Below are positions 1-64,000 of a stretch of 64,000 bases of DNA, piece by piece. Both the position numbers and the translations under genes were made by a program. Position 1 is the stretch's first letter, and every line of letters starts with the position of its first letter. This DNA is from Spirochaetales bacterium (lineage in GTDB: Bacteria; Spirochaetota; Spirochaetia; UBA9216), in assembly GCA_016839055.1 (NCBI GenBank), contig JAEKNX010000004.1:186001-250000 (forward strand), written 5' to 3'. The notes beneath the pieces were generated by a model. It was not told where the DNA came from and did not search any database. It worked only from the letters and a program-made list of their open reading frames with translations.

Positions 1-2
1 AC

Positions 3-242
3 GGAGAAGAGCTTGTACTTAAGCTTGTGCGGGCGGGCGGAGGCTGGAAATATCTGCTTAGAGTGCCCTCCGGCTCTGTCATGGCCGAGGAACTGACGGG
101 AAAAGAACTATTGGATGAATCTCCGGAGACGGAAATGGAAATAGAAATGGAAATGGGCGGAAAGCAGCCTGATGCTGAAATCTCTGATGCTGAGACCAGG
201 ATAGAATCTACTTTGTATACCGGAATAATGATTGTGAAATAG
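3..242 (+). CDS. 3' end of an unrecognised gene entering from upstream
   Basis: An open frame runs from the window edge to a TAG at 240-242 with no need for a start inside the window, so this is the C-terminal 79 codons of a longer protein. The visible part begins GEELVLKLVRAGGGWKYLLR and ends in an acidic tail of Glu, Met and Asp residues. The acidic stretch is encoded by an imperfect hexanucleotide repeat at 131-154. The next gene starts 7-13 bases downstream, which suggests an operon with the small membrane protein and the S49 peptidase. I do not recognise the family. Confidence 0.55.
   Translation, partial: GEELVLKLVRAGGGWKYLLRVPSGSVMAEELTGKELLDESPETEMEIEMEMGGKQPDAEISDAETRIESTLYTGIMIVK
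131..154 (+). repeat. Short hexanucleotide repeat (GGAAAT-like, 4 copies)
   Basis: Four consecutive hexamers read GGAAAT, GGAAAT, AGAAAT, GGAAAT. They encode alternating Glu-Met/Ile residues in the acidic tail of the partial gene. Copy-number change would keep the frame, so any effect would be on tail length only. Confidence 0.6.
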
Positions 243-255
243 AGAAGGAATGATT

Positions 256-429
256 ATGGATTTAGGACGAATTGGACTTTTTATTGTAATCGGAGGGATT
301 AGTATATACTACGGACTCTCGCAGGGCCGGATTTCGATGATGATTCTCGGTATAATTATTGCCGGAGTCGGAATTGTTAACTCGGTGATTATAGGCATGA
401 AAAAAAAGAACGATAAAAAAGATAAATGA
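256..429 (+). CDS. Small two-helix membrane protein, 57 aa
   Basis: ATG at 256 is preceded by AGAAGGA at 243-249, a good ribosome binding site; an in-frame ATG at 250 is too close to it. The product has two hydrophobic stretches (about residues 6-20 and 27-46), joined by a short loop around GLSQGRIS, and a very basic C-terminus rich in Lys and Asp. Its last codons overlap the next start by 4 bases (ATGA), so the two genes are translationally coupled. The family is not recognised. A role beside the S49 peptidase, perhaps as membrane partner, is only suggested by the coupling, because the peptidase itself lacks an evident membrane anchor. Confidence 0.7.
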   Translation: MDLGRIGLFIVIGGISIYYGLSQGRISMMILGIIIAGVGIVNSVIIGMKKKNDKKDK

Positions 430-2054
430 ATTATTCAAAACTAATACTCTCCGGTACCTATAAGGAAACCGGGCGCCAGAGCAAAGGTTTGCTTTCTGCG
501 GCCGGAAGTGAAGGCTTTAGGTTTGACAGTTTTTATCTGAAGGTTGAAGCGCTTATACACAAATCGAAGGTAAAAAGAGTTCTTGTGATTTGCAGACAGG
601 ATTTTTCAGCTGGTGTTTTCGGCGGTCTGGAAGAAGTCTGTGAGAGGCTGAAGGCACTTAGGCGCAGCGGGAAGGAACTGTATTTTTACACTCCTGCCTA
701 CGGAGCGCCGCAGCTTTTTCTTGCCTCTGTCTGTACTCACAGACTCATACATCCCATGGGGTCTGTGCGGTTTTTAGGACTCTCGCTGTCCTTCAGTTTT
801 CTTAAGAGGATGATGAGAGGTCGAGGGATTAATGCCGAGATTCTGAGGCGCGGCAAATACAAGAGCGCCGGAGACCGATTCGGCACTGACAGCCTCGAGG
901 ACGCGGCCAGGGAGCAGTACGAACGCTACATTCAGTCGGTAATGTCGGTTATGAGGGAGGAAATAATAACCGGTTTTCAAAAGACTGATAAAGAGCTCGA
1001 TGCCCTTCTCGGCGGCGAAATTCTCAGCTCCGAGAAGGCCGTCAGTGACGGATGGATTGACCGGATAATAACTGAGAGTCAGCTTGAGAATGAATGGAAG
1101 AAAGAAAAAGATAAAGAAGTAAAGATAAAGAAAACAATGACTAAGAGCCGGCGCGGATTCAGCCTTATTGAAAGAAGGGTTGCGGTTCTTGTCTTTGAGG
1201 GCGCGGTTGTAGACGGTCATTCCCGGAGAGATCCGATTATGGGGCAGGCTGTCGGAGCTGACTCCTTCATTCCCCAGATAAGAAAACTCGCCGAGGACCG
1301 AAAAGTTAAAGCCGTTGTTTTTAGAATAAACTCCGGTGGGGGCTCGGCCTTTGCCTCCGAGAGCATCACGGCCGAGCTGCGCTCGCTCGCGGAGAAGAAA
1401 CCGCTCATTGTTTCAATGTCCGAGATTGCCGGTTCCGGCGGATACTGGATGTCATGCTGCGGGCAGAAAACATTCGCCCTTCGGACAAGCCTGACCGGAT
1501 CCATCGGAGTTATAAGCATCTATATTTCCTGGTTTAAGCTTCTTGAGCGGCTCGGGATTACCCACGATACAATCAAGATCGGAGAGCATGCCGATGCCGG
1601 CTCCCCCCTTCGGATGTTAACCGCGAAAGAACGTGAAATGCTTGATGCCGAGATTGGGACCATGTATGATAATTTCATTTCGATAGTAGCGGAGTTCAGA
1701 AATATTGCTAAGGATGAAGTGGACACCATGGCCCGGGGAAGAATTTGGTCAGGATCTGACGCTCTGGCTAACAGGCTTGTGGATGAGGCCGGAGGCTTGT
1801 CTGCTGCGATAAAAACAGCATCGGACGCCGCCCGGATAAAGAAACCTGTCGTTAAATTCTATCCTGAGATTACACATAGCCTTATTGAGCGGCTGATGAT
1901 GAATGCCTCGAAGGAAGATGAGAGCGCCGCCGAAATTCTTCAAAGCGGAGCCGCGCTTGGCTCTCTGCTGTATTCGTCAGGAGCTCTGAGAACGTCGGAA
2001 CAGATGAGTACGCCCGCGGCATTGATGGAAGAGGTTGTAAGTAAATGGATTTAG
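426..2054 (+). CDS. SppA-like signal peptide peptidase (family S49, double-domain type)
   Basis: At 542 residues this matches the long SppA form with two tandem S49 domains. The N-terminal half carries the general-base lysine in GKYKSAGD (Lys146) and the C-terminal half carries the nucleophile in AGSGGYW (Ser337), the same split Lys/Ser dyad as E. coli SppA. These enzymes cut leftover signal peptides and small membrane proteins. Unlike E. coli SppA, no N-terminal transmembrane helix is visible: the protein begins MNYSKLILSG and stays polar. It may therefore be cytoplasmic or held at the membrane by the coupled 57-residue protein. It overlaps the small gene upstream by 4 bases and the PocR-AraC gene downstream by 10 bases. 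Family assignment is firm; the substrate is unknown. Confidence 0.85.
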   Translation: MNYSKLILSGTYKETGRQSKGLLSAAGSEGFRFDSFYLKVEALIHKSKVKRVLVICRQDFSAGVFGGLEEVCERLKALRRSGKELYFYTPAYGAPQLFLASVCTHRLIHPMGSVRFLGLSLSFSFLKRMMRGRGINAEILRRGKYKSAGDRFGTDSLEDAAREQYERYIQSVMSVMREEIITGFQKTDKELDALLGGEILSSEKAVSDGWIDRIITESQLENEWKKEKDKEVKIKKTMTKSRRGFSLIERRVAVLVFEGAVVDGHSRRDPIMGQAVGADSFIPQIRKLAEDRKVKAVVFRINSGGGSAFASESITAELRSLAEKKPLIVSMSEIAGSGGYWMSCCGQKTFALRTSLTGSIGVISIYISWFKLLERLGITHDTIKIGEHADAGSPLRMLTAKEREMLDAEIGTMYDNFISIVAEFRNIAKDEVDTMARGRIWSGSDALANRLVDEAGGLSAAIKTASDAARIKKPVVKFYPEITHSLIERLMMNASKEDESAAEILQSGAALGSLLYSSGALRTSEQMSTPAALMEEVVSKWI

Positions 2055-3346
2055 AGACTTTTAATCAGAAGGCCCTGGATGCCGCAAAATATTATAAGGG
2101 TTCTACGGATATTGACTGCTTTGTCATCGATAAAGACGGAAAGCGGATAGACAGCGATGAGTCGGACTGTTTCGGTCATGAGTTCTGCAGGCAGATAGAG
2201 AGGATCTTTCCCGATCATGAGCTTGACTGCTCGCAGGTTCATAAGTACGGCAGTTATCAGGCAGAGCGGTTTGGCGGGAAGTACATGTTTTTCTGTCCCA
2301 TGTCGCTGCTACACTGGACCTCGCCCATTTTTCATCAGGGGATTCTCTCCGGGTCTCTTGTCTGCGGCCCGGCTTTGATAATTGATTCTGAAGATTTCAT
2401 ACGAAACGATCTGATTTCAGGAAAGAACCTTCCCGCGTCCGATGTTTTTCGGCTGATGAAACTTGCAGCCTCAATTCCGTCAATAACTACCGAGAGAGCC
2501 CGTAGTCTTTCCGAGCTTCTTCATTTAACGGCCTCGGGAGTATCTGAACTCGATCATCTGGAGTTTCAACTGCATCAGGAGAACTCAGAGCAGCAGAAGG
2601 AGATCTCGGAATATATCCAGTATATCAAGAAGATGGAAATTTCTGAGGCTGAAATTTCCCGGTATCCCTTTGAGAAGGAAACTGATCTTATAGATTATAT
2701 CGAGAATGGTGAGACTAAGCGGGCAAGGGCAGTGCTGAATGAAATTTTAGGCAATGTCTTTTTCTCCACCGGAGGGGATTTGAAGGTTATCAGGGCGAGG
2801 GTTCTTGAACTAGTTGTTCTCCTCTCAAGAGCAGCTGTACGCGGCGGAGCTGATGCCGAGCAGATTTTCGGAATGAACTATCAGTATATAAACAGAATCA
2901 GCTCCTTCACGAATATTGAATCAATTGCTTCCTGGCTGTCCATCGTTATCGGTAAATTCTCTGAACTGGTCTTCGATATGCGCGAGATAAAACATGCCGA
3001 CGCAATACAGAGGGCAATGCAGTATGTCAGAGAGCACTTTCATAATAAGATTTCGCTGGAAGATGCCGCCGACTTCGTTAATCTGTCCCCCTCATATCTC
3101 AGCAAGCTGTTTAAGAAGGAGCTTGATGTCAACTTTAACGCCTATCTCAATAAGATAAGGGTTGAGAAGAGCAAAAATTTTCTGCTGAATACCGAAATTC
3201 CGCTGATTGATATTGCCGGTATGTGCGGTTTTGAGGACCAGAGCTATTTTTCAAAGGTTTTTAAGAAATTTGCCGGAAGTTCGCCGGGCAAATTCCGTGA
3301 GAACCGAGGCCGTCCTTCGTTCGATACTCAGGAGGTTCACGGCTGA
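2045..3346 (+). CDS. PocR-domain AraC-family transcriptional regulator
   Basis: The N-terminal about 160 residues resemble the PocR sensory domain: a Cys/His-rich block (FGHEFCRQI, DCSQVHKYG, FFCPMSLLHW) and a GPALI segment. A helical linker of about 140 residues follows. The last about 100 residues are an AraC double helix-turn-helix, with KISLEDAADFVNLSPSYLSK as the first helix pair and IDIAGMCGFEDQSYFSKVFK as the second. PocR regulators control diol degradation and corrinoid methyltransferase operons. The position directly ahead of a cobalamin riboswitch and corrinoid genes makes this the probable activator of that cluster. The start at 2045 overlaps the peptidase gene by 10 bases, so it is translationally coupled to it. 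The inducer is unknown. Confidence 0.85.
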   Translation: MDLETFNQKALDAAKYYKGSTDIDCFVIDKDGKRIDSDESDCFGHEFCRQIERIFPDHELDCSQVHKYGSYQAERFGGKYMFFCPMSLLHWTSPIFHQGILSGSLVCGPALIIDSEDFIRNDLISGKNLPASDVFRLMKLAASIPSITTERARSLSELLHLTASGVSELDHLEFQLHQENSEQQKEISEYIQYIKKMEISEAEISRYPFEKETDLIDYIENGETKRARAVLNEILGNVFFSTGGDLKVIRARVLELVVLLSRAAVRGGADAEQIFGMNYQYINRISSFTNIESIASWLSIVIGKFSELVFDMREIKHADAIQRAMQYVREHFHNKISLEDAADFVNLSPSYLSKLFKKELDVNFNAYLNKIRVEKSKNFLLNTEIPLIDIAGMCGFEDQSYFSKVFKKFAGSSPGKFRENRGRPSFDTQEVHG

Positions 3347-3440
3347 GTATCGCAAGTACCCGCCATAAATTGCAAAATATAACAAAATAATTCAATACGA
3401 TTCGACTCTTCATGATGGATAATTAAACCCACAAGATTAT

Positions 3441-3575
3441 AAAGGTTGATTTTGAGGGAAGTGGAGTACAATCCTCCCGCGAGCGCGTCACTGTAAACGG
3501 TATGAATATGCCGGAGCCAGACTACTCTTATCAGCCGGTATGTCACACTCGTAACTCGCGCCCAGGGAGAGTAGA
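3441..3575 (+). promoter_or_regulatory. Cobalamin riboswitch upstream of the corrinoid protein gene
   Basis: The conserved core of the cobalamin aptamer is recognisable in order: GAGGGAAGTGGAGT near 3455, CAATCC near 3469, a C-rich/GCG segment, the B12-box-like CACTGTAA at 3489-3496, a CGG/CCG hairpin, and AGCCAGA at 3515-3521. After the core, CTACTCT (3522-3528) can pair with AGAGTAG (3568-3574) just before the ribosome binding site GAGGA (3581-3585). No oligo-T terminator lies between aptamer and gene, so control at translation initiation seems more likely than attenuation. The compact layout is closer to the short class of cobalamin riboswitches than to the long AdoCbl btuB type. Confidence 0.85.
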
Positions 3576-3590
3576 AAAAAGAGGAAACGA

Positions 3591-4226
3591 ATGGCAGATT
3601 TTGAAAAGATTTCTGAATTGATGCAGAAAGGAAGGGCAGACGAAGTTAAACAGCTTTGCGCGGACGCACTCGCTGAAGGTGTTGGACCGAAAGAGGTTCT
3701 CGAAAAAGGACTCCTTTCGGCGATGAATATCGTCGGTGAAAAGTTTAAGAACAATGAGGTCTTTGTTCCTGAGGTACTAATTGCCGCAAGAGCTATGAAT
3801 TTCGGCCTTGAAGTCTTGAAGCCGGCAATGGTTGACGGCGACATGGATGAGATTGGAAAGGTAGTTATCGGTACTGTTAAGGGAGATCTTCATGACATCG
3901 GAAAGAATCTCGTAAAAATCATGCTGGAAGGCAAGGGTCTTACAGTTATTGATCTTGGAGCCGATGTCTCGGCTGAAAAATTTATAGAGACAGCAATTAA
4001 TGAGAAAGCGAACATTATTGCCTGTTCAGCCCTGCTTACGACAACAATGACCCAGATGGAATCAGTAGTCAAAGCGGCTGTCGATGCAGGTATTCGTGAT
4101 AACATTACAATTATGGTAGGCGGAGCTCCTGTTACCCAGAAATTCTGTGATAGTATAGGCGCGGATATTTACGCAGCTGATGCGGCAACTGCTTCAGATA
4201 AGGCTCTTGAAGTATGCACCTCCTGA
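3591..4226 (+). CDS. Corrinoid (B12-binding) methyltransferase protein, MtaC/MtbC type
   Basis: At 211 residues this is the typical length of the methanol/methylamine corrinoid proteins. The N-terminal about 85 residues form the helical cap domain (EVLEKGLLSAM, FVPEVLIAARAMN). The Rossmann domain carries the base-off/His-on signature DLHDIG (Asp99, His101, Gly104), CSALLTTTM and VGGAPV. The histidine is expected to be the lower axial ligand of cobalt. The protein shuttles a methyl group between a substrate methyltransferase and an acceptor methyltransferase. It is preceded by a cobalamin riboswitch and followed by a strong terminator, so it is probably made in excess over the downstream enzymes. 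Its methyl donor cannot be told because no MT1-type gene lies nearby. Confidence 0.92.
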   Translation: MADFEKISELMQKGRADEVKQLCADALAEGVGPKEVLEKGLLSAMNIVGEKFKNNEVFVPEVLIAARAMNFGLEVLKPAMVDGDMDEIGKVVIGTVKGDLHDIGKNLVKIMLEGKGLTVIDLGADVSAEKFIETAINEKANIIACSALLTTTMTQMESVVKAAVDAGIRDNITIMVGGAPVTQKFCDSIGADIYAADAATASDKALEVCTS

Positions 4227-4258
4227 TGTTTGTCAATGAATCCATTGATGTAAATTAT

Positions 4259-4287
4259 AAAAACCGCCTTTTTCTGGGCGGTTTTAT
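4259..4287 (+). terminator. Intrinsic terminator after the corrinoid protein gene
   Basis: The stem CCGCC (4264-4268) pairs with GGCGG (4277-4281), extended by flanking A and T runs and followed by TTTT. Partial read-through would give the corrinoid protein more transcript than the methyltransferase operon behind it. Confidence 0.8.
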
Positions 4288-4381
4288 TGTATTAATCGAA
4301 ATGAATACAAAAATCAATAAATAAGTACAATATGAAATCATGGTTCAGACTTTAGAATTGAAGGATAATTCAGGAGGTAAT

Positions 4382-5731
4382 ATGACTGGAAAAGAAAAAA
4401 TAATTGCTGTTTTGAATAAAGAAAAAATAGATTCAATTCCCTGGCTGCCCTTTGCTGGAGTTCATGCCGGAAAACTCAAAGGTTATACGGCAAAAGAGGT
4501 TTCAACCGATGCGGGAAAGCTTATTGATTCCCTGCGTGAGGTGAATAAACTCTACAAGCCCGACGGACAGCCGATAATGTTTGATCTGCAGATTGAGGCC
4601 GAGATCCTGGGCTGTGAACTTCTGTGGTCCGAGGATGCTCCTCCGACGGTAGCATCACATCCGCTGTCGGATGTAAGCGACATTCCGACCCATATTCCGG
4701 CGGTCGACGAAGGCCGAATCCCCCTCTCTGTTGAGGCAATGAAGGCTATGAAAGCCGAGATAGGAGAGCATACCGCCCTCTACGGCCTGATAACCGGTCC
4801 GTTTACTCTGGCTTCGCATCTGCGCGGAACCAACATTTTCATGGACATGATCATGAATCCGGAATATGTAACATCTCTCCTTGAATATACTACAAGGGTG
4901 GCAAACGCTGTCGCCGGCTATTATATTGAAGCCGGTATGGACGTGATTGCGGTAGTTGATCCTCTTGTATCGCAGATTTCTCCGGCGCATTTCGCGGAGT
5001 TTATGGATAAGCCGTTTTCAAAAGTATTTGATTATATCAGGACTAATGGAGCCTTCTCATCTTTCTTTGTCTGCGGAAACGCTACTGCGAATATTGCTCC
5101 CATGTGTATGACCAAACCGGACAGTATTTCGGTGGATGAGAATGTTAATCTTGCCGAGGCCAAGAAGGTTACTGACAGCTTTGACATAGTGATAGGCGGT
5201 AATATCCCGCTGACATCAATAATGCTTTTCGGAACTCAGCAGGACAATATGAAAAATACAATCGATCTTATCGATAGCCTTGATAATACCGACAGACTGA
5301 TAATTGCACCGGGTTGTGATATGCCTTATGATATTCCAATTGAGAATACTATTGGGGTACAGCAGGCTGTTCATCAGACGGATCAGATAAGGGCAATGGT
5401 TGAGAACTATGAATGTACCGAGATTGTATTTGAGGGGGAGCTTCCTGATTATGCTAATCTCGAACGCCCGCTGATAGAAGTTTTTACCCTTGATTCGATA
5501 ACCTGTGCCGCTTGTACCTATATGAAGGCCTCGGCCATGGATATAAAAAAGCATTTCGGCGATAAGGTGGATATGGTCGAGTATAAATATACCGAGCCCC
5601 AGAATATCGCAAGGTGCAAGGTTATGGAAGTAAAACAGCTGCCGAGTATTTATATAAACGGAGAGCTTAAATACTCATCAATTATACCGAACCGGGCCGG
5701 GTTTGTCTCCGAGGTAGAGAAATGCCTATAG
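4382..5731 (+). CDS. UroD/MtaA-family methyltransferase fused to a C-terminal thioredoxin-like domain
   Basis: The start is set at ATG 4382 by AGGAGG at 4372-4377; an ATG 42 bases upstream has no such site. Residues 1 to about 350 form the URO-D/MtaA barrel that transfers methyl groups from a corrinoid protein to a thiol or other acceptor. The family's zinc motif is altered: the usual H-x-C-G-N is F-V-C-G-N here (Phe229, Cys231), while the distal Cys312 (PGCDMP) is kept. Residues from about 365 to the end look like a thioredoxin/glutaredoxin fold with a C-A-A-C pair (Cys375, Cys378) and a cis-Pro-like LPSIYI segment. The stop overlaps the CobW-type gene by 10 bases. The fusion suggests redox chemistry at the methyl acceptor or reduction of the corrinoid; this is inference. 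Confidence 0.85.
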   Translation: MTGKEKIIAVLNKEKIDSIPWLPFAGVHAGKLKGYTAKEVSTDAGKLIDSLREVNKLYKPDGQPIMFDLQIEAEILGCELLWSEDAPPTVASHPLSDVSDIPTHIPAVDEGRIPLSVEAMKAMKAEIGEHTALYGLITGPFTLASHLRGTNIFMDMIMNPEYVTSLLEYTTRVANAVAGYYIEAGMDVIAVVDPLVSQISPAHFAEFMDKPFSKVFDYIRTNGAFSSFFVCGNATANIAPMCMTKPDSISVDENVNLAEAKKVTDSFDIVIGGNIPLTSIMLFGTQQDNMKNTIDLIDSLDNTDRLIIAPGCDMPYDIPIENTIGVQQAVHQTDQIRAMVENYECTEIVFEGELPDYANLERPLIEVFTLDSITCAACTYMKASAMDIKKHFGDKVDMVEYKYTEPQNIARCKVMEVKQLPSIYINGELKYSSIIPNRAGFVSEVEKCL

Positions 5732-6651
5732 AAAGGAGTACGCCTCTGTTTCTGGTTTCCGGTTTTCTCGGCGCCGGAAAGACTACTTTTATAAACAATC
5801 TTATTACAAGTTATCCGGACAGCAGGTTCGGGATAATTGTTAATGATTTCGGCGAGATAGGAGTGGACGCCTTCCTGATTAAGAATCAGGAGAGGAACAT
5901 TGTTAAAGAATTGAATAACGGGCAGATCTTCTGTTCATGTTTGTCCGGTTCTTTTGTTAAATCGGTTTCAGAATACAGCGAAATTGATATTGACTATCTT
6001 CTGGTTGAAACCTCCGGACTTGCTAAGCCGTCCCCTCTTTTTGATATTCTGGGGGAAGTGAAAAAGCTCAACGGCAGGAGATTCATATATCACGGGATGA
6101 TCAGCATAGTTGATAGCTCGTCATATCTTAAACTGTCAAAGGTTTTGAATGCGGTTAATGAGCAGATCTTCTACAGTGATCTTGTTCTGATGAATAAGAT
6201 TGACCAGACTGATTCCGAGGCCGTGAAGAGGGTCGAGATGGAAATCCTGGCGGTCAATCCGCAGGTGAGAATTCTCCGGACCGAATTCGGCAGGGCGCCT
6301 GGCGAGCTGCTTGAAGGCATGAAAGAGAAAACGGAAATAGCCGCTGCCGACAGAAGGTTTTCGGGGTGGGGCTCCGGCCGTCCTGTTCCTCTAAGTCTCA
6401 GGAGTAAGACTCCCGTGCCGAAGAAGCGGCTTGAGGTTTTTATTAACAGCATTTCGGATGTTTATTACAGATTGAAAGGCGGAATTGAAAGTGACGAAGG
6501 CCCGCTCTTCATAGACTGCACAAGGGGGCAGATGAAAATCACTATCGGAAGTTTAACTACTGATGGGCTTGTTGTTATTTTGCCTGCTGATGATAATATA
6601 GTAAGAGACGTGAGAAAACGTGCTTCAGAACTTTTTGACCTAGTGAGTTAA
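5722..6651 (+). CDS. CobW/G3E-family P-loop GTPase
   Basis: GFLGAGKTTFI is the Walker A motif, ETSGLAKP the Walker B/switch region and NKID the guanine specificity motif. The metal-binding CxCC motif of many COG0523 members appears here as CSCLSG, with only two cysteines. The C-terminal part resembles a short CobW_C domain. These GTPases deliver metals or help load cofactors. Co-translation with a corrinoid methyltransferase (10-base overlap upstream, 1-base gap to the activator downstream) points to maturation or zinc/cobalt supply for the methyl transfer system. The usual length is 300-400 residues; this one is 309 and looks complete. Confidence 0.85.
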   Translation: MPIERSTPLFLVSGFLGAGKTTFINNLITSYPDSRFGIIVNDFGEIGVDAFLIKNQERNIVKELNNGQIFCSCLSGSFVKSVSEYSEIDIDYLLVETSGLAKPSPLFDILGEVKKLNGRRFIYHGMISIVDSSSYLKLSKVLNAVNEQIFYSDLVLMNKIDQTDSEAVKRVEMEILAVNPQVRILRTEFGRAPGELLEGMKEKTEIAAADRRFSGWGSGRPVPLSLRSKTPVPKKRLEVFINSISDVYYRLKGGIESDEGPLFIDCTRGQMKITIGSLTTDGLVVILPADDNIVRDVRKRASELFDLVS

Positions 6652-6652
6652 T

Positions 6653-8533
6653 ATGAAAATTACGCTGACAGTGTCCGGCAGGGACATGATTGCCGAAATA
6701 AAACAGGGAGAAAGCCTCCTCGATGCGGTCAACAAAGCTGGAATATCCGGTTTTGATGCCCCCTGCGGGGGGAAGGGGAGCTGCGGGAAATGCCGAATAG
6801 CTATATCGCCGATCGGGCCGACCATGCCGATCGGCGCCAAGCCGGGGTCTGAACCCGACGATGTGGAGAGGGATCTCCTTTCCGAGGCAGAACTTGGCTC
6901 CGGAATAAGACTGGCTTGCCGGGTTTATCCGGAAGGAGACATGAGCATTACTGTTCCTGACTCTGGAAGCACCGCTGTTATACAGACATCATTTTCCGGC
7001 GATTTTCATCAGCGGATCAAGGACGACTGCTCTCCTCTGAAAAAAACTTTTCTTGAACTTGCCCCGCCGTCTATCGATGATCAGCGGCCGGATTTTAAGC
7101 GGCTCTCGGATGCTCTGTCTGAGTCTGGAATAATGGCCGCGGCTGATTTAGTAATGCTGCGAAGGCTGCCGGACTTGCTCAGAGAGCATGATTATAAGGT
7201 GACGGTTTTGAGTCTTTCAGGCCGGCTTTGCGGGCTCGAAGGCGGAGATACTGTCTCTGATTCACGGGCTGTTGCGGTGGATATAGGGACGACAACAGTT
7301 GTGGCCTATCTTGTGGATCTTGCAGGCCCAGGCCGCGGCAGGGTCATTGACTTAGTCTCGGCCCTGAATGAGCAGAAAGGCCGGGGAGGGGACGTGATCT
7401 CCCGCATCGAATACTGTATGCGGCAGCCGGGGAATCTTGATGAACTCGGCAGCCGAATTCGTACTCAGATAAGCGGTATGGTCGCGGAACTATGCAGTCG
7501 TAACAATATAAGCATCAGCAGCATAGGAATGCTTACAATAGCGGGCAATTCAACGATGACGCATATTTTTTCGGGGTTTAATCCTCTAGGAATCGCCTTT
7601 GCTCCTTTTATTCCCGTTCACTCAGGCCTTTATTCCGGCAGCGGGACTTCTTTTGGTCTTCAGGCCGGAGAGATGTGCAGTTGTATGGTTCTTCCGGGTA
7701 TTTCAGCCTATGTGGGTTCAGACATTACTGCGGGGATAATCGCCTCAGAGATGCACAAGTCTGACGAGTTGTCGCTTCTGATTGATATCGGAACTAACGG
7801 GGAAATAGTCCTCGGAAGCAGCCGCGGGCTGAGTGCCTGTTCAACCGCCGCGGGGCCTGCCCTCGAGGGGGCGAACATCTCCTGCGGAATGGGCGGGGTA
7901 GAGGGCGCGGTTAACAGTATAACCGTCTCGGAGCGAGGCGAACATGAGGTTTTCTCACTGAGTGTAATCGGCGGGGGTAAGCCTGAAGGAATATGCGGTT
8001 CCGGAATCGTAGATGCCCTGGCAGTCTTCCTCGGCGCGGGGGTGATTGACGAGACAGGAAGAATCCGTACCGAGGCGGAGTTGACCGAAGACGGAATCTC
8101 GCGCGGATGGATAGAATGTCTTTCGGAGTCCGGAGGAAAGCCTGCCCTGAAGGTTTCCGCCGACATAATGATTACACAGATGGATATAAGAGAGATACAG
8201 ATGGCCAAGGCCGCGATAGCCGCGGGAATAAGAACCCTCCTTTCTGAAACCGGAAGGGCGACTACTGATATTAAAAGAGTATTTGTTGCCGGAGGTTTCG
8301 GTGCCGCGATGAACAAGGCAAGCGCTGCTGCAATAGGGCTATTCCCCTCCGATCTTGAACCTGTCGTCGAGATAGCGGGAAATACAGCCGGTAAGGGAGC
8401 AATACTTGCGGCACTCTCTGCCAGAGTACTGGATGAAATGGTGAAGGTCTCCGAAGATGTAGAGTATATTGAGTTGTCCACTAGCCTGAAATTTCAGCAG
8501 GAATATATGAATGAGATGTACTTCCGCCAGTAA
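6653..8533 (+). CDS. Ferredoxin-ASKHA reductive activator of corrinoid proteins (RACE, DUF4445 type)
   Basis: The N-terminal about 100 residues are a plant-type [2Fe-2S] ferredoxin with cysteines at 38, 44, 47 (PCGGKGSCGKC) and 89 (LACR). The remainder is the DUF4445/ASKHA ATPase: AVDIGTTTVVAYL (phosphate 1), IAGNSTMTHI, LIDIGTNGEIV (phosphate 2), GPALEGANISCGMGG and VAGGFGAAMN. These proteins use ATP to drive electrons uphill onto inactive Co(II) corrinoid. At 626 residues it has the normal length. The gene begins one base after the GTPase stop, so the three enzymes form one operon. It would reactivate the corrinoid protein encoded at 3591. Assignment is strong; the electron donor is unknown. 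Confidence 0.9.
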   Translation: MKITLTVSGRDMIAEIKQGESLLDAVNKAGISGFDAPCGGKGSCGKCRIAISPIGPTMPIGAKPGSEPDDVERDLLSEAELGSGIRLACRVYPEGDMSITVPDSGSTAVIQTSFSGDFHQRIKDDCSPLKKTFLELAPPSIDDQRPDFKRLSDALSESGIMAAADLVMLRRLPDLLREHDYKVTVLSLSGRLCGLEGGDTVSDSRAVAVDIGTTTVVAYLVDLAGPGRGRVIDLVSALNEQKGRGGDVISRIEYCMRQPGNLDELGSRIRTQISGMVAELCSRNNISISSIGMLTIAGNSTMTHIFSGFNPLGIAFAPFIPVHSGLYSGSGTSFGLQAGEMCSCMVLPGISAYVGSDITAGIIASEMHKSDELSLLIDIGTNGEIVLGSSRGLSACSTAAGPALEGANISCGMGGVEGAVNSITVSERGEHEVFSLSVIGGGKPEGICGSGIVDALAVFLGAGVIDETGRIRTEAELTEDGISRGWIECLSESGGKPALKVSADIMITQMDIREIQMAKAAIAAGIRTLLSETGRATTDIKRVFVAGGFGAAMNKASAAAIGLFPSDLEPVVEIAGNTAGKGAILAALSARVLDEMVKVSEDVEYIELSTSLKFQQEYMNEMYFRQ

Positions 8534-8549
8534 TTCTAATTTTGACCTC

Positions 8550-8636
8550 CGGAAGCGGCTTAATAATCTTAAAATGTTTAAATATCTAAATCATTCCTCT
8601 TTGCCACGTGTTGAAAAGTTCTAATTCCCGCTTCCG
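8550..8636. repeat. 9-bp inverted repeat downstream of the activator gene
   Basis: CGGAAGCGG (8550-8558) is the exact reverse complement of CCGCTTCCG (8628-8636), with about 69 bases of AT-rich sequence between. The octamer TTCTAATT also occurs twice in direct orientation just before each arm (8534-8541 and 8619-8626). There is no T run after the second arm, so it is not a classical terminator. Confidence 0.55.
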
Positions 8637-8642
8637 AGACGT

Positions 8643-8795
8643 CAGTAGTTCGGAATTTGGCTGCCCTTGTATGCCGCCGCTGGGGGCCCCGGTGCCGCCT
8701 GAGAAAAATTGAGGTCTTCCGAACCTTTTTCTGACGGTGTCGGGGTCAGCAAGGGCCGACATTCGGAGGGATTGCAGTCAAATTCAGAATTGCTG
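8643..8795. repeat. Nested imperfect inverted repeat, possible structured RNA
   Basis: The arms 8643-8664 and 8774-8795 are complementary over 22 positions: 18 Watson-Crick pairs, with most of the rest G-U pairs on the + strand. Inside, GCCCTTG (8663-8669) pairs exactly with CAAGGGC (8750-8756), and AGGT (8712-8715) with ACCT (8723-8726) flanked by A5/T5. The element ends just before the promoter of the sensor operon. It contains no convincing gene. It may be a structured RNA, a transcript-end element or a small decayed mobile repeat. Confidence 0.55.
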
Positions 8796-8812
8796 TACTT
8801 CCGCCGTGATTG

Positions 8813-8842
8813 TTGATTAAAAGGGTCCTGGCGATCTATACT
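8813..8842 (+). promoter_or_regulatory. Probable sigma-70 promoter of the sensor operon
   Basis: TTGATT (8813-8818) and TATACT (8837-8842) are separated by 18 bases. Transcription would begin near 8849, which leaves room for GAGG at 8851-8854 as ribosome binding site and ATG 8861 as start. Confidence 0.5.
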
Positions 8843-8860
8843 ATACCTATGAGGCATAGG

Positions 8861-10579
8861 ATGGAATTTGAGTCCTGCCTGGTTTTTCTTTTTTTGTTAT
8901 TCTCATTAATTATGCCGCTTGCTGCGACCGCGCAGGTATCTGACCCTGATGTCCTATATGAGCAGAATGCAGTAGTTATAATCGGATGTGACAGAGATTA
9001 TCCTCCGATGAGTTATATGAAGAATTATAAACCCGCAGGATTTGATATAGAAATAATAAACAGACTAGCTCACTCTGGCAAGTTTGAAGCTGAAATACAG
9101 GCAACTGAATGGACGCTCGTCCTATCAAGCCTCCTGAATGGCCAGATTGACGCGGCTTCCGGAATGATCCGGACTGCGGAGCGGACGAAATTGTTTGATT
9201 TCAGTATCCCTTATCTTTCTGAGTCGTATGCAGTCTTTACCCATGCGGACTCGAAGCTGTCTTCAATTCATGATCTCAAAGGCCGAAGAATTGCGATTCT
9301 TGAGAATGATGCAATAATTGAAACCTTTATCACCCCCTATGATCTTGATGATAACATGATTCTTACATCCTCATTTTTCACGGCACTGCAGCTTGTATCA
9401 AGCGGTGATGCCGACTATACAATTGCGCCCTATTCAATGGGGCTTAAGGCAAGGGATGCGCTGAATCTGAATGAGCTGAAACCGTCTGAACGATCACTCT
9501 TGACCGTTGAATATCGTTTTGCTGTAAGAAAAGGCAGGAGTGAACTTCTTTTTAAATTGAATGATGCTCTCAGGGAGCTCTATGAAGCCGGGACACTAGA
9601 TACATTGTATGATGAGTCGGATTTTTCCAGGCAATTCTTCCTTAGCTCAAATAATGTCCATTCTCAGTCTTTTTTGGGTTTTGTACTTATTGTGGCAGCT
9701 GTGTTTATTGTAATAATGTTTCAAAAATTTATTCAGCGGAGAATGCAGATACAGGTTGCGAAGATAGAATCACAGAAGATGATATTTGAATCAGTTATAG
9801 ATAGTCTTCCGGTGATGATATCCTGGAAGAGCAGTGACCTTGAGGTTCAGGGATGCAACAGCCGCTGCAGGGCGTCCGATGGCTCCTCATTGCAGGCACG
9901 GGTTTCAGAATCCGCAGTTCTTCGAAGAGGAAAATCAACCGTTGAATACATAAGTAGCAGCCTGTCAGGGGATTATGAGTGCAGGCGGATTACCTGCCTG
10001 CCGCTTATTGACGGAAACGATAAGGTCTGCGGGGTTTTAGGGCTCGGCGAAGATTATACTGAACAACGGCGGCTGTCTTCTTTAGTAGAAAAAATTTCCG
10101 GACAGCTTATTTTGAAAGTTGCCGAACTGGAGCAGCTCAGGCTTACTGATTTGAATACCGGCTTGTTTAATCATTGGTATCTCCGGAGTAAGATTTCCGA
10201 GGAAAATGAGCTGTATTCAGTCTACGGTCAGAAGTTTTGTGTCATGCTGATAGAAGCTGAGTATTATCAACCTGTGAATGCAGAGCTGGGAAAAATAGAA
10301 GAATCTAATATAATTCTTTACACAGCTGATCTATTAAAGATGAATTTGAGGCAGTCTGATATTGCAGGCCGTCTTGACTGCGGAAAATTTGTCATTATTC
10401 TGCCGAAGACCAGTCTTGAAGAGGCCGGGAAGGTGACTGAAAATTTTTTGAATAATATCGAATCCGGTACTAAAAACATCCGCTTTCATTGCGGAGTATT
10501 TGAACTTCCTTCGGAAAAACCCGATGAGCTGCCAGCAGAAGTTAGAGAACTACTAAATAATAAGCGAGATTTATCTTAG
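8861..10579 (+). CDS. Periplasmic-binding (SBP_bac_3) sensor with PAS and degenerate GGDEF domain
   Basis: The start is set at ATG 8861 by GAGG six bases upstream and by the promoter just before it. A signal peptide (LFLLFSLIMPLAATAQ) leads into a type-3 solute-binding domain (VIIGCDRDYPPMSY to about residue 240). A transmembrane helix (FLGFVLIVAAVFIVIMF), a PAS-like domain and a C-terminal GGDEF-like fold follow. The GGDEF signature is replaced by DCGKF, so cyclase activity is not expected, but the preceding RQSD sits where the c-di-GMP inhibitory RxxD site lies. The protein probably senses an amino-acid-like ligand and passes the signal to the coupled kinase; its stop overlaps the next start by one base. 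Its output route is not evident. Confidence 0.8.
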   Translation: MEFESCLVFLFLLFSLIMPLAATAQVSDPDVLYEQNAVVIIGCDRDYPPMSYMKNYKPAGFDIEIINRLAHSGKFEAEIQATEWTLVLSSLLNGQIDAASGMIRTAERTKLFDFSIPYLSESYAVFTHADSKLSSIHDLKGRRIAILENDAIIETFITPYDLDDNMILTSSFFTALQLVSSGDADYTIAPYSMGLKARDALNLNELKPSERSLLTVEYRFAVRKGRSELLFKLNDALRELYEAGTLDTLYDESDFSRQFFLSSNNVHSQSFLGFVLIVAAVFIVIMFQKFIQRRMQIQVAKIESQKMIFESVIDSLPVMISWKSSDLEVQGCNSRCRASDGSSLQARVSESAVLRRGKSTVEYISSSLSGDYECRRITCLPLIDGNDKVCGVLGLGEDYTEQRRLSSLVEKISGQLILKVAELEQLRLTDLNTGLFNHWYLRSKISEENELYSVYGQKFCVMLIEAEYYQPVNAELGKIEESNIILYTADLLKMNLRQSDIAGRLDCGKFVIILPKTSLEEAGKVTENFLNNIESGTKNIRFHCGVFELPSEKPDELPAEVRELLNNKRDLS

Positions 10580-13194
10580 TGGAGCAGAAGCTTAAATTTT
10601 CTATATTTCTGATAGCCGGCATTAGTCTGTCTGTGATAATAATCAATCTTATTCCGTTTCTCATTCAGCCTTCGAAACCCAAAGGTGCCGGGCTGATCTC
10701 CTCGAAAATGTTTTTTTTGGAAACCGAAAAGAGGAAATCATCATTTGACTTAAAGAGCATTGATGAAAGTTACCAGAAATTCCAGATGGATAGACTAATT
10801 AGTAATAGCCGGTTTGCCTATTTGTGGCTTGAAATATCCAACCGCGGTGAGGAAGACCGCGAAATTGTATTTACTAACAGAACCCGGAATTATTATACCG
10901 AACTGCTGTTACCGGAGGCTTCGGGAGCTGTTACACTGTCCCGTCATGGAGATATTGTGCCGGTTTTCAAGTGGTCCTTCAGGCATTATAAGCCAGGATT
11001 CCCTCTAATTATTCCCGCCGGCTCAACAGGCTGGTATGTCGTCGAATATCACGGACCTAGAGGGCTCACGATTGATCCCGAAATCCTGAGTTCCTCCGAA
11101 TGGGTTAACAGGCTAGCAATAGAGCGCAGTCTATCCGGTTTTTTATGCGGCGCATTTGTCTTTCTGCTGCTGATAATTACCTTGAATGGATTCTTGCTCA
11201 ACCGGAAATATTTTTATTCTACTATCTTCTTCATCGCATCAGTGTTTTTCTTCTTTTTAAAGCAGAGTGGAATTCTCCTGCTGATAATCGATCCATGGAT
11301 ATATCCGGAATGGCTGTATCCTCTGTCTATAGCCCTTAATCTGTTAAGTGTACTGTTTTTATCGAGGATCATTCTCAGTGATTATCTGAGCCTGCAGAAG
11401 GTGGTTATCCTAAAAAGCATCGAGGGGATTACTATTCTCCTGACTGCGGCGGCTCTATTTTATGAGCCCTATATAATTGCTGATATTCTCAACCTTCTCT
11501 CCCTCGCCGCGTTGCCTGTTATAATAAACGGCGTGTACCTTGCGGTCCGAAAGCGAGATGAGGGGGTTCTTTTCATTGTATTATCTTTCATCCCCTGTAT
11601 TTTCATGCTTGCCCTCGACATCATTTCCGCCAATATGGATGTTCGGCTGACTCTATCCTCCGACTACCTTCAGGCGTTCGGGATGATTGCATCACTGCTT
11701 TTTCTGTCAATTACCCTCCAGTATGTACGGGGGCAGAAGCAACAAATGATGTATATCGAAACTTCTAAAGAACTCAGACAGGCCTGTATTTCGAGGGCTG
11801 AGCATGTTACATCGGTAACAGAGCTGCGCTCTTCGGTGCTGCACCAGGTCGGTTATCAGCTGCGGCAGCCGCTTGATTCTATTCTGGCCCTGTCCTCGAT
11901 TCTCGCGAACGAGTACGCAGACCCCCGAATAGCCGCAGTAAGCAAGATGCTCTCTTCTGAGGCGGGAGAACTTAAAAGAAAAATTGAAAATGAAGTAGGA
12001 AATCTCGGTTCGAGCGATGTTTCGCTTGTGCAGGCAGAAGCCTTCGATGATCACGAAAATATGTTCAGTTATATTCCTGCCCCGCGTCCCTGGATAAACT
12101 CCCGAATCTGTATCTATGATACTGACCCGAGACATGACGCTCGTACAGCCCTGATCCTGCGCTCAAGAGGTTATGAGGTTGACGTGTCCTCGGATCATTA
12201 CCAGATATTATCTTTGGTCTCCGGCGGAAAGATAGACGTGTTGATAATTGACCCTACTACAGCGGGTGAAAGCGCCTTTTCATTATGCGCCCTTATTCGT
12301 GGGGATCATAATCTGTTTGATATCCCGATTCTCATGATAATAAATTACCAGGCTGATTATCTTCTAAAGAAGGGCTATGCTGCAGGAGTAAACGATTTTC
12401 TTACCAGACCCTTTGATGCCGTAGAGCTGGCGGCAAGGATAGAGTCCCTTGTGAGACTCAAGCAGGTTGCAAGGTATAACCATGATCTTGCAAGGTCCGA
12501 GAAAGAGAAGAATATCTTTCTCTATTTTCTCACTCACAACATTAATACCCCGCTTACGCTGCTTTTGAACAGAGTGAATGAATTAAAGGATATTGATGAC
12601 CTGGGAGAACTATATGAGATTACCGATGATCTCCTGGCTTCCAGCCGGGAGATAAGTGATATGGTTCAGAATATGCTCATTTCTTTCCGTTTATCGGACG
12701 GAAGGCAGACGGTCAGACTCAATGAAATAGAAATGAAGCCGATTATTTACGCGGTCGAGCGGGATTTGCAGAAGAAGGCTGAAGATAAGCAGCAGAAGCT
12801 GATAATAGACCTGCCCCGGGAGATTCCCGCTGTGATGGGGGATTTTACTGCTGTAAGGGGTATACTGTATAATCTGCTTGATAACGGACTGAAGTTCACT
12901 CCCCCTGGCGGCGAAGTTCGGCTTGCTGTTACGGCAGCTGATGCTGTCGTACTGGAGGTCAGTGATACCGGCCCGGGAATCCATGAATCCGAACAGGGTC
13001 GGCTTTTTAAACGTTTTGAGCGTCTGTCTACTCAGCCAACCGCAGGTGAGTCGTCAACCGGTCTTGGTTTGTATGTCGCCTTCGAACTTGCTCGGATGAA
13101 CGGTGGAGAACTTGAGTATCATCCGGGGGAGGATGGGGCCTGTTTCAGGCTGACCCTGCCGAGGTTTTATAAGGAGACGGCAACCGATGAATAA
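10579..13194 (+). CDS. 7TMR-DISM hybrid sensor histidine kinase with internal receiver
   Basis: The GTG start at 10579 shares a base with the upstream TAG. Order of parts: an extracytoplasmic 7TMR-DISM extension (about residues 35-180), seven transmembrane helices (about 190-395), a HisKA-like helix in which the phospho-acceptor site reads GYQLRQPL (Tyr426 where His is expected), and a receiver-like domain (about 508-630). The receiver has Asp558, but Arg610 stands where the invariant Lys should be. An active-looking HisKA (THNINTPL, His653) and a HATPase with N box (NLLDNGLKF), DTGPGI and TGLGLY motifs complete it. An internal receiver ahead of the kinase core is unusual. The gene overlaps the next by 8 bases. 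It is the only complete kinase of the operon. Confidence 0.85.
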   Translation: MEQKLKFSIFLIAGISLSVIIINLIPFLIQPSKPKGAGLISSKMFFLETEKRKSSFDLKSIDESYQKFQMDRLISNSRFAYLWLEISNRGEEDREIVFTNRTRNYYTELLLPEASGAVTLSRHGDIVPVFKWSFRHYKPGFPLIIPAGSTGWYVVEYHGPRGLTIDPEILSSSEWVNRLAIERSLSGFLCGAFVFLLLIITLNGFLLNRKYFYSTIFFIASVFFFFLKQSGILLLIIDPWIYPEWLYPLSIALNLLSVLFLSRIILSDYLSLQKVVILKSIEGITILLTAAALFYEPYIIADILNLLSLAALPVIINGVYLAVRKRDEGVLFIVLSFIPCIFMLALDIISANMDVRLTLSSDYLQAFGMIASLLFLSITLQYVRGQKQQMMYIETSKELRQACISRAEHVTSVTELRSSVLHQVGYQLRQPLDSILALSSILANEYADPRIAAVSKMLSSEAGELKRKIENEVGNLGSSDVSLVQAEAFDDHENMFSYIPAPRPWINSRICIYDTDPRHDARTALILRSRGYEVDVSSDHYQILSLVSGGKIDVLIIDPTTAGESAFSLCALIRGDHNLFDIPILMIINYQADYLLKKGYAAGVNDFLTRPFDAVELAARIESLVRLKQVARYNHDLARSEKEKNIFLYFLTHNINTPLTLLLNRVNELKDIDDLGELYEITDDLLASSREISDMVQNMLISFRLSDGRQTVRLNEIEMKPIIYAVERDLQKKAEDKQQKLIIDLPREIPAVMGDFTAVRGILYNLLDNGLKFTPPGGEVRLAVTAADAVVLEVSDTGPGIHESEQGRLFKRFERLSTQPTAGESSTGLGLYVAFELARMNGGELEYHPGEDGACFRLTLPRFYKETATDE

Positions 13195-14737
13195 CTCACT
13201 TAAGTATTACATTGTCGCCGTTGTCATTTTTGTATCTTTTCTTATTCTGACTGTTTTTAATGCTTATGATGAAGCTTTGGAATTAAAATCTTTCACCAGA
13301 GAAAGGGAGTTGCCGGCTCTTGGCCTTGTCGCTTATTCAAGGCTTAACAATATTGCCGAATATTACAAGAGGGCCGGAGAAAACCTTTTGCAGGGTGATT
13401 TCCTCAAGAACTGGATTGTTGACGGCGAAAAGGATCCTGACAAGCTGGTTTACTTTATGGAAGAGGTTAGGCTTAGGGGTGGGCTGCTCGACGCGAGTCT
13501 GGTGAGTGATTTGACCGAGACCTATTACGGAACAGATGGGCGGATTCTAAAGCTGTCTCCTTTGAATGCTGAACGTGATGGTTGGTATTATCATTATCGT
13601 AAATCCGTTAGAGAGTCTAATATTGACTCATGGTATTATCCGGAGACCGGGGTCATTGGTCTCTATGTAAACATACCCGTCAGGGATGATGATGGAAACT
13701 ATATAGGGGTAACAGGCGGCGGTGTCGACTCAACGGTTTTCGGCCGGCTTCTGCACTCACTTGAAAGCGAGTGGCATGTAAGGATCTATATGGTCAGAAA
13801 TGACGGGCGTCTTGTCTATGCTACGGAAAACCAGCTTCTCCGGCCGCCTGGGAAGATGCTTGACGATATATGGGAAACCTCAGTCCTTGACCGAATAAGC
13901 AGGGAGAAGAATAATGTCGGAGGAATAGTTCTTGAACCAGGCGGGAAGGCCTCCCCTGTCCTTTGGGCTGGATATATGCCTGAATGGGAGACCTTTCTGA
14001 TTCTCGAGCAGGAAGGGGCAATTTTTGGCGCTGAGGCTCGCTCTGCTTTCATTAGTTCTCTGATTTCAGGCAGCTTTCTTGCAATTTCCCTGTTTCTTCT
14101 TACCATGGCTGTTCTTCGGTTTGTCTCACGCAGGGCTGACCAGTCGGTAAGAGCAAGTAGAGGCTTTGTTCACAGGTTTCAGTCTGTAATTTATTTCCAG
14201 AATTTAATGCTGGAAAATATGGAAAAAACTCTCAGAGAATACGGAAATGTGGCTACAGCAATAAAGCTTAGAACTGAAAGAGAAGCTCTGAAATTGATGA
14301 TGGCTTCAGGCAGTCTGGAAGGCACCAAAATGCGGGTGAATCTGAATGAAGTAATTCAGGATCTGCTGTTGAAAAAGACATCCGATTTCCAGATAAGAAG
14401 AATCAATCTTCACAGCAGACTCTCATCGAGTCAGTTCATAGTCTCAGGAAACGATGCCCTCATCACCCTTGTTCTCGAGGAGCTTCTTGATATGGCAGCC
14501 GATGGGGTCGCCGCTGTCGCTGGTGACTCAGAGATTGTACTGCTTTCAGGCAGCAATATGCAGTCTGTTTCGGTTGATATTGCGTTTCAGACAGAGAAAG
14601 GAACAAGGCGGGAAATTGATTTCTCGCTGCTTCTGCCTGTTCTATCGGCAATGAATGCTTCTCTGGAAATAAATGATCCGCATCCTGGGGGGTGTGTCTT
14701 TCATCTTGAGTTCCGGATTCCTGGTGAATATACGTAG
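13187..14737 (+). CDS. dCache sensor protein with degenerate histidine-kinase-like C-terminus
   Basis: A transmembrane helix (residues 7-25), a periplasmic domain of about 240 residues with dCache features (DGWYYHYRKS, IGLYVNIPVRDDDGNYIGV), a second helix (about 287-305) and a C-terminal region of about 200 residues. The last part has the spacing of a kinase core, but no phospho-acceptor His motif and no G boxes; only TLVLEELLDMAAD recalls an N box. It is probably a pseudokinase or a co-sensor working with the kinase encoded just upstream (8-base overlap). Its 3' end runs 37 bases into the oppositely oriented response-regulator gene. Confidence 0.75.
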   Translation: MNNSLKYYIVAVVIFVSFLILTVFNAYDEALELKSFTRERELPALGLVAYSRLNNIAEYYKRAGENLLQGDFLKNWIVDGEKDPDKLVYFMEEVRLRGGLLDASLVSDLTETYYGTDGRILKLSPLNAERDGWYYHYRKSVRESNIDSWYYPETGVIGLYVNIPVRDDDGNYIGVTGGGVDSTVFGRLLHSLESEWHVRIYMVRNDGRLVYATENQLLRPPGKMLDDIWETSVLDRISREKNNVGGIVLEPGGKASPVLWAGYMPEWETFLILEQEGAIFGAEARSAFISSLISGSFLAISLFLLTMAVLRFVSRRADQSVRASRGFVHRFQSVIYFQNLMLENMEKTLREYGNVATAIKLRTEREALKLMMASGSLEGTKMRVNLNEVIQDLLLKKTSDFQIRRINLHSRLSSSQFIVSGNDALITLVLEELLDMAADGVAAVAGDSEIVLLSGSNMQSVSVDIAFQTEKGTRREIDFSLLLPVLSAMNASLEINDPHPGGCVFHLEFRIPGEYT

Positions 14738-15417
14738 CCGACATTTTTTATTGTTTTTATGTAGTGAGGCCGGGACGGGTTGTCTTCGATAAGTGATCTT
14801 AGGTGCCTTATGTGGACATAGAGGCTGCCCTCCTTCCTGTCGTCGAGGGAGTCCCATATACGGTTATACAGAAGCTCGTATGAAACTACCATGCCCGGAT
14901 GACGGACGAAGAAGAGGAATAAATCAAACAATTTTTTCCTCATTACAATGGGATCTCCGTTTTTGGTTACGCTTAATAAGTTGATATCAAGGCTGAAAGG
15001 CCCGCTTTTAATAACTTCGCTGATAGCGCTTCTTTCCTCATTCTGATGCGCTGAACGCTTTAAAAGTCGTTTAACCCTCCCGAGGAGCTCCTCTATATAG
15101 AAGGGTTTTGTAATATAGTCGTCACAGCCGATATTAAAACCGTCTACCTTTATATCCTGATTATCAATTGAAGACACAATTATAATCGGCAGGTATTCTT
15201 CCTGTTTCCGTATGGTTCGAAGAATCTCTATTCCGTCATAGTCGCCGAGCCGGAGATCAAGCAGGATTAGATCGGGATACTGCTGTTTGAGCAGGCTGTA
15301 TGCCGCTTTTTCGGAGTCAGCCTCAAGAACAGAATATCCTGCCTTTTTGAGGTTTGAACATACATAACGCCGAAGGCGGCCATTGTCTTCTATAACAAGA
15401 ATCAGTTTTTTTTCCAT
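14701..15417 (-). CDS. OmpR/PhoB-family response regulator
   Basis: The receiver begins LILVIEDNGRLRR and keeps the acidic pair, the phospho-acceptor Asp (LILLDLRLGD) and the Lys in YITKPF. The C-terminal winged helix (MRKKLFDLFLFF, LYVHIRHLRSLIED, TIKNVGYVY) is of OmpR type. ATG 15417 is preferred over the adjoining TTG at 15420. No Shine-Dalgarno sequence is visible, and a TATACT box lies only 7 bases upstream, so the message may be leaderless. The gene converges on the three-sensor operon and overlaps the dCache gene by 37 bases, which suggests it is the output of that system. Tandem repeats at its promoter suggest autoregulation. Confidence 0.88.
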   Translation of the reverse strand: MEKKLILVIEDNGRLRRYVCSNLKKAGYSVLEADSEKAAYSLLKQQYPDLILLDLRLGDYDGIEILRTIRKQEEYLPIIIVSSIDNQDIKVDGFNIGCDDYITKPFYIEELLGRVKRLLKRSAHQNEERSAISEVIKSGPFSLDINLLSVTKNGDPIVMRKKLFDLFLFFVRHPGMVVSYELLYNRIWDSLDDRKEGSLYVHIRHLRSLIEDNPSRPHYIKTIKNVGYVYSPGIRNSR

Positions 15418-15424
15418 CAAATGT

Positions 15425-15507
15425 AGTATACAGGACTCTTATTAAATTATCTTAAATTATATTGAAAATTTTATGATGTTTTTCTCTAGATTTAAGATTG
15501 ATTTAAG
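15425..15507. promoter_or_regulatory. Divergent promoter region with tandem OmpR-type repeats
   Basis: TTAAATTAT occurs at 15442-15450 and again at 15452-15460 (10-bp period), and TTTAAG at 15491-15496 and 15502-15507 (11-bp period). One-turn spacing of direct repeats is typical of OmpR/PhoB binding sites. On the minus strand a TATACT box (15425-15430) stands at the response-regulator start with the first repeat pair over the -35 position. On the plus strand the second pair stands just upstream of a TATATT box (15518-15523) for the secreted protein gene. Confidence 0.5.
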
Positions 15508-15595
15508 GTGGGCCTGTTATATTCACATAATTAAACAGTATCTATTTTTTTGGAGGGCGAAGGGGCCTTCCGCTAGATAACTCAAGGAGAATGAA

Positions 15596-16318
15596 ATGAG
15601 AAAAACATTATTGATTTTAGCGCTGCTTATTGCAGTAACGGGCTTTGCGTCAGCAGCTGATTTAACAGGATTTCACAGCAGTCCTACTGACAGAGCAATA
15701 GGTTCTTTAGCGATTACAGGAGCGGGACAGGGTGTAACCTTAACTTATTCTGACAGCACGGTTGATGCAAAAATTGCTCTTGGTGAGACGAGTATTTCGC
15801 TTTCAAGTATTCAGATCTTCGGCGACGCAGGAGAAGGTTTTCTAAACTTTTACACCCAGGAGACCGTTTCTTATGCTTTCGGCGGATCTTATTCGGTAAA
15901 CGGAGTTTCAGAGGTGATAACTGACGCGGCCGGGTATTTCTTTTCAGCCACCATGGGCGTTTCTACAAACCTGCCTACTTTCGTAGAAGGCCTCGAGATT
16001 ATGGCAGGCCTCGGATATCACCTGGACTGCGGATATGCTGCAATGACTTATGGTACTAATGGCTTAACTGGTCTTTTTGATCTGAGTCTCGCCGGCCTTG
16101 GTTTGAATCTTGTTGCCGACTATGCTCTCCTTGGAGATTTTGGTCTAAGTCTTAGTATCGACTGGTCAGTGGACTTTTACAGTCTTACAATACCGCTTTC
16201 AGGTTTTTCAACTACTGTTGATGATATAATTGCTACTCCCGGCATGAACTTCGGCATCGCAGTTGGAATTTCAATTCCTATGGCGCTGGCAGACGAGTTT
16301 GCTGTTGAAACTTATTAA
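15596..16318 (+). CDS. Secreted protein, probable outer-membrane beta-barrel
   Basis: AAGGAG precedes ATG 15596. A clear signal peptide (LLILALLIAVTGFASAA) is followed by about 220 residues of alternating polar and hydrophobic short strands, rich in Gly, Ser, Thr and Tyr with few charges (for example GVTLTYSDST, FYSLTIPLSGF). It ends in an aromatic residue (VETY), as many outer-membrane barrels do. No known family is recognised. A hairpin-forming leader (GCGAAGG/CCTTCCGC) precedes the gene. The promoter carries tandem repeats that a linked OmpR-type regulator could bind, so regulation of an envelope protein by the neighbouring sensor system is plausible. Confidence 0.65.
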   Translation: MRKTLLILALLIAVTGFASAADLTGFHSSPTDRAIGSLAITGAGQGVTLTYSDSTVDAKIALGETSISLSSIQIFGDAGEGFLNFYTQETVSYAFGGSYSVNGVSEVITDAAGYFFSATMGVSTNLPTFVEGLEIMAGLGYHLDCGYAAMTYGTNGLTGLFDLSLAGLGLNLVADYALLGDFGLSLSIDWSVDFYSLTIPLSGFSTTVDDIIATPGMNFGIAVGISIPMALADEFAVETY

Positions 16319-16337
16319 GAAATAATACTTTTTTAAT

Positions 16338-16372
16338 AAAAAGGGGTGTCTTTGCAGGCGCTCCTTTTTTTT
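16338..16372 (+). terminator. Intrinsic terminator after the secreted protein gene
   Basis: An imperfect stem (AAAAAGGGGTG against CGCTCCTTTTT) with a T8 tract lies 20 bases after the stop codon. Confidence 0.65.
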
Positions 16373-16390
16373 ATCTGCGTAGGTTTACAT

Positions 16391-16427
16391 AAAAAAGGCC
16401 GCGTGAAGCTATTCACGCGGCCTTTCT
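16391..16427. terminator. Bidirectional terminator between convergent genes
   Basis: A perfect 14-bp stem (16394-16407 with 16412-16425, loop GCTA) is flanked by A6 on the left and a T-rich stretch on the right. It would stop the MalK-type gene coming from the right and read-through from the left. Confidence 0.85.
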
Positions 16428-16440
16428 TTGACAGGAGTTT

Positions 16441-17535
16441 TTACTTTATTACCAGATCGGTTTCTCTATCAAAGAAGTGAATCTTATCGGGTGCCGGAGA
16501 GAAGCAGATTTCCTGATCAACCTTGAAGCTCAGGTTTGGCGGAACCTTGGCTATGATGCTGCTCACCGCGGTCTCAAGATGAAGCTGAATTTCATCACCA
16601 AGCTGTTCAACTACCTTTATTATGGCGGTAATAGACTCTTCTTTTGTGCCGTCGGGGTTATATTTGAGGTTTTCGGGTCTTATGCCCATCGTCACCTTCT
16701 TGCCTTCGTAATCTTTCAGAAGCGTACCGGCTTCTTTCGGAAGGGCCACTTTAAACTCTCCCTCGTCCGCGCTGCAGTTACCGCCCCGGGTCGATATTGT
16801 CACCGGCATGAAGTTCATGGGAGGAGAGCCGATAAAGCCTGCCACAAATAGGTTGTCCGGTTCGTTATATAGGGTGAGAGGACTTCCTATTTGCTGTATA
16901 AGTCCGTCTTTCATGACAACAATTTTATCAGCCATGGTCATGGCTTCAACCTGGTCATGGGTAACATAAACCATAGTGGCCTTGAGTTTGTGATGGAGGC
17001 TGGAGATCTCTGCCCTCATCTGAACTCTAAGTTTCGCGTCCAGGTTGGAGAGCGGTTCATCGAAAAGGAAGACCTTGGGGTTTCTAACAATCGCACGCCC
17101 TACCGCAACACGCTGGCGCTGTCCGCCTGAAAGAGCCTTCGGTTTGCGTTCGAGAAGATTTTCAATTCCGAGTATTCCGGCTGCCTCATTTACTCTCTTT
17201 TCGATCTCAGCCTTCGGAAATTTTCTTATTTTAAGACCGAATGCCATGTTTTCGTATACGCTCATATGGGGATAGAGGGCGTAGTTCTGAAAAACCATCG
17301 CGATATCCCTGTCTTTTGGAGGGACATCATTAACAACTCTCTCATCGATAGACAGTGTTCCTTCGGAGATTTCTTCGAGTCCTGCTATCATTCTGAGTGT
17401 CGTTGATTTTCCGCAGCCTGAGGGGCCAACGAGTACTACAAATTCTTCATCATCTATTTCGATATTTACATTATCAACGGCTTTAACATTGCCCGGATAA
17501 ATCTTGGTAATGTTTTCTAATTTAACGTGTGCCAT
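16441..17535 (-). CDS. ABC transporter ATP-binding protein of the MalK/UgpC/MsmX type
   Basis: Walker A is [10 protein letters not shown], the signature is LSGGQRQR, Walker B is [12 protein letters not shown] and the switch His lies in [14 protein letters not shown]. Residues after about 240 form the MalK regulatory OB-type domain (MGIRPENL). The length of 364 is normal. There are no permease or binding-protein genes next to it, so it is probably a shared ATPase serving several sugar importers encoded elsewhere, as MsmX does in Bacillus. AGGAGG precedes the ATG, and a near-consensus promoter (complement 17558-17586) drives it. The divergent GntR/LacI-type regulator may control it. Confidence 0.9.
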
Positions 17536-17557
17536 AATTCCTCCTGATTATTTATAT

Positions 17558-17586
17558 ATTGTAGCATTGTTGCAGTTGTAAGTCAA
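17558..17586 (-). promoter_or_regulatory. Strong sigma-70 promoter of the MalK-type gene
   Basis: On the minus strand TTGACT (17581-17586) and TACAAT (17558-17563) are exactly 17 bases apart, followed by a short leader with AGGAGG before the ATG at 17535. Confidence 0.75.
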
Positions 17587-17637
17587 ACAATAATAAAACA
17601 ATGCGTTGGTGGAAACTGAATGCCCCTTGCTTCGACT

Positions 17638-17647
17638 CCCCCCCCCC
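17638..17647 (+). repeat. Homopolymeric C10 tract upstream of a regulator promoter
   Basis: Ten consecutive C residues lie between the divergent promoters, 16 bases upstream of the -35 box of the GntR/LacI-type regulator. Tracts of this length are prone to slipped-strand length change. Confidence 0.8.
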
Positions 17648-17663
17648 TGCTTCTTAGAATTGC

Positions 17664-17692
17664 TTGCCTGGAGAACGGCTATGCTGTAATAT
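17664..17692 (+). promoter_or_regulatory. Sigma-70 promoter of the GntR/LacI-type regulator
   Basis: TTGCCT (17664-17669) and TAATAT (17687-17692) are separated by 17 bases. The start codon at 17710 follows closely. Confidence 0.6.
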
Positions 17693-17709
17693 AGCACTCA
17701 GGTGAACCG

Positions 17710-18792
17710 ATGAAAGAAATATTGTACAGGAAGATCTACCTGCATTTAAAAGCCGGGATAAAGGACGGCAGTCTGCCGGCCGGCGATAGGCTTCCCGGAG
17801 TAAGGGAAATAACAAAGCAGTGGAAAACCAGCGCGAATACCGTTTTGAAGGCTTTATCCGCGCTTGAGGCTGACGGCTTAATAAGAAAAACCCAAGGACA
17901 GGGAATCTTTGTCCGGGAGAGAACTGAATGGACAGACCCTTCGGCTGAAGGCGCTGAGCTTGGAATAATTCTATATGATATGAACGAGCCTTTTAATCTG
18001 AGGCTCCTGAGCGCAGTTGAGAAGGCGGCAGATGTCCGCGGGTACCGGCTTACCATCGGAAATGCCGGTGAGCTGGTCGCCGCGGGAGTTTCGGGAATAG
18101 TCATTGTTCCTTCATCGGCGGAATATTACAAGTCTGCCGTCGGTGCCTTGGATATTCCGGTAATTCATACTGGTAAGTTTAGCCCGCCGCAGGACTTCGG
18201 GGGGCATTATGTCATTGCCGATGTCTATTCGGGGTTCTTTTACGCTGCCGGTGAGCTGCTTAAATCCGGTCGTGAGAGACTTGCATACATCGGCGGAGCG
18301 GAAAAGCAAGATGATGATCCGGGGCTTTTGGCTGTGCGAGATGTTCTATCCGGAACGAGATTCGGTTTCAGGCGGGAATTTTCGGTAACAGCCGGCGGTT
18401 ACGACGCGGAGTTCGGCAGGAAGGCCGCCGAGGGCCTGCTTCTCGGCGGCGAGTATCCTGACGCTATTATCTGTTCCAATGATACTCTCGCCGCCGGCGC
18501 AATAAAGGCTTGCCGTGAGGCCGGACTCAGAATTCCGGCTGACATCAGCATAATCGGCTCCGGCGACCAGGACATCGCGCCGCTTCTTGAGCCCCCTCTT
18601 ACTAGCATCAGGGTCCCTGCCGAAATGCTCGGAAGGACGGCCGCCGGCTTTGTAGATGAGCTGATAAGGGGCAGGTTCCAGGCCGGGGAGAAGATTCGAT
18701 GCCGGATTGATCCCGAGCTGATCGTGCGCGGGTCGGCCCTGGGCGCTCAAGAGGATGAGCCCTGTGCTGAAGATGAGCTGGCCTGGCTCTAG
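17710..18792 (+). CDS. GntR-type DNA-binding, LacI-type sensor transcriptional regulator
   Basis: The N-terminal about 70 residues are a GntR winged helix (LPGVREITKQWKTSANTVLKAL, GLIRKTQGQGIFV). The rest, about 85-345, is a periplasmic-binding-like sugar sensor of the LacI/GalR fold (YIGGAEKQDDDPG, DAIICSNDTLAAGAIKACREAG, ISIIGSGDQDIAP). This GntR-LacI hybrid layout is that of AraR-like sugar regulators. It is divergent from the MalK-type ATPase gene, which is a candidate target. GC content is higher than that of the surrounding intergenic sequence. Its 3' end overlaps the DUF1847 gene by 4 bases on the opposite strand. Confidence 0.85.
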   Translation: MKEILYRKIYLHLKAGIKDGSLPAGDRLPGVREITKQWKTSANTVLKALSALEADGLIRKTQGQGIFVRERTEWTDPSAEGAELGIILYDMNEPFNLRLLSAVEKAADVRGYRLTIGNAGELVAAGVSGIVIVPSSAEYYKSAVGALDIPVIHTGKFSPPQDFGGHYVIADVYSGFFYAAGELLKSGRERLAYIGGAEKQDDDPGLLAVRDVLSGTRFGFRREFSVTAGGYDAEFGRKAAEGLLLGGEYPDAIICSNDTLAAGAIKACREAGLRIPADISIIGSGDQDIAPLLEPPLTSIRVPAEMLGRTAAGFVDELIRGRFQAGEKIRCRIDPELIVRGSALGAQEDEPCAEDELAWL

Positions 18793-19325
18793 AGGGCTTT
18801 CAGCGGGGCGTGGTTATGAACTCTGTCCTTTACCGCCAGGACGGTAAAGGGTTTTTTCAGATACTGATGAAACAGAATGTCATGTCCCAGGCATAAGCCC
18901 ATCTCAATAATCAGGTCGGCGCTGCTGCTGTTTATGGCCTCTGCCTGTCCTATAGGGTTGCAGTTAACCCCTCCGGTTAGCTTGCAGCTGATATCCGACT
19001 CTTTAATTCCGTTTATAGTGCATCTAAAAGACTGAACCTTGAGACCGGACTCGGTAAGAAGCTGCCTGAGCCGAACCGCCTCCTTTTCCATCGAGAAACA
19101 GTAAGCTATGCCTAGAGATTCATACCCCTGTAGATGTGAGAACTCAATAAGTTCTTCTACCCGTGAGAGCTTCCCGGCTCTGCCCCCGGCAACAAGTTTG
19201 TCAGCGTTCTCATAGAGGGGGACGGAGCCCCCCTCTATGTACTCGGTGATAATCTCATTACGTCTTAGGTTGCAGTCCTTCGCCTTGAGTTTACAGTTTT
19301 TTTCGTTACAGCCTAAGCAGTTCAC
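18789..19325 (-). CDS. DUF1847-like cysteine-rich metal-binding protein
   Basis: The N-terminus is a cysteine cluster (CLGCNEKNCKLKAKDC) that could hold a metal. It is followed by an alpha/beta domain with GIAYCFSMEKEA, TGGVNCNPIGQAEAIN and ADLIIEMGLCLGHDILF. This arrangement fits the DUF1847 family, which has no established function. At 178 residues it is slightly short for the family but looks complete. It overlaps the oligopeptidase stop by 4 bases and belongs to the rdgB-pepF operon. Confidence 0.7.
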   Translation of the reverse strand: MNCLGCNEKNCKLKAKDCNLRRNEIITEYIEGGSVPLYENADKLVAGGRAGKLSRVEELIEFSHLQGYESLGIAYCFSMEKEAVRLRQLLTESGLKVQSFRCTINGIKESDISCKLTGGVNCNPIGQAEAINSSSADLIIEMGLCLGHDILFHQYLKKPFTVLAVKDRVHNHAPLKAL

Positions 19326-21121
19326 TCGCTTACCAGCAGTCTTTCGAGTTCTTTTATGAGCTCTCCAAAACGTATCATGGCAGCCTCAACCGGCGCCGGG
19401 CTGCTCATGTCCACTCCCGCCTCGGCGAGAGACTCAAGAGGATATTTTGAACCGCCTGATTTGAGAAAGTTCAAGTATTCGTCTCTGTCCTTTTCGGTGC
19501 CGTTTAGCACCTTTTCCGACAAGGCTATTGCGGCCGCGAGACCTGTTGAATACTTGTAAACATAAAAAGCACGGTAGAAATGAGGGATACGCAATCCTTC
19601 AAGATCGCTCTCTGGGAAGAGCTCAACCTCGCTTCCGAAGTATTTCTCAAGCAGGCCGCGGTACAGCTTCCTTATTGATTCAACTGTCAGTGGACGGCCT
19701 TCTTCGGCGCTCTTGTGGGCAAGATGCTCAAACTCGGCAAACATCGTCTGTCTGAATATTGTGGCAATTATATCATCTACCTGCTTGCCGATGAGGTAGG
19801 CCCTCATAGAATCAGATTCTGCATTATCGTAGAGGTATTTTGCTAGAAGCTGCTCATTAAAAGTCGATGCTACCTCAGCCTCGAAGATTGTATAGCTGTA
19901 GTGCTGAAACGGGTTGTTCCTTGCGCTGTACCAGGAATGCATCGAGTGTCCCCCCTCATGGGCGAGGGTGAAGACATCACGCAGCACATCCTCCTTGTAG
20001 TTCATCAGGATGTAAGGATCCGCAGTATAGGAACCTGCCGAGAAGGCGCCGGAGCGCTTGCCCTTGTTCTCGTATTTATCCACCCAACCTCCGCTGAGGC
20101 CTTCTTTTAGGGTCGCGCAGTACTCCTCTCCCAGCGGCGATAGCGCCTTGCTGATGACGTTCACGGCTTCGTCATAGCTGTGTTTTACTCTGATGCTGCT
20201 CACGAGGGGTGCGTATACGTCGTAGTGGGCAAGCCTGTCGACTTTTAAAGCCTTACGTCTGAGTTCATAGTAGTCGTGAAGAACAGGAAGATTTTTTCCA
20301 ACTGTGTCCAGCAGATTGTCATAGACCTTCTCATCCACCTTGTCCGGGAAAAGAGCGCCGGCCCGTGATGAGGGCCAGTTTCTGGTCTGCGATTTGTAAA
20401 TATCCAGATGAACACTGCCGGCGTATAAGGATGCGATGGTGTTTTTATGGCTCTCGAATTCCTTGTAAAACTGGAAGAAGGCCTTTTCTCTGAGGTTTCT
20501 GTCCGGATTTATTAAAAAGGAGGCGAAGGTTGATTGAGTCAGCGGTACGTCTCCGTCAGGGGTTGCAATAGTTCCGAAGTCCATGTCCACGTTGGTAAGT
20601 GCCGAGAAGGTTTTTGATGCCGTCTGGTTCGCCTCAGCCTGCAATGCAAGGAGTTTTTCTTCGGCTTCGGATAGAATGTGGGGCTTGAATCTGAGGATCT
20701 TGCCGAGCATTATCCGGTATTCTTCCAACTCCGCTGTTGCAAGGAATTTGTCCATTCTGCTGCTGTCTATGGCCTGAATCTCCGGGGTCTGGTAACTTGC
20801 CGCAGCCGAAGCCTTCGTTGCCGCCGACATATAGCGGGAAAACCTTTCCTGGTTGCTTCCGTCGCCCTCGTCTTCATTGAGTTTAAGGTGGGCATAGGAG
20901 CCAAGTTGTTCTTCGAGTATTTCGAGGCTGCACATGAAATCCAGGCAGCTCTTGAGTGATTCGGCTGAATCTCCGAGGCTTCCTTTGAAACCTGTGATTT
21001 TCCCCGTCTTTTCCTCAAAGACAGCCAGGGCAGCTTCCCATTCTTTATCCGAGGTATATAATTTTGAGAGATCCCATTTGTCTTCGGGCCTGACTTCTTT
21101 TCGCTGGGGGATTTTATTCAT
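19322..21121 (-). CDS. pepF: Oligoendopeptidase F (family M3)
   Basis: The zinc-binding motif HEGGHSMHSW is the HExxH signature of M3 peptidases, with the third ligand expected in FEAEVASTFNE. The protein cuts short peptides in the cytoplasm and has no signal peptide. The start is set at the ATG at 21121 because AAGGAG lies 7 bases upstream, giving 599 residues; an ATG 15 bases further upstream lacks such a site. The gene overlaps the end of the rdgB-like gene by 8 bases and shares 4 bases with the DUF1847 gene. Confidence 0.93.
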   Translation of the reverse strand: MNKIPQRKEVRPEDKWDLSKLYTSDKEWEAALAVFEEKTGKITGFKGSLGDSAESLKSCLDFMCSLEILEEQLGSYAHLKLNEDEGDGSNQERFSRYMSAATKASAAASYQTPEIQAIDSSRMDKFLATAELEEYRIMLGKILRFKPHILSEAEEKLLALQAEANQTASKTFSALTNVDMDFGTIATPDGDVPLTQSTFASFLINPDRNLREKAFFQFYKEFESHKNTIASLYAGSVHLDIYKSQTRNWPSSRAGALFPDKVDEKVYDNLLDTVGKNLPVLHDYYELRRKALKVDRLAHYDVYAPLVSSIRVKHSYDEAVNVISKALSPLGEEYCATLKEGLSGGWVDKYENKGKRSGAFSAGSYTADPYILMNYKEDVLRDVFTLAHEGGHSMHSWYSARNNPFQHYSYTIFEAEVASTFNEQLLAKYLYDNAESDSMRAYLIGKQVDDIIATIFRQTMFAEFEHLAHKSAEEGRPLTVESIRKLYRGLLEKYFGSEVELFPESDLEGLRIPHFYRAFYVYKYSTGLAAAIALSEKVLNGTEKDRDEYLNFLKSGGSKYPLESLAEAGVDMSSPAPVEAAMIRFGELIKELERLLVSE

Positions 21122-21719
21122 TAAATTCTCCTTCAAGCAGGCTTCCGAGGCGTGCTGCCGCCCTGCCTCTATGTGATATTCTGTTTTTTTCGGTGTCCGG
21201 AAGTTCCGCGACGGTCATTTTTTTCTCCGGGAGATAGAATACAGGATCATATCCGAATCCTCCGGCGCCGAAGGGCTCATCGGCGATATAGCCTTCCATC
21301 GTTTCCTGTACCGAGTATATCCTGTAATCATCAAGGATTGCGGTCATGCAGCAGACAAAGACCGCCTTCCGCTCCGCAGCGCCCCTGAAGCCTTTCATGT
21401 TCTCAAGAAGAAGGCGGTTTCTCTCGCCGCTTTCCAGCTCCGGTTCTCCGGCAGAGCTTCCGTATCTTGCCGAGAATATCCCCGGCGCTCCGCCGAGTGA
21501 TTCGACGCAGAGCCCCGAGTCATCGGCAATAACCGGTTTTCCGGTCAATTTGTACAGCGTCTCAGCCTTCAGCAGGGAATTTGCCTGAAAGGTTGTTCCT
21601 GTTTCGTCGCAGTCAAAATCGAGGCCGATCTCATCCGGGGTCTTCAGGCTGATGCCGCCCATAATCTGCTGCAGCTCATATTTTTTATGCTTGTTATTTG
21701 TGGCAAGTAGTATAAACAT
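21114..21719 (-). CDS. rdgB: RdgB/HAM1 non-canonical purine NTP pyrophosphatase
   Basis: The N-terminus LLATNNKHKKYEL is the family's first motif, and VIADDSGLCVESLGGAPGIFSARY is the core substrate-binding region (shown in part). EPFGAGGFGYDPVFYLP and ISHRGRAAARL complete it. The enzyme removes inosine and xanthosine triphosphates from the nucleotide pool. At 201 residues it is complete. It is the first gene of a tight operon with pepF. Confidence 0.93.
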   Translation of the reverse strand: MFILLATNNKHKKYELQQIMGGISLKTPDEIGLDFDCDETGTTFQANSLLKAETLYKLTGKPVIADDSGLCVESLGGAPGIFSARYGSSAGEPELESGERNRLLLENMKGFRGAAERKAVFVCCMTAILDDYRIYSVQETMEGYIADEPFGAGGFGYDPVFYLPEKKMTVAELPDTEKNRISHRGRAAARLGSLLEGEFNE

Positions 21720-21761
21720 TATTGGTCTCCCGAGGTCCTATTATTCCAGTTATCCGCCTGA

Positions 21762-21790
21762 TTGACAACCGGTTATCGCCTTGCTAAGAT
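21762..21790 (+). promoter_or_regulatory. Near-consensus promoter placing the transcript start on the HIT start codon
   Basis: TTGACA (21762-21767) and TAAGAT (21785-21790) are separated by exactly 17 bases. The seventh base after the -10 box is the A of ATG 21797, and no Shine-Dalgarno sequence lies between. Confidence 0.75.
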
Positions 21791-21796
21791 TGTGTT

Positions 21797-22234
21797 ATGA
21801 ATGATGAAAACTGTATATTCTGCAAGATTATTAGAAAAGAAATTCCGGCGACAATCGTCTATGAAGATGATCTGGTGCTGGCCTTCATGGACGCAATGCC
21901 GATAAATCCAGGTCACACCCTCGTTATTCCAAAGGAACATGAACAGTATATTTCCGATATTAGCGCCGCGGCTGCGGCAAGAATGTTCGAAGTCGCCCGT
22001 AGGATCGATACTTCAATCCGTGAGAGCGGAATCCGCTGTGACGCGCTGTCTCTGATGCTCTCGGACGGCGAGGCGGCCTCTCAGGAGGTCTTTCACACTC
22101 ATCTACATGTTATTCCCAGGTATGAGGGCGATGGAGTCAAGCATAGGTATCCGAATAAACCAAAAAGCCTGACCCCGGCCGCAGAGCTCTCTGTTCCGGC
22201 CGAAGAGATTAAGAAAAATCTTAGGGGAATGTAG
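21797..22234 (+). CDS. HIT-family nucleotide-binding hydrolase
   Basis: The histidine triad is clear in VFHTHLHVIPRY, and the N-terminal zinc-type segment CIFCKIIRKEIPA is that of Hint-like HIT proteins. These proteins hydrolyse nucleoside phosphoramidates or dinucleoside polyphosphates. The usual SXG-type segment appears as LMLSDGEAASQ. The length of 145 is normal. There is no ribosome binding site and the promoter places +1 at or next to the A of the start codon, so the mRNA is probably leaderless. A terminator follows directly. Confidence 0.92.
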   Translation: MNDENCIFCKIIRKEIPATIVYEDDLVLAFMDAMPINPGHTLVIPKEHEQYISDISAAAAARMFEVARRIDTSIRESGIRCDALSLMLSDGEAASQEVFHTHLHVIPRYEGDGVKHRYPNKPKSLTPAAELSVPAEEIKKNLRGM

Positions 22235-22243
22235 GAAGGAATG

Positions 22244-22270
22244 CTCCCGGGTTGAACCGGGAGTATTATT
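22244..22270 (+). terminator. Terminator after the HIT gene, between convergent genes
   Basis: CTCCCGG (22244-22250) pairs with CCGGGAG (22257-22263), followed by TATTATTTTT. It ends just before the stop of the convergent amidohydrolase gene. Confidence 0.75.
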
Positions 22271-22271
22271 T

Positions 22272-24110
22272 TTATTCTGCTGAATAAACGATCTTCCCTT
22301 CAAAAAGGGTCATAAGTACTTCAAGATTGGCAACTTCTTCAGTATCGATTTCAAACAGGTTTCGGTCGATTACTATAATATCGGCAAGTTTGCCAACTTC
22401 GATTGAACCAAGATCTTCGTCAAGAAAGTCTGCATAGGCACCGTTTATTGTAGAGGCTTTGATTGCATCAGCAAGGCTGATTCTTTCTTCGGACGGGCCT
22501 AAGGGGCCCATTGTGTAGTATTCCATCTCTTCGTCGCTGTATTCAGTTGTCCGAATCATCGAGTCGGCATCCTCGCCGTACCACATTCTAAAAACTTTTT
22601 CCGGCATGGTTCTTGTCATTGCGCTGTATAATGCCCAGCCGTAGTCGGGCTCGGTTACAAAGAAATCACTATGAATCGCAGTGTTAACTCCGGCGTCGAA
22701 AAGACTCTGCGCTGGATACATCTCGTTGTAGGCTCGCTGTTCTCCGAGATAGGGCAGGTAGAGATCCCAGTAATAATCATCAACGATCATCCAGTAAGGA
22801 GCAATTATAGCGTTCATACCTAAAGCAGCCATGCGGTCTATCTCGCTCTGGTCTGTCATCTGAAGGTGGGCAAAGGTGTGTCTCGAATCACTTGAGCCGT
22901 TCTTCTCTCTCGCATATTCGAGAGCGTCCAGAGCATAATCGGCTGCAGCATCACCAATCTGGTGAATATGGATGTTGTAACCTTCTGCGTCGACCTTCCT
23001 GAATGCTTCTTTCAGGAATTCCGGATCCCAGACCTGAATACCATACCAGTTATCATCCCTGTGAGAGTAGGGCTCTTTTAATAATCCTGTTTCTTCTTCG
23101 ATTACCTGATCAGAGAAGAATTTGAATGATTTCACCTGCCAGTATGGGGTTTCGAATGTGTCCGATAGTTTCATGCCGAGTTCGATAGCCTCATCGACTG
23201 TCATCTCTTCGTCGCCGGTCGCATCCATGCCGTATGCTCCTCCGACCATCTCGGGTGATAGAAACCATGAGCCCCTGAAGCGGATAGTAAGCAGTCCGTC
23301 TCTTGCAAGCTCTTCGTATGCCATGTAGTAATTCGGATCAAAGGAGACCGCGGCGTCATGACAGGTAGTGAGTCCGACTGTGTTAAACCACTCCTGGAGC
23401 CAGAGAATTCCTTCTTTGTACATCTCTTTTGTAGGTTCTGGAAACAGGTCAGAAACAAGACCCATAGCCGATTCCTGCAGCAGGCCTGAGGGTTCACCTG
23501 TGGCAGGATCTCTTTTAATAACTCCACCTGCAGGATCGGGAGTTGCTTTTGTTATTCCGGCCATCTTAAGCGCTCTGGAATTGACCCACATTGAATGACC
23601 GTCGACTGAGGTTAGCGCCATTGGTTTATAGGGTGCTATCGCGTCAAGATCTTCCTTTCGGGGGCCAATCTCGTCAAAGACGGATCTCATGTATCCTGCT
23701 CCCTGATAGGTTTCCAAATCCGGATTCTCATCTACGAAGGCGCTGATCACCGCTAGGTATTCTTCTAATGAGAAAACACTTTGGAGGGAGATCTGGAAGA
23801 GGTAGGCTACTGCGCTCATTGCCGGATGCATGTGGGCATCGACAAAAGCCGGCATAACCATCTTTCCCTCGAGGTCGAACACTTCGGTAGAATCACCTAT
23901 GTATTTTTTTATTTCACCGACACTGCCTACGGCGGTGATGCGTCCGCCTGTAACAGCCATTGCTTCTGCCCAGTTGTTGTCATTGTCAACGGTGTAAACA
24001 GCAGTGTTTGTGAGAACCATGTCTGCCGGCTCCATCTTTTCCTTTGCTCCTCCAGCCCATACGGATGTGAGAATTGTTAATAATATCAATGTAATTAATA
24101 GTCGTTTCAT
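22272..24110 (-). CDS. Exported YtcJ-like amidohydrolase (Amidohydro_3)
   Basis: The start at 24110 is set by AGGAGG five bases upstream. The first about 22 residues are a signal peptide (LLITLILLTILTSVWAGG), so the enzyme is exported, unlike most members. The metal-binding HxH is in VDAHMHPAMS. Further ligands are probably in IHIHQIGDAAAD and AIHSDFFV, and the C-terminal family block is GSIEVGKLADIIVIDRN. YtcJ-like enzymes hydrolyse C-N bonds of unknown or varied amide substrates. The gene is monocistronic, with a hairpin-rich leader on the minus strand. Confidence 0.85.
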   Translation of the reverse strand: MKRLLITLILLTILTSVWAGGAKEKMEPADMVLTNTAVYTVDNDNNWAEAMAVTGGRITAVGSVGEIKKYIGDSTEVFDLEGKMVMPAFVDAHMHPAMSAVAYLFQISLQSVFSLEEYLAVISAFVDENPDLETYQGAGYMRSVFDEIGPRKEDLDAIAPYKPMALTSVDGHSMWVNSRALKMAGITKATPDPAGGVIKRDPATGEPSGLLQESAMGLVSDLFPEPTKEMYKEGILWLQEWFNTVGLTTCHDAAVSFDPNYYMAYEELARDGLLTIRFRGSWFLSPEMVGGAYGMDATGDEEMTVDEAIELGMKLSDTFETPYWQVKSFKFFSDQVIEEETGLLKEPYSHRDDNWYGIQVWDPEFLKEAFRKVDAEGYNIHIHQIGDAAADYALDALEYAREKNGSSDSRHTFAHLQMTDQSEIDRMAALGMNAIIAPYWMIVDDYYWDLYLPYLGEQRAYNEMYPAQSLFDAGVNTAIHSDFFVTEPDYGWALYSAMTRTMPEKVFRMWYGEDADSMIRTTEYSDEEMEYYTMGPLGPSEERISLADAIKASTINGAYADFLDEDLGSIEVGKLADIIVIDRNLFEIDTEEVANLEVLMTLFEGKIVYSAE

Positions 24111-24178
24111 ATTTCCTCCTGAATTTATTGAAACCTCTTCAATGATGATTCTTGTTGGTTTTATCACCTCCTTTGATC

Positions 24179-24222
24179 AAAAAAAAAGACCAGCGCCGAA
24201 GGCTGGGCCTTCAGTGCTGGTC
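24179..24222 (-). terminator. Terminator hairpin upstream of the amidohydrolase gene
   Basis: On the minus strand GACCAGC/GCTGGTC and an inner GAAGG/CCTTC stem are followed by nine T residues (24179-24187 read in reverse). It lies about 70 bases before the amidohydrolase ATG and about 160 bases after the response-regulator stop. It either ends the upstream two-component operon or acts as an attenuator. A TATAAT box (complement 24274-24279) and a second hairpin (24250-24269) upstream of it would place it inside a leader. Confidence 0.75.
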
Positions 24223-24379
24223 ATTAGAAGCTTAACAAAATGTTATCTCCTAATCCTGCCAGGGATTAGTGGTATTATATATGTCCTCTCAGGCCTTTCT
24301 TCAGCTCCGGCTACTGCCTGTCTGAAAAAAATAAATTGTTTCCTGAATCAATAAATAATAACATAGGTTCAACTGTAAA

Positions 24380-25123
24380 TCAATATTTAAATACGAAGCT
24401 TTCCCGGTTCTTCCCGGAATCTATTATCAGTTCAGACATTTCTGTTTTGATGGAAATAACTCCGGTAATTACATCTTCTAATTCTTTTTTAACGGTTTTA
24501 TAGAATAGCCGCCGATTTTGTTCCACAACAGTCTGGTTTCGCCTGTCTTCGAGCAGGCTTTCATCAAAGGGAGTCAGGAATCCGTTTATTCCGATCTCGA
24601 GGTTATTACTTCCCAGGAAAACATTGATACTTTTGGGACCCTTCCCGGTTTTTTTCTTGAGGAAGGCCGATATTTCAAGCCGTAATTCTTTCTCTACTTC
24701 TTTTTTGCGGTGAATGTCGACCTGGAGAAAGCTTCCTCTGTCTTTCAAGATCCTGGCGGCGATTTTTTCAAGAGTTTGACTCAGGTCTTCGGTATCAATA
24801 GGCTTTATAATATATCTGTCAATACCGAGTTCTACTGTCTTCAGGATTGATCCGGTATCCTCGAGGGCTGATGTAATCAGTACCGGACAGTTTGCGCCGG
24901 TTTCTCTGATTTTTTCAATCATCTGAATTCCTCCCAGTCCTTCCATCAGCAGGTCTGCAATTATAATGTCCGGCTTGCTTTCTTTGAACTTCAGCAGTCC
25001 TTCATTCCCGTCAGAGGCTGTGACTACTCGTGAAAAGCGGCGTTTAAGGAATTTTTCCATTTGAAGGCGGGTTTCGGGCTCATCTTCCACATAGAGCAGC
25101 TTGAGATTGAATAATTCATTCAT
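24380..25123 (-). CDS. Response regulator with C-terminal MpsC/DUF2294 domain
   Basis: Residues 1 to about 125 form a receiver: acidic pair in LLYVEDEPETR, phospho-acceptor Asp in IIIADLLMEGL, switch Thr/Ser in VLITSALED and Lys in YIIKPID. The remaining about 110 residues match the DUF2294 (MpsC) pattern: KKKTGKGPKSINVFLG, LEIGINGFLTPFDESLLE and VITGVISIKTEMS. MpsC is linked to a Na+-dependent membrane-potential system in Staphylococcus; its role as a response-regulator output is not established. No DNA-binding domain is present. The gene overlaps the sensor kinase gene by 8 bases. Confidence 0.75.
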   Translation of the reverse strand: MNELFNLKLLYVEDEPETRLQMEKFLKRRFSRVVTASDGNEGLLKFKESKPDIIIADLLMEGLGGIQMIEKIRETGANCPVLITSALEDTGSILKTVELGIDRYIIKPIDTEDLSQTLEKIAARILKDRGSFLQVDIHRKKEVEKELRLEISAFLKKKTGKGPKSINVFLGSNNLEIGINGFLTPFDESLLEDRRNQTVVEQNRRLFYKTVKKELEDVITGVISIKTEMSELIIDSGKNRESFVFKY

Positions 25124-27056
25124 TCATATCCTCCTGATTCATGATGACCGGAACAGTTACGCGGCATAAAACACCGCTACCGCGGTTAAGAAGTACAATA
25201 TTACCATGAAAATGCTTTTCAATGATAAATCTGGACATATACAATCCGATTCCCGTTCCTTTTTCCTCACCTTTTGTTGTAAAGTATGGTTTGAAAAGCT
25301 TTTCCATCACTGTCTCGGGAATTTCCGGACCGTTATTGAATATTTCCACTATAGCCTCGTCTTCAGTTTGGGACAATGATATTGATATTTCACGATTATT
25401 CATCGTCTTCATCAACAGGGCATCACGGGCATTGTAGAGAGTGTTTGATATAACCTGGGTGAACTCGTTAGCCGAACCGAAGAGCTGGGGAATTTGGGTA
25501 AATTGAGTATGAATTCTGATATTGTGTGATTGAAGGCTGTCTTCCATCAAATCAATTACAAATGATATTGTGGATCTAATTGAAAAATATTCCTTATTGT
25601 CCCTGGGGTTCAGAAAATACCGGAAATCATCGATGGTTTGAGACATATCTTTTATTATTCGCCCGCATTTATTCAGTGATTGTTCAATTTCAAGATTGCC
25701 GGCGATCTCTTCATGATAATCCTCCCGGATATTTGAGAGGATCAAGTTCAGGTTATTCAGCGGCTGTCGCCACTGGTGGGCTATATGAGCAATCATCTCG
25801 CCGGTTTTGGCCAGCCGCGATTGATAGGTCAGGATTACATCTTTCTGACGATTTTTCTCTACCTCCTGACTAATGAGTTCGGATATTGTATCAACTGATT
25901 TTACAAAAGTGCCAATTTCATCCTCCCTTTTCAGGAGGGATAGAGGGATTTTTAGGGAATAATCACCTATTTCAAGATGCCGGAGTTGTTCGGCTGCAGC
26001 TTCAACAGGTCCTGATATGCGGTTTGAAAATGCCCGGGCTGCAAGAAATGAGAAGCCTGTGATGAGCAGGGCAATGATTATTATAGAATAAGCAAGATCC
26101 TCGAGAGGTTTAAATATTTCAGCCAGCTCAAGCGCCAGGACCAGAATCCAGCCGTTAGAAAGTCTTCCGCAGGAAAATATGTGAGTATCACTTTTGAAGA
26201 TTCTTTTTGCGGGTTTGTTTTTATCCGTGAAACCGGTTAACAGACTATAGCTCTCAGGCTCGGCCTCTTCCATGCTGGTATATTCTGGGTAATTCGGGTG
26301 AACAATTACTTCCAGGTCATCGTTCAGAAGGAATGCATAACCATTTTTCATAACCTCAAGATCTTTAATGGATTCTCTTATACTTTCGACGTTGATATCT
26401 ATTCCTATTACACCGATTAAAAGCCTATCCTTGTAAACAGGACGCGTATAGACTATCACCTTCAGGGGAAAGCCGACTTCCTGTGCAGGTTCATACCAGG
26501 CGCCGGTGTCGGCCTCCAGAGCGCTATAGTAGTATTCCATAGCAGGATTTTCCGGATTAAATAAAGAAATGTTAGGGTATCCGTCATTTTCTGTTGTCGG
26601 ATTGTCGGTATACTGGTTATAAAGTTCATTATCGACTCTTTGCGGTATATCGCCTTTTTTAATTGAAAGATACCAGATTTCACGAAATTCATTTGTCAGT
26701 CCGCGGTCAAAGGTTATATAGATACTCTCAAAATCATCATTACTAAGTGCCGTCTCCCTGAAAAATCCATCGAGGCTCTCTTCGTATTCCTCGAGATATG
26801 AGCTGCTGTTTTTTAACATTTCAATATTGAATGAGTTTACAATCTGACTGTGGATTGTCTCAATTATCGTTTCTACTGAATTCAGTCTCTCGCTTAATGA
26901 AAGAGAATGAGTCCGGGACATATAAATAAGTTTATCATTAGTTTCATTCTCGATGTAATCGATACTGTTTATGAAGATAAACCCCCCGATTATTAGAGAT
27001 GTGGCCATTGTCAGAGAGAAAATAGCTATCATAATTCGGGAGCTGATCTTTTTCAT
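25116..27056 (-). CDS. dCache sensor histidine kinase
   Basis: Two membrane helices (residues 7-28 and about 315-335) enclose a periplasmic dCache domain (GAWYEPAQEVGFPLKVIVY, LIGVIGIDINVESIR). A HAMP region, a HisKA with phospho-acceptor His in MIAHIAHQWRQPLNNL, and a HATPase with N box, FNNGPEIP and GTGIGLYMSRFIIE follow. The HQWRQPLN type of H box is common in kinases that pair with separate receivers. The partner is the coupled REC-MpsC protein. The gene lies just after the NrnA-like phosphoesterase on the same strand (22-base gap). Confidence 0.9.
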   Translation of the reverse strand: MKKISSRIMIAIFSLTMATSLIIGGFIFINSIDYIENETNDKLIYMSRTHSLSLSERLNSVETIIETIHSQIVNSFNIEMLKNSSSYLEEYEESLDGFFRETALSNDDFESIYITFDRGLTNEFREIWYLSIKKGDIPQRVDNELYNQYTDNPTTENDGYPNISLFNPENPAMEYYYSALEADTGAWYEPAQEVGFPLKVIVYTRPVYKDRLLIGVIGIDINVESIRESIKDLEVMKNGYAFLLNDDLEVIVHPNYPEYTSMEEAEPESYSLLTGFTDKNKPAKRIFKSDTHIFSCGRLSNGWILVLALELAEIFKPLEDLAYSIIIIALLITGFSFLAARAFSNRISGPVEAAAEQLRHLEIGDYSLKIPLSLLKREDEIGTFVKSVDTISELISQEVEKNRQKDVILTYQSRLAKTGEMIAHIAHQWRQPLNNLNLILSNIREDYHEEIAGNLEIEQSLNKCGRIIKDMSQTIDDFRYFLNPRDNKEYFSIRSTISFVIDLMEDSLQSHNIRIHTQFTQIPQLFGSANEFTQVISNTLYNARDALLMKTMNNREISISLSQTEDEAIVEIFNNGPEIPETVMEKLFKPYFTTKGEEKGTGIGLYMSRFIIEKHFHGNIVLLNRGSGVLCRVTVPVIMNQEDMNE

Positions 27057-27077
27057 TGTTCCTCGGCCAGGGCTATT

Positions 27078-28073
27078 CTATGCCTCGAATAATCTTTTAA
27101 AAACATCCATCAGTTTTTCGGTAATATCGGCCCGGCTTCCCTTCCATTCGAGGCCGGCGGCTCGTTTATGCCCGCCTCCGCCGAATGTGGCCGCAACCGA
27201 CCCTACATCGATGTCGTGAAGGCTCCGAAGGCTTACCGAGCAGACTGATTCCGATTCCTCTCTGATAAAGATTACGGCCAGGCAGCCTTCTACGCCGAAG
27301 AGCTGGCTGTATATAGTATCTGAATCCCGGTTTTCCGGTCCGAACTTCTTTTTTTCTTCCAATGTCTCATAGATGAGCATGCATTTTCCGTCGAAGAGCG
27401 GCTTGGCTCTCGATAGCACTAATCCGGTCAGTATCTTGCTTTCGAGTTTTCGTCCGCCGTACATTCGGTAGTAAAGATCTTTAAGTGAGGCGCCTCCCGC
27501 GAGAATTTCCGCCGCTAGTCCAAGGCTCTCTGAGCTGGAACTATCGAGGTGGCGGAAGTAGCCTGTGTCGGTCAGGAATCCGAAGAGAAGGTCTTCTGAT
27601 TCCTGACTGCTGGGCTTGCCGCCGAGTTTTTTTATTACTTTATATACCAGGATGGTAGTGGAAGGGGAGCTCCCGTCAACCCAGGCCGCGTCTCCGAAGG
27701 GACTGCCTGATGCGTGATGATCAATTACCGCTGTGGGGTATTCAGCAATTTCTTCGGCAAATCCGCCGCCGATTCGTTCAGGGGTCGAGCAGTCAAGGAT
27801 TATTACGGCGGAGTCTTCTTTTGCCGGTCTTCCTGATTTTTCCGCGGCTTCGGCTATAGATTTACTGAAAAGCCCTTCAATAGCCTTCGTCTCAGTCCTG
27901 TTGAAGGGGCCGGGTGAGCAGAGTAGGGCGGTCTTGCCGGTTCTGTTTAAGAATGAGGCCAATGCCGTCTGTGATCCGAGGCAGTCACCATCGGGCTCCC
28001 CATGGCCGATTATATAGAAAACCGAATATTTATTCAGAAAATTCAATATTTCCTGAGGTACGTTCATTGTCAT
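27078..28073 (-). CDS. DHH-family phosphoesterase, NrnA-like (nanoRNase / pAp phosphatase)
   Basis: The DHH domain has IIGHGEPDGDCLGS (motif I), ILDCSTPERIG and VIDHHASG (motif III). The DHHA1 domain ends with FGGGGHKRAAGLEW. This layout is that of NrnA, which degrades 2-5 nucleotide RNAs and adenosine 3',5'-bisphosphate. AAGGA precedes the ATG at 28073. It follows the M24 peptidase gene by 12 bases in the same operon. Confidence 0.85.
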   Translation of the reverse strand: MTMNVPQEILNFLNKYSVFYIIGHGEPDGDCLGSQTALASFLNRTGKTALLCSPGPFNRTETKAIEGLFSKSIAEAAEKSGRPAKEDSAVIILDCSTPERIGGGFAEEIAEYPTAVIDHHASGSPFGDAAWVDGSSPSTTILVYKVIKKLGGKPSSQESEDLLFGFLTDTGYFRHLDSSSSESLGLAAEILAGGASLKDLYYRMYGGRKLESKILTGLVLSRAKPLFDGKCMLIYETLEEKKKFGPENRDSDTIYSQLFGVEGCLAVIFIREESESVCSVSLRSLHDIDVGSVAATFGGGGHKRAAGLEWKGSRADITEKLMDVFKRLFEA

Positions 28074-28085
28074 TGTTTATCCTTC

Positions 28086-29249
28086 TTACTCTATTATGAG
28101 TATTTCTTTCTGAGGTCCGGGGCCTGAAATGTGGAACTTTCCTTTCATGATATATCCGTCAATCTCGGTTCGCATTCCAAGCTTTTTCGAATACAGTCCA
28201 GGTTCTATTGAGAAACAGGAGCCGTCAAGAAGAGGGCGCTTGTCCGGGAATTCGATTGAATCGAGCCCCGCGCCGCTACCGTGAACCTCGGTGTCAATTC
28301 CATGTCCGGTCCTGTGCTTGATGAGCTGTTCATAACCGCGGCCGATAAGCACCCCTCTTGTTTCCTCGTCGGCTTCGGCTCCAGTGACGCTTTTGCCCGA
28401 TTTTAGACGGTCGCTGATGAAGTCTGCGCAGAAGTCGCGGGCGTCTCTTACAGCGTGAAACATCTCAACTGCCTCCGGAGGCGGCTTTTTACCGGTATAT
28501 CCGAGCCATGAGATATCGGCAAATATCGCGCCGGGCGCCGTTAGTTTTGCCCATAGGTCAAGCTGGAGAATGCTGTCTTTCAGAACCGGGTTGTCATGAT
28601 TCTCGGCGGCATAGTGAGGGTTTCCCGAATTGACGCCGCTTGCAACAACCGGCAGATGTGCGGTAACCATGCCGCGACTCGTAAACTCATCAAGAATCCA
28701 ACTCTGTACTTCTTTTTCAGTGAGCTGTCCGCCCCTACCATTTCTAAAGAATGCCGATATCCGTGCCCATACAAGCTCGACTATCTGGTATAGATGTCCG
28801 GCCGCTTCCTCATGTGTGGCAATGTTGTCACTATCAAGCAGTCCGCAGAGGCGCTGGATTAGACCAGCCGAGCTCCTGAGAGATAGACCAGCATCTTCAA
28901 GCATCATTGCGGTTCCATAATCGAGGGTGGAAACAGTTGTAAGTTCCCTGGAGAATTGCGCACCCCAGTTCCCCGTGAAGCGGGAGAGTATTTGGATGAG
29001 CCTCGTTCTGCTGCTGTATATTTCGGTATAACCCGGTAATTCTTCGAGTGTGTCAGGTTCTACCGCGTGGCAAATTTTCAGCGGATCACCTGAAGCCGGC
29101 ACCATGTAGTACCAGGCTCTTGAGTTCATTCGCCCATTTGCAATTCCGAGGATTTTATCCGAAAGCGGATCACGGTGAAGAAAGTTAAAAAAAAGCCATC
29201 CGTCGAGGCTTTCGCTCGAGATGGCTTTCTGAATGTCATTGATATTCAT
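28086..29249 (-). CDS. M24-family (Xaa-Pro aminopeptidase-like) metallopeptidase
   Basis: The C-terminal pita-bread domain carries the metal ligands in LDLWAKLTAPGAIFADISW (Asp, Asp), HRTGHGIDTEVHG (His), FSIEPGLY (Glu) and TEIDGYI (Glu). The N-terminal about 150 residues form a creatinase-like domain. At 387 residues it is a normal member of the aminopeptidase P-like group. Close relatives include enzymes that are not true prolidases, so the substrate is not certain. Confidence 0.85.
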   Translation of the reverse strand: MNINDIQKAISSESLDGWLFFNFLHRDPLSDKILGIANGRMNSRAWYYMVPASGDPLKICHAVEPDTLEELPGYTEIYSSRTRLIQILSRFTGNWGAQFSRELTTVSTLDYGTAMMLEDAGLSLRSSAGLIQRLCGLLDSDNIATHEEAAGHLYQIVELVWARISAFFRNGRGGQLTEKEVQSWILDEFTSRGMVTAHLPVVASGVNSGNPHYAAENHDNPVLKDSILQLDLWAKLTAPGAIFADISWLGYTGKKPPPEAVEMFHAVRDARDFCADFISDRLKSGKSVTGAEADEETRGVLIGRGYEQLIKHRTGHGIDTEVHGSGAGLDSIEFPDKRPLLDGSCFSIEPGLYSKKLGMRTEIDGYIMKGKFHISGPGPQKEILIIE

Positions 29250-29264
29250 TGTCTGTGTACGTCT

Positions 29265-29666
29265 CTATAATTTCAGTTCTATGGTTTCTACACCTTTAAA
29301 TTTGTCCGAAATGTCAATTGTCGGGTCAAGATCTCCCCAGCTTAAATCAAGCCGGTTCTTTTTCAAATAGAGTCTGATGTGATGAAATTCCCCATCCTTC
29401 CAGAAAACTGAAAAATAAGGATAAGATTGAGCGTCTCCGTAAATAACCTCAGCTTTTGATGCTGCACCTCCGAGCCACTCGACTGGGACGTAAAAGGACG
29501 AATACTGCAGTTTACTGTTCCTGTAGACGATTTTATATCCGTTTTCATGCGGATAAACCTTCGCTATTGATACAGTTCTGACGTAATATGGTGAATCTGT
29601 TGCTTCAGCGAATAATGCACCCGCCGCAAACAGCAGAATAAGGAACACGAGTATGGATTTTTTCAA
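29265..29666 (-). CDS. Small secreted protein of unknown function
   Basis: The start is TTG at 29666, chosen because AGGAGG lies 7 bases upstream. A signal peptide (SILVFLILLFAAGALFAEA) is followed by about 110 residues with many aromatic residues (SSFYVPVEWLGG, YPYFSVFWKDG, IRLYLKKNRLDLSWG), suggesting a small beta-rich periplasmic domain. A good promoter lies just upstream. The family is not recognised. Confidence 0.65.
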   Translation of the reverse strand: MKKSILVFLILLFAAGALFAEATDSPYYVRTVSIAKVYPHENGYKIVYRNSKLQYSSFYVPVEWLGGAASKAEVIYGDAQSYPYFSVFWKDGEFHHIRLYLKKNRLDLSWGDLDPTIDISDKFKGVETIELKL

Positions 29667-29695
29667 AGCGGTACCTCCTGAGTTTATATAATCAA

Positions 29696-29725
29696 TTATA
29701 TAGTCTTTGAATGCTCAAAATCAAG
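29696..29725 (-). promoter_or_regulatory. Sigma-70 promoter of the small secreted protein gene
   Basis: On the minus strand TTGATT (29720-29725) and TATAAT (29696-29701) are separated by 18 bases, ahead of the AGGAGG and TTG start. Confidence 0.6.
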
Positions 29726-29844
29726 TAGAAATTTAAATTCAGTTGTAATCAGTTGGGTCGGCTTTCCCCTTAGTCGCCAATAATTTCGATAAGACTTGTG
29801 TGTTTTATTAAAGATGGCTATATTTCATAAATCTTTTAACCAGT

Positions 29845-30621
29845 CTAATTCTTCCAGGGGAAAATCATACCCTTAAGTGATCGCGTTCCTAATTGATCTC
29901 GGTCATCCTGAATCAGCAGGTCCCAGGGGATTTTATTTCTATTCTCACCGGGGTTTTTTTCAAGCCAATCGTATTTATAGAGACGCAGCTTTACGGCATC
30001 CTGATGAAGGAGGAGAATTGCCGAGAGTCCGGGCATGATTAAAACTGTAATCATGGACAGCATAAGAACAACAGCCGAATGAAGGAAAATGAAAATTGAA
30101 AACAAAGGATTGTCGATGGTGAGTAATATCGATTTTTTTAAGCTTAGATAAATACCTCCCTCTAATTTAAATAGCACCGGATAAAAATACTGACACGATA
30201 AAAACCAGAAAAGGCTGAACCAAAAAATAATTCCAGCACCGACGATACCGATGATATTACCCATAGAAAGATAGAAGGGGAATCCGAATGTGAAAATAAT
30301 AATCATAAGGCTGTTTATGGAGGCCAAGATCAAAGAGGCCTTCCAAGTTTTAAGAAAACCATTTTTAACAAGAGCAAAACTGAAAGACTTGAACTCTGAA
30401 AATTTATGAAGCAGTATTGAGATTGTTCCGGCATATATATGAGATAAAAATATTCCCGGAATTGTCAGGAGGATTGTTACAGCCCCTGGTGATGCTCTAG
30501 TTGTGAAGGCTATCAGAGCTGTGATGCCAAGGCAAAAAATAAAACCGAGATTGATGAGAATCAGGCTGAAAAGATTATCCCAAGTGTCAAAAAACGATTT
30601 TTTTATAAGGAATCTAATCAT
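29845..30621 (-). CDS. Multi-pass membrane protein, DUF624-like
   Basis: About six hydrophobic helices are visible (for example LFSLILINLGFIFCLGITALI, AVTILLTIPGIFLSHIYAG, LFSIFIFLHSAVVLMLSMI). The N-terminal FFDTWDNLFSLILIN and the general layout recall YesL/DUF624 proteins, but similarity by eye is weak. The C-terminal about 40 residues are polar. No partner genes are nearby and the function is unknown. Confidence 0.6.
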   Translation of the reverse strand: MIRFLIKKSFFDTWDNLFSLILINLGFIFCLGITALIAFTTRASPGAVTILLTIPGIFLSHIYAGTISILLHKFSEFKSFSFALVKNGFLKTWKASLILASINSLMIIIFTFGFPFYLSMGNIIGIVGAGIIFWFSLFWFLSCQYFYPVLFKLEGGIYLSLKKSILLTIDNPLFSIFIFLHSAVVLMLSMITVLIMPGLSAILLLHQDAVKLRLYKYDWLEKNPGENRNKIPWDLLIQDDRDQLGTRSLKGMIFPWKN

Positions 30622-30934
30622 CTGTTGCTTTTCTCCTTAGAACGCTTAGTGGGAGTATACAATACCAGGTTGTAAATGCCAATAAAAGGGCAGATTGAAG
30701 TCTTATTTCATGTCTCCTATAGTTGTTCTCCGGAGCCTTCTCTCTGTTGTAGCAGCTCCTTCTGCCGAGCTGGCTATTTTTAATTCCATTATGATGCCTC
30801 AGGAATTCTTTTTTATTGAATGTGATCTAATAAATTGTATCATGAAACAACTATTAAGGGTTGTAATAAAGTTTGTAGAAGTTCTTGTTTTTAAGACCTC
30901 CGGTATTTAAACTGCAGCGGCACAATCTGGTATG

Positions 30935-31120
30935 TGATGTTCAGTGGAGATTCCGGAGTCGGGATAGATGTACTGGTTTCGGCTTTTACCGAGACAGGCT
31001 TGTCTGCACTCTTTTCATCCTTTTTTACCCTTCTTTGTGCCATGTAGACCGGTAAATCCACTTTGGTCAAAGAGGTTATTAAATCTATCTCTGACGCTCT
31101 TTATCTGGATTTGGAAAAGA
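30935..31120 (+). pseudogene. Decayed fragment of the ECF-S-like membrane protein gene found at 57.9 kb
   Basis: From 30940 the sequence matches 58279 onward of the intact gene. The encoded GVGIDVLVSAFTETG parallels GVGIDVIVSAFTETG, followed by a related but frameshifted continuation with a stop at 31057. No start or N-terminal part is present. It is the left end of a decayed copy of the 58.3-61.3 kb locus. Confidence 0.75.
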
Positions 31121-31391
31121 AATCGGACAGACATTTGTTATCCGCACTCTTAAACCATAATCAACTAATCTCGGCCGCAGGTTGGTGAAATTGCTAAAGG
31201 TATGTATCATAGATGTAGCATTATCCAGTATTTGTCACGCTGTATCTGTTATATAGGCGATATTATCGATGTTCCAGTTGATATCTATTTTAATTTTCTT
31301 CGAATCGACAGTGATAGATTCCATTAGTATGAAAATGAACTTTTCTATTTCCAAGGAACCGTAAGCTATAGAATCCAGCAGTTGTCAGCTT

Positions 31392-31553
31392 GTGTCAAAA
31401 ACAGGTATCAACATAGCACTCGACGGCGGGGATCTTTTTTCACTTATTTCAACCGCCGAACAATCGGAATTTAAAATTGATTTGATTGATATTACAGACG
31501 CCCATGATCCGTTTGCAGAAAACATCAGAAAAAGCGGTACGCTGCTGGTGTAA
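31392..31553 (+). pseudogene. C-terminal remnant of a MNT-type nucleotidyltransferase
   Basis: A 53-codon frame encodes GGDLFSLISTAEQSE, KIDLIDITDAHDPFAENIRK and SGTLLV. This is the C-terminal pattern of small nucleotidyltransferases that act as antitoxins to HEPN proteins. The N-terminal GSxxxG/DxD active-site part is missing and no HEPN gene is visible in the stop-rich sequence at 31190-31390. The rest of 31120-31390 shows no recognisable gene. Confidence 0.5.
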
Positions 31554-31576
31554 CTATTACTGGCATAATATGGCAT

Positions 31577-31626
31577 TTACATTAACCATGTAATATGCTA
31601 AGATTGCTTATCAATTTACATGGTAA
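31577..31626 (+). promoter_or_regulatory. Promoter with TTACAT/ATGTAA palindromic half-sites
   Basis: TTACAT (31577-31582) and ATGTAA (31588-31593) form a palindrome, and a third TTACAT lies at 31616-31621. TTACAT as -35 and TAAGAT (31599-31604) as -10 are 16 bases apart, so the half-sites flank the transcript start and could serve as an operator. Confidence 0.5.
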
Positions 31627-31630
31627 CGAT

Positions 31631-32773
31631 ATGATTGATAGAAATCTTGAAAGTGAAATAATGAAATATTTATCAATCTCGCCGATAACCGCACTTCTGG
31701 GGCCGCGTCAGTGTGGGAAATCTACCTTGGCAAGAAAGATTATTACAGATCATCCTGATGCCTGGATCTATCTTGACCTTGAGCGTCCGTCAGATCTTCG
31801 TCAGCTTGATGACCCCGAGCTTTTTTTTATATCAGCAGGTGAAAAAATCGTCTGTATTGATGAGATTCAACTTCGCCCCGATATATTTCCTGTTATTCGC
31901 TCAATAGTGGATGAAAAAAATTGTAATGCTCAGATCTTCTTACTAGGCTCGGCATCTCCTCAGCTATTAAAGCAGGGTTCAGAAAGTCTGGCAGGCCGAA
32001 TAATGTTTCTTGAACTTACCCCCTTCACTTTAAATGAAATCCCTAATGCAGAGTATCAGGATCATCTTGTAAAGGGCGGATTCCCTCGCAGCTTTCTATC
32101 GGATGAGGAAACATCTTATATTTGGCGTCAGAATTTTATTCGGACTTTTATTGAACGAGATTTAATTACTCTTGGCACAAAGTTAACTTCAATGCAGCTA
32201 CAAAGGCTGTTAACAATGTGTGCGCATCTTCAGGGACAAATATTTAATATTTCTAAAATCAGTGAATCATTAGGAATCAGCAGATCTGTTATTAATAACT
32301 GGCTCGATATACTTATCCAGACTTTTATGATCAGAAGGCTTGAGCCGTTTGAGGTAAATCTGAAGAAACGGCTTGTTAAATCCCCAAAGCTGTATGTTAG
32401 AGACAGCGGTTTGGTTAACAGTCTGCTTGAGCTGCGCAATTTTCAGCACATTCTTTCCCACCCCGGATTCGGCAATATTTGGGAAGGCTATGCAATAGAG
32501 AATATTCTTATAGCAAATCCGAACTGGAACAGTTCTTTTTACCGAACATCACAGGGGGCTGAAATTGATTTGGTGTTGAGCTCCGGCTCAAGAATTATTG
32601 CGGTAGAGTGCAAGGCTACTGTTGCGCCGAAACTGACTAAAGGGTTCTGGACAGCCATAGAGGATATAGGTGCGCAAAGCACTTGGGTAATAATCCCGGA
32701 GGGGCGTCGTTATTCAATTAGAGAGAATGTCCATGTTATTTCGCTTAAAGAGTTTTTGAGCGAAAAGTTATAG
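31631..32773 (+). CDS. AAA+ (AAA_14/DUF4143) ATPase of unknown function
   Basis: The start is set at ATG 31631, after the promoter. The N-terminal domain has Walker A LLGPRQCGKSTL and Walker B IVCIDEIQLRPDIF with sensor LLGSASPQL, the pattern of AAA_14. The C-terminal about 190 residues are the DUF4143 region, with a winged-helix segment (ISKISESLGISRSVINNWLD) and a PD-(D/E)xK-like end (GAEIDLVL, IAVECKAT). Such ATPases are widespread, often horizontally moved and uncharacterised. This one sits alone in decayed sequence with its own operator-like repeats, which suggests a transferred gene. Confidence 0.85.
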   Translation: MIDRNLESEIMKYLSISPITALLGPRQCGKSTLARKIITDHPDAWIYLDLERPSDLRQLDDPELFFISAGEKIVCIDEIQLRPDIFPVIRSIVDEKNCNAQIFLLGSASPQLLKQGSESLAGRIMFLELTPFTLNEIPNAEYQDHLVKGGFPRSFLSDEETSYIWRQNFIRTFIERDLITLGTKLTSMQLQRLLTMCAHLQGQIFNISKISESLGISRSVINNWLDILIQTFMIRRLEPFEVNLKKRLVKSPKLYVRDSGLVNSLLELRNFQHILSHPGFGNIWEGYAIENILIANPNWNSSFYRTSQGAEIDLVLSSGSRIIAVECKATVAPKLTKGFWTAIEDIGAQSTWVIIPEGRRYSIRENVHVISLKEFLSEKL

Positions 32774-32797
32774 AATTTCAAGAAGGTTGTTAATTTT

Positions 32798-33005
32798 TTG
32801 CAGCCTGATGAGAAGTGGGTGATAGGCCTTGTGGATTCATCCTTCCCCCGGCCGAAGCAGGGTCATGATAAAACATTTGAATCGATATGTGGATAATGAA
32901 TCAACGGCACATCTCCTGTACCAGAGAGAACCAATGGATTACGGAGATAATATAGTTATTGAAAATTATCGTGATTATTTATTAAAAGGAGGATGTGACA
33001 ATTGA
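32798..33005 (+). pseudogene. Possible frameshifted gene remnant
   Basis: Two overlapping frames look like coding sequence but are not joined. One encodes LQPDEKWVIGLVDSSFPRPK and stops at about 32893. The other (ATG 32865 to TGA 33005) encodes LNRYVDNESTAHLLYQREP and ends in LLKGGCDN. No family is recognised, and it could equally be chance. Confidence 0.3.
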
Positions 33006-33014
33006 TTATGCCAG

Positions 33015-33205
33015 CTATTGCTCTTTATTCCTCAACCTAACTTCCAGCTCTGTTCCGCCGAATCCATGAACAATGCAGGCGGCCCTCACAAGTACTGATT
33101 TAACATCCCCAGGTATCCTGATTCCGGACCAGCTCCAGCTCCAGTGCAGCTGAAGATTGCAATAACGAACAGTGTGCAGATTGAAAATGATATTATTTTC
33201 TTCAC
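33015..33205 (-). pseudogene. Fused remnants of the secreted-protein and lipoprotein genes of the 59-61 kb locus
   Basis: On the minus strand 33205-33125 encodes a lipoprotein signal peptide (SFSICTLFVIAIFSCTGAGAG) like the start of the 59844-61010 lipoprotein. Bases 33128-33015 encode the C-terminus of a homologue of the 59327-59737 protein: SGIRIP, then RAACIVHGFGGTELEVRL against KAACNVHGFGGTELAVQI. About 1.5 kb found between them in the intact locus is missing, so an internal deletion joined the two. The lipobox SC is intact, but the frames no longer make a sensible protein. Confidence 0.75.
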
Positions 33206-33239
33206 GGAAGGATTCTTCTGAGTGTAGTAATTTTTGAAA

Positions 33240-33457
33240 TTTACTTTTTTACCTATGAACAAATATAAATATATCTTATTATCATGCTGTAATACCTTGC
33301 TGTCAATGAGAAATCGCTCAAAAAATATGAGTGAATCTCCCAAAACTTTCTGGGGAAATGGAAAAGCTGTTCATTGTTGGATAGCTTTTTATTATTCGAA
33401 CAGGTGCTAATATGCTTCTTCAGCCGTTTTTACAGGGTTAAAGGTCAGAGCCGATCT
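33240..33457 (-). repeat. Decayed copy of the intergenic region and lon 3' end from 61.04-61.29 kb
   Basis: The stretch TTTTTTACCTAT, the promoter (TTGACA/GATAAT on the minus strand, 33278-33306) and the end of lon (GCCGTTTTTACAGGGT, AAAGGTCAG) all match 61.04-61.29 kb in order. Similarity stops near 33457, where the intact lon gene continues. No terminator stem remains at the position of the lon stop. Confidence 0.7.
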
Positions 33458-33599
33458 AATTATCTAAATATTTTCCTGGGTGTTAACAAGGGCATCTTCT
33501 ATATTTTCAGTAATAAAGTTTGTTGAATTAAATATAAACTTCATTGCGATTTTGTGTATATTAATCATATACTATCTATTATTCGATAAGGAACTATTA

Positions 33600-34190
33600 A
33601 TGGCAACTGATTTTGGTGAAAACAATCCTATTTATAATTACATAAGAGCTCAGAAATTCTACTTTCTTACGGAACAATGCCTTAACCTGATTAAGAAATC
33701 GTTGAATCCTTTGTTGAAGGATTATGGACTGAATCATTCTCAGTACCTGATACTTGTTGTATTAGGATATGCGGGCATGAAAGATTATACAGTCATAAGC
33801 ACTGAAATTTCATATCTTATGGGGCTCGAGAAGCATTCTATAACCTCACTCATTGATAGTCTATGCAAGCATGGTTATGTGAAGAGAGAACGAAGTGAAG
33901 AGGACAGGCGTGTTATTTTCTTGAGTTTAACCCCTTCCGGGCAAAGCTTAATTGAAAAAGTGCAGCCAAGAACTATAGAAACCATCTCCGTTTTCCCTGA
34001 GTGCACAGATGAAGAATTTGATAAAATAACTACTTTTCTGAATGACCTGCTTAAGCTGGCAGCTCAAAAGAATAATCAGAAGCCCGATCTTTATCAGCGA
34101 GCCTATAAAAAACTTCTAATAGATGGCGAAGAAGAATTCCTGAAGCGTTATAACGAACAAGATAGAGAAGTGTCTAAAAGAGAAGATTAG
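33600..34190 (+). CDS. MarR-family transcriptional regulator, first paralogue
   Basis: The start at 33600 is set by AAGGA ten bases upstream. The winged helix is in the middle (STEISYLMGLEKHSITSLIDSLCKHGYVKRERSEEDRR, shown here only as a region), with the wing at RSEEDRRVIFLSLT. The N-terminus YIRAQKFYFLTEQCLNL and C-terminus YKKLLIDGEEEF are shared with the protein encoded at 35346 (roughly half the residues identical by eye). Its leader shares ATTCGATAAGGAAC with the leader of that gene. It probably regulates the adjacent catabolic island. Confidence 0.85.
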   Translation: MATDFGENNPIYNYIRAQKFYFLTEQCLNLIKKSLNPLLKDYGLNHSQYLILVVLGYAGMKDYTVISTEISYLMGLEKHSITSLIDSLCKHGYVKRERSEEDRRVIFLSLTPSGQSLIEKVQPRTIETISVFPECTDEEFDKITTFLNDLLKLAAQKNNQKPDLYQRAYKKLLIDGEEEFLKRYNEQDREVSKRED

Positions 34191-34283
34191 AGTGCGGAAG
34201 CTTTGAGTTGCTGGTCTTCTTCCGGGCCGTTTGTTTTCTCTAAGTTCCCATATGTTGAAGCATATAGACTCGCCGCGTTTTAA

Positions 34284-35216
34284 TCAGGATTTTACATGTT
34301 TGATTAGAAATTCATCGATGAAGTAATCCATAAAATTTGGGCAGAAAACAGAAGCGTGCGGCATAATGAAACAGTTGGGACATGTTCGAAGTGGTGAGGT
34401 TATAGGAAGAGGCTCCTCCTTGAAAACATCAAGGTAGGCAGCCCTCAGATTGTTCGAACTGAGAGCTGTGATAAGCGAATTTTCATCGATTGAATTCCCT
34501 CTGCCGACATTGTAGATAGATGCATGGGAAGGGAGGAGTTTTAACCGGCTTTCATTTATTATATTAGTAGTCTCTTCAGATGCAGGAAGGCATAATACAA
34601 GATGATCTGTCTGGGGGAGTACCGAATCAAGTTCTTTCAGCGGCAGGATAAGATCATCTTTATCAAAATAATCCGGGGAAGCTGCAGCAGCTCTTTTTAT
34701 GCCGCAGATATGCGGCCCAAAAGGTTTGGCCAGTCTTCCTACCTGGGATCCCAGGTTCCCGAATCCGAGGATTGTTACCTGAGAGCCTTGCAGTAGTCTC
34801 ATCTGCTTGTCCAATTCCTGCCTTGGCCATGCTTTCGTATTCTGGAACTGGTATGAGGCTAGTATTCCTCTGGAATTAGCGAGAATCATACCCAGTACTG
34901 TTTCACCTATCAACCTTCCATGAAAACAGGAGTGCTCAATTTTAATGCCTGCGGGGAGATCTATCTGGATGAATTCCCGGCCTGCGGCGGGAGTGACAAT
35001 GAGGTTCAGCTTTGGCGCAAGTTTTAACCATTCCTGTTTAAAGTGCCATACAAAGACTGTATCTGCGTCCTTTAGAGACTTCAGAAAAGTCTTTTCATTA
35101 GAACAAACAATCACTTTTGTCTCTTTCATTGTTTGTGTAATTCTAATTTTCTGTTCGTCTCTGAAGTTCCAGCAAGAGACCTCGGAACTAGTAAGCCAAA
35201 TAGATATAATTTTCAT
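34284..35216 (-). CDS. D-2-hydroxyacid dehydrogenase
   Basis: The NAD-binding motif is GFGNLGSQVG. Catalytic Arg lies in NVGRGNSIDE, Glu in VFKEEPLP and His in MPHASVFCPN. The N-terminal catalytic domain is short. The start is taken at ATG 35216; a TTG at 35252 would add 12 residues. The enzyme interconverts a 2-hydroxy acid and a 2-oxo acid with NAD(P). In this island it could feed or drain the 2-oxo acid used by IorAB. It is divergent from the second MarR gene and shares its operator region. Confidence 0.85.
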   Translation of the reverse strand: MKIISIWLTSSEVSCWNFRDEQKIRITQTMKETKVIVCSNEKTFLKSLKDADTVFVWHFKQEWLKLAPKLNLIVTPAAGREFIQIDLPAGIKIEHSCFHGRLIGETVLGMILANSRGILASYQFQNTKAWPRQELDKQMRLLQGSQVTILGFGNLGSQVGRLAKPFGPHICGIKRAAAASPDYFDKDDLILPLKELDSVLPQTDHLVLCLPASEETTNIINESRLKLLPSHASIYNVGRGNSIDENSLITALSSNNLRAAYLDVFKEEPLPITSPLRTCPNCFIMPHASVFCPNFMDYFIDEFLIKHVKS

Positions 35217-35275
35217 GATGATCAATTTACTATATGGAGTTAAATATAGCAATTATAAAAAGGCGGCAAATATTC

Positions 35276-35326
35276 TTGACATAAATGAAATATATGATAA
35301 AATTGATTTATTCGTATGCGATATAT
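35276..35326. promoter_or_regulatory. Promoter and MarR-type operator upstream of the second MarR gene
   Basis: TTGACA (35276-35281) and TAAAAT (35298-35303) are 16 bases apart. Overlapping the expected start site, TTTATTCG-TATG-CGATATAT (35307-35326) is an imperfect version of the palindrome found at 48909-48932. Position and sequence suggest autorepression and perhaps control of the divergent dehydrogenase. Confidence 0.6.
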
Positions 35327-35345
35327 TCGATAAGGAACAGTAAAT

Positions 35346-35918
35346 GTGAAGGATGAACAGACGAATAACAGCATTCAAAACTATATCCGGGCTCAGAAAT
35401 TTTATTTTCTTGCCGAACAATGTCTCAATCTGATTCAGAAATCGATGCAGCCTGTATTGAAGGAATATAATTTAAACCATTCTCAGCATCTTGTTCTTCT
35501 TATTATGTGGTATTCCAATCTCAGTGGAAATGAGATTATCAGTACTGAAATAGCCTGCCTTCTAGGACTTGAGAAACACTCAATATCCACGATAATTGAT
35601 ACTCTTTATAAACGGGGACTGATTGACCGGCATCGAAATAAAAAAGATCGAAGATCTGTAAATATAAAGCTTACAGAGAAAGGTGTTGCTCTTGTTGAAG
35701 CACATCATCCTAGGACAATGGATAATATAAGCTTTGATTCTGATTTAACTAGCGAAGATTTCAAATTCCTGTTCACATTTCTTGAATCATTGAGGGTCAT
35801 CACAGCCAGGAAGAATAATCAATCTCCATCCATTTATAGCTCAGCTTTTAAGAAGCTTCTTTTAGACGGTCAGGAGAAATATGTGGAAAAATACAGCAAG
35901 GAGGGGTTTAATGCCTAA
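35346..35918 (+). CDS. MarR-family transcriptional regulator, second paralogue
   Basis: A GTG start at 35346 is preceded by AAGGAAC. The winged helix (ISTEIACLLGLEKHSIS, RNKKDRRSVNIKLT) and the conserved ends YIRAQKFYFLAEQCLNLI and FKKLLLDGQEKY are shared with the first paralogue. It overlaps the alpha/beta hydrolase by 8 bases and so heads the importer operon. An operator lies at its own promoter. It is the most likely regulator of the island. Confidence 0.88.
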   Translation: MKDEQTNNSIQNYIRAQKFYFLAEQCLNLIQKSMQPVLKEYNLNHSQHLVLLIMWYSNLSGNEIISTEIACLLGLEKHSISTIIDTLYKRGLIDRHRNKKDRRSVNIKLTEKGVALVEAHHPRTMDNISFDSDLTSEDFKFLFTFLESLRVITARKNNQSPSIYSSAFKKLLLDGQEKYVEKYSKEGFNA

Positions 35919-36735
35919 AGCATCTGTGGGCGGAGACGAAATATATTATGAGATCTATGGAGAAGGGGAGCCGGTAATCTTTATTTCAGGTCTTGGTTCT
36001 GATCACACACTATGGCATTGGCAAGTTGCCGAATACTCGAAAGAGTTTCAATGCATTTTCTTTGACAACAGAGGTGTGGGCGAAAGTACTATAAGTCCGC
36101 ATTATTTAAATGAAGATAGACTTACTATGGAGCTTCTATCTGAGGATGTTGCAGGGCTGATGGAGCAGCTTGAGATTGAAAAAGCACATATTGTCGGGGC
36201 ATCTATGGGGGGCATAATCGCTCAGTATTTTGCACTCGCTCATCCCGAGAAGGTAATCACTCTCTCCCTGCACTCGACTCTCGCTAAATCTTCGCCTTTG
36301 GTTAATATGCATTTTAAAACCCAGATTGACCTGCTTCAAAGACTCAGTATGGGTGAACTACTAATCAGCCTTGCTCCGGTAATTTGGGCCGAGGAAACGC
36401 TGACAAGCCGGCTTGATCTTTTAAAAGAGTTTCGAAGCTTGAAAAAGGATTCAGTACTGCCGATTTCAAAGGCTCTTTATATTCTCCAGGCGCATTCATG
36501 TCTTTATTTTGATCTCCTTTCTCAAATCAGCAAGATTGATATTCCTGTCCTCGTGACAGCGGGTGCTGAAGACATTCTGATCCATCCGCGGAATTCAATT
36601 CTGATTCATCATACAATTACCGGATCGAAATACATCGAATTTGAAGGCTGCGGTCATGCCGCGCTGATGGAAAAACACAAAGAATTTAATTTAAGGACCA
36701 TGGATTTTATAAGAAAAAGGAGAAAAATTAAATGA
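35911..36735 (+). CDS. Alpha/beta-fold hydrolase
   Basis: The start at 35911 is set by GGAGGGG. The oxyanion region is ISGLGSDHTLW, the nucleophile is in VGASMGG (Ser), the general pattern DNRGVGES is typical, and the catalytic His is in CGHAALMEK. Relatives include 3-oxoadipate enol-lactonases and many esterases. It lacks a signal peptide, so it acts in the cytoplasm on a substrate that probably enters through the coupled ABC importer. It overlaps the MarR gene (8 bases) and livH (4 bases). Confidence 0.85.
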   Translation: MPKASVGGDEIYYEIYGEGEPVIFISGLGSDHTLWHWQVAEYSKEFQCIFFDNRGVGESTISPHYLNEDRLTMELLSEDVAGLMEQLEIEKAHIVGASMGGIIAQYFALAHPEKVITLSLHSTLAKSSPLVNMHFKTQIDLLQRLSMGELLISLAPVIWAEETLTSRLDLLKEFRSLKKDSVLPISKALYILQAHSCLYFDLLSQISKIDIPVLVTAGAEDILIHPRNSILIHHTITGSKYIEFEGCGHAALMEKHKEFNLRTMDFIRKRRKIK

Positions 36736-37598
36736 TATTCTCATTAATAGTAGATGGATTGGCAGTAGGCTCCGTTTACGCTCTGGTTGCTGTAGGCCTA
36801 GTGATGCTTGTTAAATCTACAGGGGCTCTTAATTTCGCACATGGTGATTTCATGATGATCAGCACCTTTGTTGCTTATTCACTGCTTGTGCAATTAGAGC
36901 TCCCATTCTGGGTGGCAATAGTTGGAGCTTTGGCTTTCGCAGCTGTCCTCGGTATGGTGGCGGAAAGGCTTGTGATCAGAAAACTGATGACCGGTCCAAT
37001 GTCAGGAATAATAATGGGGACTCTTGGAATGGCATATATTCTTCAGGGAATAGCTAAGATAGTCTGGACTGACGATATCTTTAAATTTCCTGAATTTTTT
37101 CCTGGTGATTTTGTGAAAATAGGCAGCGCGTCGATCTCCCCTCAGAGTATAGGGGTGATTATTTCTGCAATTATAATAATAACCTGTTTATATCTGTTTT
37201 TAAACCTCACTAAGGTCGGAACCGGCCTTCGGGCTCTCACCCAGAATAAGACAGCGGCAACTTTGATGGGAATTAAGGTTACGAAGGTTTATTCGCTGTC
37301 CTGGGCCTTAGGCGGAATTCTCGCGGCATTCGCTGGTATTTTACTTGCCCCGGCTCTGTATCTCAGCACCGGAATGGGCGGAATCACGTTTACCGGAATA
37401 ATCGCTGCTATAATCGGGGGGTTTGGAAATATGTTCGGGGCAATCATCGGCGGATATCTGCTCGGAATCCTTTCTTCTGTGATTCCCGTCTATATTCCTA
37501 CCGAACTGCAGGGAATAATACCCTTCGTACTGCTGATGCTCGTTCTGTTTATTAAACCGACAGGAATACTGGGCAAGAAAATGGTCAAGAAGGTATAG
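36732..37598 (+). CDS. livH: Branched-chain-amino-acid-type ABC permease LivH
   Basis: Eight or so hydrophobic helices are seen, with the family's LVAVGLVMLVKSTGALNFAHGDFMM near the start (shown in part) and LRALTQNKTAATLMGIKVTKVY as the coupling loop. The length of 288 is normal. It forms the membrane channel together with LivM. Although named for branched-chain amino acids, this importer class also carries aromatic and other organic acids. It overlaps the hydrolase gene by 4 bases. Confidence 0.9.
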   Translation: MIFSLIVDGLAVGSVYALVAVGLVMLVKSTGALNFAHGDFMMISTFVAYSLLVQLELPFWVAIVGALAFAAVLGMVAERLVIRKLMTGPMSGIIMGTLGMAYILQGIAKIVWTDDIFKFPEFFPGDFVKIGSASISPQSIGVIISAIIIITCLYLFLNLTKVGTGLRALTQNKTAATLMGIKVTKVYSLSWALGGILAAFAGILLAPALYLSTGMGGITFTGIIAAIIGGFGNMFGAIIGGYLLGILSSVIPVYIPTELQGIIPFVLLMLVLFIKPTGILGKKMVKKV

Positions 37599-37599
37599 C

Positions 37600-38604
37600 A
37601 TGATAAACAAGACGAAGAATAGATTTCTTAAATATCTGCCAATAATTGTAATTGCGGTCTATTTTGCAGGGCCTATTTTTATAGGAGAATATTTAACCTA
37701 TCTTATCACTTTAATGGCTATTATGGCTATTGTAACTCAGGGACTGAATGTCATGATTGGCTACGCGGGTCAATTCTCTTTCGGTCAGCCGGGATTTATG
37801 GCCTTCGGGGCATATATAGGTGCGATAGTCGTCTCCAGAATGCCCTGGATTCCGTTCCCGTTAACAATTTTAATAGTAGCTCTTGCCTCTGCACTTTTAG
37901 GTTTTATCATAGGGTTTCCATGTCTGCGTCTGAGCGGATTTTATCTGGCTATGGCTACATTTGGATTTTCATCGGCCATTTTTGAGCTGATAAACTATTT
38001 GGGGCCCCTTACTGGAGGCAATGAAGGGATGTATGCCCCGGCCGCGGCTATTGGCAAATGGAAACTCACATCGACCGATGATGTCTATTATATTGCCGCG
38101 ATAACAGTTGTCCTTGTGATGATTGGAGTGAAGCACATCTCGAAAACCAGGACAGGAAGGGCCTGGAATGCAATCCGTGATGATGAGATTGCAGCCTCAT
38201 CGATGGGGATTAATCTTCAGAGGGAAAAGCTGAAAGTCTTTGCATTCGGCGCTGTGTTAGCGGGCGTTTCGGGGCTGTTCTACTCATATCTTATACGATA
38301 CATCGAATCTTCCTACTTCAGCGCTATGGGGCTCTCCTTCTTTCTGATAATGGTTGTCGGCGGAACAGGCAGGGTCTTCGGTCCGATATACGGAAGTATA
38401 TTCATCATTATGCTTCCTCAGGTTTTCGGCGGCAAGTTCAACCAGCATATGAATCTTGTTTATGGAATTATCCTTGTATTATTTGTTCTTTTAGCGCCAA
38501 ACGGGTTCTATGGGATATGGGATAAAATCCGTAATAAAAGCAGTGTTAATATGAATTTGCGTGACAAATTATTCAGCTGGATTAAAAGGGAAAGGGTGAA
38601 ATAG
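37600..38604 (+). CDS. livM: Branched-chain-amino-acid-type ABC permease LivM
   Basis: Multiple membrane helices and the typical GLNVMIGYAGQFSFGQPGFMAFGAY and GRAWNAIRDDEIAASSMGIN blocks (shown in part) identify LivM. It begins 2 bases after livH. The C-terminal tail is basic. Confidence 0.9.
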   Translation: MINKTKNRFLKYLPIIVIAVYFAGPIFIGEYLTYLITLMAIMAIVTQGLNVMIGYAGQFSFGQPGFMAFGAYIGAIVVSRMPWIPFPLTILIVALASALLGFIIGFPCLRLSGFYLAMATFGFSSAIFELINYLGPLTGGNEGMYAPAAAIGKWKLTSTDDVYYIAAITVVLVMIGVKHISKTRTGRAWNAIRDDEIAASSMGINLQREKLKVFAFGAVLAGVSGLFYSYLIRYIESSYFSAMGLSFFLIMVVGGTGRVFGPIYGSIFIIMLPQVFGGKFNQHMNLVYGIILVLFVLLAPNGFYGIWDKIRNKSSVNMNLRDKLFSWIKRERVK

Positions 38605-38605
38605 C

Positions 38606-39397
38606 ATGAAGTCACCGAATAATGATAATATTTTAACTTTAGATAACCTTTCTATCAGTTTTGGCGGAATTAAAGCTGTTGACGGATTGAGTCTTAAAGT
38701 AAATGAAAATGAGATTTTCTCAATTATCGGGCCTAATGGAGCTGGTAAAACTACAGTATTTAATATCATAAGCGGTTTCTATAAGCCGGATTCAGGAACT
38801 GTCGAGTTTAAAGGAAGAAATTTAGTCAATCACAAACCGCATGAAATAGCCCGGTTCGGTGTTGGCCGGACTTTTCAGAATCTTGAACTCTTCTCACGGA
38901 TGACCGTTCTTGAAAATCTCCTTATTGCCAAGCATCTATATGTGAAAACAAGATTCTGGGAAGAACTATTGAAAACAAAGAATGTTAAGGTAGAAGAAGC
39001 AAGAGCTGAAGATGAAGCCTATGCAATCTTGAATTACCTGGGGCTTGAGCAGTATGCTCATATTCCGATTTCTGAGTTTCCCTTCCCCATTCAGAAACGG
39101 ATTGAATTGGCCAGGGCACTGTCATTGAAGCCGGAACTTCTGATTCTCGATGAGCCCGCCGGAGGGCTGAATATGGTAGAGACTGAAGAGCTTTCAACTA
39201 TCATTCAACGAATTAGGGATGATTATAATCTCACAGTACTTCTTGTCGAGCATGATATGTCGATGGTAATGAATATTTCAGATAGAATCACTGTTCTTCA
39301 ATATGGTAAGGAGATTGCTGACGGAAAACCGGAGGAGATTCAGAATAATCCCATGGTTATTGAAGCATATCTCGGGAAAGGAGCAATGCATGCTTAA
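38606..39397 (+). CDS. livG: Branched-chain-amino-acid-type ABC ATPase LivG
   Basis: Walker A GPNGAGKTTVF, a degenerate signature FPFPIQKRIELARAL in place of LSxGQ, Walker B LLILDEPAGGLN and switch His in LLVEHDMSMVM. The unusual signature replaces the canonical LSGGQ Ser-Gly-Gly with PFPIQ, while the rest of LivG is intact. It overlaps livF by 8 bases. Confidence 0.9.
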   Translation: MKSPNNDNILTLDNLSISFGGIKAVDGLSLKVNENEIFSIIGPNGAGKTTVFNIISGFYKPDSGTVEFKGRNLVNHKPHEIARFGVGRTFQNLELFSRMTVLENLLIAKHLYVKTRFWEELLKTKNVKVEEARAEDEAYAILNYLGLEQYAHIPISEFPFPIQKRIELARALSLKPELLILDEPAGGLNMVETEELSTIIQRIRDDYNLTVLLVEHDMSMVMNISDRITVLQYGKEIADGKPEEIQNNPMVIEAYLGKGAMHA

Positions 39398-40106
39398 GCT
39401 AAATAATATTACATGCTCATACGGAAAGGTTCTCGCCCTCGATGATGTCTCAATTCACGTCGAGAAAGGAGCCCTGGTGTCAATCCTTGGTGCAAACGGT
39501 GCTGGAAAGTCAAGCTGTTTAAAAGCGATATCAAGACTGTTGAAACTGCAGGCCGGCCAGCTATTATTCCAGGGAAATGATATTACAAAATCAACACCGG
39601 AGCAGGCTGTGCATAATGGTATCATTCAGGTACCTGAGGGTAGAATGATTTTCCCGGATCTTACTGTTACTGAAAACCTGACCATGGGTGCCTATTGTAG
39701 AAAGGATAAGAAAGAAATACAGAACGACCTTGAGAAGATGAACAGTTATTTTCCCATCCTGAAAGATAGACGCCGACAGATAGCCTCAACACTTAGCGGA
39801 GGAGAACAGCAGATGCTTGCAATAGCTAGAGGATTGATGGCGAGACCTAAAATTCTTCTGCTTGATGAACCATCCCTTGGATTGGCACCGGTTATTGTGG
39901 AGGATATTTTTTCATTCCTTCTGGAATTAAAGCAGGCAGGAACAACTATTCTGCTTGTTGAACAGAATGCCTTTATGGCTCTCCAGATTGCCGACTACGC
40001 CTATGTTCTTGAAACAGGCAAGGTGACTCTGGAGGGGCAAGGCAAGGAACTTTTAGAAAATGAACGGGTAAGGGAATCTTATCTCGGGATAAAAAAAAGT
40101 AAATAG
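39390..40106 (+). CDS. livF: Branched-chain-amino-acid-type ABC ATPase LivF
   Basis: The start at ATG 39390 overlaps the livG stop by 8 bases. Walker A GANGAGKSSCL, signature LSGGEQQMLAIARGL, Walker B LLLDEPSLGLAP and switch region LLVEQNAFMAL. The length of 238 is typical. Confidence 0.92.
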   Translation: MLKLNNITCSYGKVLALDDVSIHVEKGALVSILGANGAGKSSCLKAISRLLKLQAGQLLFQGNDITKSTPEQAVHNGIIQVPEGRMIFPDLTVTENLTMGAYCRKDKKEIQNDLEKMNSYFPILKDRRRQIASTLSGGEQQMLAIARGLMARPKILLLDEPSLGLAPVIVEDIFSFLLELKQAGTTILLVEQNAFMALQIADYAYVLETGKVTLEGQGKELLENERVRESYLGIKKSK

Positions 40107-40162
40107 AAGGAATATTGGGTTCCTTTTAAAAAAAAAATATTCATTGATCAGGAGGTTTTTCA

Positions 40163-41383
40163 ATGAGGAAGGTTTTATTAAGTTTTCTATTATTAGCATT
40201 GCTGATTCCTACAGTTTTATTCGCTGCAGGAGATCAGGAAGTAGAGACGCCAGGGGTAACCGATGATAAGATTCTTGTTGGGTTTTCCATGCCTTTATCA
40301 GGTCCAATCGGTTTCATCGGAAGTCTGACTGTCGATCTTACAAACGCAGTTTTTCAGAAGTATAATGAGGAAGAAGGCGGAATTTACGGCAGGAAGCTGG
40401 AACTCATTGCTTATGACAGCGGAACAGATGCAAGTCAGGCTTTGGCGAACTACAGAAAGCTAATCCTTGAGGATGAAGTTTTTTGTGTGCTGTTCGGATT
40501 TGGTTCATTTGTAAGACCCGCATATGATTTTTTTGCTGAGCAGGGAGTTCCATGGTTGTTTCCTATGGCTCCTCCATATGATCAGGTATTTCCTCCGAAG
40601 AAATATTTATTCAGCTTGTTTCCTACTACTGCAACCCAGATGAAGACCGAAGCTAAATGGATTATTGATCAGAATAAATATAAAAAAATAGCCTGTATAT
40701 ATGGCGACAGCGCAAGTGGTAAAACGGGACTCGAAGGTCTTCGTAAAGAGCTGGACGGCAGTGGTATCGAAATCGTGGCTGCAGAAGCTTTGAAAGAGGG
40801 ATCGACATCGGCTTCCGTTCAGGTGGCCAAGATTTCCAAGACCGACCATGATCTCGTAATGATTTTTGGGTTTACCATGCAGCCGGCCGCTGTAGCGATT
40901 AAAGAAATCCGGAAAGTGGGTCTAAAGTCTGACATTATGATAAATCAGCCAATTACTAATAATACGCTTCTTGGCATGATGGAGCCTGAGGATGTTGAAG
41001 GCGTTTACGGTTCATGGTGGGGCGCTCTTGAGTATCGTGCAGATAAACCGGAAGCGTCAACACCAGAGATGCGGGCAGCCGCTGCGGTATTTGATAAATA
41101 TGCACCAAATGTCGATAGAGGTCAGGTTGAGCATTCTTTGAGTGTAGAACTCTTTATCGAGGCCTTAAAGCGGGCCGGAAAAGATCTTACCAGAGAAGGT
41201 TTGGTTGAAGCAATGGAAAGTTTTGATAACTACGCAACAGGTAAGGGAAGCTACGCAACTTTCTCTAAAAACAGACGTGAAGGTGTCGCAGGCGGAGTCA
41301 TTGCCCAGGTTCAGAATGGTGAGTGGGTCGAGGTCAGCGAATGGATCGATGTAGAGATTGATGAATCACAGAGTTACGAATAG
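40163..41383 (+). CDS. Periplasmic ligand-binding protein of the LivJ type
   Basis: AGGAGG precedes ATG 40163. A signal peptide (LLLALLIPTVLFAAG) is followed by a type-1 periplasmic-binding fold: ILVGFSMPLSGPIGFIG, YEDSGTD-like AYDSGTDASQALANYRKL, CIYGDSASGKTGLEGLRKEL. Large members of this family (about 400 residues) bind amides, aromatic acids and similar compounds, not only Leu/Ile/Val. It completes the importer encoded just upstream. The ligand is unknown. Confidence 0.9.
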   Translation: MRKVLLSFLLLALLIPTVLFAAGDQEVETPGVTDDKILVGFSMPLSGPIGFIGSLTVDLTNAVFQKYNEEEGGIYGRKLELIAYDSGTDASQALANYRKLILEDEVFCVLFGFGSFVRPAYDFFAEQGVPWLFPMAPPYDQVFPPKKYLFSLFPTTATQMKTEAKWIIDQNKYKKIACIYGDSASGKTGLEGLRKELDGSGIEIVAAEALKEGSTSASVQVAKISKTDHDLVMIFGFTMQPAAVAIKEIRKVGLKSDIMINQPITNNTLLGMMEPEDVEGVYGSWWGALEYRADKPEASTPEMRAAAAVFDKYAPNVDRGQVEHSLSVELFIEALKRAGKDLTREGLVEAMESFDNYATGKGSYATFSKNRREGVAGGVIAQVQNGEWVEVSEWIDVEIDESQSYE

Positions 41384-41400
41384 AGATTTGTAAGGATTCC

Positions 41401-41438
41401 AGTGTCCGACCCGGGATTAAGCGGCCGGACACTACTTT
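41401..41438 (+). terminator. Hairpin after the binding-protein gene, possible terminator
   Basis: AGTGTCCG (41401-41408) pairs with CGGACACT (41426-41433), followed by a short T stretch (ACTTTTAG). The weak T run suggests partial termination, so the downstream genes may receive less transcript. Confidence 0.5.
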
Positions 41439-41457
41439 TAGAAAATAAGGACAGGGC

Positions 41458-42429
41458 ATGAAATATGAGAAAATCTCAGGTATTAAGAAAAAAGTATCTC
41501 GAATTGCTCAAGGCACTGTTCTATTAAAGGTTCTTGGTAAATCTAACTCTTTCCGGATTCTTGACGCGGCACTTGCTGAAGGAATAAATATCTTCGATTC
41601 AGCCCACACTTATTTCGAAGGAGAAAGTGATCGGATATTTGGAGAATGGGTGGAATCAAGAGGAATCCGGGAAGAAATAATTCTTTTAGACAAGGGTGCC
41701 TATCCGAATACAGATAGAAACCGGCTGACCCCCTTCGATATAACAGCCGATCTTTATGACTGTCTTGCCAGGTTGAAGTTCGATTATCTTGATATCTTTG
41801 CTCTTCACAGGGACGATGAATCCGTGCCGGTTGGGCCGATTATCGAAATTTTGAATACGCATATAAAAAATGGTCTTATACGGGCAATCGGAGCGTCAAA
41901 TTGGACAAGCGGGCGAATAAAGGAGGCTAATGAATATGCGGCCGAGCATGGTTTAGCCGGCTTTACGCTAAGCAGCCCTCATTATAGTCTCGCGGAACAA
42001 TATGAAGATCCATGGGGATACAATTCAGTTACTCTCACCGGTGATACTGCCGGGAGAGCACGTGAATGGTATCGGAAGACTCAAATGCCGGTTTTTTCCT
42101 GGTCGACTCTGTGTGGAGGTTTTTTCTCCGGAAAATACAGCAGGGATAATCTCGATACATTTATAGAGGAAAAGAATAAGCGTGTTATCCGCTGTTATGG
42201 CAGGGAGCCAAATTTCAAGCGTCTCGACAGATGTCTCGAGATTGCAACTGTGCATGGAGCAACGCCCTCCCAGATTGCTGTGGGCTGGGTACTTTCCGGT
42301 CGACTGAACTGCTTTCCATTAATAGGCTCCTGGACACCGGAGCAGGTGCGGCAGAATGCCGCGGCCTCTGAAATTGAATTAACTGATTCCGAGGTGGAAT
42401 ATCTGAATCTTGAAATAAATACATATTAA
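41458..42429 (+). CDS. Aldo/keto reductase
   Basis: The catalytic tetrad is visible: Asp and Tyr in NIFDSAHTYFEGESD, Lys in ILLDKGAYP and His in DIFALHRDDE. The C-terminal cofactor region is CFPLIGSWTPEQVRQN. The fold is the AKR TIM barrel, 323 residues. It reduces or oxidises a sugar or carbonyl with NADP(H). It starts a run of five enzymes for sugar handling downstream of the importer. Confidence 0.85.
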   Translation: MKYEKISGIKKKVSRIAQGTVLLKVLGKSNSFRILDAALAEGINIFDSAHTYFEGESDRIFGEWVESRGIREEIILLDKGAYPNTDRNRLTPFDITADLYDCLARLKFDYLDIFALHRDDESVPVGPIIEILNTHIKNGLIRAIGASNWTSGRIKEANEYAAEHGLAGFTLSSPHYSLAEQYEDPWGYNSVTLTGDTAGRAREWYRKTQMPVFSWSTLCGGFFSGKYSRDNLDTFIEEKNKRVIRCYGREPNFKRLDRCLEIATVHGATPSQIAVGWVLSGRLNCFPLIGSWTPEQVRQNAAASEIELTDSEVEYLNLEINTY

Positions 42430-42445
42430 TTGAGAGGTATTAGTC

Positions 42446-43414
42446 ATGAAATATTCTGTTATTCTGGGAAATTTAGGGAATACCTGTGACAGGTTTCTCT
42501 CCTCAGGTTATAAAAACAATCTTCCGACCGAGGAGATGTTTCGGCAGGCGGTCTCTATCGAAGGAGTCGAGGGTATTGAACTGGTGGGCAGCTGGGATAT
42601 CACTGCAAAGAATGTTGTATCCATGGGGAAACTGCTTTTAGATCATAATATTAAACTAGTCTCGATTATCCCTGATCATTTCGGCCAGGCTGTCTGGGGA
42701 AGGGGAGCCTTTACATCCCGGGATCCCAAGGTTAGAAAACAGGCGGTTGACGTCACAAAAGAGATGATAGATATCCTTGATGAACTCGGCGGCGAGCTTA
42801 TAAACATCTGGCCCGGGCAGGACGGTTATGATTATCCTTTTCAGGGGAATTTTGATGAGGCAAATTCCTGGCTTGTTGAAGGGATTAAAGAATGCGCGGA
42901 TTACAAACCTGATGTAAAGATTGCTCTTGAATATAAACCAAAAGAACCAAGAAACTTTTCATACCTCGCCCGATCCTCTGATACCCTCCTTACTGCTCTT
43001 GAGACGGGTTGTGAGAATGTCGGTGTAACCATCGATGTCGGTCATGCCTTTGTCGGGGGAGAGAATGTCTCAGAATCAATATACAGGCTTATGAAAGCCG
43101 GCAAATTATATCATATGCATTTTAATGATAACTATAAATCATGGGATGATGACATGATAGTCGGGAGTATCCATACGGTTGAATTCGTTGAGATCCTCTA
43201 TTGGCTTGAAAAAACCGGATACGATGGATGGTATTCTATGGATCAGTATCCATACCGTGAGGACGGCAGGGACGCCCTTAATGAAAGCATTCAGTGGCTA
43301 GACGCTCTGAGAAGTCGAATGGAGATCTATGGGCTGGAAAAAATTGAAGAGCTGATAAAAGCCGGAAGTGCGACAGATATAGTACGCGAGCTTCGCAGGT
43401 TGATACTTTCATAG
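42446..43414 (+). CDS. Sugar (phosphate) isomerase/epimerase, AP-endonuclease-2-like TIM barrel
   Basis: Metal-binding and active-site blocks are seen in IALEYKPKEPR (Glu), VGVTIDVGHAFVG (Asp, His), LYHMHFNDN (His) and GWYSMDQYPYREDGRDA. The family contains xylose-isomerase-like sugar isomerases, some of them acting on L-rhamnose. Together with the rhamnosidase gene 1.3 kb downstream, a role in rhamnose or a related deoxysugar is plausible but not proven. Confidence 0.8.
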   Translation: MKYSVILGNLGNTCDRFLSSGYKNNLPTEEMFRQAVSIEGVEGIELVGSWDITAKNVVSMGKLLLDHNIKLVSIIPDHFGQAVWGRGAFTSRDPKVRKQAVDVTKEMIDILDELGGELINIWPGQDGYDYPFQGNFDEANSWLVEGIKECADYKPDVKIALEYKPKEPRNFSYLARSSDTLLTALETGCENVGVTIDVGHAFVGGENVSESIYRLMKAGKLYHMHFNDNYKSWDDDMIVGSIHTVEFVEILYWLEKTGYDGWYSMDQYPYREDGRDALNESIQWLDALRSRMEIYGLEKIEELIKAGSATDIVRELRRLILS

Positions 43415-43442
43415 GACTACTCGTGATGGAAGGATGAATAAT

Positions 43443-44198
43443 ATGGGAAGAGTAAGTAATAAAGTCGCGTTAATAACCGGCGGGGCTTCCGGAATTGGTT
43501 TTGCTATCGCGGAGTTATTTATTAAGGAAGGTTCACAGGTAGTAATCACCGACTTTGATAGATCTGCCGGTGAAAAAGCCGCCCGGGCCCTTGGCTGTAA
43601 CGCCTTGTTTATCGAGCAGGATGTTTCAAATGAAGGAGACTGGATTCGGATGATTCCGCGGATTCTTTCTGAAAGGGGAAGGATTGATATCCTTGTAAAT
43701 AATGCCGGAATTTCCAGCGCCGGTGCTTCTCAGGATCCTGAGACTGTTTCACTGGAAGAATGGCGAAGGGTTCAGGCGGTAAATGTGGAAGGTGTGGTTC
43801 TCGGCTGCAAGCAGGCAATTGCAGTTATGCGAAAGGGTGGCGGGGGATCTATAGTAAATATTTCATCTATGGCGGGATTTATCGGAACGCCAAAACTTTC
43901 AGCCTATGGAGCGAGCAAGGCGGCAGTTTATCAGTTTACTAAAACTGTAGCTCTCCACTGTGCAAGAAATAAATACAATATCAGATGTAATTCTGTCCAT
44001 CCGGGGATAGTGTCGACCAAAATGTTCAGAGAGGCCTTTTCTAAGGAAGAGCAGGAAGAAATGAGGAAAACAATACCCCTCGGAGAGTTTAGTGTGCCGA
44101 AGGATGTTGCTATGGCAGCCCTTTATCTTGCCTCGGATGAATCAAAACATGTTACCGGTTCGAAAATAGTGGTTGACGGCGGAATTACAATGCAGTGA
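43443..44198 (+). CDS. Short-chain dehydrogenase/reductase (SDR)
   Basis: The cofactor motif is TGGASGIG, the NNAG motif is present (LVNNAGISSAG), and the catalytic Ser-Tyr-Lys are in NISSMAG and YGASKAAV. Start ATG 43443 is preferred, with GGAAGG nine bases upstream; ATG 43434 directly abuts it. The length of 251 is typical of classical SDRs. It is probably an oxidation step on the sugar or aglycone. Confidence 0.88.
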   Translation: MGRVSNKVALITGGASGIGFAIAELFIKEGSQVVITDFDRSAGEKAARALGCNALFIEQDVSNEGDWIRMIPRILSERGRIDILVNNAGISSAGASQDPETVSLEEWRRVQAVNVEGVVLGCKQAIAVMRKGGGGSIVNISSMAGFIGTPKLSAYGASKAAVYQFTKTVALHCARNKYNIRCNSVHPGIVSTKMFREAFSKEEQEEMRKTIPLGEFSVPKDVAMAALYLASDESKHVTGSKIVVDGGITMQ

Positions 44199-44268
44199 TG
44201 TTTGATGCCGCGTATGATTATGGCTTTTATAATTAATTTTTTAAAATCGAAGTGATGAGAGGGAATAA

Positions 44269-44691
44269 ATGAAGATTACCAAGGCTGCTGTTGATCTCAG
44301 TATAATCGTCAGGGATATTGATAAGGCACTCAAGTTCTACCGGGATGTTCTCGGTTTTCCTGTTAACCGGGTTGATACTGTTCCTCAGGATCTTGGAAAG
44401 AGGCTGTTGTTCTCAACTACAGGATGCAGGATTCACCGGCTGTATGCCGGAGATACCGAGATTAAGCTTATCGAATTTGATAATCCTCCAGAGTCTGACC
44501 TTTGCCCTATTGAAAGCCGTTCAGGTATCAGATATTTCACTTTATCAATAGCGGATTTCCTGGAGACATACATTGATCTGCAATTTCGGGGCGTAAAGTT
44601 TCTAAGTGAGCCAGTACAGGCTAAAGACGGCAGGTTTCTGATTTTTCTCCAGGATCCTGACGGGAACTATATTGAGCTTGAAGGAAGATAG
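44269..44691 (+). CDS. VOC (glyoxalase/dioxygenase fold) protein
   Basis: Two beta-alpha-beta-beta-beta units are seen: LSIIVRDIDKALKFYRDVLGF and IRYFTLSIADFLETYIDLQFRG (each shown in part), ending in IFLQDPDGNYIELEG. One metal-binding Glu is kept near the end. The gene may be a lyase, isomerase or a small dioxygenase. It is 140 residues, and the next gene starts one base after its stop. Confidence 0.8.
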   Translation: MKITKAAVDLSIIVRDIDKALKFYRDVLGFPVNRVDTVPQDLGKRLLFSTTGCRIHRLYAGDTEIKLIEFDNPPESDLCPIESRSGIRYFTLSIADFLETYIDLQFRGVKFLSEPVQAKDGRFLIFLQDPDGNYIELEGR

Positions 44692-44692
44692 A

Positions 44693-47188
44693 TTGAATAA
44701 ATCATTTAAACGGAGAGCCGAATGGATCTGGGTTAAGGGGTCTGTGAATAAACAGGAGCATGTCCTTCATACAAAACCCAATGACATCAAGAGTTATGTT
44801 AATTCTTACGTCCATTTCCGCAGGGAAATCAATTTAGAAGATTCGTTTTCCGCGGAACCCTTTTTTATATCCGCTGACGGAAGGTATAAACTTTATATTA
44901 ATGGAGAATTGGCAGGCCGGGGACCGGCGAGATGCCATCCGCAGAAGCAGTATGTGGACCGTTATGATATTAACCCTTTTCTAAAGAAAGGACGGAATAT
45001 TATAGCAGTGCTGGTGCATACATATGGCAAGGATATGTCATGGTATGAAATGCCGGTGGGACTTCAGCTGGATTTCTTTGGCTGCGGAGGACTTTTCTGT
45101 CAGGGTGATATTGAAACAGGCGGTAAAAAACTTCTTATTGATACAGGTTATAAATGGAAGTACAAGCAGTCCGAAGCCTGGCAGAAGGATGTTCCCTCAG
45201 GCGGAACAGGATACACCGAATATTATGATTTCAATAGATCTCTGCCTGGGTGGAATTCTTCCGGTTATAAGGATGATGGTTGGTTTTTCCCGGAAATCCT
45301 GCGCCTTCCCTTTCCGCTCGGCGGGTCTGATATTGTTCCCTTTACCTGTCTTGTAGAGAGAGATATTCCCTTTCTTGAAGAGAAGTTAATTTTTCCGGAT
45401 GTATTGGTTCGGACGGCAGAGACAGAGGAAATGCCTGATGAAAATGCCTCGCTGCAGGTAAGACGTGAAGAGCTTGAAACGCTCTCGTCCTGCCGAATAG
45501 AAGAAAACGGCGGAACCCTAGAGGTCACAACCAGTGAGGGCCGGGCTGTAGTTATGCTTTACGATTTCGGCAGGATTATCTGTGGCCGCGTCGATCTTGA
45601 GGTTGTTTCACCAGCGAATGCCGTAATTGATATTGCATATGGTGAGAGGCTGACCAAACAGAAGGGGCTCTTCCTTCCGCCTGATGTTCCTGGAATCTCG
45701 ATTGCTCAGGTCCACAGGGTAAGGCTTAAAGATGGAGTTAACCAATTTCAGCAGTTTGAAATGGCCGGATTCAGATATTTAAAGCTTACAATCAGGAATA
45801 GTCCTCTTAAAATGCTCCTGAAGCATGCAGGTGTGATGAGCTGCTGTTATCCGTCAACGCAAAAGGGAAGCTTCAGCTGCTCTGATCCGGTACTCAATAA
45901 GGTCTGGGAAGCCGGGGACTATACTGTCAGAATGTGTTCGATTGACAGTTTCATGGATTGTCCTACAAGGGAGCAGCGGCAATGGATAGGCGATGTATTT
46001 GTCGAATCACAGGTCAATCTTGTTACTGAGAAAGATACGCGGCTTATTCGAAAGTATTTACGGCAGGTTGCTGAAACCCAGAAGCCGGATGGAATGGTCA
46101 TGATGGCAACTACAAGTGATCTTGATAAGGCAAAGTCTGTATTCGTCCCTGATTTTGCTATCCTGTGGATATTAACAGCTGAGAACTACCTTAAGTATAC
46201 AGGAGATCTTGAAACAATTAATAAGATTTTTCAGGCAATGGTTAAATTGATAGAATGGTTCCGCTTTTACCTTGATGAGAATAATCTCCTCTGCAATCTA
46301 CCGGGCTGGACCTTTATAGACTGGTCAATGGAGCTTGAAAGAAATGGAGAAGTAGCAGTCTTAAATGCCCTTTATTTCGGAGCGCTAAAGGCTGTCTCGA
46401 AATTAGCAGATCAGCTGGGTTTTGGAAGGTTGTCAAAAGAATATACGTCTCTATCAGGCGATGTTAAAAAGGCCGTCAATGAAACATTTTGGGATGATGA
46501 GCGGGGTGTATATATAGATGCCTGTGTGGACGGCATAAGGGGCAGGGTTGTGAGCCAGCATGCAAACGCGGCTGTTATATATTTTAATGTCGCTCCCAAG
46601 CAAAGGTGGGCCAGCATCTTTGACTCCATCCTTGATGAAGATCGCGTGAAATTGACAAAGACATGGCGATGGGATAAGGAGCGTCCTTTCAATCCTGAAG
46701 AAGATATAATAATGGTTCAGCCTTTCTACTCAGTCTTCCTACATGGGGCGTTGGCAAATGCCGGGAATGTGAACCTTCTTTTGGAAAATATCAAGAGTCA
46801 ATGGGGTCCCATGGTAGAGATAAGTCCGACCCTATGGGAATCCTGGCAATTAACGGATATAACAAGTACCTGTCACGGATTCTCAGCTTCACCGACCTAT
46901 TTTCTGTCGACGCTGATTCTCGGCGTATCGCCTTTGGGTAACGGATTTAAACGTTTCCGTATTAAGATACCGGATTGTGATATTAACTGGGCTAAGGGTG
47001 CGGTTCCCACTCCCATTGGAATGATTTCAGTTGAGTGGAAGCGGACAGATCAGGAGATTATTGCCGTTATTGATGTTCCGGAAGGATTAGAGGGTGAGGT
47101 GGTTTTTCCCTCTGGTTTCGACACAATGCCCCGCATCCTTTTTGCCGGGAGTCATAGTCTAAGAGTTGGAAAGCAGCATGGCCTCTAG
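44693..47188 (+). CDS. GH78-like alpha-L-rhamnosidase without signal peptide
   Basis: The start is a TTG at 44693 with AAGGA seven bases upstream, giving 831 residues. Beta-sandwich domains lead (AEWIWVKG, FFISADGRYKLYINGELAGRGP), followed by the (alpha/alpha)6 catalytic domain with the family motif DCPTREQRQWIGD. WTFIDWSMELERNGEVA and ISPTLWESW carry likely catalytic and binding acids. A C-terminal beta domain closes the protein. No signal peptide is present, so the glycoside would have to be imported before cleavage. Its end overlaps the convergent metallo-beta-lactamase gene by 4 bases. Confidence 0.8.
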   Translation: MNKSFKRRAEWIWVKGSVNKQEHVLHTKPNDIKSYVNSYVHFRREINLEDSFSAEPFFISADGRYKLYINGELAGRGPARCHPQKQYVDRYDINPFLKKGRNIIAVLVHTYGKDMSWYEMPVGLQLDFFGCGGLFCQGDIETGGKKLLIDTGYKWKYKQSEAWQKDVPSGGTGYTEYYDFNRSLPGWNSSGYKDDGWFFPEILRLPFPLGGSDIVPFTCLVERDIPFLEEKLIFPDVLVRTAETEEMPDENASLQVRREELETLSSCRIEENGGTLEVTTSEGRAVVMLYDFGRIICGRVDLEVVSPANAVIDIAYGERLTKQKGLFLPPDVPGISIAQVHRVRLKDGVNQFQQFEMAGFRYLKLTIRNSPLKMLLKHAGVMSCCYPSTQKGSFSCSDPVLNKVWEAGDYTVRMCSIDSFMDCPTREQRQWIGDVFVESQVNLVTEKDTRLIRKYLRQVAETQKPDGMVMMATTSDLDKAKSVFVPDFAILWILTAENYLKYTGDLETINKIFQAMVKLIEWFRFYLDENNLLCNLPGWTFIDWSMELERNGEVAVLNALYFGALKAVSKLADQLGFGRLSKEYTSLSGDVKKAVNETFWDDERGVYIDACVDGIRGRVVSQHANAAVIYFNVAPKQRWASIFDSILDEDRVKLTKTWRWDKERPFNPEEDIIMVQPFYSVFLHGALANAGNVNLLLENIKSQWGPMVEISPTLWESWQLTDITSTCHGFSASPTYFLSTLILGVSPLGNGFKRFRIKIPDCDINWAKGAVPTPIGMISVEWKRTDQEIIAVIDVPEGLEGEVVFPSGFDTMPRILFAGSHSLRVGKQHGL

Positions 47189-47847
47189 GGAAATGTCTTT
47201 TTTAATTTCGAAAGCGAGTTTTTAAGTACATCGATGCTGATGACCTTCCCGTGGGCCGGATAGATGGTCTGCACGCCCATGTCAATGATTTTCCGCCAGC
47301 TTTGGTATACTTCCTTCATATTGACAGCAATGATTGGTATATATGAAAAACGTGATAGGAGTCCGAAGTTCATAGCCAAATCTCCCACTATGGCGTCCCT
47401 TCCTTCTATTATTACGCTTAATGAACCAGCAGTATGACCCGGCGTATGAATAACCCTTGCATCAAGACCGTAATCAGTTAACGTGAAATTACCGTCAACC
47501 ATTATATCCGGGATAACTTGAGGAACTACAAGGTCTTTGTCCAATCTGCTTAACTTCCTTATCCATTTATTCGTCAATATTACAGGTGGTGATATTCCTT
47601 TCTTCAGAAGAAGTCCTTCCGATTGATTGATGAGGATGGAAGCTCCCGTTTTTTCCTTTATTTCAGAAAGGCTGCCTGTGTGATCAAAGTGACCGTGAGT
47701 AATAATGATCAGCTTAATGCTTTCAGGAGCAATCTCTCTCTCCTCCAGGAAATTCCACAGTATGTCAGCCTTGCCGGGGAAGCCGGTATCCGCCATGATA
47801 TATCCGTTTCGGGTTTTAATCAGATAGCAGTATGTTAGCGGTCCCAT
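47185..47847 (-). CDS. Metallo-beta-lactamase-fold hydrolase
   Basis: The zinc motif is THGHFDHTG, with further ligands in HTPGHTAGS and VGDLAMN and a late His in YPAHGK. The ATG at 47847 has no ribosome binding site. In the same frame an ATT at 47868 follows AGGAGG by five bases and would add INIYRIK, which fits the usual family N-terminus (IYRIKMGPLTYCYLI). The true start may therefore be ATT at 47868. The enzyme could be a thioesterase- or lactonase-like hydrolase. It is the second gene of a minus-strand pair with the esterase. Confidence 0.85.
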   Translation of the reverse strand: MGPLTYCYLIKTRNGYIMADTGFPGKADILWNFLEEREIAPESIKLIIITHGHFDHTGSLSEIKEKTGASILINQSEGLLLKKGISPPVILTNKWIRKLSRLDKDLVVPQVIPDIMVDGNFTLTDYGLDARVIHTPGHTAGSLSVIIEGRDAIVGDLAMNFGLLSRFSYIPIIAVNMKEVYQSWRKIIDMGVQTIYPAHGKVISIDVLKNSLSKLKKTFP

Positions 47848-47883
47848 TTTAATTCGGTAAATATTAATTTCATCCTCCTTTTA

Positions 47884-48831
47884 TTACAGGCCTTTTTTAA
47901 GAGCAGCGGCTGCATCTTTTACTGCAATTTTTGCGATATTTACTGTCCTCAGGAACTGGAGGAATCCATGAATGGTTCCCGGGTAGACATGGCTTTCATA
48001 GGGTACTTCCGCGGCCTCCAGAATCCGGCAAAGCTGCAGCGAATCATCTCTAATAGCATCACAGGCTGCTATCCCGACAAACATCGGCGGCAGACCTTTC
48101 ATGTCTGACAGCAGGGGGACTGCAAGTGGGTCTTGCTTCATTTTATCTTGTGGAAGGTAAGAATCCCAGAACCATTTATAGAGGTCCGGAGTACTGCCGT
48201 ATTTGATTCCGCCAAAAAGGCGGTGTGATTCTGATGTCAATTCCGGATTAAGAGCGGCATAGAACAGCATGCAGAACTTAAGCCAGGTTTCCCCGGCATC
48301 TCTGAGGCTTAGCGCAACAGCAAGTGAGAGATTTCCTCCGGCAGAATCTCCTCCGACAGCAATCCTGTCTGGATCCAGTCTCCAGGATGAAGCGTTCTGC
48401 CTGATCCATTTTACTGCTGCTGTGCATTCAGCGATTGTCTCTGGAAAATGCCGCTCAGGGGCCAGGCCATATTCAACAGATATAATATCGATACTGCTTT
48501 CTTTTGCCAGTGCTCTGGCCAAATAATCATGAGTGTCGAGATTGCCCGCAATCCAGCCGCCGCCATGAAAGAACACCAGGACGGGTTTTTTCTCTGTATT
48601 AAGGACGGGTTGATAGTGGCGAACAGGAATTGGTCCAAAAGGTCCTGGAATAAACTCATCCTCTACTGCAGGCAGATTGGGAGGATCTTCATTCCAGTAT
48701 TTTTGGCCGGCTGCAAAGTTTTCCTGTACCTGTTCGGGAGGCCTAGAGCCGGGGGCTGGAGTATTTTTCATTGCCGCCGCCATTTCCTTCAGAATGGGTT
48801 TTATCTGGGGGTCTATCATGCTATAGCTCAT
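47884..48831 (-). CDS. Alpha/beta hydrolase of the hormone-sensitive-lipase (HSL) type
   Basis: The oxyanion motif HGGGW, nucleophile GDSAGG and catalytic His in IHGFLQF are of HSL type. It is 315 residues and has no signal peptide. It would cleave an ester of a short acyl or aryl acid in the cytoplasm. The promoter region is shared with the RidA gene, where a MarR-type palindrome lies, so it may be in the same regulon. Confidence 0.88.
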   Translation of the reverse strand: MSYSMIDPQIKPILKEMAAAMKNTPAPGSRPPEQVQENFAAGQKYWNEDPPNLPAVEDEFIPGPFGPIPVRHYQPVLNTEKKPVLVFFHGGGWIAGNLDTHDYLARALAKESSIDIISVEYGLAPERHFPETIAECTAAVKWIRQNASSWRLDPDRIAVGGDSAGGNLSLAVALSLRDAGETWLKFCMLFYAALNPELTSESHRLFGGIKYGSTPDLYKWFWDSYLPQDKMKQDPLAVPLLSDMKGLPPMFVGIAACDAIRDDSLQLCRILEAAEVPYESHVYPGTIHGFLQFLRTVNIAKIAVKDAAAALKKGL

Positions 48832-48864
48832 TACATTTTCCTATTTTAATCCCATATTGCAAAC

Positions 48865-48932
48865 TTGACAATTCTATTTAATGCAGTATAATAAGTATAT
48901 TCGAAAATGATATATTCGTCAACGAATATATC
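48865..48932. promoter_or_regulatory. Strong promoter and perfect MarR-type palindrome ahead of the RidA operon
   Basis: TTGACA (48865-48870) and TATAAT (48887-48892), 16 bases apart, are full consensus boxes. Downstream, GATATATTCG (48909-48918), TCAA and CGAATATATC (48923-48932) form a perfect 10-bp inverted repeat, with another TATATTCG at 48896-48903. A repressor bound there would block transcription start. Confidence 0.8.
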
Positions 48933-48948
48933 GTATAGGGAGTTAATA

Positions 48949-49413
48949 ATGATAATCGAAAAAAGGCTCAATGCTTTAGGTCTAAGCCTTCCGGAAGTGC
49001 CAAAGTCTGTCGGTTCCTATGCCACCGCTGTGCTTTCTGGTGATATGTTGTATCTTTCCGGCACCGGAGGTGTCGATAACGGAGAAATGCCCGTGTATGG
49101 AAAGCTTGGAAAAGAAGTCACAATTGAAATGGGATATTCTTCGGCAAGGGGGGCCGTCCTGAACTTATTAAGTACGATGAAAGCCGTTCTCGGTGATTTA
49201 GACCGTGTAGAAAAGATTGTTAAACTGCTTTGTTTTGTTAATTGTACTTCAGATTTTAATCGTCAACCTGAAGTAGCCAATGGAGCTTCGGACTTACTTA
49301 TTGAAATATTCGGAGAGGAAAAAGGCCTCCACGCACGATCAGCAATTGGAGCTTGCAGTCTTCCTTTTAATATTCCGGTAGAAATTGAAATGATTGTCAG
49401 GCTAGGTGTTTAG
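48949..49413 (+). CDS. RidA-family protein
   Basis: The start is ATG 48949 with AGGGAG seven bases upstream. The RidA signature is seen in YATAVLSGDMLYLSGTGG, and the Arg that binds the imino acid carboxylate in HARSAIGACSLPFNIPVEIE. RidA proteins hydrolyse 2-imino acids to 2-oxo acids. That suits a pathway in which an amino acid is turned into a 2-oxo acid for IorAB. The gene heads an operon that runs to the butyrate kinase gene. Confidence 0.88.
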   Translation: MIIEKRLNALGLSLPEVPKSVGSYATAVLSGDMLYLSGTGGVDNGEMPVYGKLGKEVTIEMGYSSARGAVLNLLSTMKAVLGDLDRVEKIVKLLCFVNCTSDFNRQPEVANGASDLLIEIFGEEKGLHARSAIGACSLPFNIPVEIEMIVRLGV

Positions 49414-50436
49414 ATGGAAGATGTGGGTCCTTCAGATAGAAGAGCAAAGAAACTTATTGATGATATCATTTATTTTGATATTCACGGTCATAGAGAAAAA
49501 TTACTACCTCCTATTTTAAGAGTAATACCTTCAACACGGATACCAAGAGATGTCAAACTTTCAGGACTTGCCGATACTGGTGTTAATGGATTTATTATAT
49601 GCGCCATAGGAGATCCGAACTCATTCAAAAAGTGGAAAACAGACTCATATAAATCGGTGATGAAACAGCTGGATGAAATTAGAAAAAGTATTGCCCGCGC
49701 GGGAGGAGTTATCGCTCTCTCCTCCTCTGATATCGAGAAAGCTTCAACTGACGGGAAGCCTGTATTTGTTCTGGGTATTGAGGGCGGTGATTTCATCGGT
49801 GAAGATTTAAACAGGCTGTCATTTGTTTATAATCAGGGCGTACGGCTGCTAGTGCCTATGCATTACTCTAAAAATTTAATTGGTTCAATCAGTCTTGGAT
49901 GGGGAGGAAGGGTGGTTCCGGACAGGGAGCAGACTGGACTTACCTCCTTTGGCAAAGAACTGATCGAAGAAGCTGGTGAGCTGGGGATGTTGATTGATCT
50001 CGCTCACGCTGATGAGAGAACTATTTTGGATGTTGTAAAAATTACAACAGCTCCAGTTCTTTGTTCCCATACCGGTCCACGCAGTCTTCAGAATTTTCCC
50101 CGGTATATATCCGACAAGGCCATGAAAGCGATTGCCGGAACCGGAGGACTTGTAGGTTTATGGCCCTTTTTCAGCAAAGGAGCTGGAGTTGAAGATCTGG
50201 AAACCTTCATTAATTATGCAAGATACATGGCGGATTTAATTGGAACTGAGCATCTTGCCTTCGGTACTGATATAAACGGAGTTCCAGGGAATATGAAAGG
50301 GTATGAGAATCTGAATGACGCCTTTGTTTTAATTCAGACCCTTTTAGATGGTGGATTCAATGAAAATGAATTAAAAATGATTGCCGGAGAGAACTTTCTA
50401 AGGTTTTTTAATACAACAATGAAATCTGACAGGTGA
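49414..50436 (+). CDS. Membrane-dipeptidase-family (M19) hydrolase
   Basis: Metal ligands expected of renal dipeptidase-like enzymes are in GIEGGDF (Glu), IDLAHAD (His) and CSHTGPR (His), with FGTDING near the end. The first motif reads H24-G-H26, where the family usually has H-x-D; the exchanged Asp may change the metal site or the substrate. At 340 residues it is a normal length, without a signal peptide. It probably cleaves a dipeptide or N-acyl-type bond inside the cell. It begins directly after the RidA stop. Confidence 0.8.
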   Translation: MEDVGPSDRRAKKLIDDIIYFDIHGHREKLLPPILRVIPSTRIPRDVKLSGLADTGVNGFIICAIGDPNSFKKWKTDSYKSVMKQLDEIRKSIARAGGVIALSSSDIEKASTDGKPVFVLGIEGGDFIGEDLNRLSFVYNQGVRLLVPMHYSKNLIGSISLGWGGRVVPDREQTGLTSFGKELIEEAGELGMLIDLAHADERTILDVVKITTAPVLCSHTGPRSLQNFPRYISDKAMKAIAGTGGLVGLWPFFSKGAGVEDLETFINYARYMADLIGTEHLAFGTDINGVPGNMKGYENLNDAFVLIQTLLDGGFNENELKMIAGENFLRFFNTTMKSDR

Positions 50437-50488
50437 TTATTTAAGCCGGAACAGATTCAACTGATATTCAAATTTAGGAGATAACAAC

Positions 50489-52270
50489 ATGAAAAGGTTG
50501 ATGACAGGTAATGAGGCAATTGCCAGAGGTGCCTGGGAATATGGTATATGCTTTGCGTCAGCCTACCCCGGGACACCTAGCACTGAGATTCTGGAAAATA
50601 TAGCCCTGTATAATAAAGATATTTATTCTGAATGGGCTCCGAATGAAAAGGTTGCCCTGGAATCAGCAATTGGAGCTTCTATTGCCGGAGTTCGTTCGCT
50701 CTCTGCAATGAAACATGTAGGAGTTAATGTTGCAGCTGACCCCCTCTTTACCTTCGCATATACCGGAGTAAATAGTGGAATGGTTTTGATCTCGGCTGAC
50801 GATCCAGGAATGCATTCTTCTCAGAATGAGCAGGATAACCGTAATTATGCCGCTTTTGCTAAAATAGCAATGTTTGAACCTTCCGACAGCCAGGAATGCA
50901 AGGATATGGTTGGAGAGGCTTTAAAAATCAGCGAAGACTTCGATATTCCGGCTTTGATAAGGATAACTACGCGGATTTCACATTCAAAGGGAATAGTAGT
51001 ATGTGAAGATGAGCGCCTGGAGATGCCAAATAAACCCTATATTAAGAAGATGGAGAAATATGTCGCCGTTCCTGCACATAGCAGGAAACTGCGAATAAAT
51101 CTTGAAGATCGCCAAAAAAGACTAGCTGAGTATTCTGAGACTACATCGATGAATTCCATTGAATGGGAAAACAGAGGTATTGGCGTAATTGCCTCAGGGA
51201 TAGTATATCAATATGCCCGTGAAGCTCTGGGTGACGGGGCTTCCTATTTAAAACTAGGATTTACTCACCCGCTGCCGATGAAAAAGATTCGTGATTTTGC
51301 CTCCAAGGTGGACAAGCTTTGGGTTATCGAAGAGGGAGACCCCTATCTGGAAAATCAAATAAAGGCCGCAGGAATTATCTGCAGCGGAAGGGATACATTT
51401 TCCGGCATTGGAGAACTCAGCGCCGGTGAAATTGGTCTTAAGATAGCCGGGAACTCCTGTGAGGTACTTAGTAGTGATACATCAAAAGTTGTCCCGCGGC
51501 CGCCGGCCTTCTGTGCCGGATGTCCGCACCGCGGTTTTTTCTATCAACTTGGCAAGATGAAAAATTTAATGATCACCGGTGATATCGGCTGTTATGCTTT
51601 AGCATTTAATAAGCCGTTTAACGCGATAGATACAGTTATCTGCATGGGGGCTAGTATCAGTACGGGTCACGGCGCTCAAAAAGCCTTTGAAATAAAAGGT
51701 GAAGACCGGAGAGTAGTGGCTGTTCTTGGTGATTCGACATTCTTCCATACAGGAATTAATAGTCTACTCAATATTGTATACAATAACAGCAAAACCATTA
51801 CATGCATACTGGACAATCGAATTACGGGAATGACCGGGCATCAGGAAAACCCCGGAAGCGGTTATAATCTCCGGGGAGAACCTGCTTCAGCAGTTAACAT
51901 CGAAGAGGTTTGTCGTTCGTTAGGTGTTAAAAACATACAAACAATTAATCCCAATGATCTGAAGAAGGTCAAGGAAACCCTCAAATGGGCTATGGAGCTC
52001 GATGAACCTGTCGTAATAATAACAAGGTGGCCCTGTGTCCTCAAGAAATTTTCACAGGAAGATAAAACGGAATTTGGAAATATTTTCTCCAAATATCATG
52101 TAGATATCGAGGCTTGTACGGCATGCAAAGCCTGTCTGAAAGCCGGCTGTCCTGCCATTTCTCTGAGTAAAGATTCGAAAAAGGTGGAAATAGCTCAGGC
52201 TTCCTGTACCGGCTGCGGGGTTTGCGCGCAGATATGTCCTGCAGAAGCAATATTCAGAGAGGAAATATAG
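50489..52270 (+). CDS. iorA: Indolepyruvate ferredoxin oxidoreductase subunit alpha
   Basis: The N-terminal pyrimidine-binding domain (FASAYPGTPSTEILENIALY) and the TPP-binding domain (FCAGCPHRGFF, TGDIGCYAL, LGDSTFFHTGINSLLNIVYNN in part) are those of IorA. The C-terminal about 60 residues hold two 4Fe-4S clusters (CTACKACLKAGCP, CTGCGVCAQICP). The enzyme oxidises aromatic or branched 2-oxo acids to acyl-CoA and CO2 and reduces ferredoxin. It is coupled to iorB by a one-base gap. AGGAG precedes the ATG. Confidence 0.93.
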   Translation: MKRLMTGNEAIARGAWEYGICFASAYPGTPSTEILENIALYNKDIYSEWAPNEKVALESAIGASIAGVRSLSAMKHVGVNVAADPLFTFAYTGVNSGMVLISADDPGMHSSQNEQDNRNYAAFAKIAMFEPSDSQECKDMVGEALKISEDFDIPALIRITTRISHSKGIVVCEDERLEMPNKPYIKKMEKYVAVPAHSRKLRINLEDRQKRLAEYSETTSMNSIEWENRGIGVIASGIVYQYAREALGDGASYLKLGFTHPLPMKKIRDFASKVDKLWVIEEGDPYLENQIKAAGIICSGRDTFSGIGELSAGEIGLKIAGNSCEVLSSDTSKVVPRPPAFCAGCPHRGFFYQLGKMKNLMITGDIGCYALAFNKPFNAIDTVICMGASISTGHGAQKAFEIKGEDRRVVAVLGDSTFFHTGINSLLNIVYNNSKTITCILDNRITGMTGHQENPGSGYNLRGEPASAVNIEEVCRSLGVKNIQTINPNDLKKVKETLKWAMELDEPVVIITRWPCVLKKFSQEDKTEFGNIFSKYHVDIEACTACKACLKAGCPAISLSKDSKKVEIAQASCTGCGVCAQICPAEAIFREEI

Positions 52271-52271
52271 A

Positions 52272-52841
52272 ATGGTTAAAAATATATTATTAGTCGGCGT
52301 CGGAGGGCAGGGAACCCTGCTTGCAAGCAAACTCCTGACTACAGGACTCATGGAAGCTGGATATGACGTTAAAATGAATGAAATTCACGGTATGTCCCAG
52401 CGAGGCGGGTCAGTCTCCAGTCACGTCAGATATGGCGAAAAAGTCTTTTCTCCGGTAATAGACCGGGGGGCAGCTGATATTCTTGTCTCCTTTGAAGAAA
52501 TGGAGGCGCTGCGCTGGCTGGAATACCTCAAGCCTGAAGGAAAGGTTGTTGTCAATAAATTTCGAAGCAATCCTGTTTCAATGTTGACGGGGGATACTAA
52601 ATACCCTGAAAATATTTTAGACCTGATTACGTCCAAAGCCGACGCAATCATCTTGGATGCTTGTCAAATAGCAGAAAAACTGGGTAATTCACGGGTTATG
52701 AATATAGTCCTTCTTGGAGCGCTAATAGAAGTTATTGGGATCAATTCAATTGATTGGGAAGGGCTGATAGAGAAACATGTAAAATATGATTTTGTAGATA
52801 TTAATATCAAGGCATTTAAGGCAGGTCGTAACCAGGTATGA
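52272..52841 (+). CDS. iorB: Indolepyruvate ferredoxin oxidoreductase subunit beta
   Basis: This is the gamma-type domain of 2-oxoacid:ferredoxin oxidoreductases: ILLVGVGGQGTLLASKLL, MNEIHGMSQRGGSVSSHVRYG and ALRWLEYLKPEGKVVVN. At 189 residues it is the normal IorB length. It overlaps the next gene by 4 bases. Confidence 0.93.
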   Translation: MVKNILLVGVGGQGTLLASKLLTTGLMEAGYDVKMNEIHGMSQRGGSVSSHVRYGEKVFSPVIDRGAADILVSFEEMEALRWLEYLKPEGKVVVNKFRSNPVSMLTGDTKYPENILDLITSKADAIILDACQIAEKLGNSRVMNIVLLGALIEVIGINSIDWEGLIEKHVKYDFVDINIKAFKAGRNQV

Positions 52842-53500
52842 AGAAAGGAGATTTCATATGGGCTGGTGTCTTGCTGCTGATAATCGTGTTTTTGGCAATA
52901 GACTCAGGTAGGCAGATGTATATAGAATTTACAGGAAGGCACCCTTATTTTAGCGGTTTCTTGAAATATATGGTATTAGCTTCAATGGGTGAACTGCTTT
53001 CAATCAGGCTAAAGAGAAAATACTGGTCAAAGAGCACAGGGTTTTATATCAAGGCTGTAATCTGGGGCTGCATCGGAATTCTAATAACATTTGTTTTTAA
53101 ATTTTATAGCGAAGGTGCTAAGGCTCTCCAGTTAGCCGGATTGCTAGCTGGAAATGGAAAAATTGTATCGACGGCCATCTTTACGTCCGTGATAATGAAC
53201 CTGACATTTGGAATAGCTTTATTTATCAGCCATAGAATTACAGATGAAATAATTGACTACCGGTTTGACAATTCCCGTTTCAATAAGGTTTCCATCATGA
53301 TAGAGAAGGTTGACTGGCCGGTATATCTGCTTTTTATATTTAAAATGATTGTATTTTTCTGGATTCCTGTTCATGCGGCCGTCTTTTTACTTCCGGAAGT
53401 CTATAGGGTAATGACTGCAGCCTTTCTTTCAATCGCGCTCGGGATTCTTCTTAGTCTTGGAAGCTGTAATCAGAGAATAGGAGATATATTACATGACTGA
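52838..53500 (+). CDS. Multi-pass membrane protein between iorB and ptb
   Basis: Five or six hydrophobic segments are visible (FIWAGVLLLIIVFLAI, AVIWGCIGILITFVF, LTFGIALFISHRI, LLFIFKMIVFFWIPVHAAVF, AAFLSIALGILLSLG). The motif FFWIPVHAAVFLLPEVYRV recalls bacterial proteins sometimes annotated as Mpv17/PMP22-like, but I am not sure of this. It is translationally coupled on both sides (4 bases with iorB, 8 bases with ptb), so it should serve the same pathway, perhaps as an organic-acid exporter or channel. That is inference from context. Confidence 0.75.
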   Translation: MKKGDFIWAGVLLLIIVFLAIDSGRQMYIEFTGRHPYFSGFLKYMVLASMGELLSIRLKRKYWSKSTGFYIKAVIWGCIGILITFVFKFYSEGAKALQLAGLLAGNGKIVSTAIFTSVIMNLTFGIALFISHRITDEIIDYRFDNSRFNKVSIMIEKVDWPVYLLFIFKMIVFFWIPVHAAVFLLPEVYRVMTAAFLSIALGILLSLGSCNQRIGDILHD

Positions 53501-54413
53501 TTTCGATCAATTATTTAAGGAAATAAAGATTGAACCAATGCGGATTGCCGTGGCTGCGGCAGAGGAGGTAGAAACCCTGTCCGCAATCATGGATGCATCT
53601 GAAGCTGGAATTGTGACTCCGATCCTCTTTGGGAATTCAGAGAAGATCAGGTCTCTATCATTATCTATTAATTGGGATATGGCAGACTGTGTTGTAATTG
53701 ATACTGAAAGTCCGGCGGACTCTGCCGTAGAAGCAGTTGCCTGTGTGAAAAACGGTTTCGCAGATTTTCTCATGAAGGGGTTAGTCGAAACCTCTGTTTT
53801 TCTTAAAGCTATTATCAATAAAGAGAGGGGGCTTCCAATTACAAATCTATTGAGTCATATCGCTATATTTGATATTCCTAATTACCCCAAGCTTCTTTTT
53901 ACGACCGATGGCGGTATGGTAATGTATCCGGATTTGAATCAGAAAAAGCTCCTTATTGAGAACGCACTGATCCTGACAAGGGCTTTGGGATATAAGCAGA
54001 CAATTGTCGGATGCCTCGCCGCAAAAGAAAAGGTAGACCCCAAAATGCCTGCTACGGTAGAAGCCCATGAGCTGAAAAAAATTGGTGAAAGAGGTGGGTT
54101 CGGAGCCGATGTTTATGTAGAAGGCCCAATGGCAATGGATTTGGTATTATCAAGGGACGCTACAAAAACAAAGGATTATAATAGTATTGCAGAGGGGGCG
54201 GTTGATATTCTTTTATTTCCCAATATTGATACCGGAAATGCTGTCGGTAAAACTCTTATGCAGATACCTGGCACAAGGATGATTGGCACTGTAATGGGGG
54301 CCTCTGTTCCTATTGTTTTGACATCCAGGGCAGATTCCAGATTAGAGAAATTGAACTCAATTCGCATGGCCGGCATCATAGCCGCCAGGATTAAGAGAGT
54401 TGGAATTAAATGA
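53493..54413 (+). CDS. ptb: Phosphate butyryltransferase
   Basis: The family blocks are IPMRIAVAAAEE-like at the start (MRIAVAAAEEVETLSAI), FADFLMKGLVETSVFLKA, TDGGMVMYPDLNQK and VDILLFPNIDTGNAVGKTLM. The length of 306 is typical. It converts an acyl-CoA to an acyl phosphate with release of CoA. It overlaps the butyrate kinase gene by 4 bases and follows iorAB, so its substrate is likely the branched or aromatic acyl-CoA made there and not butyryl-CoA itself. Confidence 0.92.
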   Translation: MTDFDQLFKEIKIEPMRIAVAAAEEVETLSAIMDASEAGIVTPILFGNSEKIRSLSLSINWDMADCVVIDTESPADSAVEAVACVKNGFADFLMKGLVETSVFLKAIINKERGLPITNLLSHIAIFDIPNYPKLLFTTDGGMVMYPDLNQKKLLIENALILTRALGYKQTIVGCLAAKEKVDPKMPATVEAHELKKIGERGGFGADVYVEGPMAMDLVLSRDATKTKDYNSIAEGAVDILLFPNIDTGNAVGKTLMQIPGTRMIGTVMGASVPIVLTSRADSRLEKLNSIRMAGIIAARIKRVGIK

Positions 54414-55489
54414 TGAGATATCTCCTGCTTGTGATTAATCCGGGTTCAACCTCAACGAAAATTGCCTTGTACCAGAATGAGAGCTGTCTATATAGTGAGT
54501 ATATCGAACATGAGAGCCGGAGCATTGAAAAGTATAATTCAATGATAGAGCAGATGCCGATGAGACAGGGCGCAATCGAAAACTGGCTTAAGAAAAAGGG
54601 AATTTTAGCGTCAACGCTTTCCGCAGTTGTCGGACGGGGAGGTATTCTTCCTCCTGTGAAATCAGGAGCCTACCGGGTAAACGCTGAAATGATTGACAGG
54701 CTTAAAAACAGGCCGCTGGTAGAACATGCATCTAATCTTGGCGCCATTCTCGCATATGAAATGGCGTCTGAAATTGATATTCCCTCATTTATTTATGATT
54801 CCGTTTCTGTTGATGAGTTGGAAAGTGTTGCACGAATATCAGGGATGCCTCTGATAGAAAGAAAAAGCCAAACTCATGTTTTAAATTCCCGCGCAATGGC
54901 GCGTAGAGTAGCGGGAAAACTAGGTTTTGATTATAAGGATAAGAATTTTATAGTCGCTCATATGGGCGGCGGAATCTCTATCAGCGCTCATCGAAGGGGC
55001 CGGATAATAGATGTAGTTGCAGATGATGAGGGACCTTTTTCGCCTGAGAGAGCAGGACGGGTGCCGTGTCGCGAACTTATCTCCCTTTGCTATTCCGGAA
55101 GATGGGATGAGAAGGAAATGCAGAAAAACCTGAGAGGAAATGGCGGAATAAAGGCGTATCTGGGCACTATCGATGTGAGATCTGTGGCGCTTAATGCCGA
55201 TGCAGGTGACCCGGAATCGAACCTTATAATAAACGCCATGACCTACCAGATCTCTAAAGGAATTGGTGAATTGGCAACCGTATTAAAAGGAGATGTCGAT
55301 TCTATTATTCTGACTGGCGGAATTGCTTATAGCCGGATGATAACAGGCATGATAGCCGAGAGAACAGAATTTATTGCGCCGGTAAAGATTGAACCGGGTG
55401 AAAATGAGCTGGAAGCCCTCGCGTTCGGAGTGCTCCGCGTCCTCAGGGGTGAGGAAGATGCTCATGAGTACCACGAAAACCAGGATTAA
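54410..55489 (+). CDS. buk: Butyrate kinase
   Basis: ASKHA acetokinase fold: LLVINPGSTSTKIALY (phosphate 1), VVGRGGILPPVKSGAYRVN, VAHMGGGISISAHRRG and ILTGGIAYSRMI (adenosine) are the family's motifs. At 359 residues the length is normal. It makes ATP from an acyl phosphate. With Ptb it gives the island a substrate-level phosphorylation step. Confidence 0.92.
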   Translation: MMRYLLLVINPGSTSTKIALYQNESCLYSEYIEHESRSIEKYNSMIEQMPMRQGAIENWLKKKGILASTLSAVVGRGGILPPVKSGAYRVNAEMIDRLKNRPLVEHASNLGAILAYEMASEIDIPSFIYDSVSVDELESVARISGMPLIERKSQTHVLNSRAMARRVAGKLGFDYKDKNFIVAHMGGGISISAHRRGRIIDVVADDEGPFSPERAGRVPCRELISLCYSGRWDEKEMQKNLRGNGGIKAYLGTIDVRSVALNADAGDPESNLIINAMTYQISKGIGELATVLKGDVDSIILTGGIAYSRMITGMIAERTEFIAPVKIEPGENELEALAFGVLRVLRGEEDAHEYHENQD

Positions 55490-55570
55490 AAAGATTCGAA
55501 AATTATATATAGTCAGAAGAGCAATTCCGAACCGATCCTAATCTCGACAAGCCTTGCGCAGTATGCCGCT

Positions 55571-56069
55571 TCAATTATTCAACTGGATTATTTCTTTCTG
55601 GCTCATTCCGGCCGTTGCGGGAGGAGCCATGGCTTCGGACAGAGGTTCTCTTATGAATAAGGCAAGCAGAACCGCCGATGCCGCTATTATTATCAGTTTT
55701 GTTTTATTTTTCAGGAGAAATGCCTGTTTTCTCTGTTTATGCAATCGTTTCTTTTCGATTTTTTCAGCACTCGCTAAAATTACGTCTGATTCCAGGGGGT
55801 AATCATTTTTAGTGAATTCTTATCAGGTCTTCGGGAATTGAGAAAATCCATAAGCAGGGGAGGGGAAAACAGCATCCTGACGTCATCGGTTCTGAATACC
55901 GAACTGAGGCTGAATTCCTTGACCGGAAACTCTCTGTAGCTGATGTCCTTAAGAGCCGAGAGCAGCTGCGGCCGCCATAATGGATTGCTCCGCTAATTGC
56001 GATAATAATCAATAAGGATGTTATCAATATTATGACAATTATAGATACCGGTTTTCTGTACTTTCCCAT
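55571..56069 (-). pseudogene. Frameshifted membrane-protein gene in the NarL-type two-component operon
   Basis: From ATG 56069 (minus strand) the frame encodes a hydrophobic N-terminus (SIIVIILITSLLIIIAISGAI). Coding-like sequence then continues in a second frame (LLSALKDISYREFPVKEFSL and MLFSPPLLMDFLNSRRP). A third frame carries LASAEKIEKKRLHKQRKQAF and a second helix (LIIIAASAVLLALFI) up to a TGA at 55571. At least two frameshifts are needed to join them, so the gene looks recently inactivated. It begins 41 bases after the response-regulator stop. The family is not recognised. Confidence 0.65.
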
Positions 56070-56109
56070 AAAACTAAAATATCTTCTTTTAGTCAGATGG
56101 TAAAGTTGA

Positions 56110-56757
56110 TTATGTCACCCCAAGTTTTTCAGCAAGCTGAATTAGACGTGCTGAAGAGTCAATTCTGAGCTTCGACATTATTTTCGAGCGGTGGTTATCT
56201 ACTGTTTTACGGCTTATGAAAAGCTGTTTGGCAATTTGAGGCGGAGTAAGGCCTTCAGCAAGCATCCGGAAGATTTCCTGTTCTCGTGCTGATAAGTTGT
56301 TGTAAAGGGCATCAGCTTCTGTTCCGCTGCCGCTGTTACGCAGACAGGTGAAGATGCTGTCGGAGAGGTCTGGATCGAGATATTTTCGGCCGGCTTGAAC
56401 CTCTTTTACTGCATGGAGCAGAGTCTCGGGAGGTGAATGCTTCAGGATATATCCGGAAATGCCGAGATTGATCGCTTTTTTGATAAGCATCGGTTTATTA
56501 TGCATGCTGAGTATCAGGATTTTCAGTTCCGGAAAGCGACTTGTAATTTCCGGCATGGAATCGAGGCTTGACTGCTCTTTAAGAGAGATATCAAGTAAAA
56601 GGATATCTGTATTCTCGAGCATTCCTGATTGTAGAAGTTCTAAAACTGATTCAGCCTCGCCGGTTATTATGAAAGTAGGATCTTCTTTCAAGGCGGTTAT
56701 CACTCCATTTCTGAAAAGAGAATGATCGTCAGTGATAAAAACTGATATTTTATTCAT
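56110..56757 (-). CDS. NarL/LuxR-family response regulator
   Basis: The receiver has the acidic pair in VFITDDHSLFRNG, phospho-acceptor Asp in ILLLDISLKEQ, and Lys in GYILKHSPPE. The C-terminal LuxR helix-turn-helix is LSAREQEIFRMLAEGLTPPQ (start) through ISRKTVDNHRSKIMSKL. It is 215 residues and complete. It follows the sensor kinase gene by 2 bases. Confidence 0.92.
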   Translation of the reverse strand: MNKISVFITDDHSLFRNGVITALKEDPTFIITGEAESVLELLQSGMLENTDILLLDISLKEQSSLDSMPEITSRFPELKILILSMHNKPMLIKKAINLGISGYILKHSPPETLLHAVKEVQAGRKYLDPDLSDSIFTCLRNSGSGTEADALYNNLSAREQEIFRMLAEGLTPPQIAKQLFISRKTVDNHRSKIMSKLRIDSSARLIQLAEKLGVT

Positions 56758-56759
56758 AA

Positions 56760-57845
56760 TTAACCTCTTTTCTTTATTGGGTATTTCAGGGTAATGGTTG
56801 TTCCCAGTCCTGGAACTGATTCTCCGGACAGCGATGCTCCGATACTCTTTGCTTTTTCATTCATAAGCAGCATCCCAAGATGTTTTCCTGTGTCTTTATT
56901 CGATGTATGAATATCGGTAAAGCCCCTTCCGTCATCTTTTATTCTCAGAATCAGATAGGGATGGCTGGCCACTAGTTTTATTTGAACATTTTCGGCCTCA
57001 GCATGTTTATTGATATTATTCAGGGCTTCCTGAACTATTCTGTAGAAAACAAGACGGGACTTATTATCAAGAAATGATTCTTTATAGCCGCTTGCTATGC
57101 AGCTTACCTTCAAGCCGTATCTCTTTTGAAAATCATTAGCAAGCTCTAAAAGAGAATCCCTGAGGCCTGTTGTGTTCAGCTGAAGCGGTGCTATCTGATA
57201 GGTGAGATCACGCAGGCTGCCGGATATTTCTCTCAGCCTTCCTGCTGCAATGCTGGCCTTATTCATCTCAGTTGTCAGCAGCAGACTACCGATATCCTGA
57301 AGTATAGAATCGTGAAGGAAGGAGCTGATTCGCAGGCGTTCTTTCTCTCTTTCCTGGCTGAGGAGTCTGAGAACCTCTTCGCTGTTTCGAAGTTGCCTGC
57401 CTGTTAATTTTGCTTTATGTGTGATCACAAGCAGGAAGATAAACTGAATAATGACACCTGCGCCCAGGAAGTACAGAAGGGTGTCAAAGCTCTGCAGTCT
57501 TTCCTCAATAAGCTGCTGATAACCTGTGATAAATTGAAGAAGTATATGGCTCTCTACAGCTGACGGGTCTGAATTAAGCTCCTCAAGCAGGATGTTTATA
57601 TTCTCATTGTCCCAACCGAAGTATTCTCCTGAGAATTGTTCAAGAATGGCTTTGACTTCTTTCGTAGAAAGAGTGGTGTCGGTATTCAGGAGATCTGTAT
57701 AGAGAGATACTGCGTTTATCAGATTTCTACCGGCTCGGCGGCTTGAATCCAGTGACATGTTTATCATAAGAACAAGAGCAATCATTGTAATGAAGATTAG
57801 AAGTGCGTTTGAATTATCCAGGAAAATTTTAAATATTTTTTTCAT
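56760..57845 (-). CDS. NarX-like sensor histidine kinase (HisKA_3)
   Basis: Two membrane helices (about residues 13-32 and 142-162) enclose a short periplasmic domain. The dimerisation domain carries the phospho-acceptor His in SSFLHDSILQDIGSLL. The HATPase has the N-box ALNNINKHAEAENV, IKDDGRGFTD and LGMLLMNEKAKSIGA. It pairs with the NarL-type regulator downstream and is divergent from the ECF-S-like gene. Confidence 0.9.
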   Translation of the reverse strand: MKKIFKIFLDNSNALLIFITMIALVLMINMSLDSSRRAGRNLINAVSLYTDLLNTDTTLSTKEVKAILEQFSGEYFGWDNENINILLEELNSDPSAVESHILLQFITGYQQLIEERLQSFDTLLYFLGAGVIIQFIFLLVITHKAKLTGRQLRNSEEVLRLLSQEREKERLRISSFLHDSILQDIGSLLLTTEMNKASIAAGRLREISGSLRDLTYQIAPLQLNTTGLRDSLLELANDFQKRYGLKVSCIASGYKESFLDNKSRLVFYRIVQEALNNINKHAEAENVQIKLVASHPYLILRIKDDGRGFTDIHTSNKDTGKHLGMLLMNEKAKSIGASLSGESVPGLGTTITLKYPIKKRG

Positions 57846-57867
57846 GATCTACTTTATAATACTACAT

Positions 57868-58476
57868 ATGAGTAATTTTGTTTATCACATTAATACTATT
57901 GTGCATCGGAACAGGTGGAAAAGCCTGTTGATTCTTATCCCATTGTTTGCAGCACTGAATCTTGGCTTTAGCTGGTTTAATAATTACATTCTGAGAGCGC
58001 CCCTGTTTTTCGATTCCATTTTTACAGCAGCCGGCGCCGTCTGCTTCGGCCCGCTTGCTGGAACACTGATAGCCGCTTTAACAAATCTCGGAATGGAATT
58101 GATGTACGGCATGGCGGGCTTTCACTGGCCATTTATGATCTGCAGTATTTCCACGGCACTAATTCTGGGATTTATGGCGAAGGGCGGATACTTTTCAAAG
58201 CAGATACACCTTACTCTCGCAATCCTGGCGGTAACAGTCTCAAATGCACTGACCGGTTCAATATTGGCTTACCTGCTTTTCAGCGGCAACTCAGGTGTCG
58301 GGATAGACGTAATAGTATCCGCATTTACTGAGACAGGGATGTCGGTGCTGGCCTCGGCCTTCGTTGCCCGTCTTCCGGCAAATTTGATAGACAAGATGAT
58401 AGCCGTCTATGCCGCCTTTGGCTTAAAAGTGCTGTTTGAACGTGTTAGGGGTGAGAAGGTGTTCCCGGACGCCTGA
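57868..58476 (+). CDS. ECF-transporter-S-like integral membrane protein
   Basis: ATG 57868 is favoured because earlier ATGs overlap the divergent kinase gene. A perfect TATAAT (57855-57860) lies only 7 bases upstream, with no ribosome binding site, so the mRNA may be leaderless. Five to six helices are seen, with APLFFDSIFTAAGAVCFGPL and GTLIAALTNLGMELMYG recalling the S components of ECF vitamin importers. No EcfA or EcfT genes are nearby. The substrate is unknown. A decayed copy of its middle part lies at 30.9 kb. Confidence 0.7.
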   Translation: MSNFVYHINTIVHRNRWKSLLILIPLFAALNLGFSWFNNYILRAPLFFDSIFTAAGAVCFGPLAGTLIAALTNLGMELMYGMAGFHWPFMICSISTALILGFMAKGGYFSKQIHLTLAILAVTVSNALTGSILAYLLFSGNSGVGIDVIVSAFTETGMSVLASAFVARLPANLIDKMIAVYAAFGLKVLFERVRGEKVFPDA

Positions 58477-58503
58477 TTGGCGCCCGGGGGATGTCAGTTT
58501 TTT
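58464..58503 (+). terminator. Probable terminator of the ECF-S-like gene
   Basis: CCCGGACGCC (58464-58473) pairs with GGCGCCCGGG (58479-58488) apart from one mismatch, and T6 follows nine bases later. The stem overlaps the stop codon. Confidence 0.6.
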
Positions 58504-58529
58504 ATTCTCGCTACAATTCGGTTTTAAAT

Positions 58530-58649
58530 TTAAATGGTTGGTGTCCATGGCATATTTGCAATCATTGTCGCAACATCAGCATGTGAGGCTGTATTACCTG
58601 CATAATTGAATGAATTGTCTTCGTACCAGAGAGCGTCCAGAGGCTGTAA
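58530..58649 (-). pseudogene. Possible C-terminal gene remnant
   Basis: On the minus strand a 39-codon frame without a start encodes LDALWYEDNSFNYAGNTASH and ends ANMPWTPTI before TAA. The composition looks like coding sequence, but it opens after an in-frame stop and matches no family I know. The rest of 58650-58770 shows no gene. Confidence 0.4.
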
Positions 58650-58770
58650 TTACACTGTTTCAAACTTATGTTAAAATTAAATGGTGTGCTACAAATTCTG
58701 TTACCCATTTTGTAATTATTGTTATTATTCAGATGCATCTGAGTTTTTCTTCAAATAGACGGAAATGCTG

Positions 58771-59064
58771 CTATTTTTGAGAACCTGCCTGTCTTCCGCT
58801 TAGAATAGCGCGCATTTCATCAGACAGCTCATCTTCTTTATAAATTTCACAGCCGCATTTCTTGCATGCCCACTGAGGGTGATATGCCTCAATAGTACAG
58901 AGCCCGCCTAGAATAATGCTGCCTTCCTCAATCTTCAGTCTCAGATCTTTAATTTGTTCAGGATTGCTATAAATAATATCTCCTACCTGAGAAAAACCGC
59001 ATGAAGGGCAGACCTCCGGTTTGCACGGTACAATTACCTCTTTTAAATGCTTTTTCTTTATCAT
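58771..59064 (-). CDS. Small zinc-ribbon protein
   Basis: Two cysteine pairs, CPSCGFSQVG and WACKKCGCEIY, suggest a zinc ribbon; a third pair of cysteines lies at VPCKPEVC. The protein is 97 residues and cytoplasmic. Its upstream region carries a 41-bp element shared with the lipoprotein gene at 61.0 kb. The function is unknown. Confidence 0.65.
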   Translation of the reverse strand: MIKKKHLKEVIVPCKPEVCPSCGFSQVGDIIYSNPEQIKDLRLKIEEGSIILGGLCTIEAYHPQWACKKCGCEIYKEDELSDEMRAILSGRQAGSQK

Positions 59065-59221
59065 ATATTCTCTTTATTAAATTGGACCGATTCAGAAATG
59101 AAATTTTCGATATTAACTTCATATCCCGGTAAATATATACACAGAACTATAATACTTTTTTTCATTTTTTTTCCTTAAATTGTAATTTTTACATTGAGTT
59201 GTAATTTTTAAATCCCTCGCT

Positions 59222-59280
59222 AGTATAAGTATACTACTGCCTTGAAATCAATGGGGAAAATTCACATTTTTTTTGGGATA
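59222..59280 (-). promoter_or_regulatory. Promoter with shared 41-bp upstream element, copy 1
   Basis: Bases 59240-59280 match 61093-61133 at 36 of 41 positions. On the minus strand they contain TTGATT (59246-59251) as -35, with TATACT (59222-59227) 18 bases further on. The conserved part extends upstream of the -35 box (TATCCCAAAAA), which suggests a regulator site in addition to the promoter. It serves the zinc-ribbon gene. Confidence 0.65.
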
Positions 59281-59326
59281 ATTTAATAGGTATGGCAAAT
59301 GTTCCTGAAAGCCTCTGTCTTCCTTT

Positions 59327-59737
59327 TTATTTGATCTGAACCGCCAGTTCTGTTCCCCCGAAGCCGTGAACATTACATGCCGCCTTCACTGTAACGGCAG
59401 TAACTCCCTCCGGTATACGTATCCCTGACTGACTGCGGGTAAAAGGCTGCTCGTTCACGTGAGGGTGGGCTAGAACACGCCTTCCGTACTCCTCTCCTGT
59501 CTCGACATCAACTACAACCCAAAGATTGGCGTAATGGTCCCAACCCTCGTCCCCGTGGCGGAGAGTAACGTCAAAGCGCCAGAGGCCTGCATTTTCAGCG
59601 GCTCTTACCTTCATGACATGGGTATAATTCAGGTCGAGTTCCGTTTCTCTCTCCTCTGACAAAACTGTAATGCTTTCTGCGGTTAACGGCATTGTTGAAA
59701 TAAGAATAAGTATAAACGGGAATACTAATCGTTTCAT
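59327..59737 (-). CDS. Small secreted protein of unknown function
   Basis: A signal peptide (LVFPFILILISTMPLTAES) precedes about 115 residues that look beta-rich: THVMKVRAAENAGLWRFDVT, HYANLWVVVDVETGEEY and AACNVHGFGGTELAVQI. A decayed homologue of its C-terminus lies at 33.0-33.1 kb, where the same GFGGTEL motif is kept. The family is not recognised. Confidence 0.65.
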   Translation of the reverse strand: MKRLVFPFILILISTMPLTAESITVLSEERETELDLNYTHVMKVRAAENAGLWRFDVTLRHGDEGWDHYANLWVVVDVETGEEYGRRVLAHPHVNEQPFTRSQSGIRIPEGVTAVTVKAACNVHGFGGTELAVQIK

Positions 59738-59843
59738 AAATCAAAGGTAATAAACTACAGAACTAAAGTCACTACTTTCTTACATAGCAGCAGCTATGAA
59801 TGTCCCATTCATCAAACATAGCCGCTTTGTAGCATTGTGTTAT

Positions 59844-61010
59844 TTATTCGTTGATGAAGGGAGCCACTGCCATTCCGTCAGGGTTGGCTTTATAGCTTAC
59901 TTTTATGGGCAGCGGTGCGTAATACGTGTTACCGTCCTCGTCTATATAGGTTTTTCCGGATGAGAGTACGTGAACCCTGTCCTGATTATCCACAAAGGCC
60001 TCAGATGCGCGAGTCTCGCCAGGGATAGGGGGATAGACTTCAAGAAGTCCCTTCATGAACATCTCGAAAGTGATTGATACATTATCAATCTCTCTCAAGT
60101 CGATTGCGTCATACATCGGGAGGAACACCATTGCTTCCCCGCTGTTAGGGTCTTCTGCCGGTTTACAGGCTGCAACCGCCTCAAAAAAGTTTTTGTTGAT
60201 CGGTGCGCTAAAAACCCATGCTCCAAGGTCTTCTATAGGATAAATATTTTCGGGATTGTTGTTGTAATCCTGAACTTCCTGATAAGTATCCAGGTCTTCA
60301 AAATCACCTCCAAGCCATGCGGCAAAGGGTTTATCCACAAAAGTCGAAATGATAATGTGTTGAGCGCTTGAGCTTGTGCTGAAGAAAGGTTTTAAATCAC
60401 TCCAGCTGTATTTTGTAATATCGGGGTAGAGGGCGGCATCATCGCCGAAATCAGGTATTATTGTCTCGGCCGGAGCATTGAGCTGAATAAGAACTGTTTC
60501 GTAAATCGTTTGCTTTAATCCTGATTCTTCAGAGGTTGACTCAAGCTTTCCGGTTACCAGATCAACATAATTGCTGAGATCTGTATCTTCTCCTCCCCAG
60601 TAAAGGAGGGTAGCCGTTTCGCCGTTACTGCTTTTAAGAAAAATATCTGCAACAACTTTGAAAGATGTAAAGGAGTACGTTTTAAGCTCCGTTAAGAGTT
60701 CTTCTGTTGTGTATCTCCGAAGCAGCTCATTTGCGCCAAAGGTATTGTCTCCTGCCGCCCGAGGATTTATGCTGACTGCTCTCGATTCTCCTGCAGGCTT
60801 GAATGTTCCGTTGTTGTTGCCGAATAAAGCTGCACGAACAGAGTCTGCTATTACTGTGGCTTGAACGTTGAAAGATCCAACATAGGGTGAATAGATTAAT
60901 TCGCCCGTATTGGCTACATATGTTCCGGTTTCCTGATCGGCTCCAGTCCCAGTGCAACTGAAAAAAGAAATAACAAGCAGAGCGCCTAATAAAAATGATA
61001 GTTTTTTCAT
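59844..61010 (-). CDS. Lipoprotein of unknown function
   Basis: The signal peptide ends in a lipobox (LLVISFFSCTGTG), so the mature protein starts at the cysteine. The remaining about 370 residues carry no known domain; segments such as LLYWGGEDTDLSNYVDLVTG and ENIYPIEDLGAWVFSAPINK are polar and aromatic. GGAGGAATCTCC just before the ATG gives the ribosome binding site. The promoter contains the 41-bp element shared with the zinc-ribbon gene. Confidence 0.7.
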   Translation of the reverse strand: MKKLSFLLGALLVISFFSCTGTGADQETGTYVANTGELIYSPYVGSFNVQATVIADSVRAALFGNNNGTFKPAGESRAVSINPRAAGDNTFGANELLRRYTTEELLTELKTYSFTSFKVVADIFLKSSNGETATLLYWGGEDTDLSNYVDLVTGKLESTSEESGLKQTIYETVLIQLNAPAETIIPDFGDDAALYPDITKYSWSDLKPFFSTSSSAQHIIISTFVDKPFAAWLGGDFEDLDTYQEVQDYNNNPENIYPIEDLGAWVFSAPINKNFFEAVAACKPAEDPNSGEAMVFLPMYDAIDLREIDNVSITFEMFMKGLLEVYPPIPGETRASEAFVDNQDRVHVLSSGKTYIDEDGNTYYAPLPIKVSYKANPDGMAVAPFINE

Positions 61011-61074
61011 GGAGGAATCTCCTATTGGTAGATTTTAAAATTAACTTTTTTACCTATCGGCCGATCAACACGTT

Positions 61075-61133
61075 ATTATCCGGCAAGATAAGCCTTGAAG
61101 TCAATGAGGAAAATGCACGTTGTTTTTGGGATA
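61075..61133 (-). promoter_or_regulatory. Promoter with shared 41-bp upstream element, copy 2
   Basis: Bases 61093-61133 match 59240-59280. On the minus strand TTGACT (61099-61104) and GATAAT (61075-61080) are 18 bases apart, ahead of the lipoprotein gene. A third, decayed version with TTGACA and GATAAT stands at 33278-33306. Confidence 0.65.
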
Positions 61134-61192
61134 TTCTCCCAAAAAAATCGGGAGGAGTGGGGTTTTTGTTCGACTATTGCGGTTAGGTGATT

Positions 61193-61220
61193 AAAAAAAG
61201 GCTGCCGTTACTCGGCAGCC
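61193..61220 (-). terminator. Intrinsic terminator overlapping the lon stop codon
   Basis: On the minus strand GGCTGCCG and CGGCAGCC (61213-61220 with 61200-61207) form an 8-bp stem whose 5-base loop contains the lon stop codon, followed by T7. Confidence 0.85.
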
Positions 61221-63565
61221 TCTGTTTCAAACAGTATCTTATATGCCTCTTCGGCCGTTTTTACGGGGTGAAAGGTCAGCGCCGAGGTTACCTCCGGCGG
61301 AAGTTCCTCGAGGTCCTTGCGGTTGCCGTCAGGGATGAGGACGTCTATCATTTTGCCGCGGTAGGCGGCGAGGGTCTTTTCTTTCAGGCCGCCGATGGGC
61401 AGGATGCGGCCGGTCAGGGTTATCTCTCCGGTCATGGCGGTAGCCTTTCGGACTGGAACGCCTTTGAAGATAGACAGGAGGGCCGCGGTGATGGTTATAC
61501 CCGCTGACGGACCGTCTTTTGGAATGGCGCCTTCGGGCACGTGGATGTGAATGCTCTTGTCCTCGTAGAAGCCTTTTTCGAGTCCGAAGTTCTCGTAATT
61601 TGCCCTGATGAATGAGAGGGCTGTACGGGCGCTTTCTTTCATCACGTCTCCGAGGCTTCCGGTTAGAATCAGCTCGCCTTTTCCCTCGATAAGTGCCGCT
61701 TCAACCGGAAGCAGGGTGCCTCCCATCTCGGTCCAGGCCAGGCCGTGAACGAGTCCGGGGCGCTGCTCAGTGTAGACAAGGTCGTCCTGGTAGACTTCTT
61801 TTCCAAGAAGCTTCTTAATGCTTTTAGAAGATATCACTCTCCGGTATTCACCATCAAAGGTTTCGCCCTTTGTCAGGGCTTCACGGGCGGTCTTGCGCAG
61901 AATTGCGGCAATCTGCCTCTCAAGGCTTCTGACTCCCGATTCCATAGTATAATTATGGATGATCTTCAGGATCGCCGACTTCTGAATGTCGATTGCAGCA
62001 TTGGTGAGGCCGTTTTCCTCTTTCTGCTTTGGAATGATGAATTCGGTGGCAATCTTGAGTTTCTCGAGGTCGGTATAGCCGGGAATCTCGATTATTTCCA
62101 TCCTGTCACGGAGAGCGTAGGGGATGTTGTGTATTGAGTTTGCTGTTGTGATGAACATAACGCTCGAAAGATCATAGGGAACTTCGAGGTAGTGGTCGAC
62201 GAAGGTGGAATTCTGCTCAGGATCCAGGACCTCTAGGAGGGCCGATGCCGGGTCTCCTTTAAAGTCAGAACCCATCTTGTCAATCTCATCGAGGAGGAAG
62301 ACCGGGTTACATGAACCTGCTTTTTTCATGGACTGGATAATTTTACCGGGAAGCGCTCCGACATAGGTTTTTCGGTGGCCTCTTATTTCAGCTTCATCAC
62401 GGACTCCCCCAAGGGATATACGAACAAATTTCCGGTCAAGCGCGCGGGCTACAGACTTGCCCAGAGAAGTTTTTCCGGTACCCGGAGGTCCTACAAAACA
62501 AAGGATGGGGCCCTTCATCTTCTCTTTGAGCTGCCTTACGGCGATATAATCAAGGATCCTGTCCTTGGGTTTTTTCATATTGTAATGATCTTCGTCGAGG
62601 ATTTCGGCCGCGTTTATAAGATCTTTATTGTCCGATGTTTTTATGCTCCAGGGGAGGTCCGACAGCCACTCGAGGTAGGTTCGGAGAACTCCCGATTCGG
62701 GACTCATTGGCTGAAGTTTGGAAAGCCTGTTTCCCTCTTTTTTTGCCTTTTCGAGAACTTCCGCGGGCGCCTTTTTTGCCTCAATTATCTTGACGTATTC
62801 GTCAATTTCCTGGCTGTCATCCTTTTCCTTGCCGAGTTCCTTGTTGATTTCTCTAATCTGCTCATTAAGAAAGTATTCTTTCTGATTGTTCTCCATCTTC
62901 TTTCTAACCCGAGTGGTAATCCGGCCCTGAAGATTCAGCATTTCAATTTCAGCTTCAATGAGAACTGCAAGTGAGTCGAGCCTTTCGGCGGTGTTGAGCA
63001 TTGAGTGAATCTCGAGTTTAAGCTCTTTTTTGACATGCATATTCGCGAGGATGATGTCGGCAAGCTTGTCGGCATACTCGGCCTTTTCGGCCGCCTGAAG
63101 TGCTTCTTTGGCAATAGTTTTTTTTAGATTGCAGTATTTTGTGAAAGATTTGAGAACTGCGGCCATGATAGGAATAAGGCTGTCATCGGTTTCGGTATTT
63201 ATTTTAACCGGAGTAAACTGAACGAAGGAGTAGTTGCGCTCCTGTTTGATTTTCCTGACAATACCGCGCTGTTTGCCTTCAGCAAGAATTCTAACGGTTC
63301 CGTCGGGGAGTTTCAGCATCTGGAGAATGTGAGCCAGGGTGCCTGTGTTGTGAATGTCTTCAATGCCTGGATCATCATTGTCCGTTAGCTGACAGGAGAT
63401 GAATATCATCCTGTCAGCGGACATTGCAGCCTCAACTGCGTTTATAGTGTTTGCTCTTCCGGTAAAAAAAGGAGTTACCATGAACGGAAGAACTACAAGA
63501 TCTTTTAATGCTACGAGAGGCAGTTCCCGCTTCTCGTTTTTTATTCCCGCTGTTACAAGTTTCAT
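61208..63565 (-). CDS. lon: ATP-dependent protease Lon
   Basis: Parts in order: an N-terminal LAN domain ([20 protein letters not shown]), a coiled-coil region, an AAA+ module with Walker [11 protein letters not shown] and Walker [12 protein letters not shown], and a C-terminal serine-lysine protease domain with [11 protein letters not shown] (catalytic Ser) and [16 protein letters not shown] (catalytic Lys). The length of 785 is normal for LonA. The ATG overlaps the clpX stop by 4 bases (ATGA), so the two are translationally coupled. Confidence 0.95.
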
Positions 63566-64000
63566 GCTGATTTTTTAGAAAAAGTTATTTCTGGTTTTTC
63601 CTTGTTATTTACTACATCCGTTGTTACGCGAACCTTTTTTTCCCCTTCAATGGATGGAAGATCGAACATTATCTCCGTCATGATTGACTCGACAATTGCC
63701 CTGAGGCCTCTTGCACCGGTCTTTCTTTTTACGGCGAGTTCCGCGATGGCTCCGATGGCTTCGTCATCAAAGTTCAGTTCAACATCATCAAGTTCAAGCA
63801 GGGCCTGATACTGTCTGATTATCGAGTTGCGGGGTTCGGTTATGATTCTCTTCAGCGTGTCTACTTCAAGATTTGAAAGGGTTACGTTAATTGGAAGGCG
63901 CCCGATAAACTCAGGAATTAAGCCGAATTTAATCAGATCGTCCGGAAGGAGGTTCTGATACAGGCTGACCAGATCTTTCTCGTCACTCGGCTGTATATCT
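63562..64000 (-). CDS. clpX: 3' part of ATP-dependent protease ATPase subunit ClpX (runs off the window)
   Basis: The minus-strand frame enters from beyond 64000 and ends in TGA at 63562-63564. The visible 145 codons contain LIPEFIGRLPINVTLSNLEV, ITEPRNSIIRQYQALLELD and the sensor-2 segment KRKTGARGLRAIVESIM, the C-terminal pattern of ClpX. The N-terminal zinc domain and the Walker motifs lie outside the window. It is coupled to lon by a 4-base overlap. Confidence 0.92.
   Translation of the reverse strand, partial: DIQPSDEKDLVSLYQNLLPDDLIKFGLIPEFIGRLPINVTLSNLEVDTLKRIITEPRNSIIRQYQALLELDDVELNFDDEAIGAIAELAVKRKTGARGLRAIVESIMTEIMFDLPSIEGEKKVRVTTDVVNNKEKPEITFSKKSA

Follow-up and report, generated by a model that had tools for sequence, protein, structure and literature searches.

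Several described signalling systems resemble parts of the locus analysed here. In the RetS-GacS-GacA multikinase network of Pseudomonas, a 7TMR-DISM kinase associates with another membrane kinase, and the two determine the output of a single regulator (PMC5992135). LvrB, from the spirochaete Leptospira, is a Rec-controlled histidine kinase (PMC13269768), and in Corynebacterium the ChrS pseudokinase, which arose by laboratory evolution, pairs with the live kinase HrrS and changes the regulator's output (PMC9491836). The promoters of the streptococcal CiaRH regulon carry the direct repeat TTTAAG-N5-TTTAAG at 10 bp from the -10 hexamer (PMC3091779), and the same repeat is found with PmrA of Acinetobacter (PMC10927774). 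Among periplasmic sensors, the purine-sensing dCache_1PU class, which includes McpH, is defined by a motif of five residues, Y-R/K-W-F-D/N (PMC11245519).

RetS/GacS-like pairing, Rec-controlled kinases, histidine pseudokinases and CiaR/PmrA boxes are all known kinds. What is new at the present locus is their combination: a live kinase that contains a dead DHp, a dCache pseudokinase whose gene is coupled to that of the kinase, and a predicted lipoprotein regulon of CiaR type.

The locus and its conservation across Spirochaetia

The locus lies in a window of 64,000 nucleotides (the whole stretch of DNA that was analysed) from a 5.0-Mb genome of the class Spirochaetia, G000. Three genes for membrane sensors, which we call A (8861..10579), B (10579..13194) and C (13187..14737), are encoded on the + strand, and they converge with the gene for a response regulator, RR, on the - strand (15417-14701). 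The initial annotation had described overlaps of 1 and 8 nt and three sensors facing a single OmpR-type regulator, and the open reading frame coordinates bear this out: position 10579 is both the end of A and the start of B (TAGTG), B and C share 8 nt at 13187..13194 (ATGAATAA, + strand), and C and RR overlap convergently by 37 nt, the ATG of RR standing at 15417. A TTG at 8810 is a possible start for A, and the ATG at 8861, which has GAGG just upstream, is the likelier one.

It had also been proposed to look for the same gene order in other genomes. B and C, convergent with RR, occur together in five genomes from two families: the window genome, three sister species (G001, G002 and G003) and a member of the other family, G068. 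The last was picked up (E 4e-168) when the first 640 residues of B were run against 395 Spirochaetia genomes, and in it the whole arrangement of A, B, C and convergent RR recurs in the same order. The order is thus conserved, and the result named beforehand as a refutation, loss of this order, did not arise. One of the sister species, G003, is 'Candidatus Thalassospirochaeta sargassi', of the same genus (contig JAQQAL010000011); in G002 the cluster is spread over two contigs, both of which end inside B. The identity of the three sister species to the window is 44-48% for B, 33-41% for C and 59-68% for RR.

The overlap between B and C is ATGNNTAA, exactly 8 nt, in all five genomes, and translational coupling of the two genes is predicted from it. 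Gene A, on the other hand, is complete in the window and in G068 (29% identity), shortened in G002, and absent from the locus in G001 and G003 on inspection. Since A varies while the B/C overlap does not, we take B, C and RR to be the conserved unit and A to be an accessory. This bears directly on the idea, put forward in the initial annotation, that the three sensors form one complex. An obligatory ternary complex integrating three ligands would agree with the adjacency of A, B and C in the window, with the 1-nt overlap of A and B, with the same order in the other family, and with the position of the shortened A before B in G002. But A is missing from two of the sister species, lacks the solute-binding domain in the third, and stands 216 bp from B in G068. 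We consider such a complex unlikely, and as a general rule it is not supported.

The region upstream of the sensors holds SppA and a corrinoid-methyltransferase operon (2045-8533), which comprises a PocR/AraC regulator, a corrinoid protein, a fusion of a URO-D methyltransferase with thioredoxin, CobW and RACo. The fusion gene (4340-5731) encodes a methyltransferase of the URO-D family (MtaA-like) with a C-terminal thioredoxin-like domain (CAAC), and the operon is conserved in G001, where the upstream gene order is as in the window. The gap between RACo and A contains a large imperfect hairpin (8643-8795; fold z-score -2.6, with 22-nt arms that are 82% complementary), which may be a mobile or repeated element; no Rfam match was found anywhere in the window, the hairpin included.

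Depending on how much weight is given to this neighbourhood, one might suppose that the sensors regulate the methyltransferase operon and sense its methylated substrate. The operon does adjoin the sensors in the window and in G001, but in G002 SppA stands directly before the shortened A, and neither SppA nor the operon is found near the cluster in G003; moreover, the operon has a PocR/AraC regulator of its own, and no pair of TTTAAG elements of the kind described below was seen between RACo and A. We regard this reading as very improbable: the gene orders of G002 and G003 led us to reject the link, and the association of the sensors with methyl metabolism is positional.

Two simpler systems are related to the one in the window. 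In G006, from another genus of the same family, and in G051, from another family, a related RR (42-46% identity) shares an operon with a dCache protein whose cytoplasmic part is all but missing; this operon is convergent with a gene for a dCache-HAMP histidine kinase that lacks a receiver, and the promoter box described below is also found upstream of the related RR. The two systems are located at L108 7001-10401 and L053 9135-12266, and the G051 kinase ends early in its contig. A kinase, a dCache companion and an RR of this kind thus recur together.

One intact kinase and its proposed partners

The domains of B in Pfam are 7TMR-DISM_7TM (9e-9), Response_reg (8e-10), HisKA (3e-7) and HATPase_c (1.7e-20), so that a 7TMR-DISM region is joined to a complete HisKA-HATPase core, as in 7TMR-DISM histidine kinases. 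The H (His653), N, G1 and G2 motifs are invariant in all five genomes, and B is the only one of the three sensors with a complete core in all of them. The claim that only the middle protein has a full kinase core therefore stands, and since this is so, the sequence leaves A and C no role but that of non-catalytic inputs, which is the one the initial annotation gave to the outer proteins. That annotation had missed two further features of B. Upstream of the HisKA domain lies a first DHp whose histidine is absent from all five proteins, its position being taken by Tyr (Tyr426 in the window) in four orthologues and by Asn in the fifth. Between the two lies a receiver, directly N-terminal to the DHp-CA core, in which the Asp (Asp558) is invariant in 5/5 and the usual Lys is replaced by Arg in 4/5. 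The receiver placed directly before DHp and CA is the layout of LvrB, a Rec-controlled kinase; unlike LvrB, B is membrane-bound, carries a 7TMR-DISM region and a His-less DHp ahead of its receiver, and lacks the Lys in four of the five species. A structure model of the cytoplasmic half of B (pLDDT 58) was too poor for use.

As for the ligand of B, a carbohydrate-like compound had been suggested. The 7TMR-DISM assignment is upheld, but the ligand class is weakly indicated, as the match to 7TMR-DISMED2 is marginal in the window (E 0.2), although it reaches 1.1e-5 in the G003 orthologue.

RR has the expected domains of the OmpR/PhoB family (Response_reg 5e-26; Trans_reg_C 3e-18, with a normal winged helix), and its Asp55 and Lys105 are present and invariant. 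The genome of the window yields dozens of kinase-like matches; going by genetic linkage alone, the best reading is that B would be the kinase of RR.

The C protein had been described as a dCache pseudokinase, and both halves of this description are upheld. The dCache_1 match itself (4e-7) lies under the Pfam cut-off, while a profile of C matches the dCache domain of McpH (8bmv) at 4.5e-12, its closest solved relative. In the cytoplasmic half, an alignment of all five genomes shows no His at the H-box and none of the residues of the N, G1 and G2 motifs, and Pfam finds no HATPase match. A structure model of this half (pLDDT 68, pTM 0.43), compared by Foldseek, matches solved histidine kinases: NifL (2.7e-11), the catalytic domain of ThkA (TM 0.69), RetS and DivL. 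By sequence, a search of the PDB with the C tail gave only NifL, at a non-significant E of 0.084, and no significant kinase match, and a profile-profile comparison with B gave no significance. Because sequence methods alone fell short, the significance of the kinase fold depends on a model of moderate quality, according to which the C tail would be a catalytically dead kinase. We also considered whether C might be an eroded diguanylate cyclase, and rejected this in view of the kinase-like model of its cytoplasmic half.

It is important to ask whether the dead module does anything at all. C could be a co-receptor that acts through its periplasmic dCache domain only, with a cytoplasmic part that is a non-functional remnant; the cytoplasmic part is less conserved than the dCache domain, and the dCache companions of the related RR in G006 and G051 make do almost without one. 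With decay, however, one would expect broken frames in some species, and the module is open, kinase-like and 23-33% identical in four species, and can still be aligned in G068. We thus judge a mere remnant to be improbable. A companion with a dead kinase module is found only in the lineage where a dead DHp and a receiver are part of the kinase: the DHp1-REC segment of B and the pseudokinase of C co-occur in five genomes, and both are missing from the G006 and G051 systems. When the class genomes were searched with the C tail, four strong matches were obtained, together with weaker matches between 1e-5 and 1e-7; as this search missed G068, the lack of a match elsewhere does not prove absence.

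The ligand of C may be approached through its likeness to McpH. Of the five motif positions, four are compatible (W140 is Trp, F167 is aromatic, D169 is Asn, and Y121 is Tyr or Phe), but the position of R129 holds neither Arg nor Lys. Since one of the five positions fails, a purine ligand is a guess. The same type of sensor also occurs in G032 (L043 9983-11479), where a dCache domain with 39% identity to the one in C precedes or follows an intact GGDEF domain in a single protein; this sensor has thus been coupled to different outputs.

For A, Pfam detects SBP_bac_3 (2e-29) and a GGDEF domain (4.5e-13) with the motif DCGKF, separated by a membrane helix, which agrees with the solute-binding domain and degenerate GGDEF previously described; the PAS domain also described is not detected by Pfam. 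Among solved structures, the solute-binding domain comes closest to a 'sensor protein' and to amino-acid-binding proteins, so the domain is of amino-acid type by homology; the amino-acid-like ligand once proposed has this homology as its sole and weak basis. At the GGDEF position, A and its two homologues have DCGKF, SGGRF and VTREF, and all three keep the RxxD I-site (RQSD, READ and RKSD, respectively). Loss of GGDEF with retention of RxxD is the pattern of degenerate-GGDEF receptors for c-di-GMP, and the degenerate domain of A may read c-di-GMP.

Promoter boxes and a predicted lipoprotein regulon

In all four members of the genus, the intergenic region upstream of RR contains two facing copies of a box of the form TTTAAG-N5-TTTAAK-N10-TANNAT, one for RR and the other for a secreted-protein or lipoprotein gene. 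In shuffled regions, 0.008-0.05 matches per region would be expected at up to one mismatch. The window copy for RR (15425..15456, - strand) reads TTTAAG-N4-TTTAAT-N10-TATACT, with a spacer of N4 where the three sister species have N5, and the facing copy (15491..15523, + strand) reads TTTAAG-N5-TTTAAG-N10-TATATT. The RR promoter of G068 has a box with one mismatch, the sole match in its 3.5-Mb genome, and none was found in two genomes of the G068 family without the system. In 5/5 genomes, 6-8 nt separate the end of the RR -10 hexamer from the ATG (7 nt in the window). From this closeness a leaderless mRNA is predicted, and the RR transcript is probably of that kind; the leaders of the RR target genes are longer.

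Apart from the N4 spacer of the window RR copy, the boxes have the CiaR/PmrA form, TTTAAG-N5-TTTAAG at 10 bp before the -10 hexamer, and the repeat is likely to be the binding site of RR. The direct repeat is the same as for CiaR and PmrA, and the distance to the -10 hexamer matches that of CiaR; the organisms, sensors and targets are different, and recognition of the same kind by RR is predicted from the box only.

We scanned the full motif over seven genomes, G000-G006, with the same motif reversed as a control. There are 14 perfect matches as compared with 0 for the reversed motif; 7 are at RR loci, and each of the 7 elsewhere is intergenic and precedes a gene for a lipoprotein or secreted protein. 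With up to one mismatch the totals are close, 43 versus 34 in the control. For this reason the regulon rests on the perfect matches, on their context and on homology. As for context, we inspected 30 of the 43 matches and 30 of the 34 control matches, calling secretion by a simple rule. Intergenic positions account for 26/30 of the real matches and 6/30 of the control matches, and positions both intergenic and upstream of a secreted protein for 17/30 and 2/30 (Fisher p 5e-5); when the matches at RR loci are removed, the proportion is 13/23 (p 1e-4). In G031, which has no known system, there is one perfect match, not at a lipoprotein or secreted-protein gene.

Homologous targets across species provide independent support for the regulon. 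A predicted target lipoprotein of about 485 aa is shared by G000, G001 and G006, and one of 145 aa by G001 and G002; G002 and G006 have a secreted 'WDLPG' protein in common, and G000 and G003 another lipoprotein. In the window genome, box matches place RR itself, the divergent gene at 15596-16318 (+ strand) and the sites G000:C1:126759, G000:C43:468753 and G000:C5:37772 in the predicted regulon.

The gene divergent from RR differs between species: the three sister species have a lipoprotein pair at this place, G068 has a lipoprotein, and the window has an unrelated secreted protein of 240 aa without a Pfam match, a predicted RR target. The pair (L030 12329-14086 and L040 11215-13030) consists of a protein of about 217 aa followed by an ankyrin-repeat protein of about 340 aa; in the window genome no match to the first was found, and only ankyrin-repeat matches to the second. 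Elsewhere in the window, 24380-27056 holds a second pair that, from its sequence, resembles a response regulator and a membrane sensor.

A proposed extended two-component system

The reading we prefer, with a probability of roughly 0.6, is an extended two-component system in which B would act on RR, and RR on a regulon of envelope lipoproteins, with C always and A sometimes modulating B. The working kinase would be B, its activity set by the 7TMR-DISM part and the internal receiver. C would be translated in step with B, and its dead kinase module would contact B, most likely at the His-less first DHp or the adjoining helices. A periplasmic ligand bound to the dCache domain of C would then shift B between kinase and phosphatase states. 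Where A is present, it would add a solute-binding input, and its degenerate GGDEF may read c-di-GMP. Phosphorylated B would phosphorylate RR, and RR in its phosphorylated form would bind TTTAAG-N5-TTTAAG boxes that lie 10 bp before the -10 hexamer. It would thereby activate the RR gene, the gene for the divergent surface protein and lipoprotein genes scattered over the genome.

As in RetS-GacS-GacA, two membrane sensors would converge on one regulator, and the model of C resembles RetS; here the pairing is predicted from gene coupling. In Pseudomonas the 7TMR-DISM protein, RetS, modulates GacS, whereas in the present system the intact kinase is itself the 7TMR-DISM protein, and the gene for the dead dCache kinase beside it overlaps the kinase gene by a strict 8 nt. 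The dead kinase beside a live one also recalls ChrS and HrrS, but in C the catalytic loss spans five species from two families and extends to the His.

A more speculative proposal, which we hold to be possible though doubtful, is that a kinase with a His-less DHp co-evolved with a docking dCache pseudokinase, such that a bundle of dead and live parts gates the internal receiver, with a c-di-GMP-reading sensor on top, and controls the surface-lipoprotein regulon. If this were true, an integrator made largely of dead signalling modules would control that regulon.

In two bacterial families the locus keeps a catalytically dead histidine kinase next to a live one, and, given the predicted promoter box and the list of targets, the role of the dead partner could be measured with a simple reporter. 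A limited literature search found no control circuit of this type for the surface lipoproteins of free-living spirochaetes; the present system is a candidate for such a circuit.
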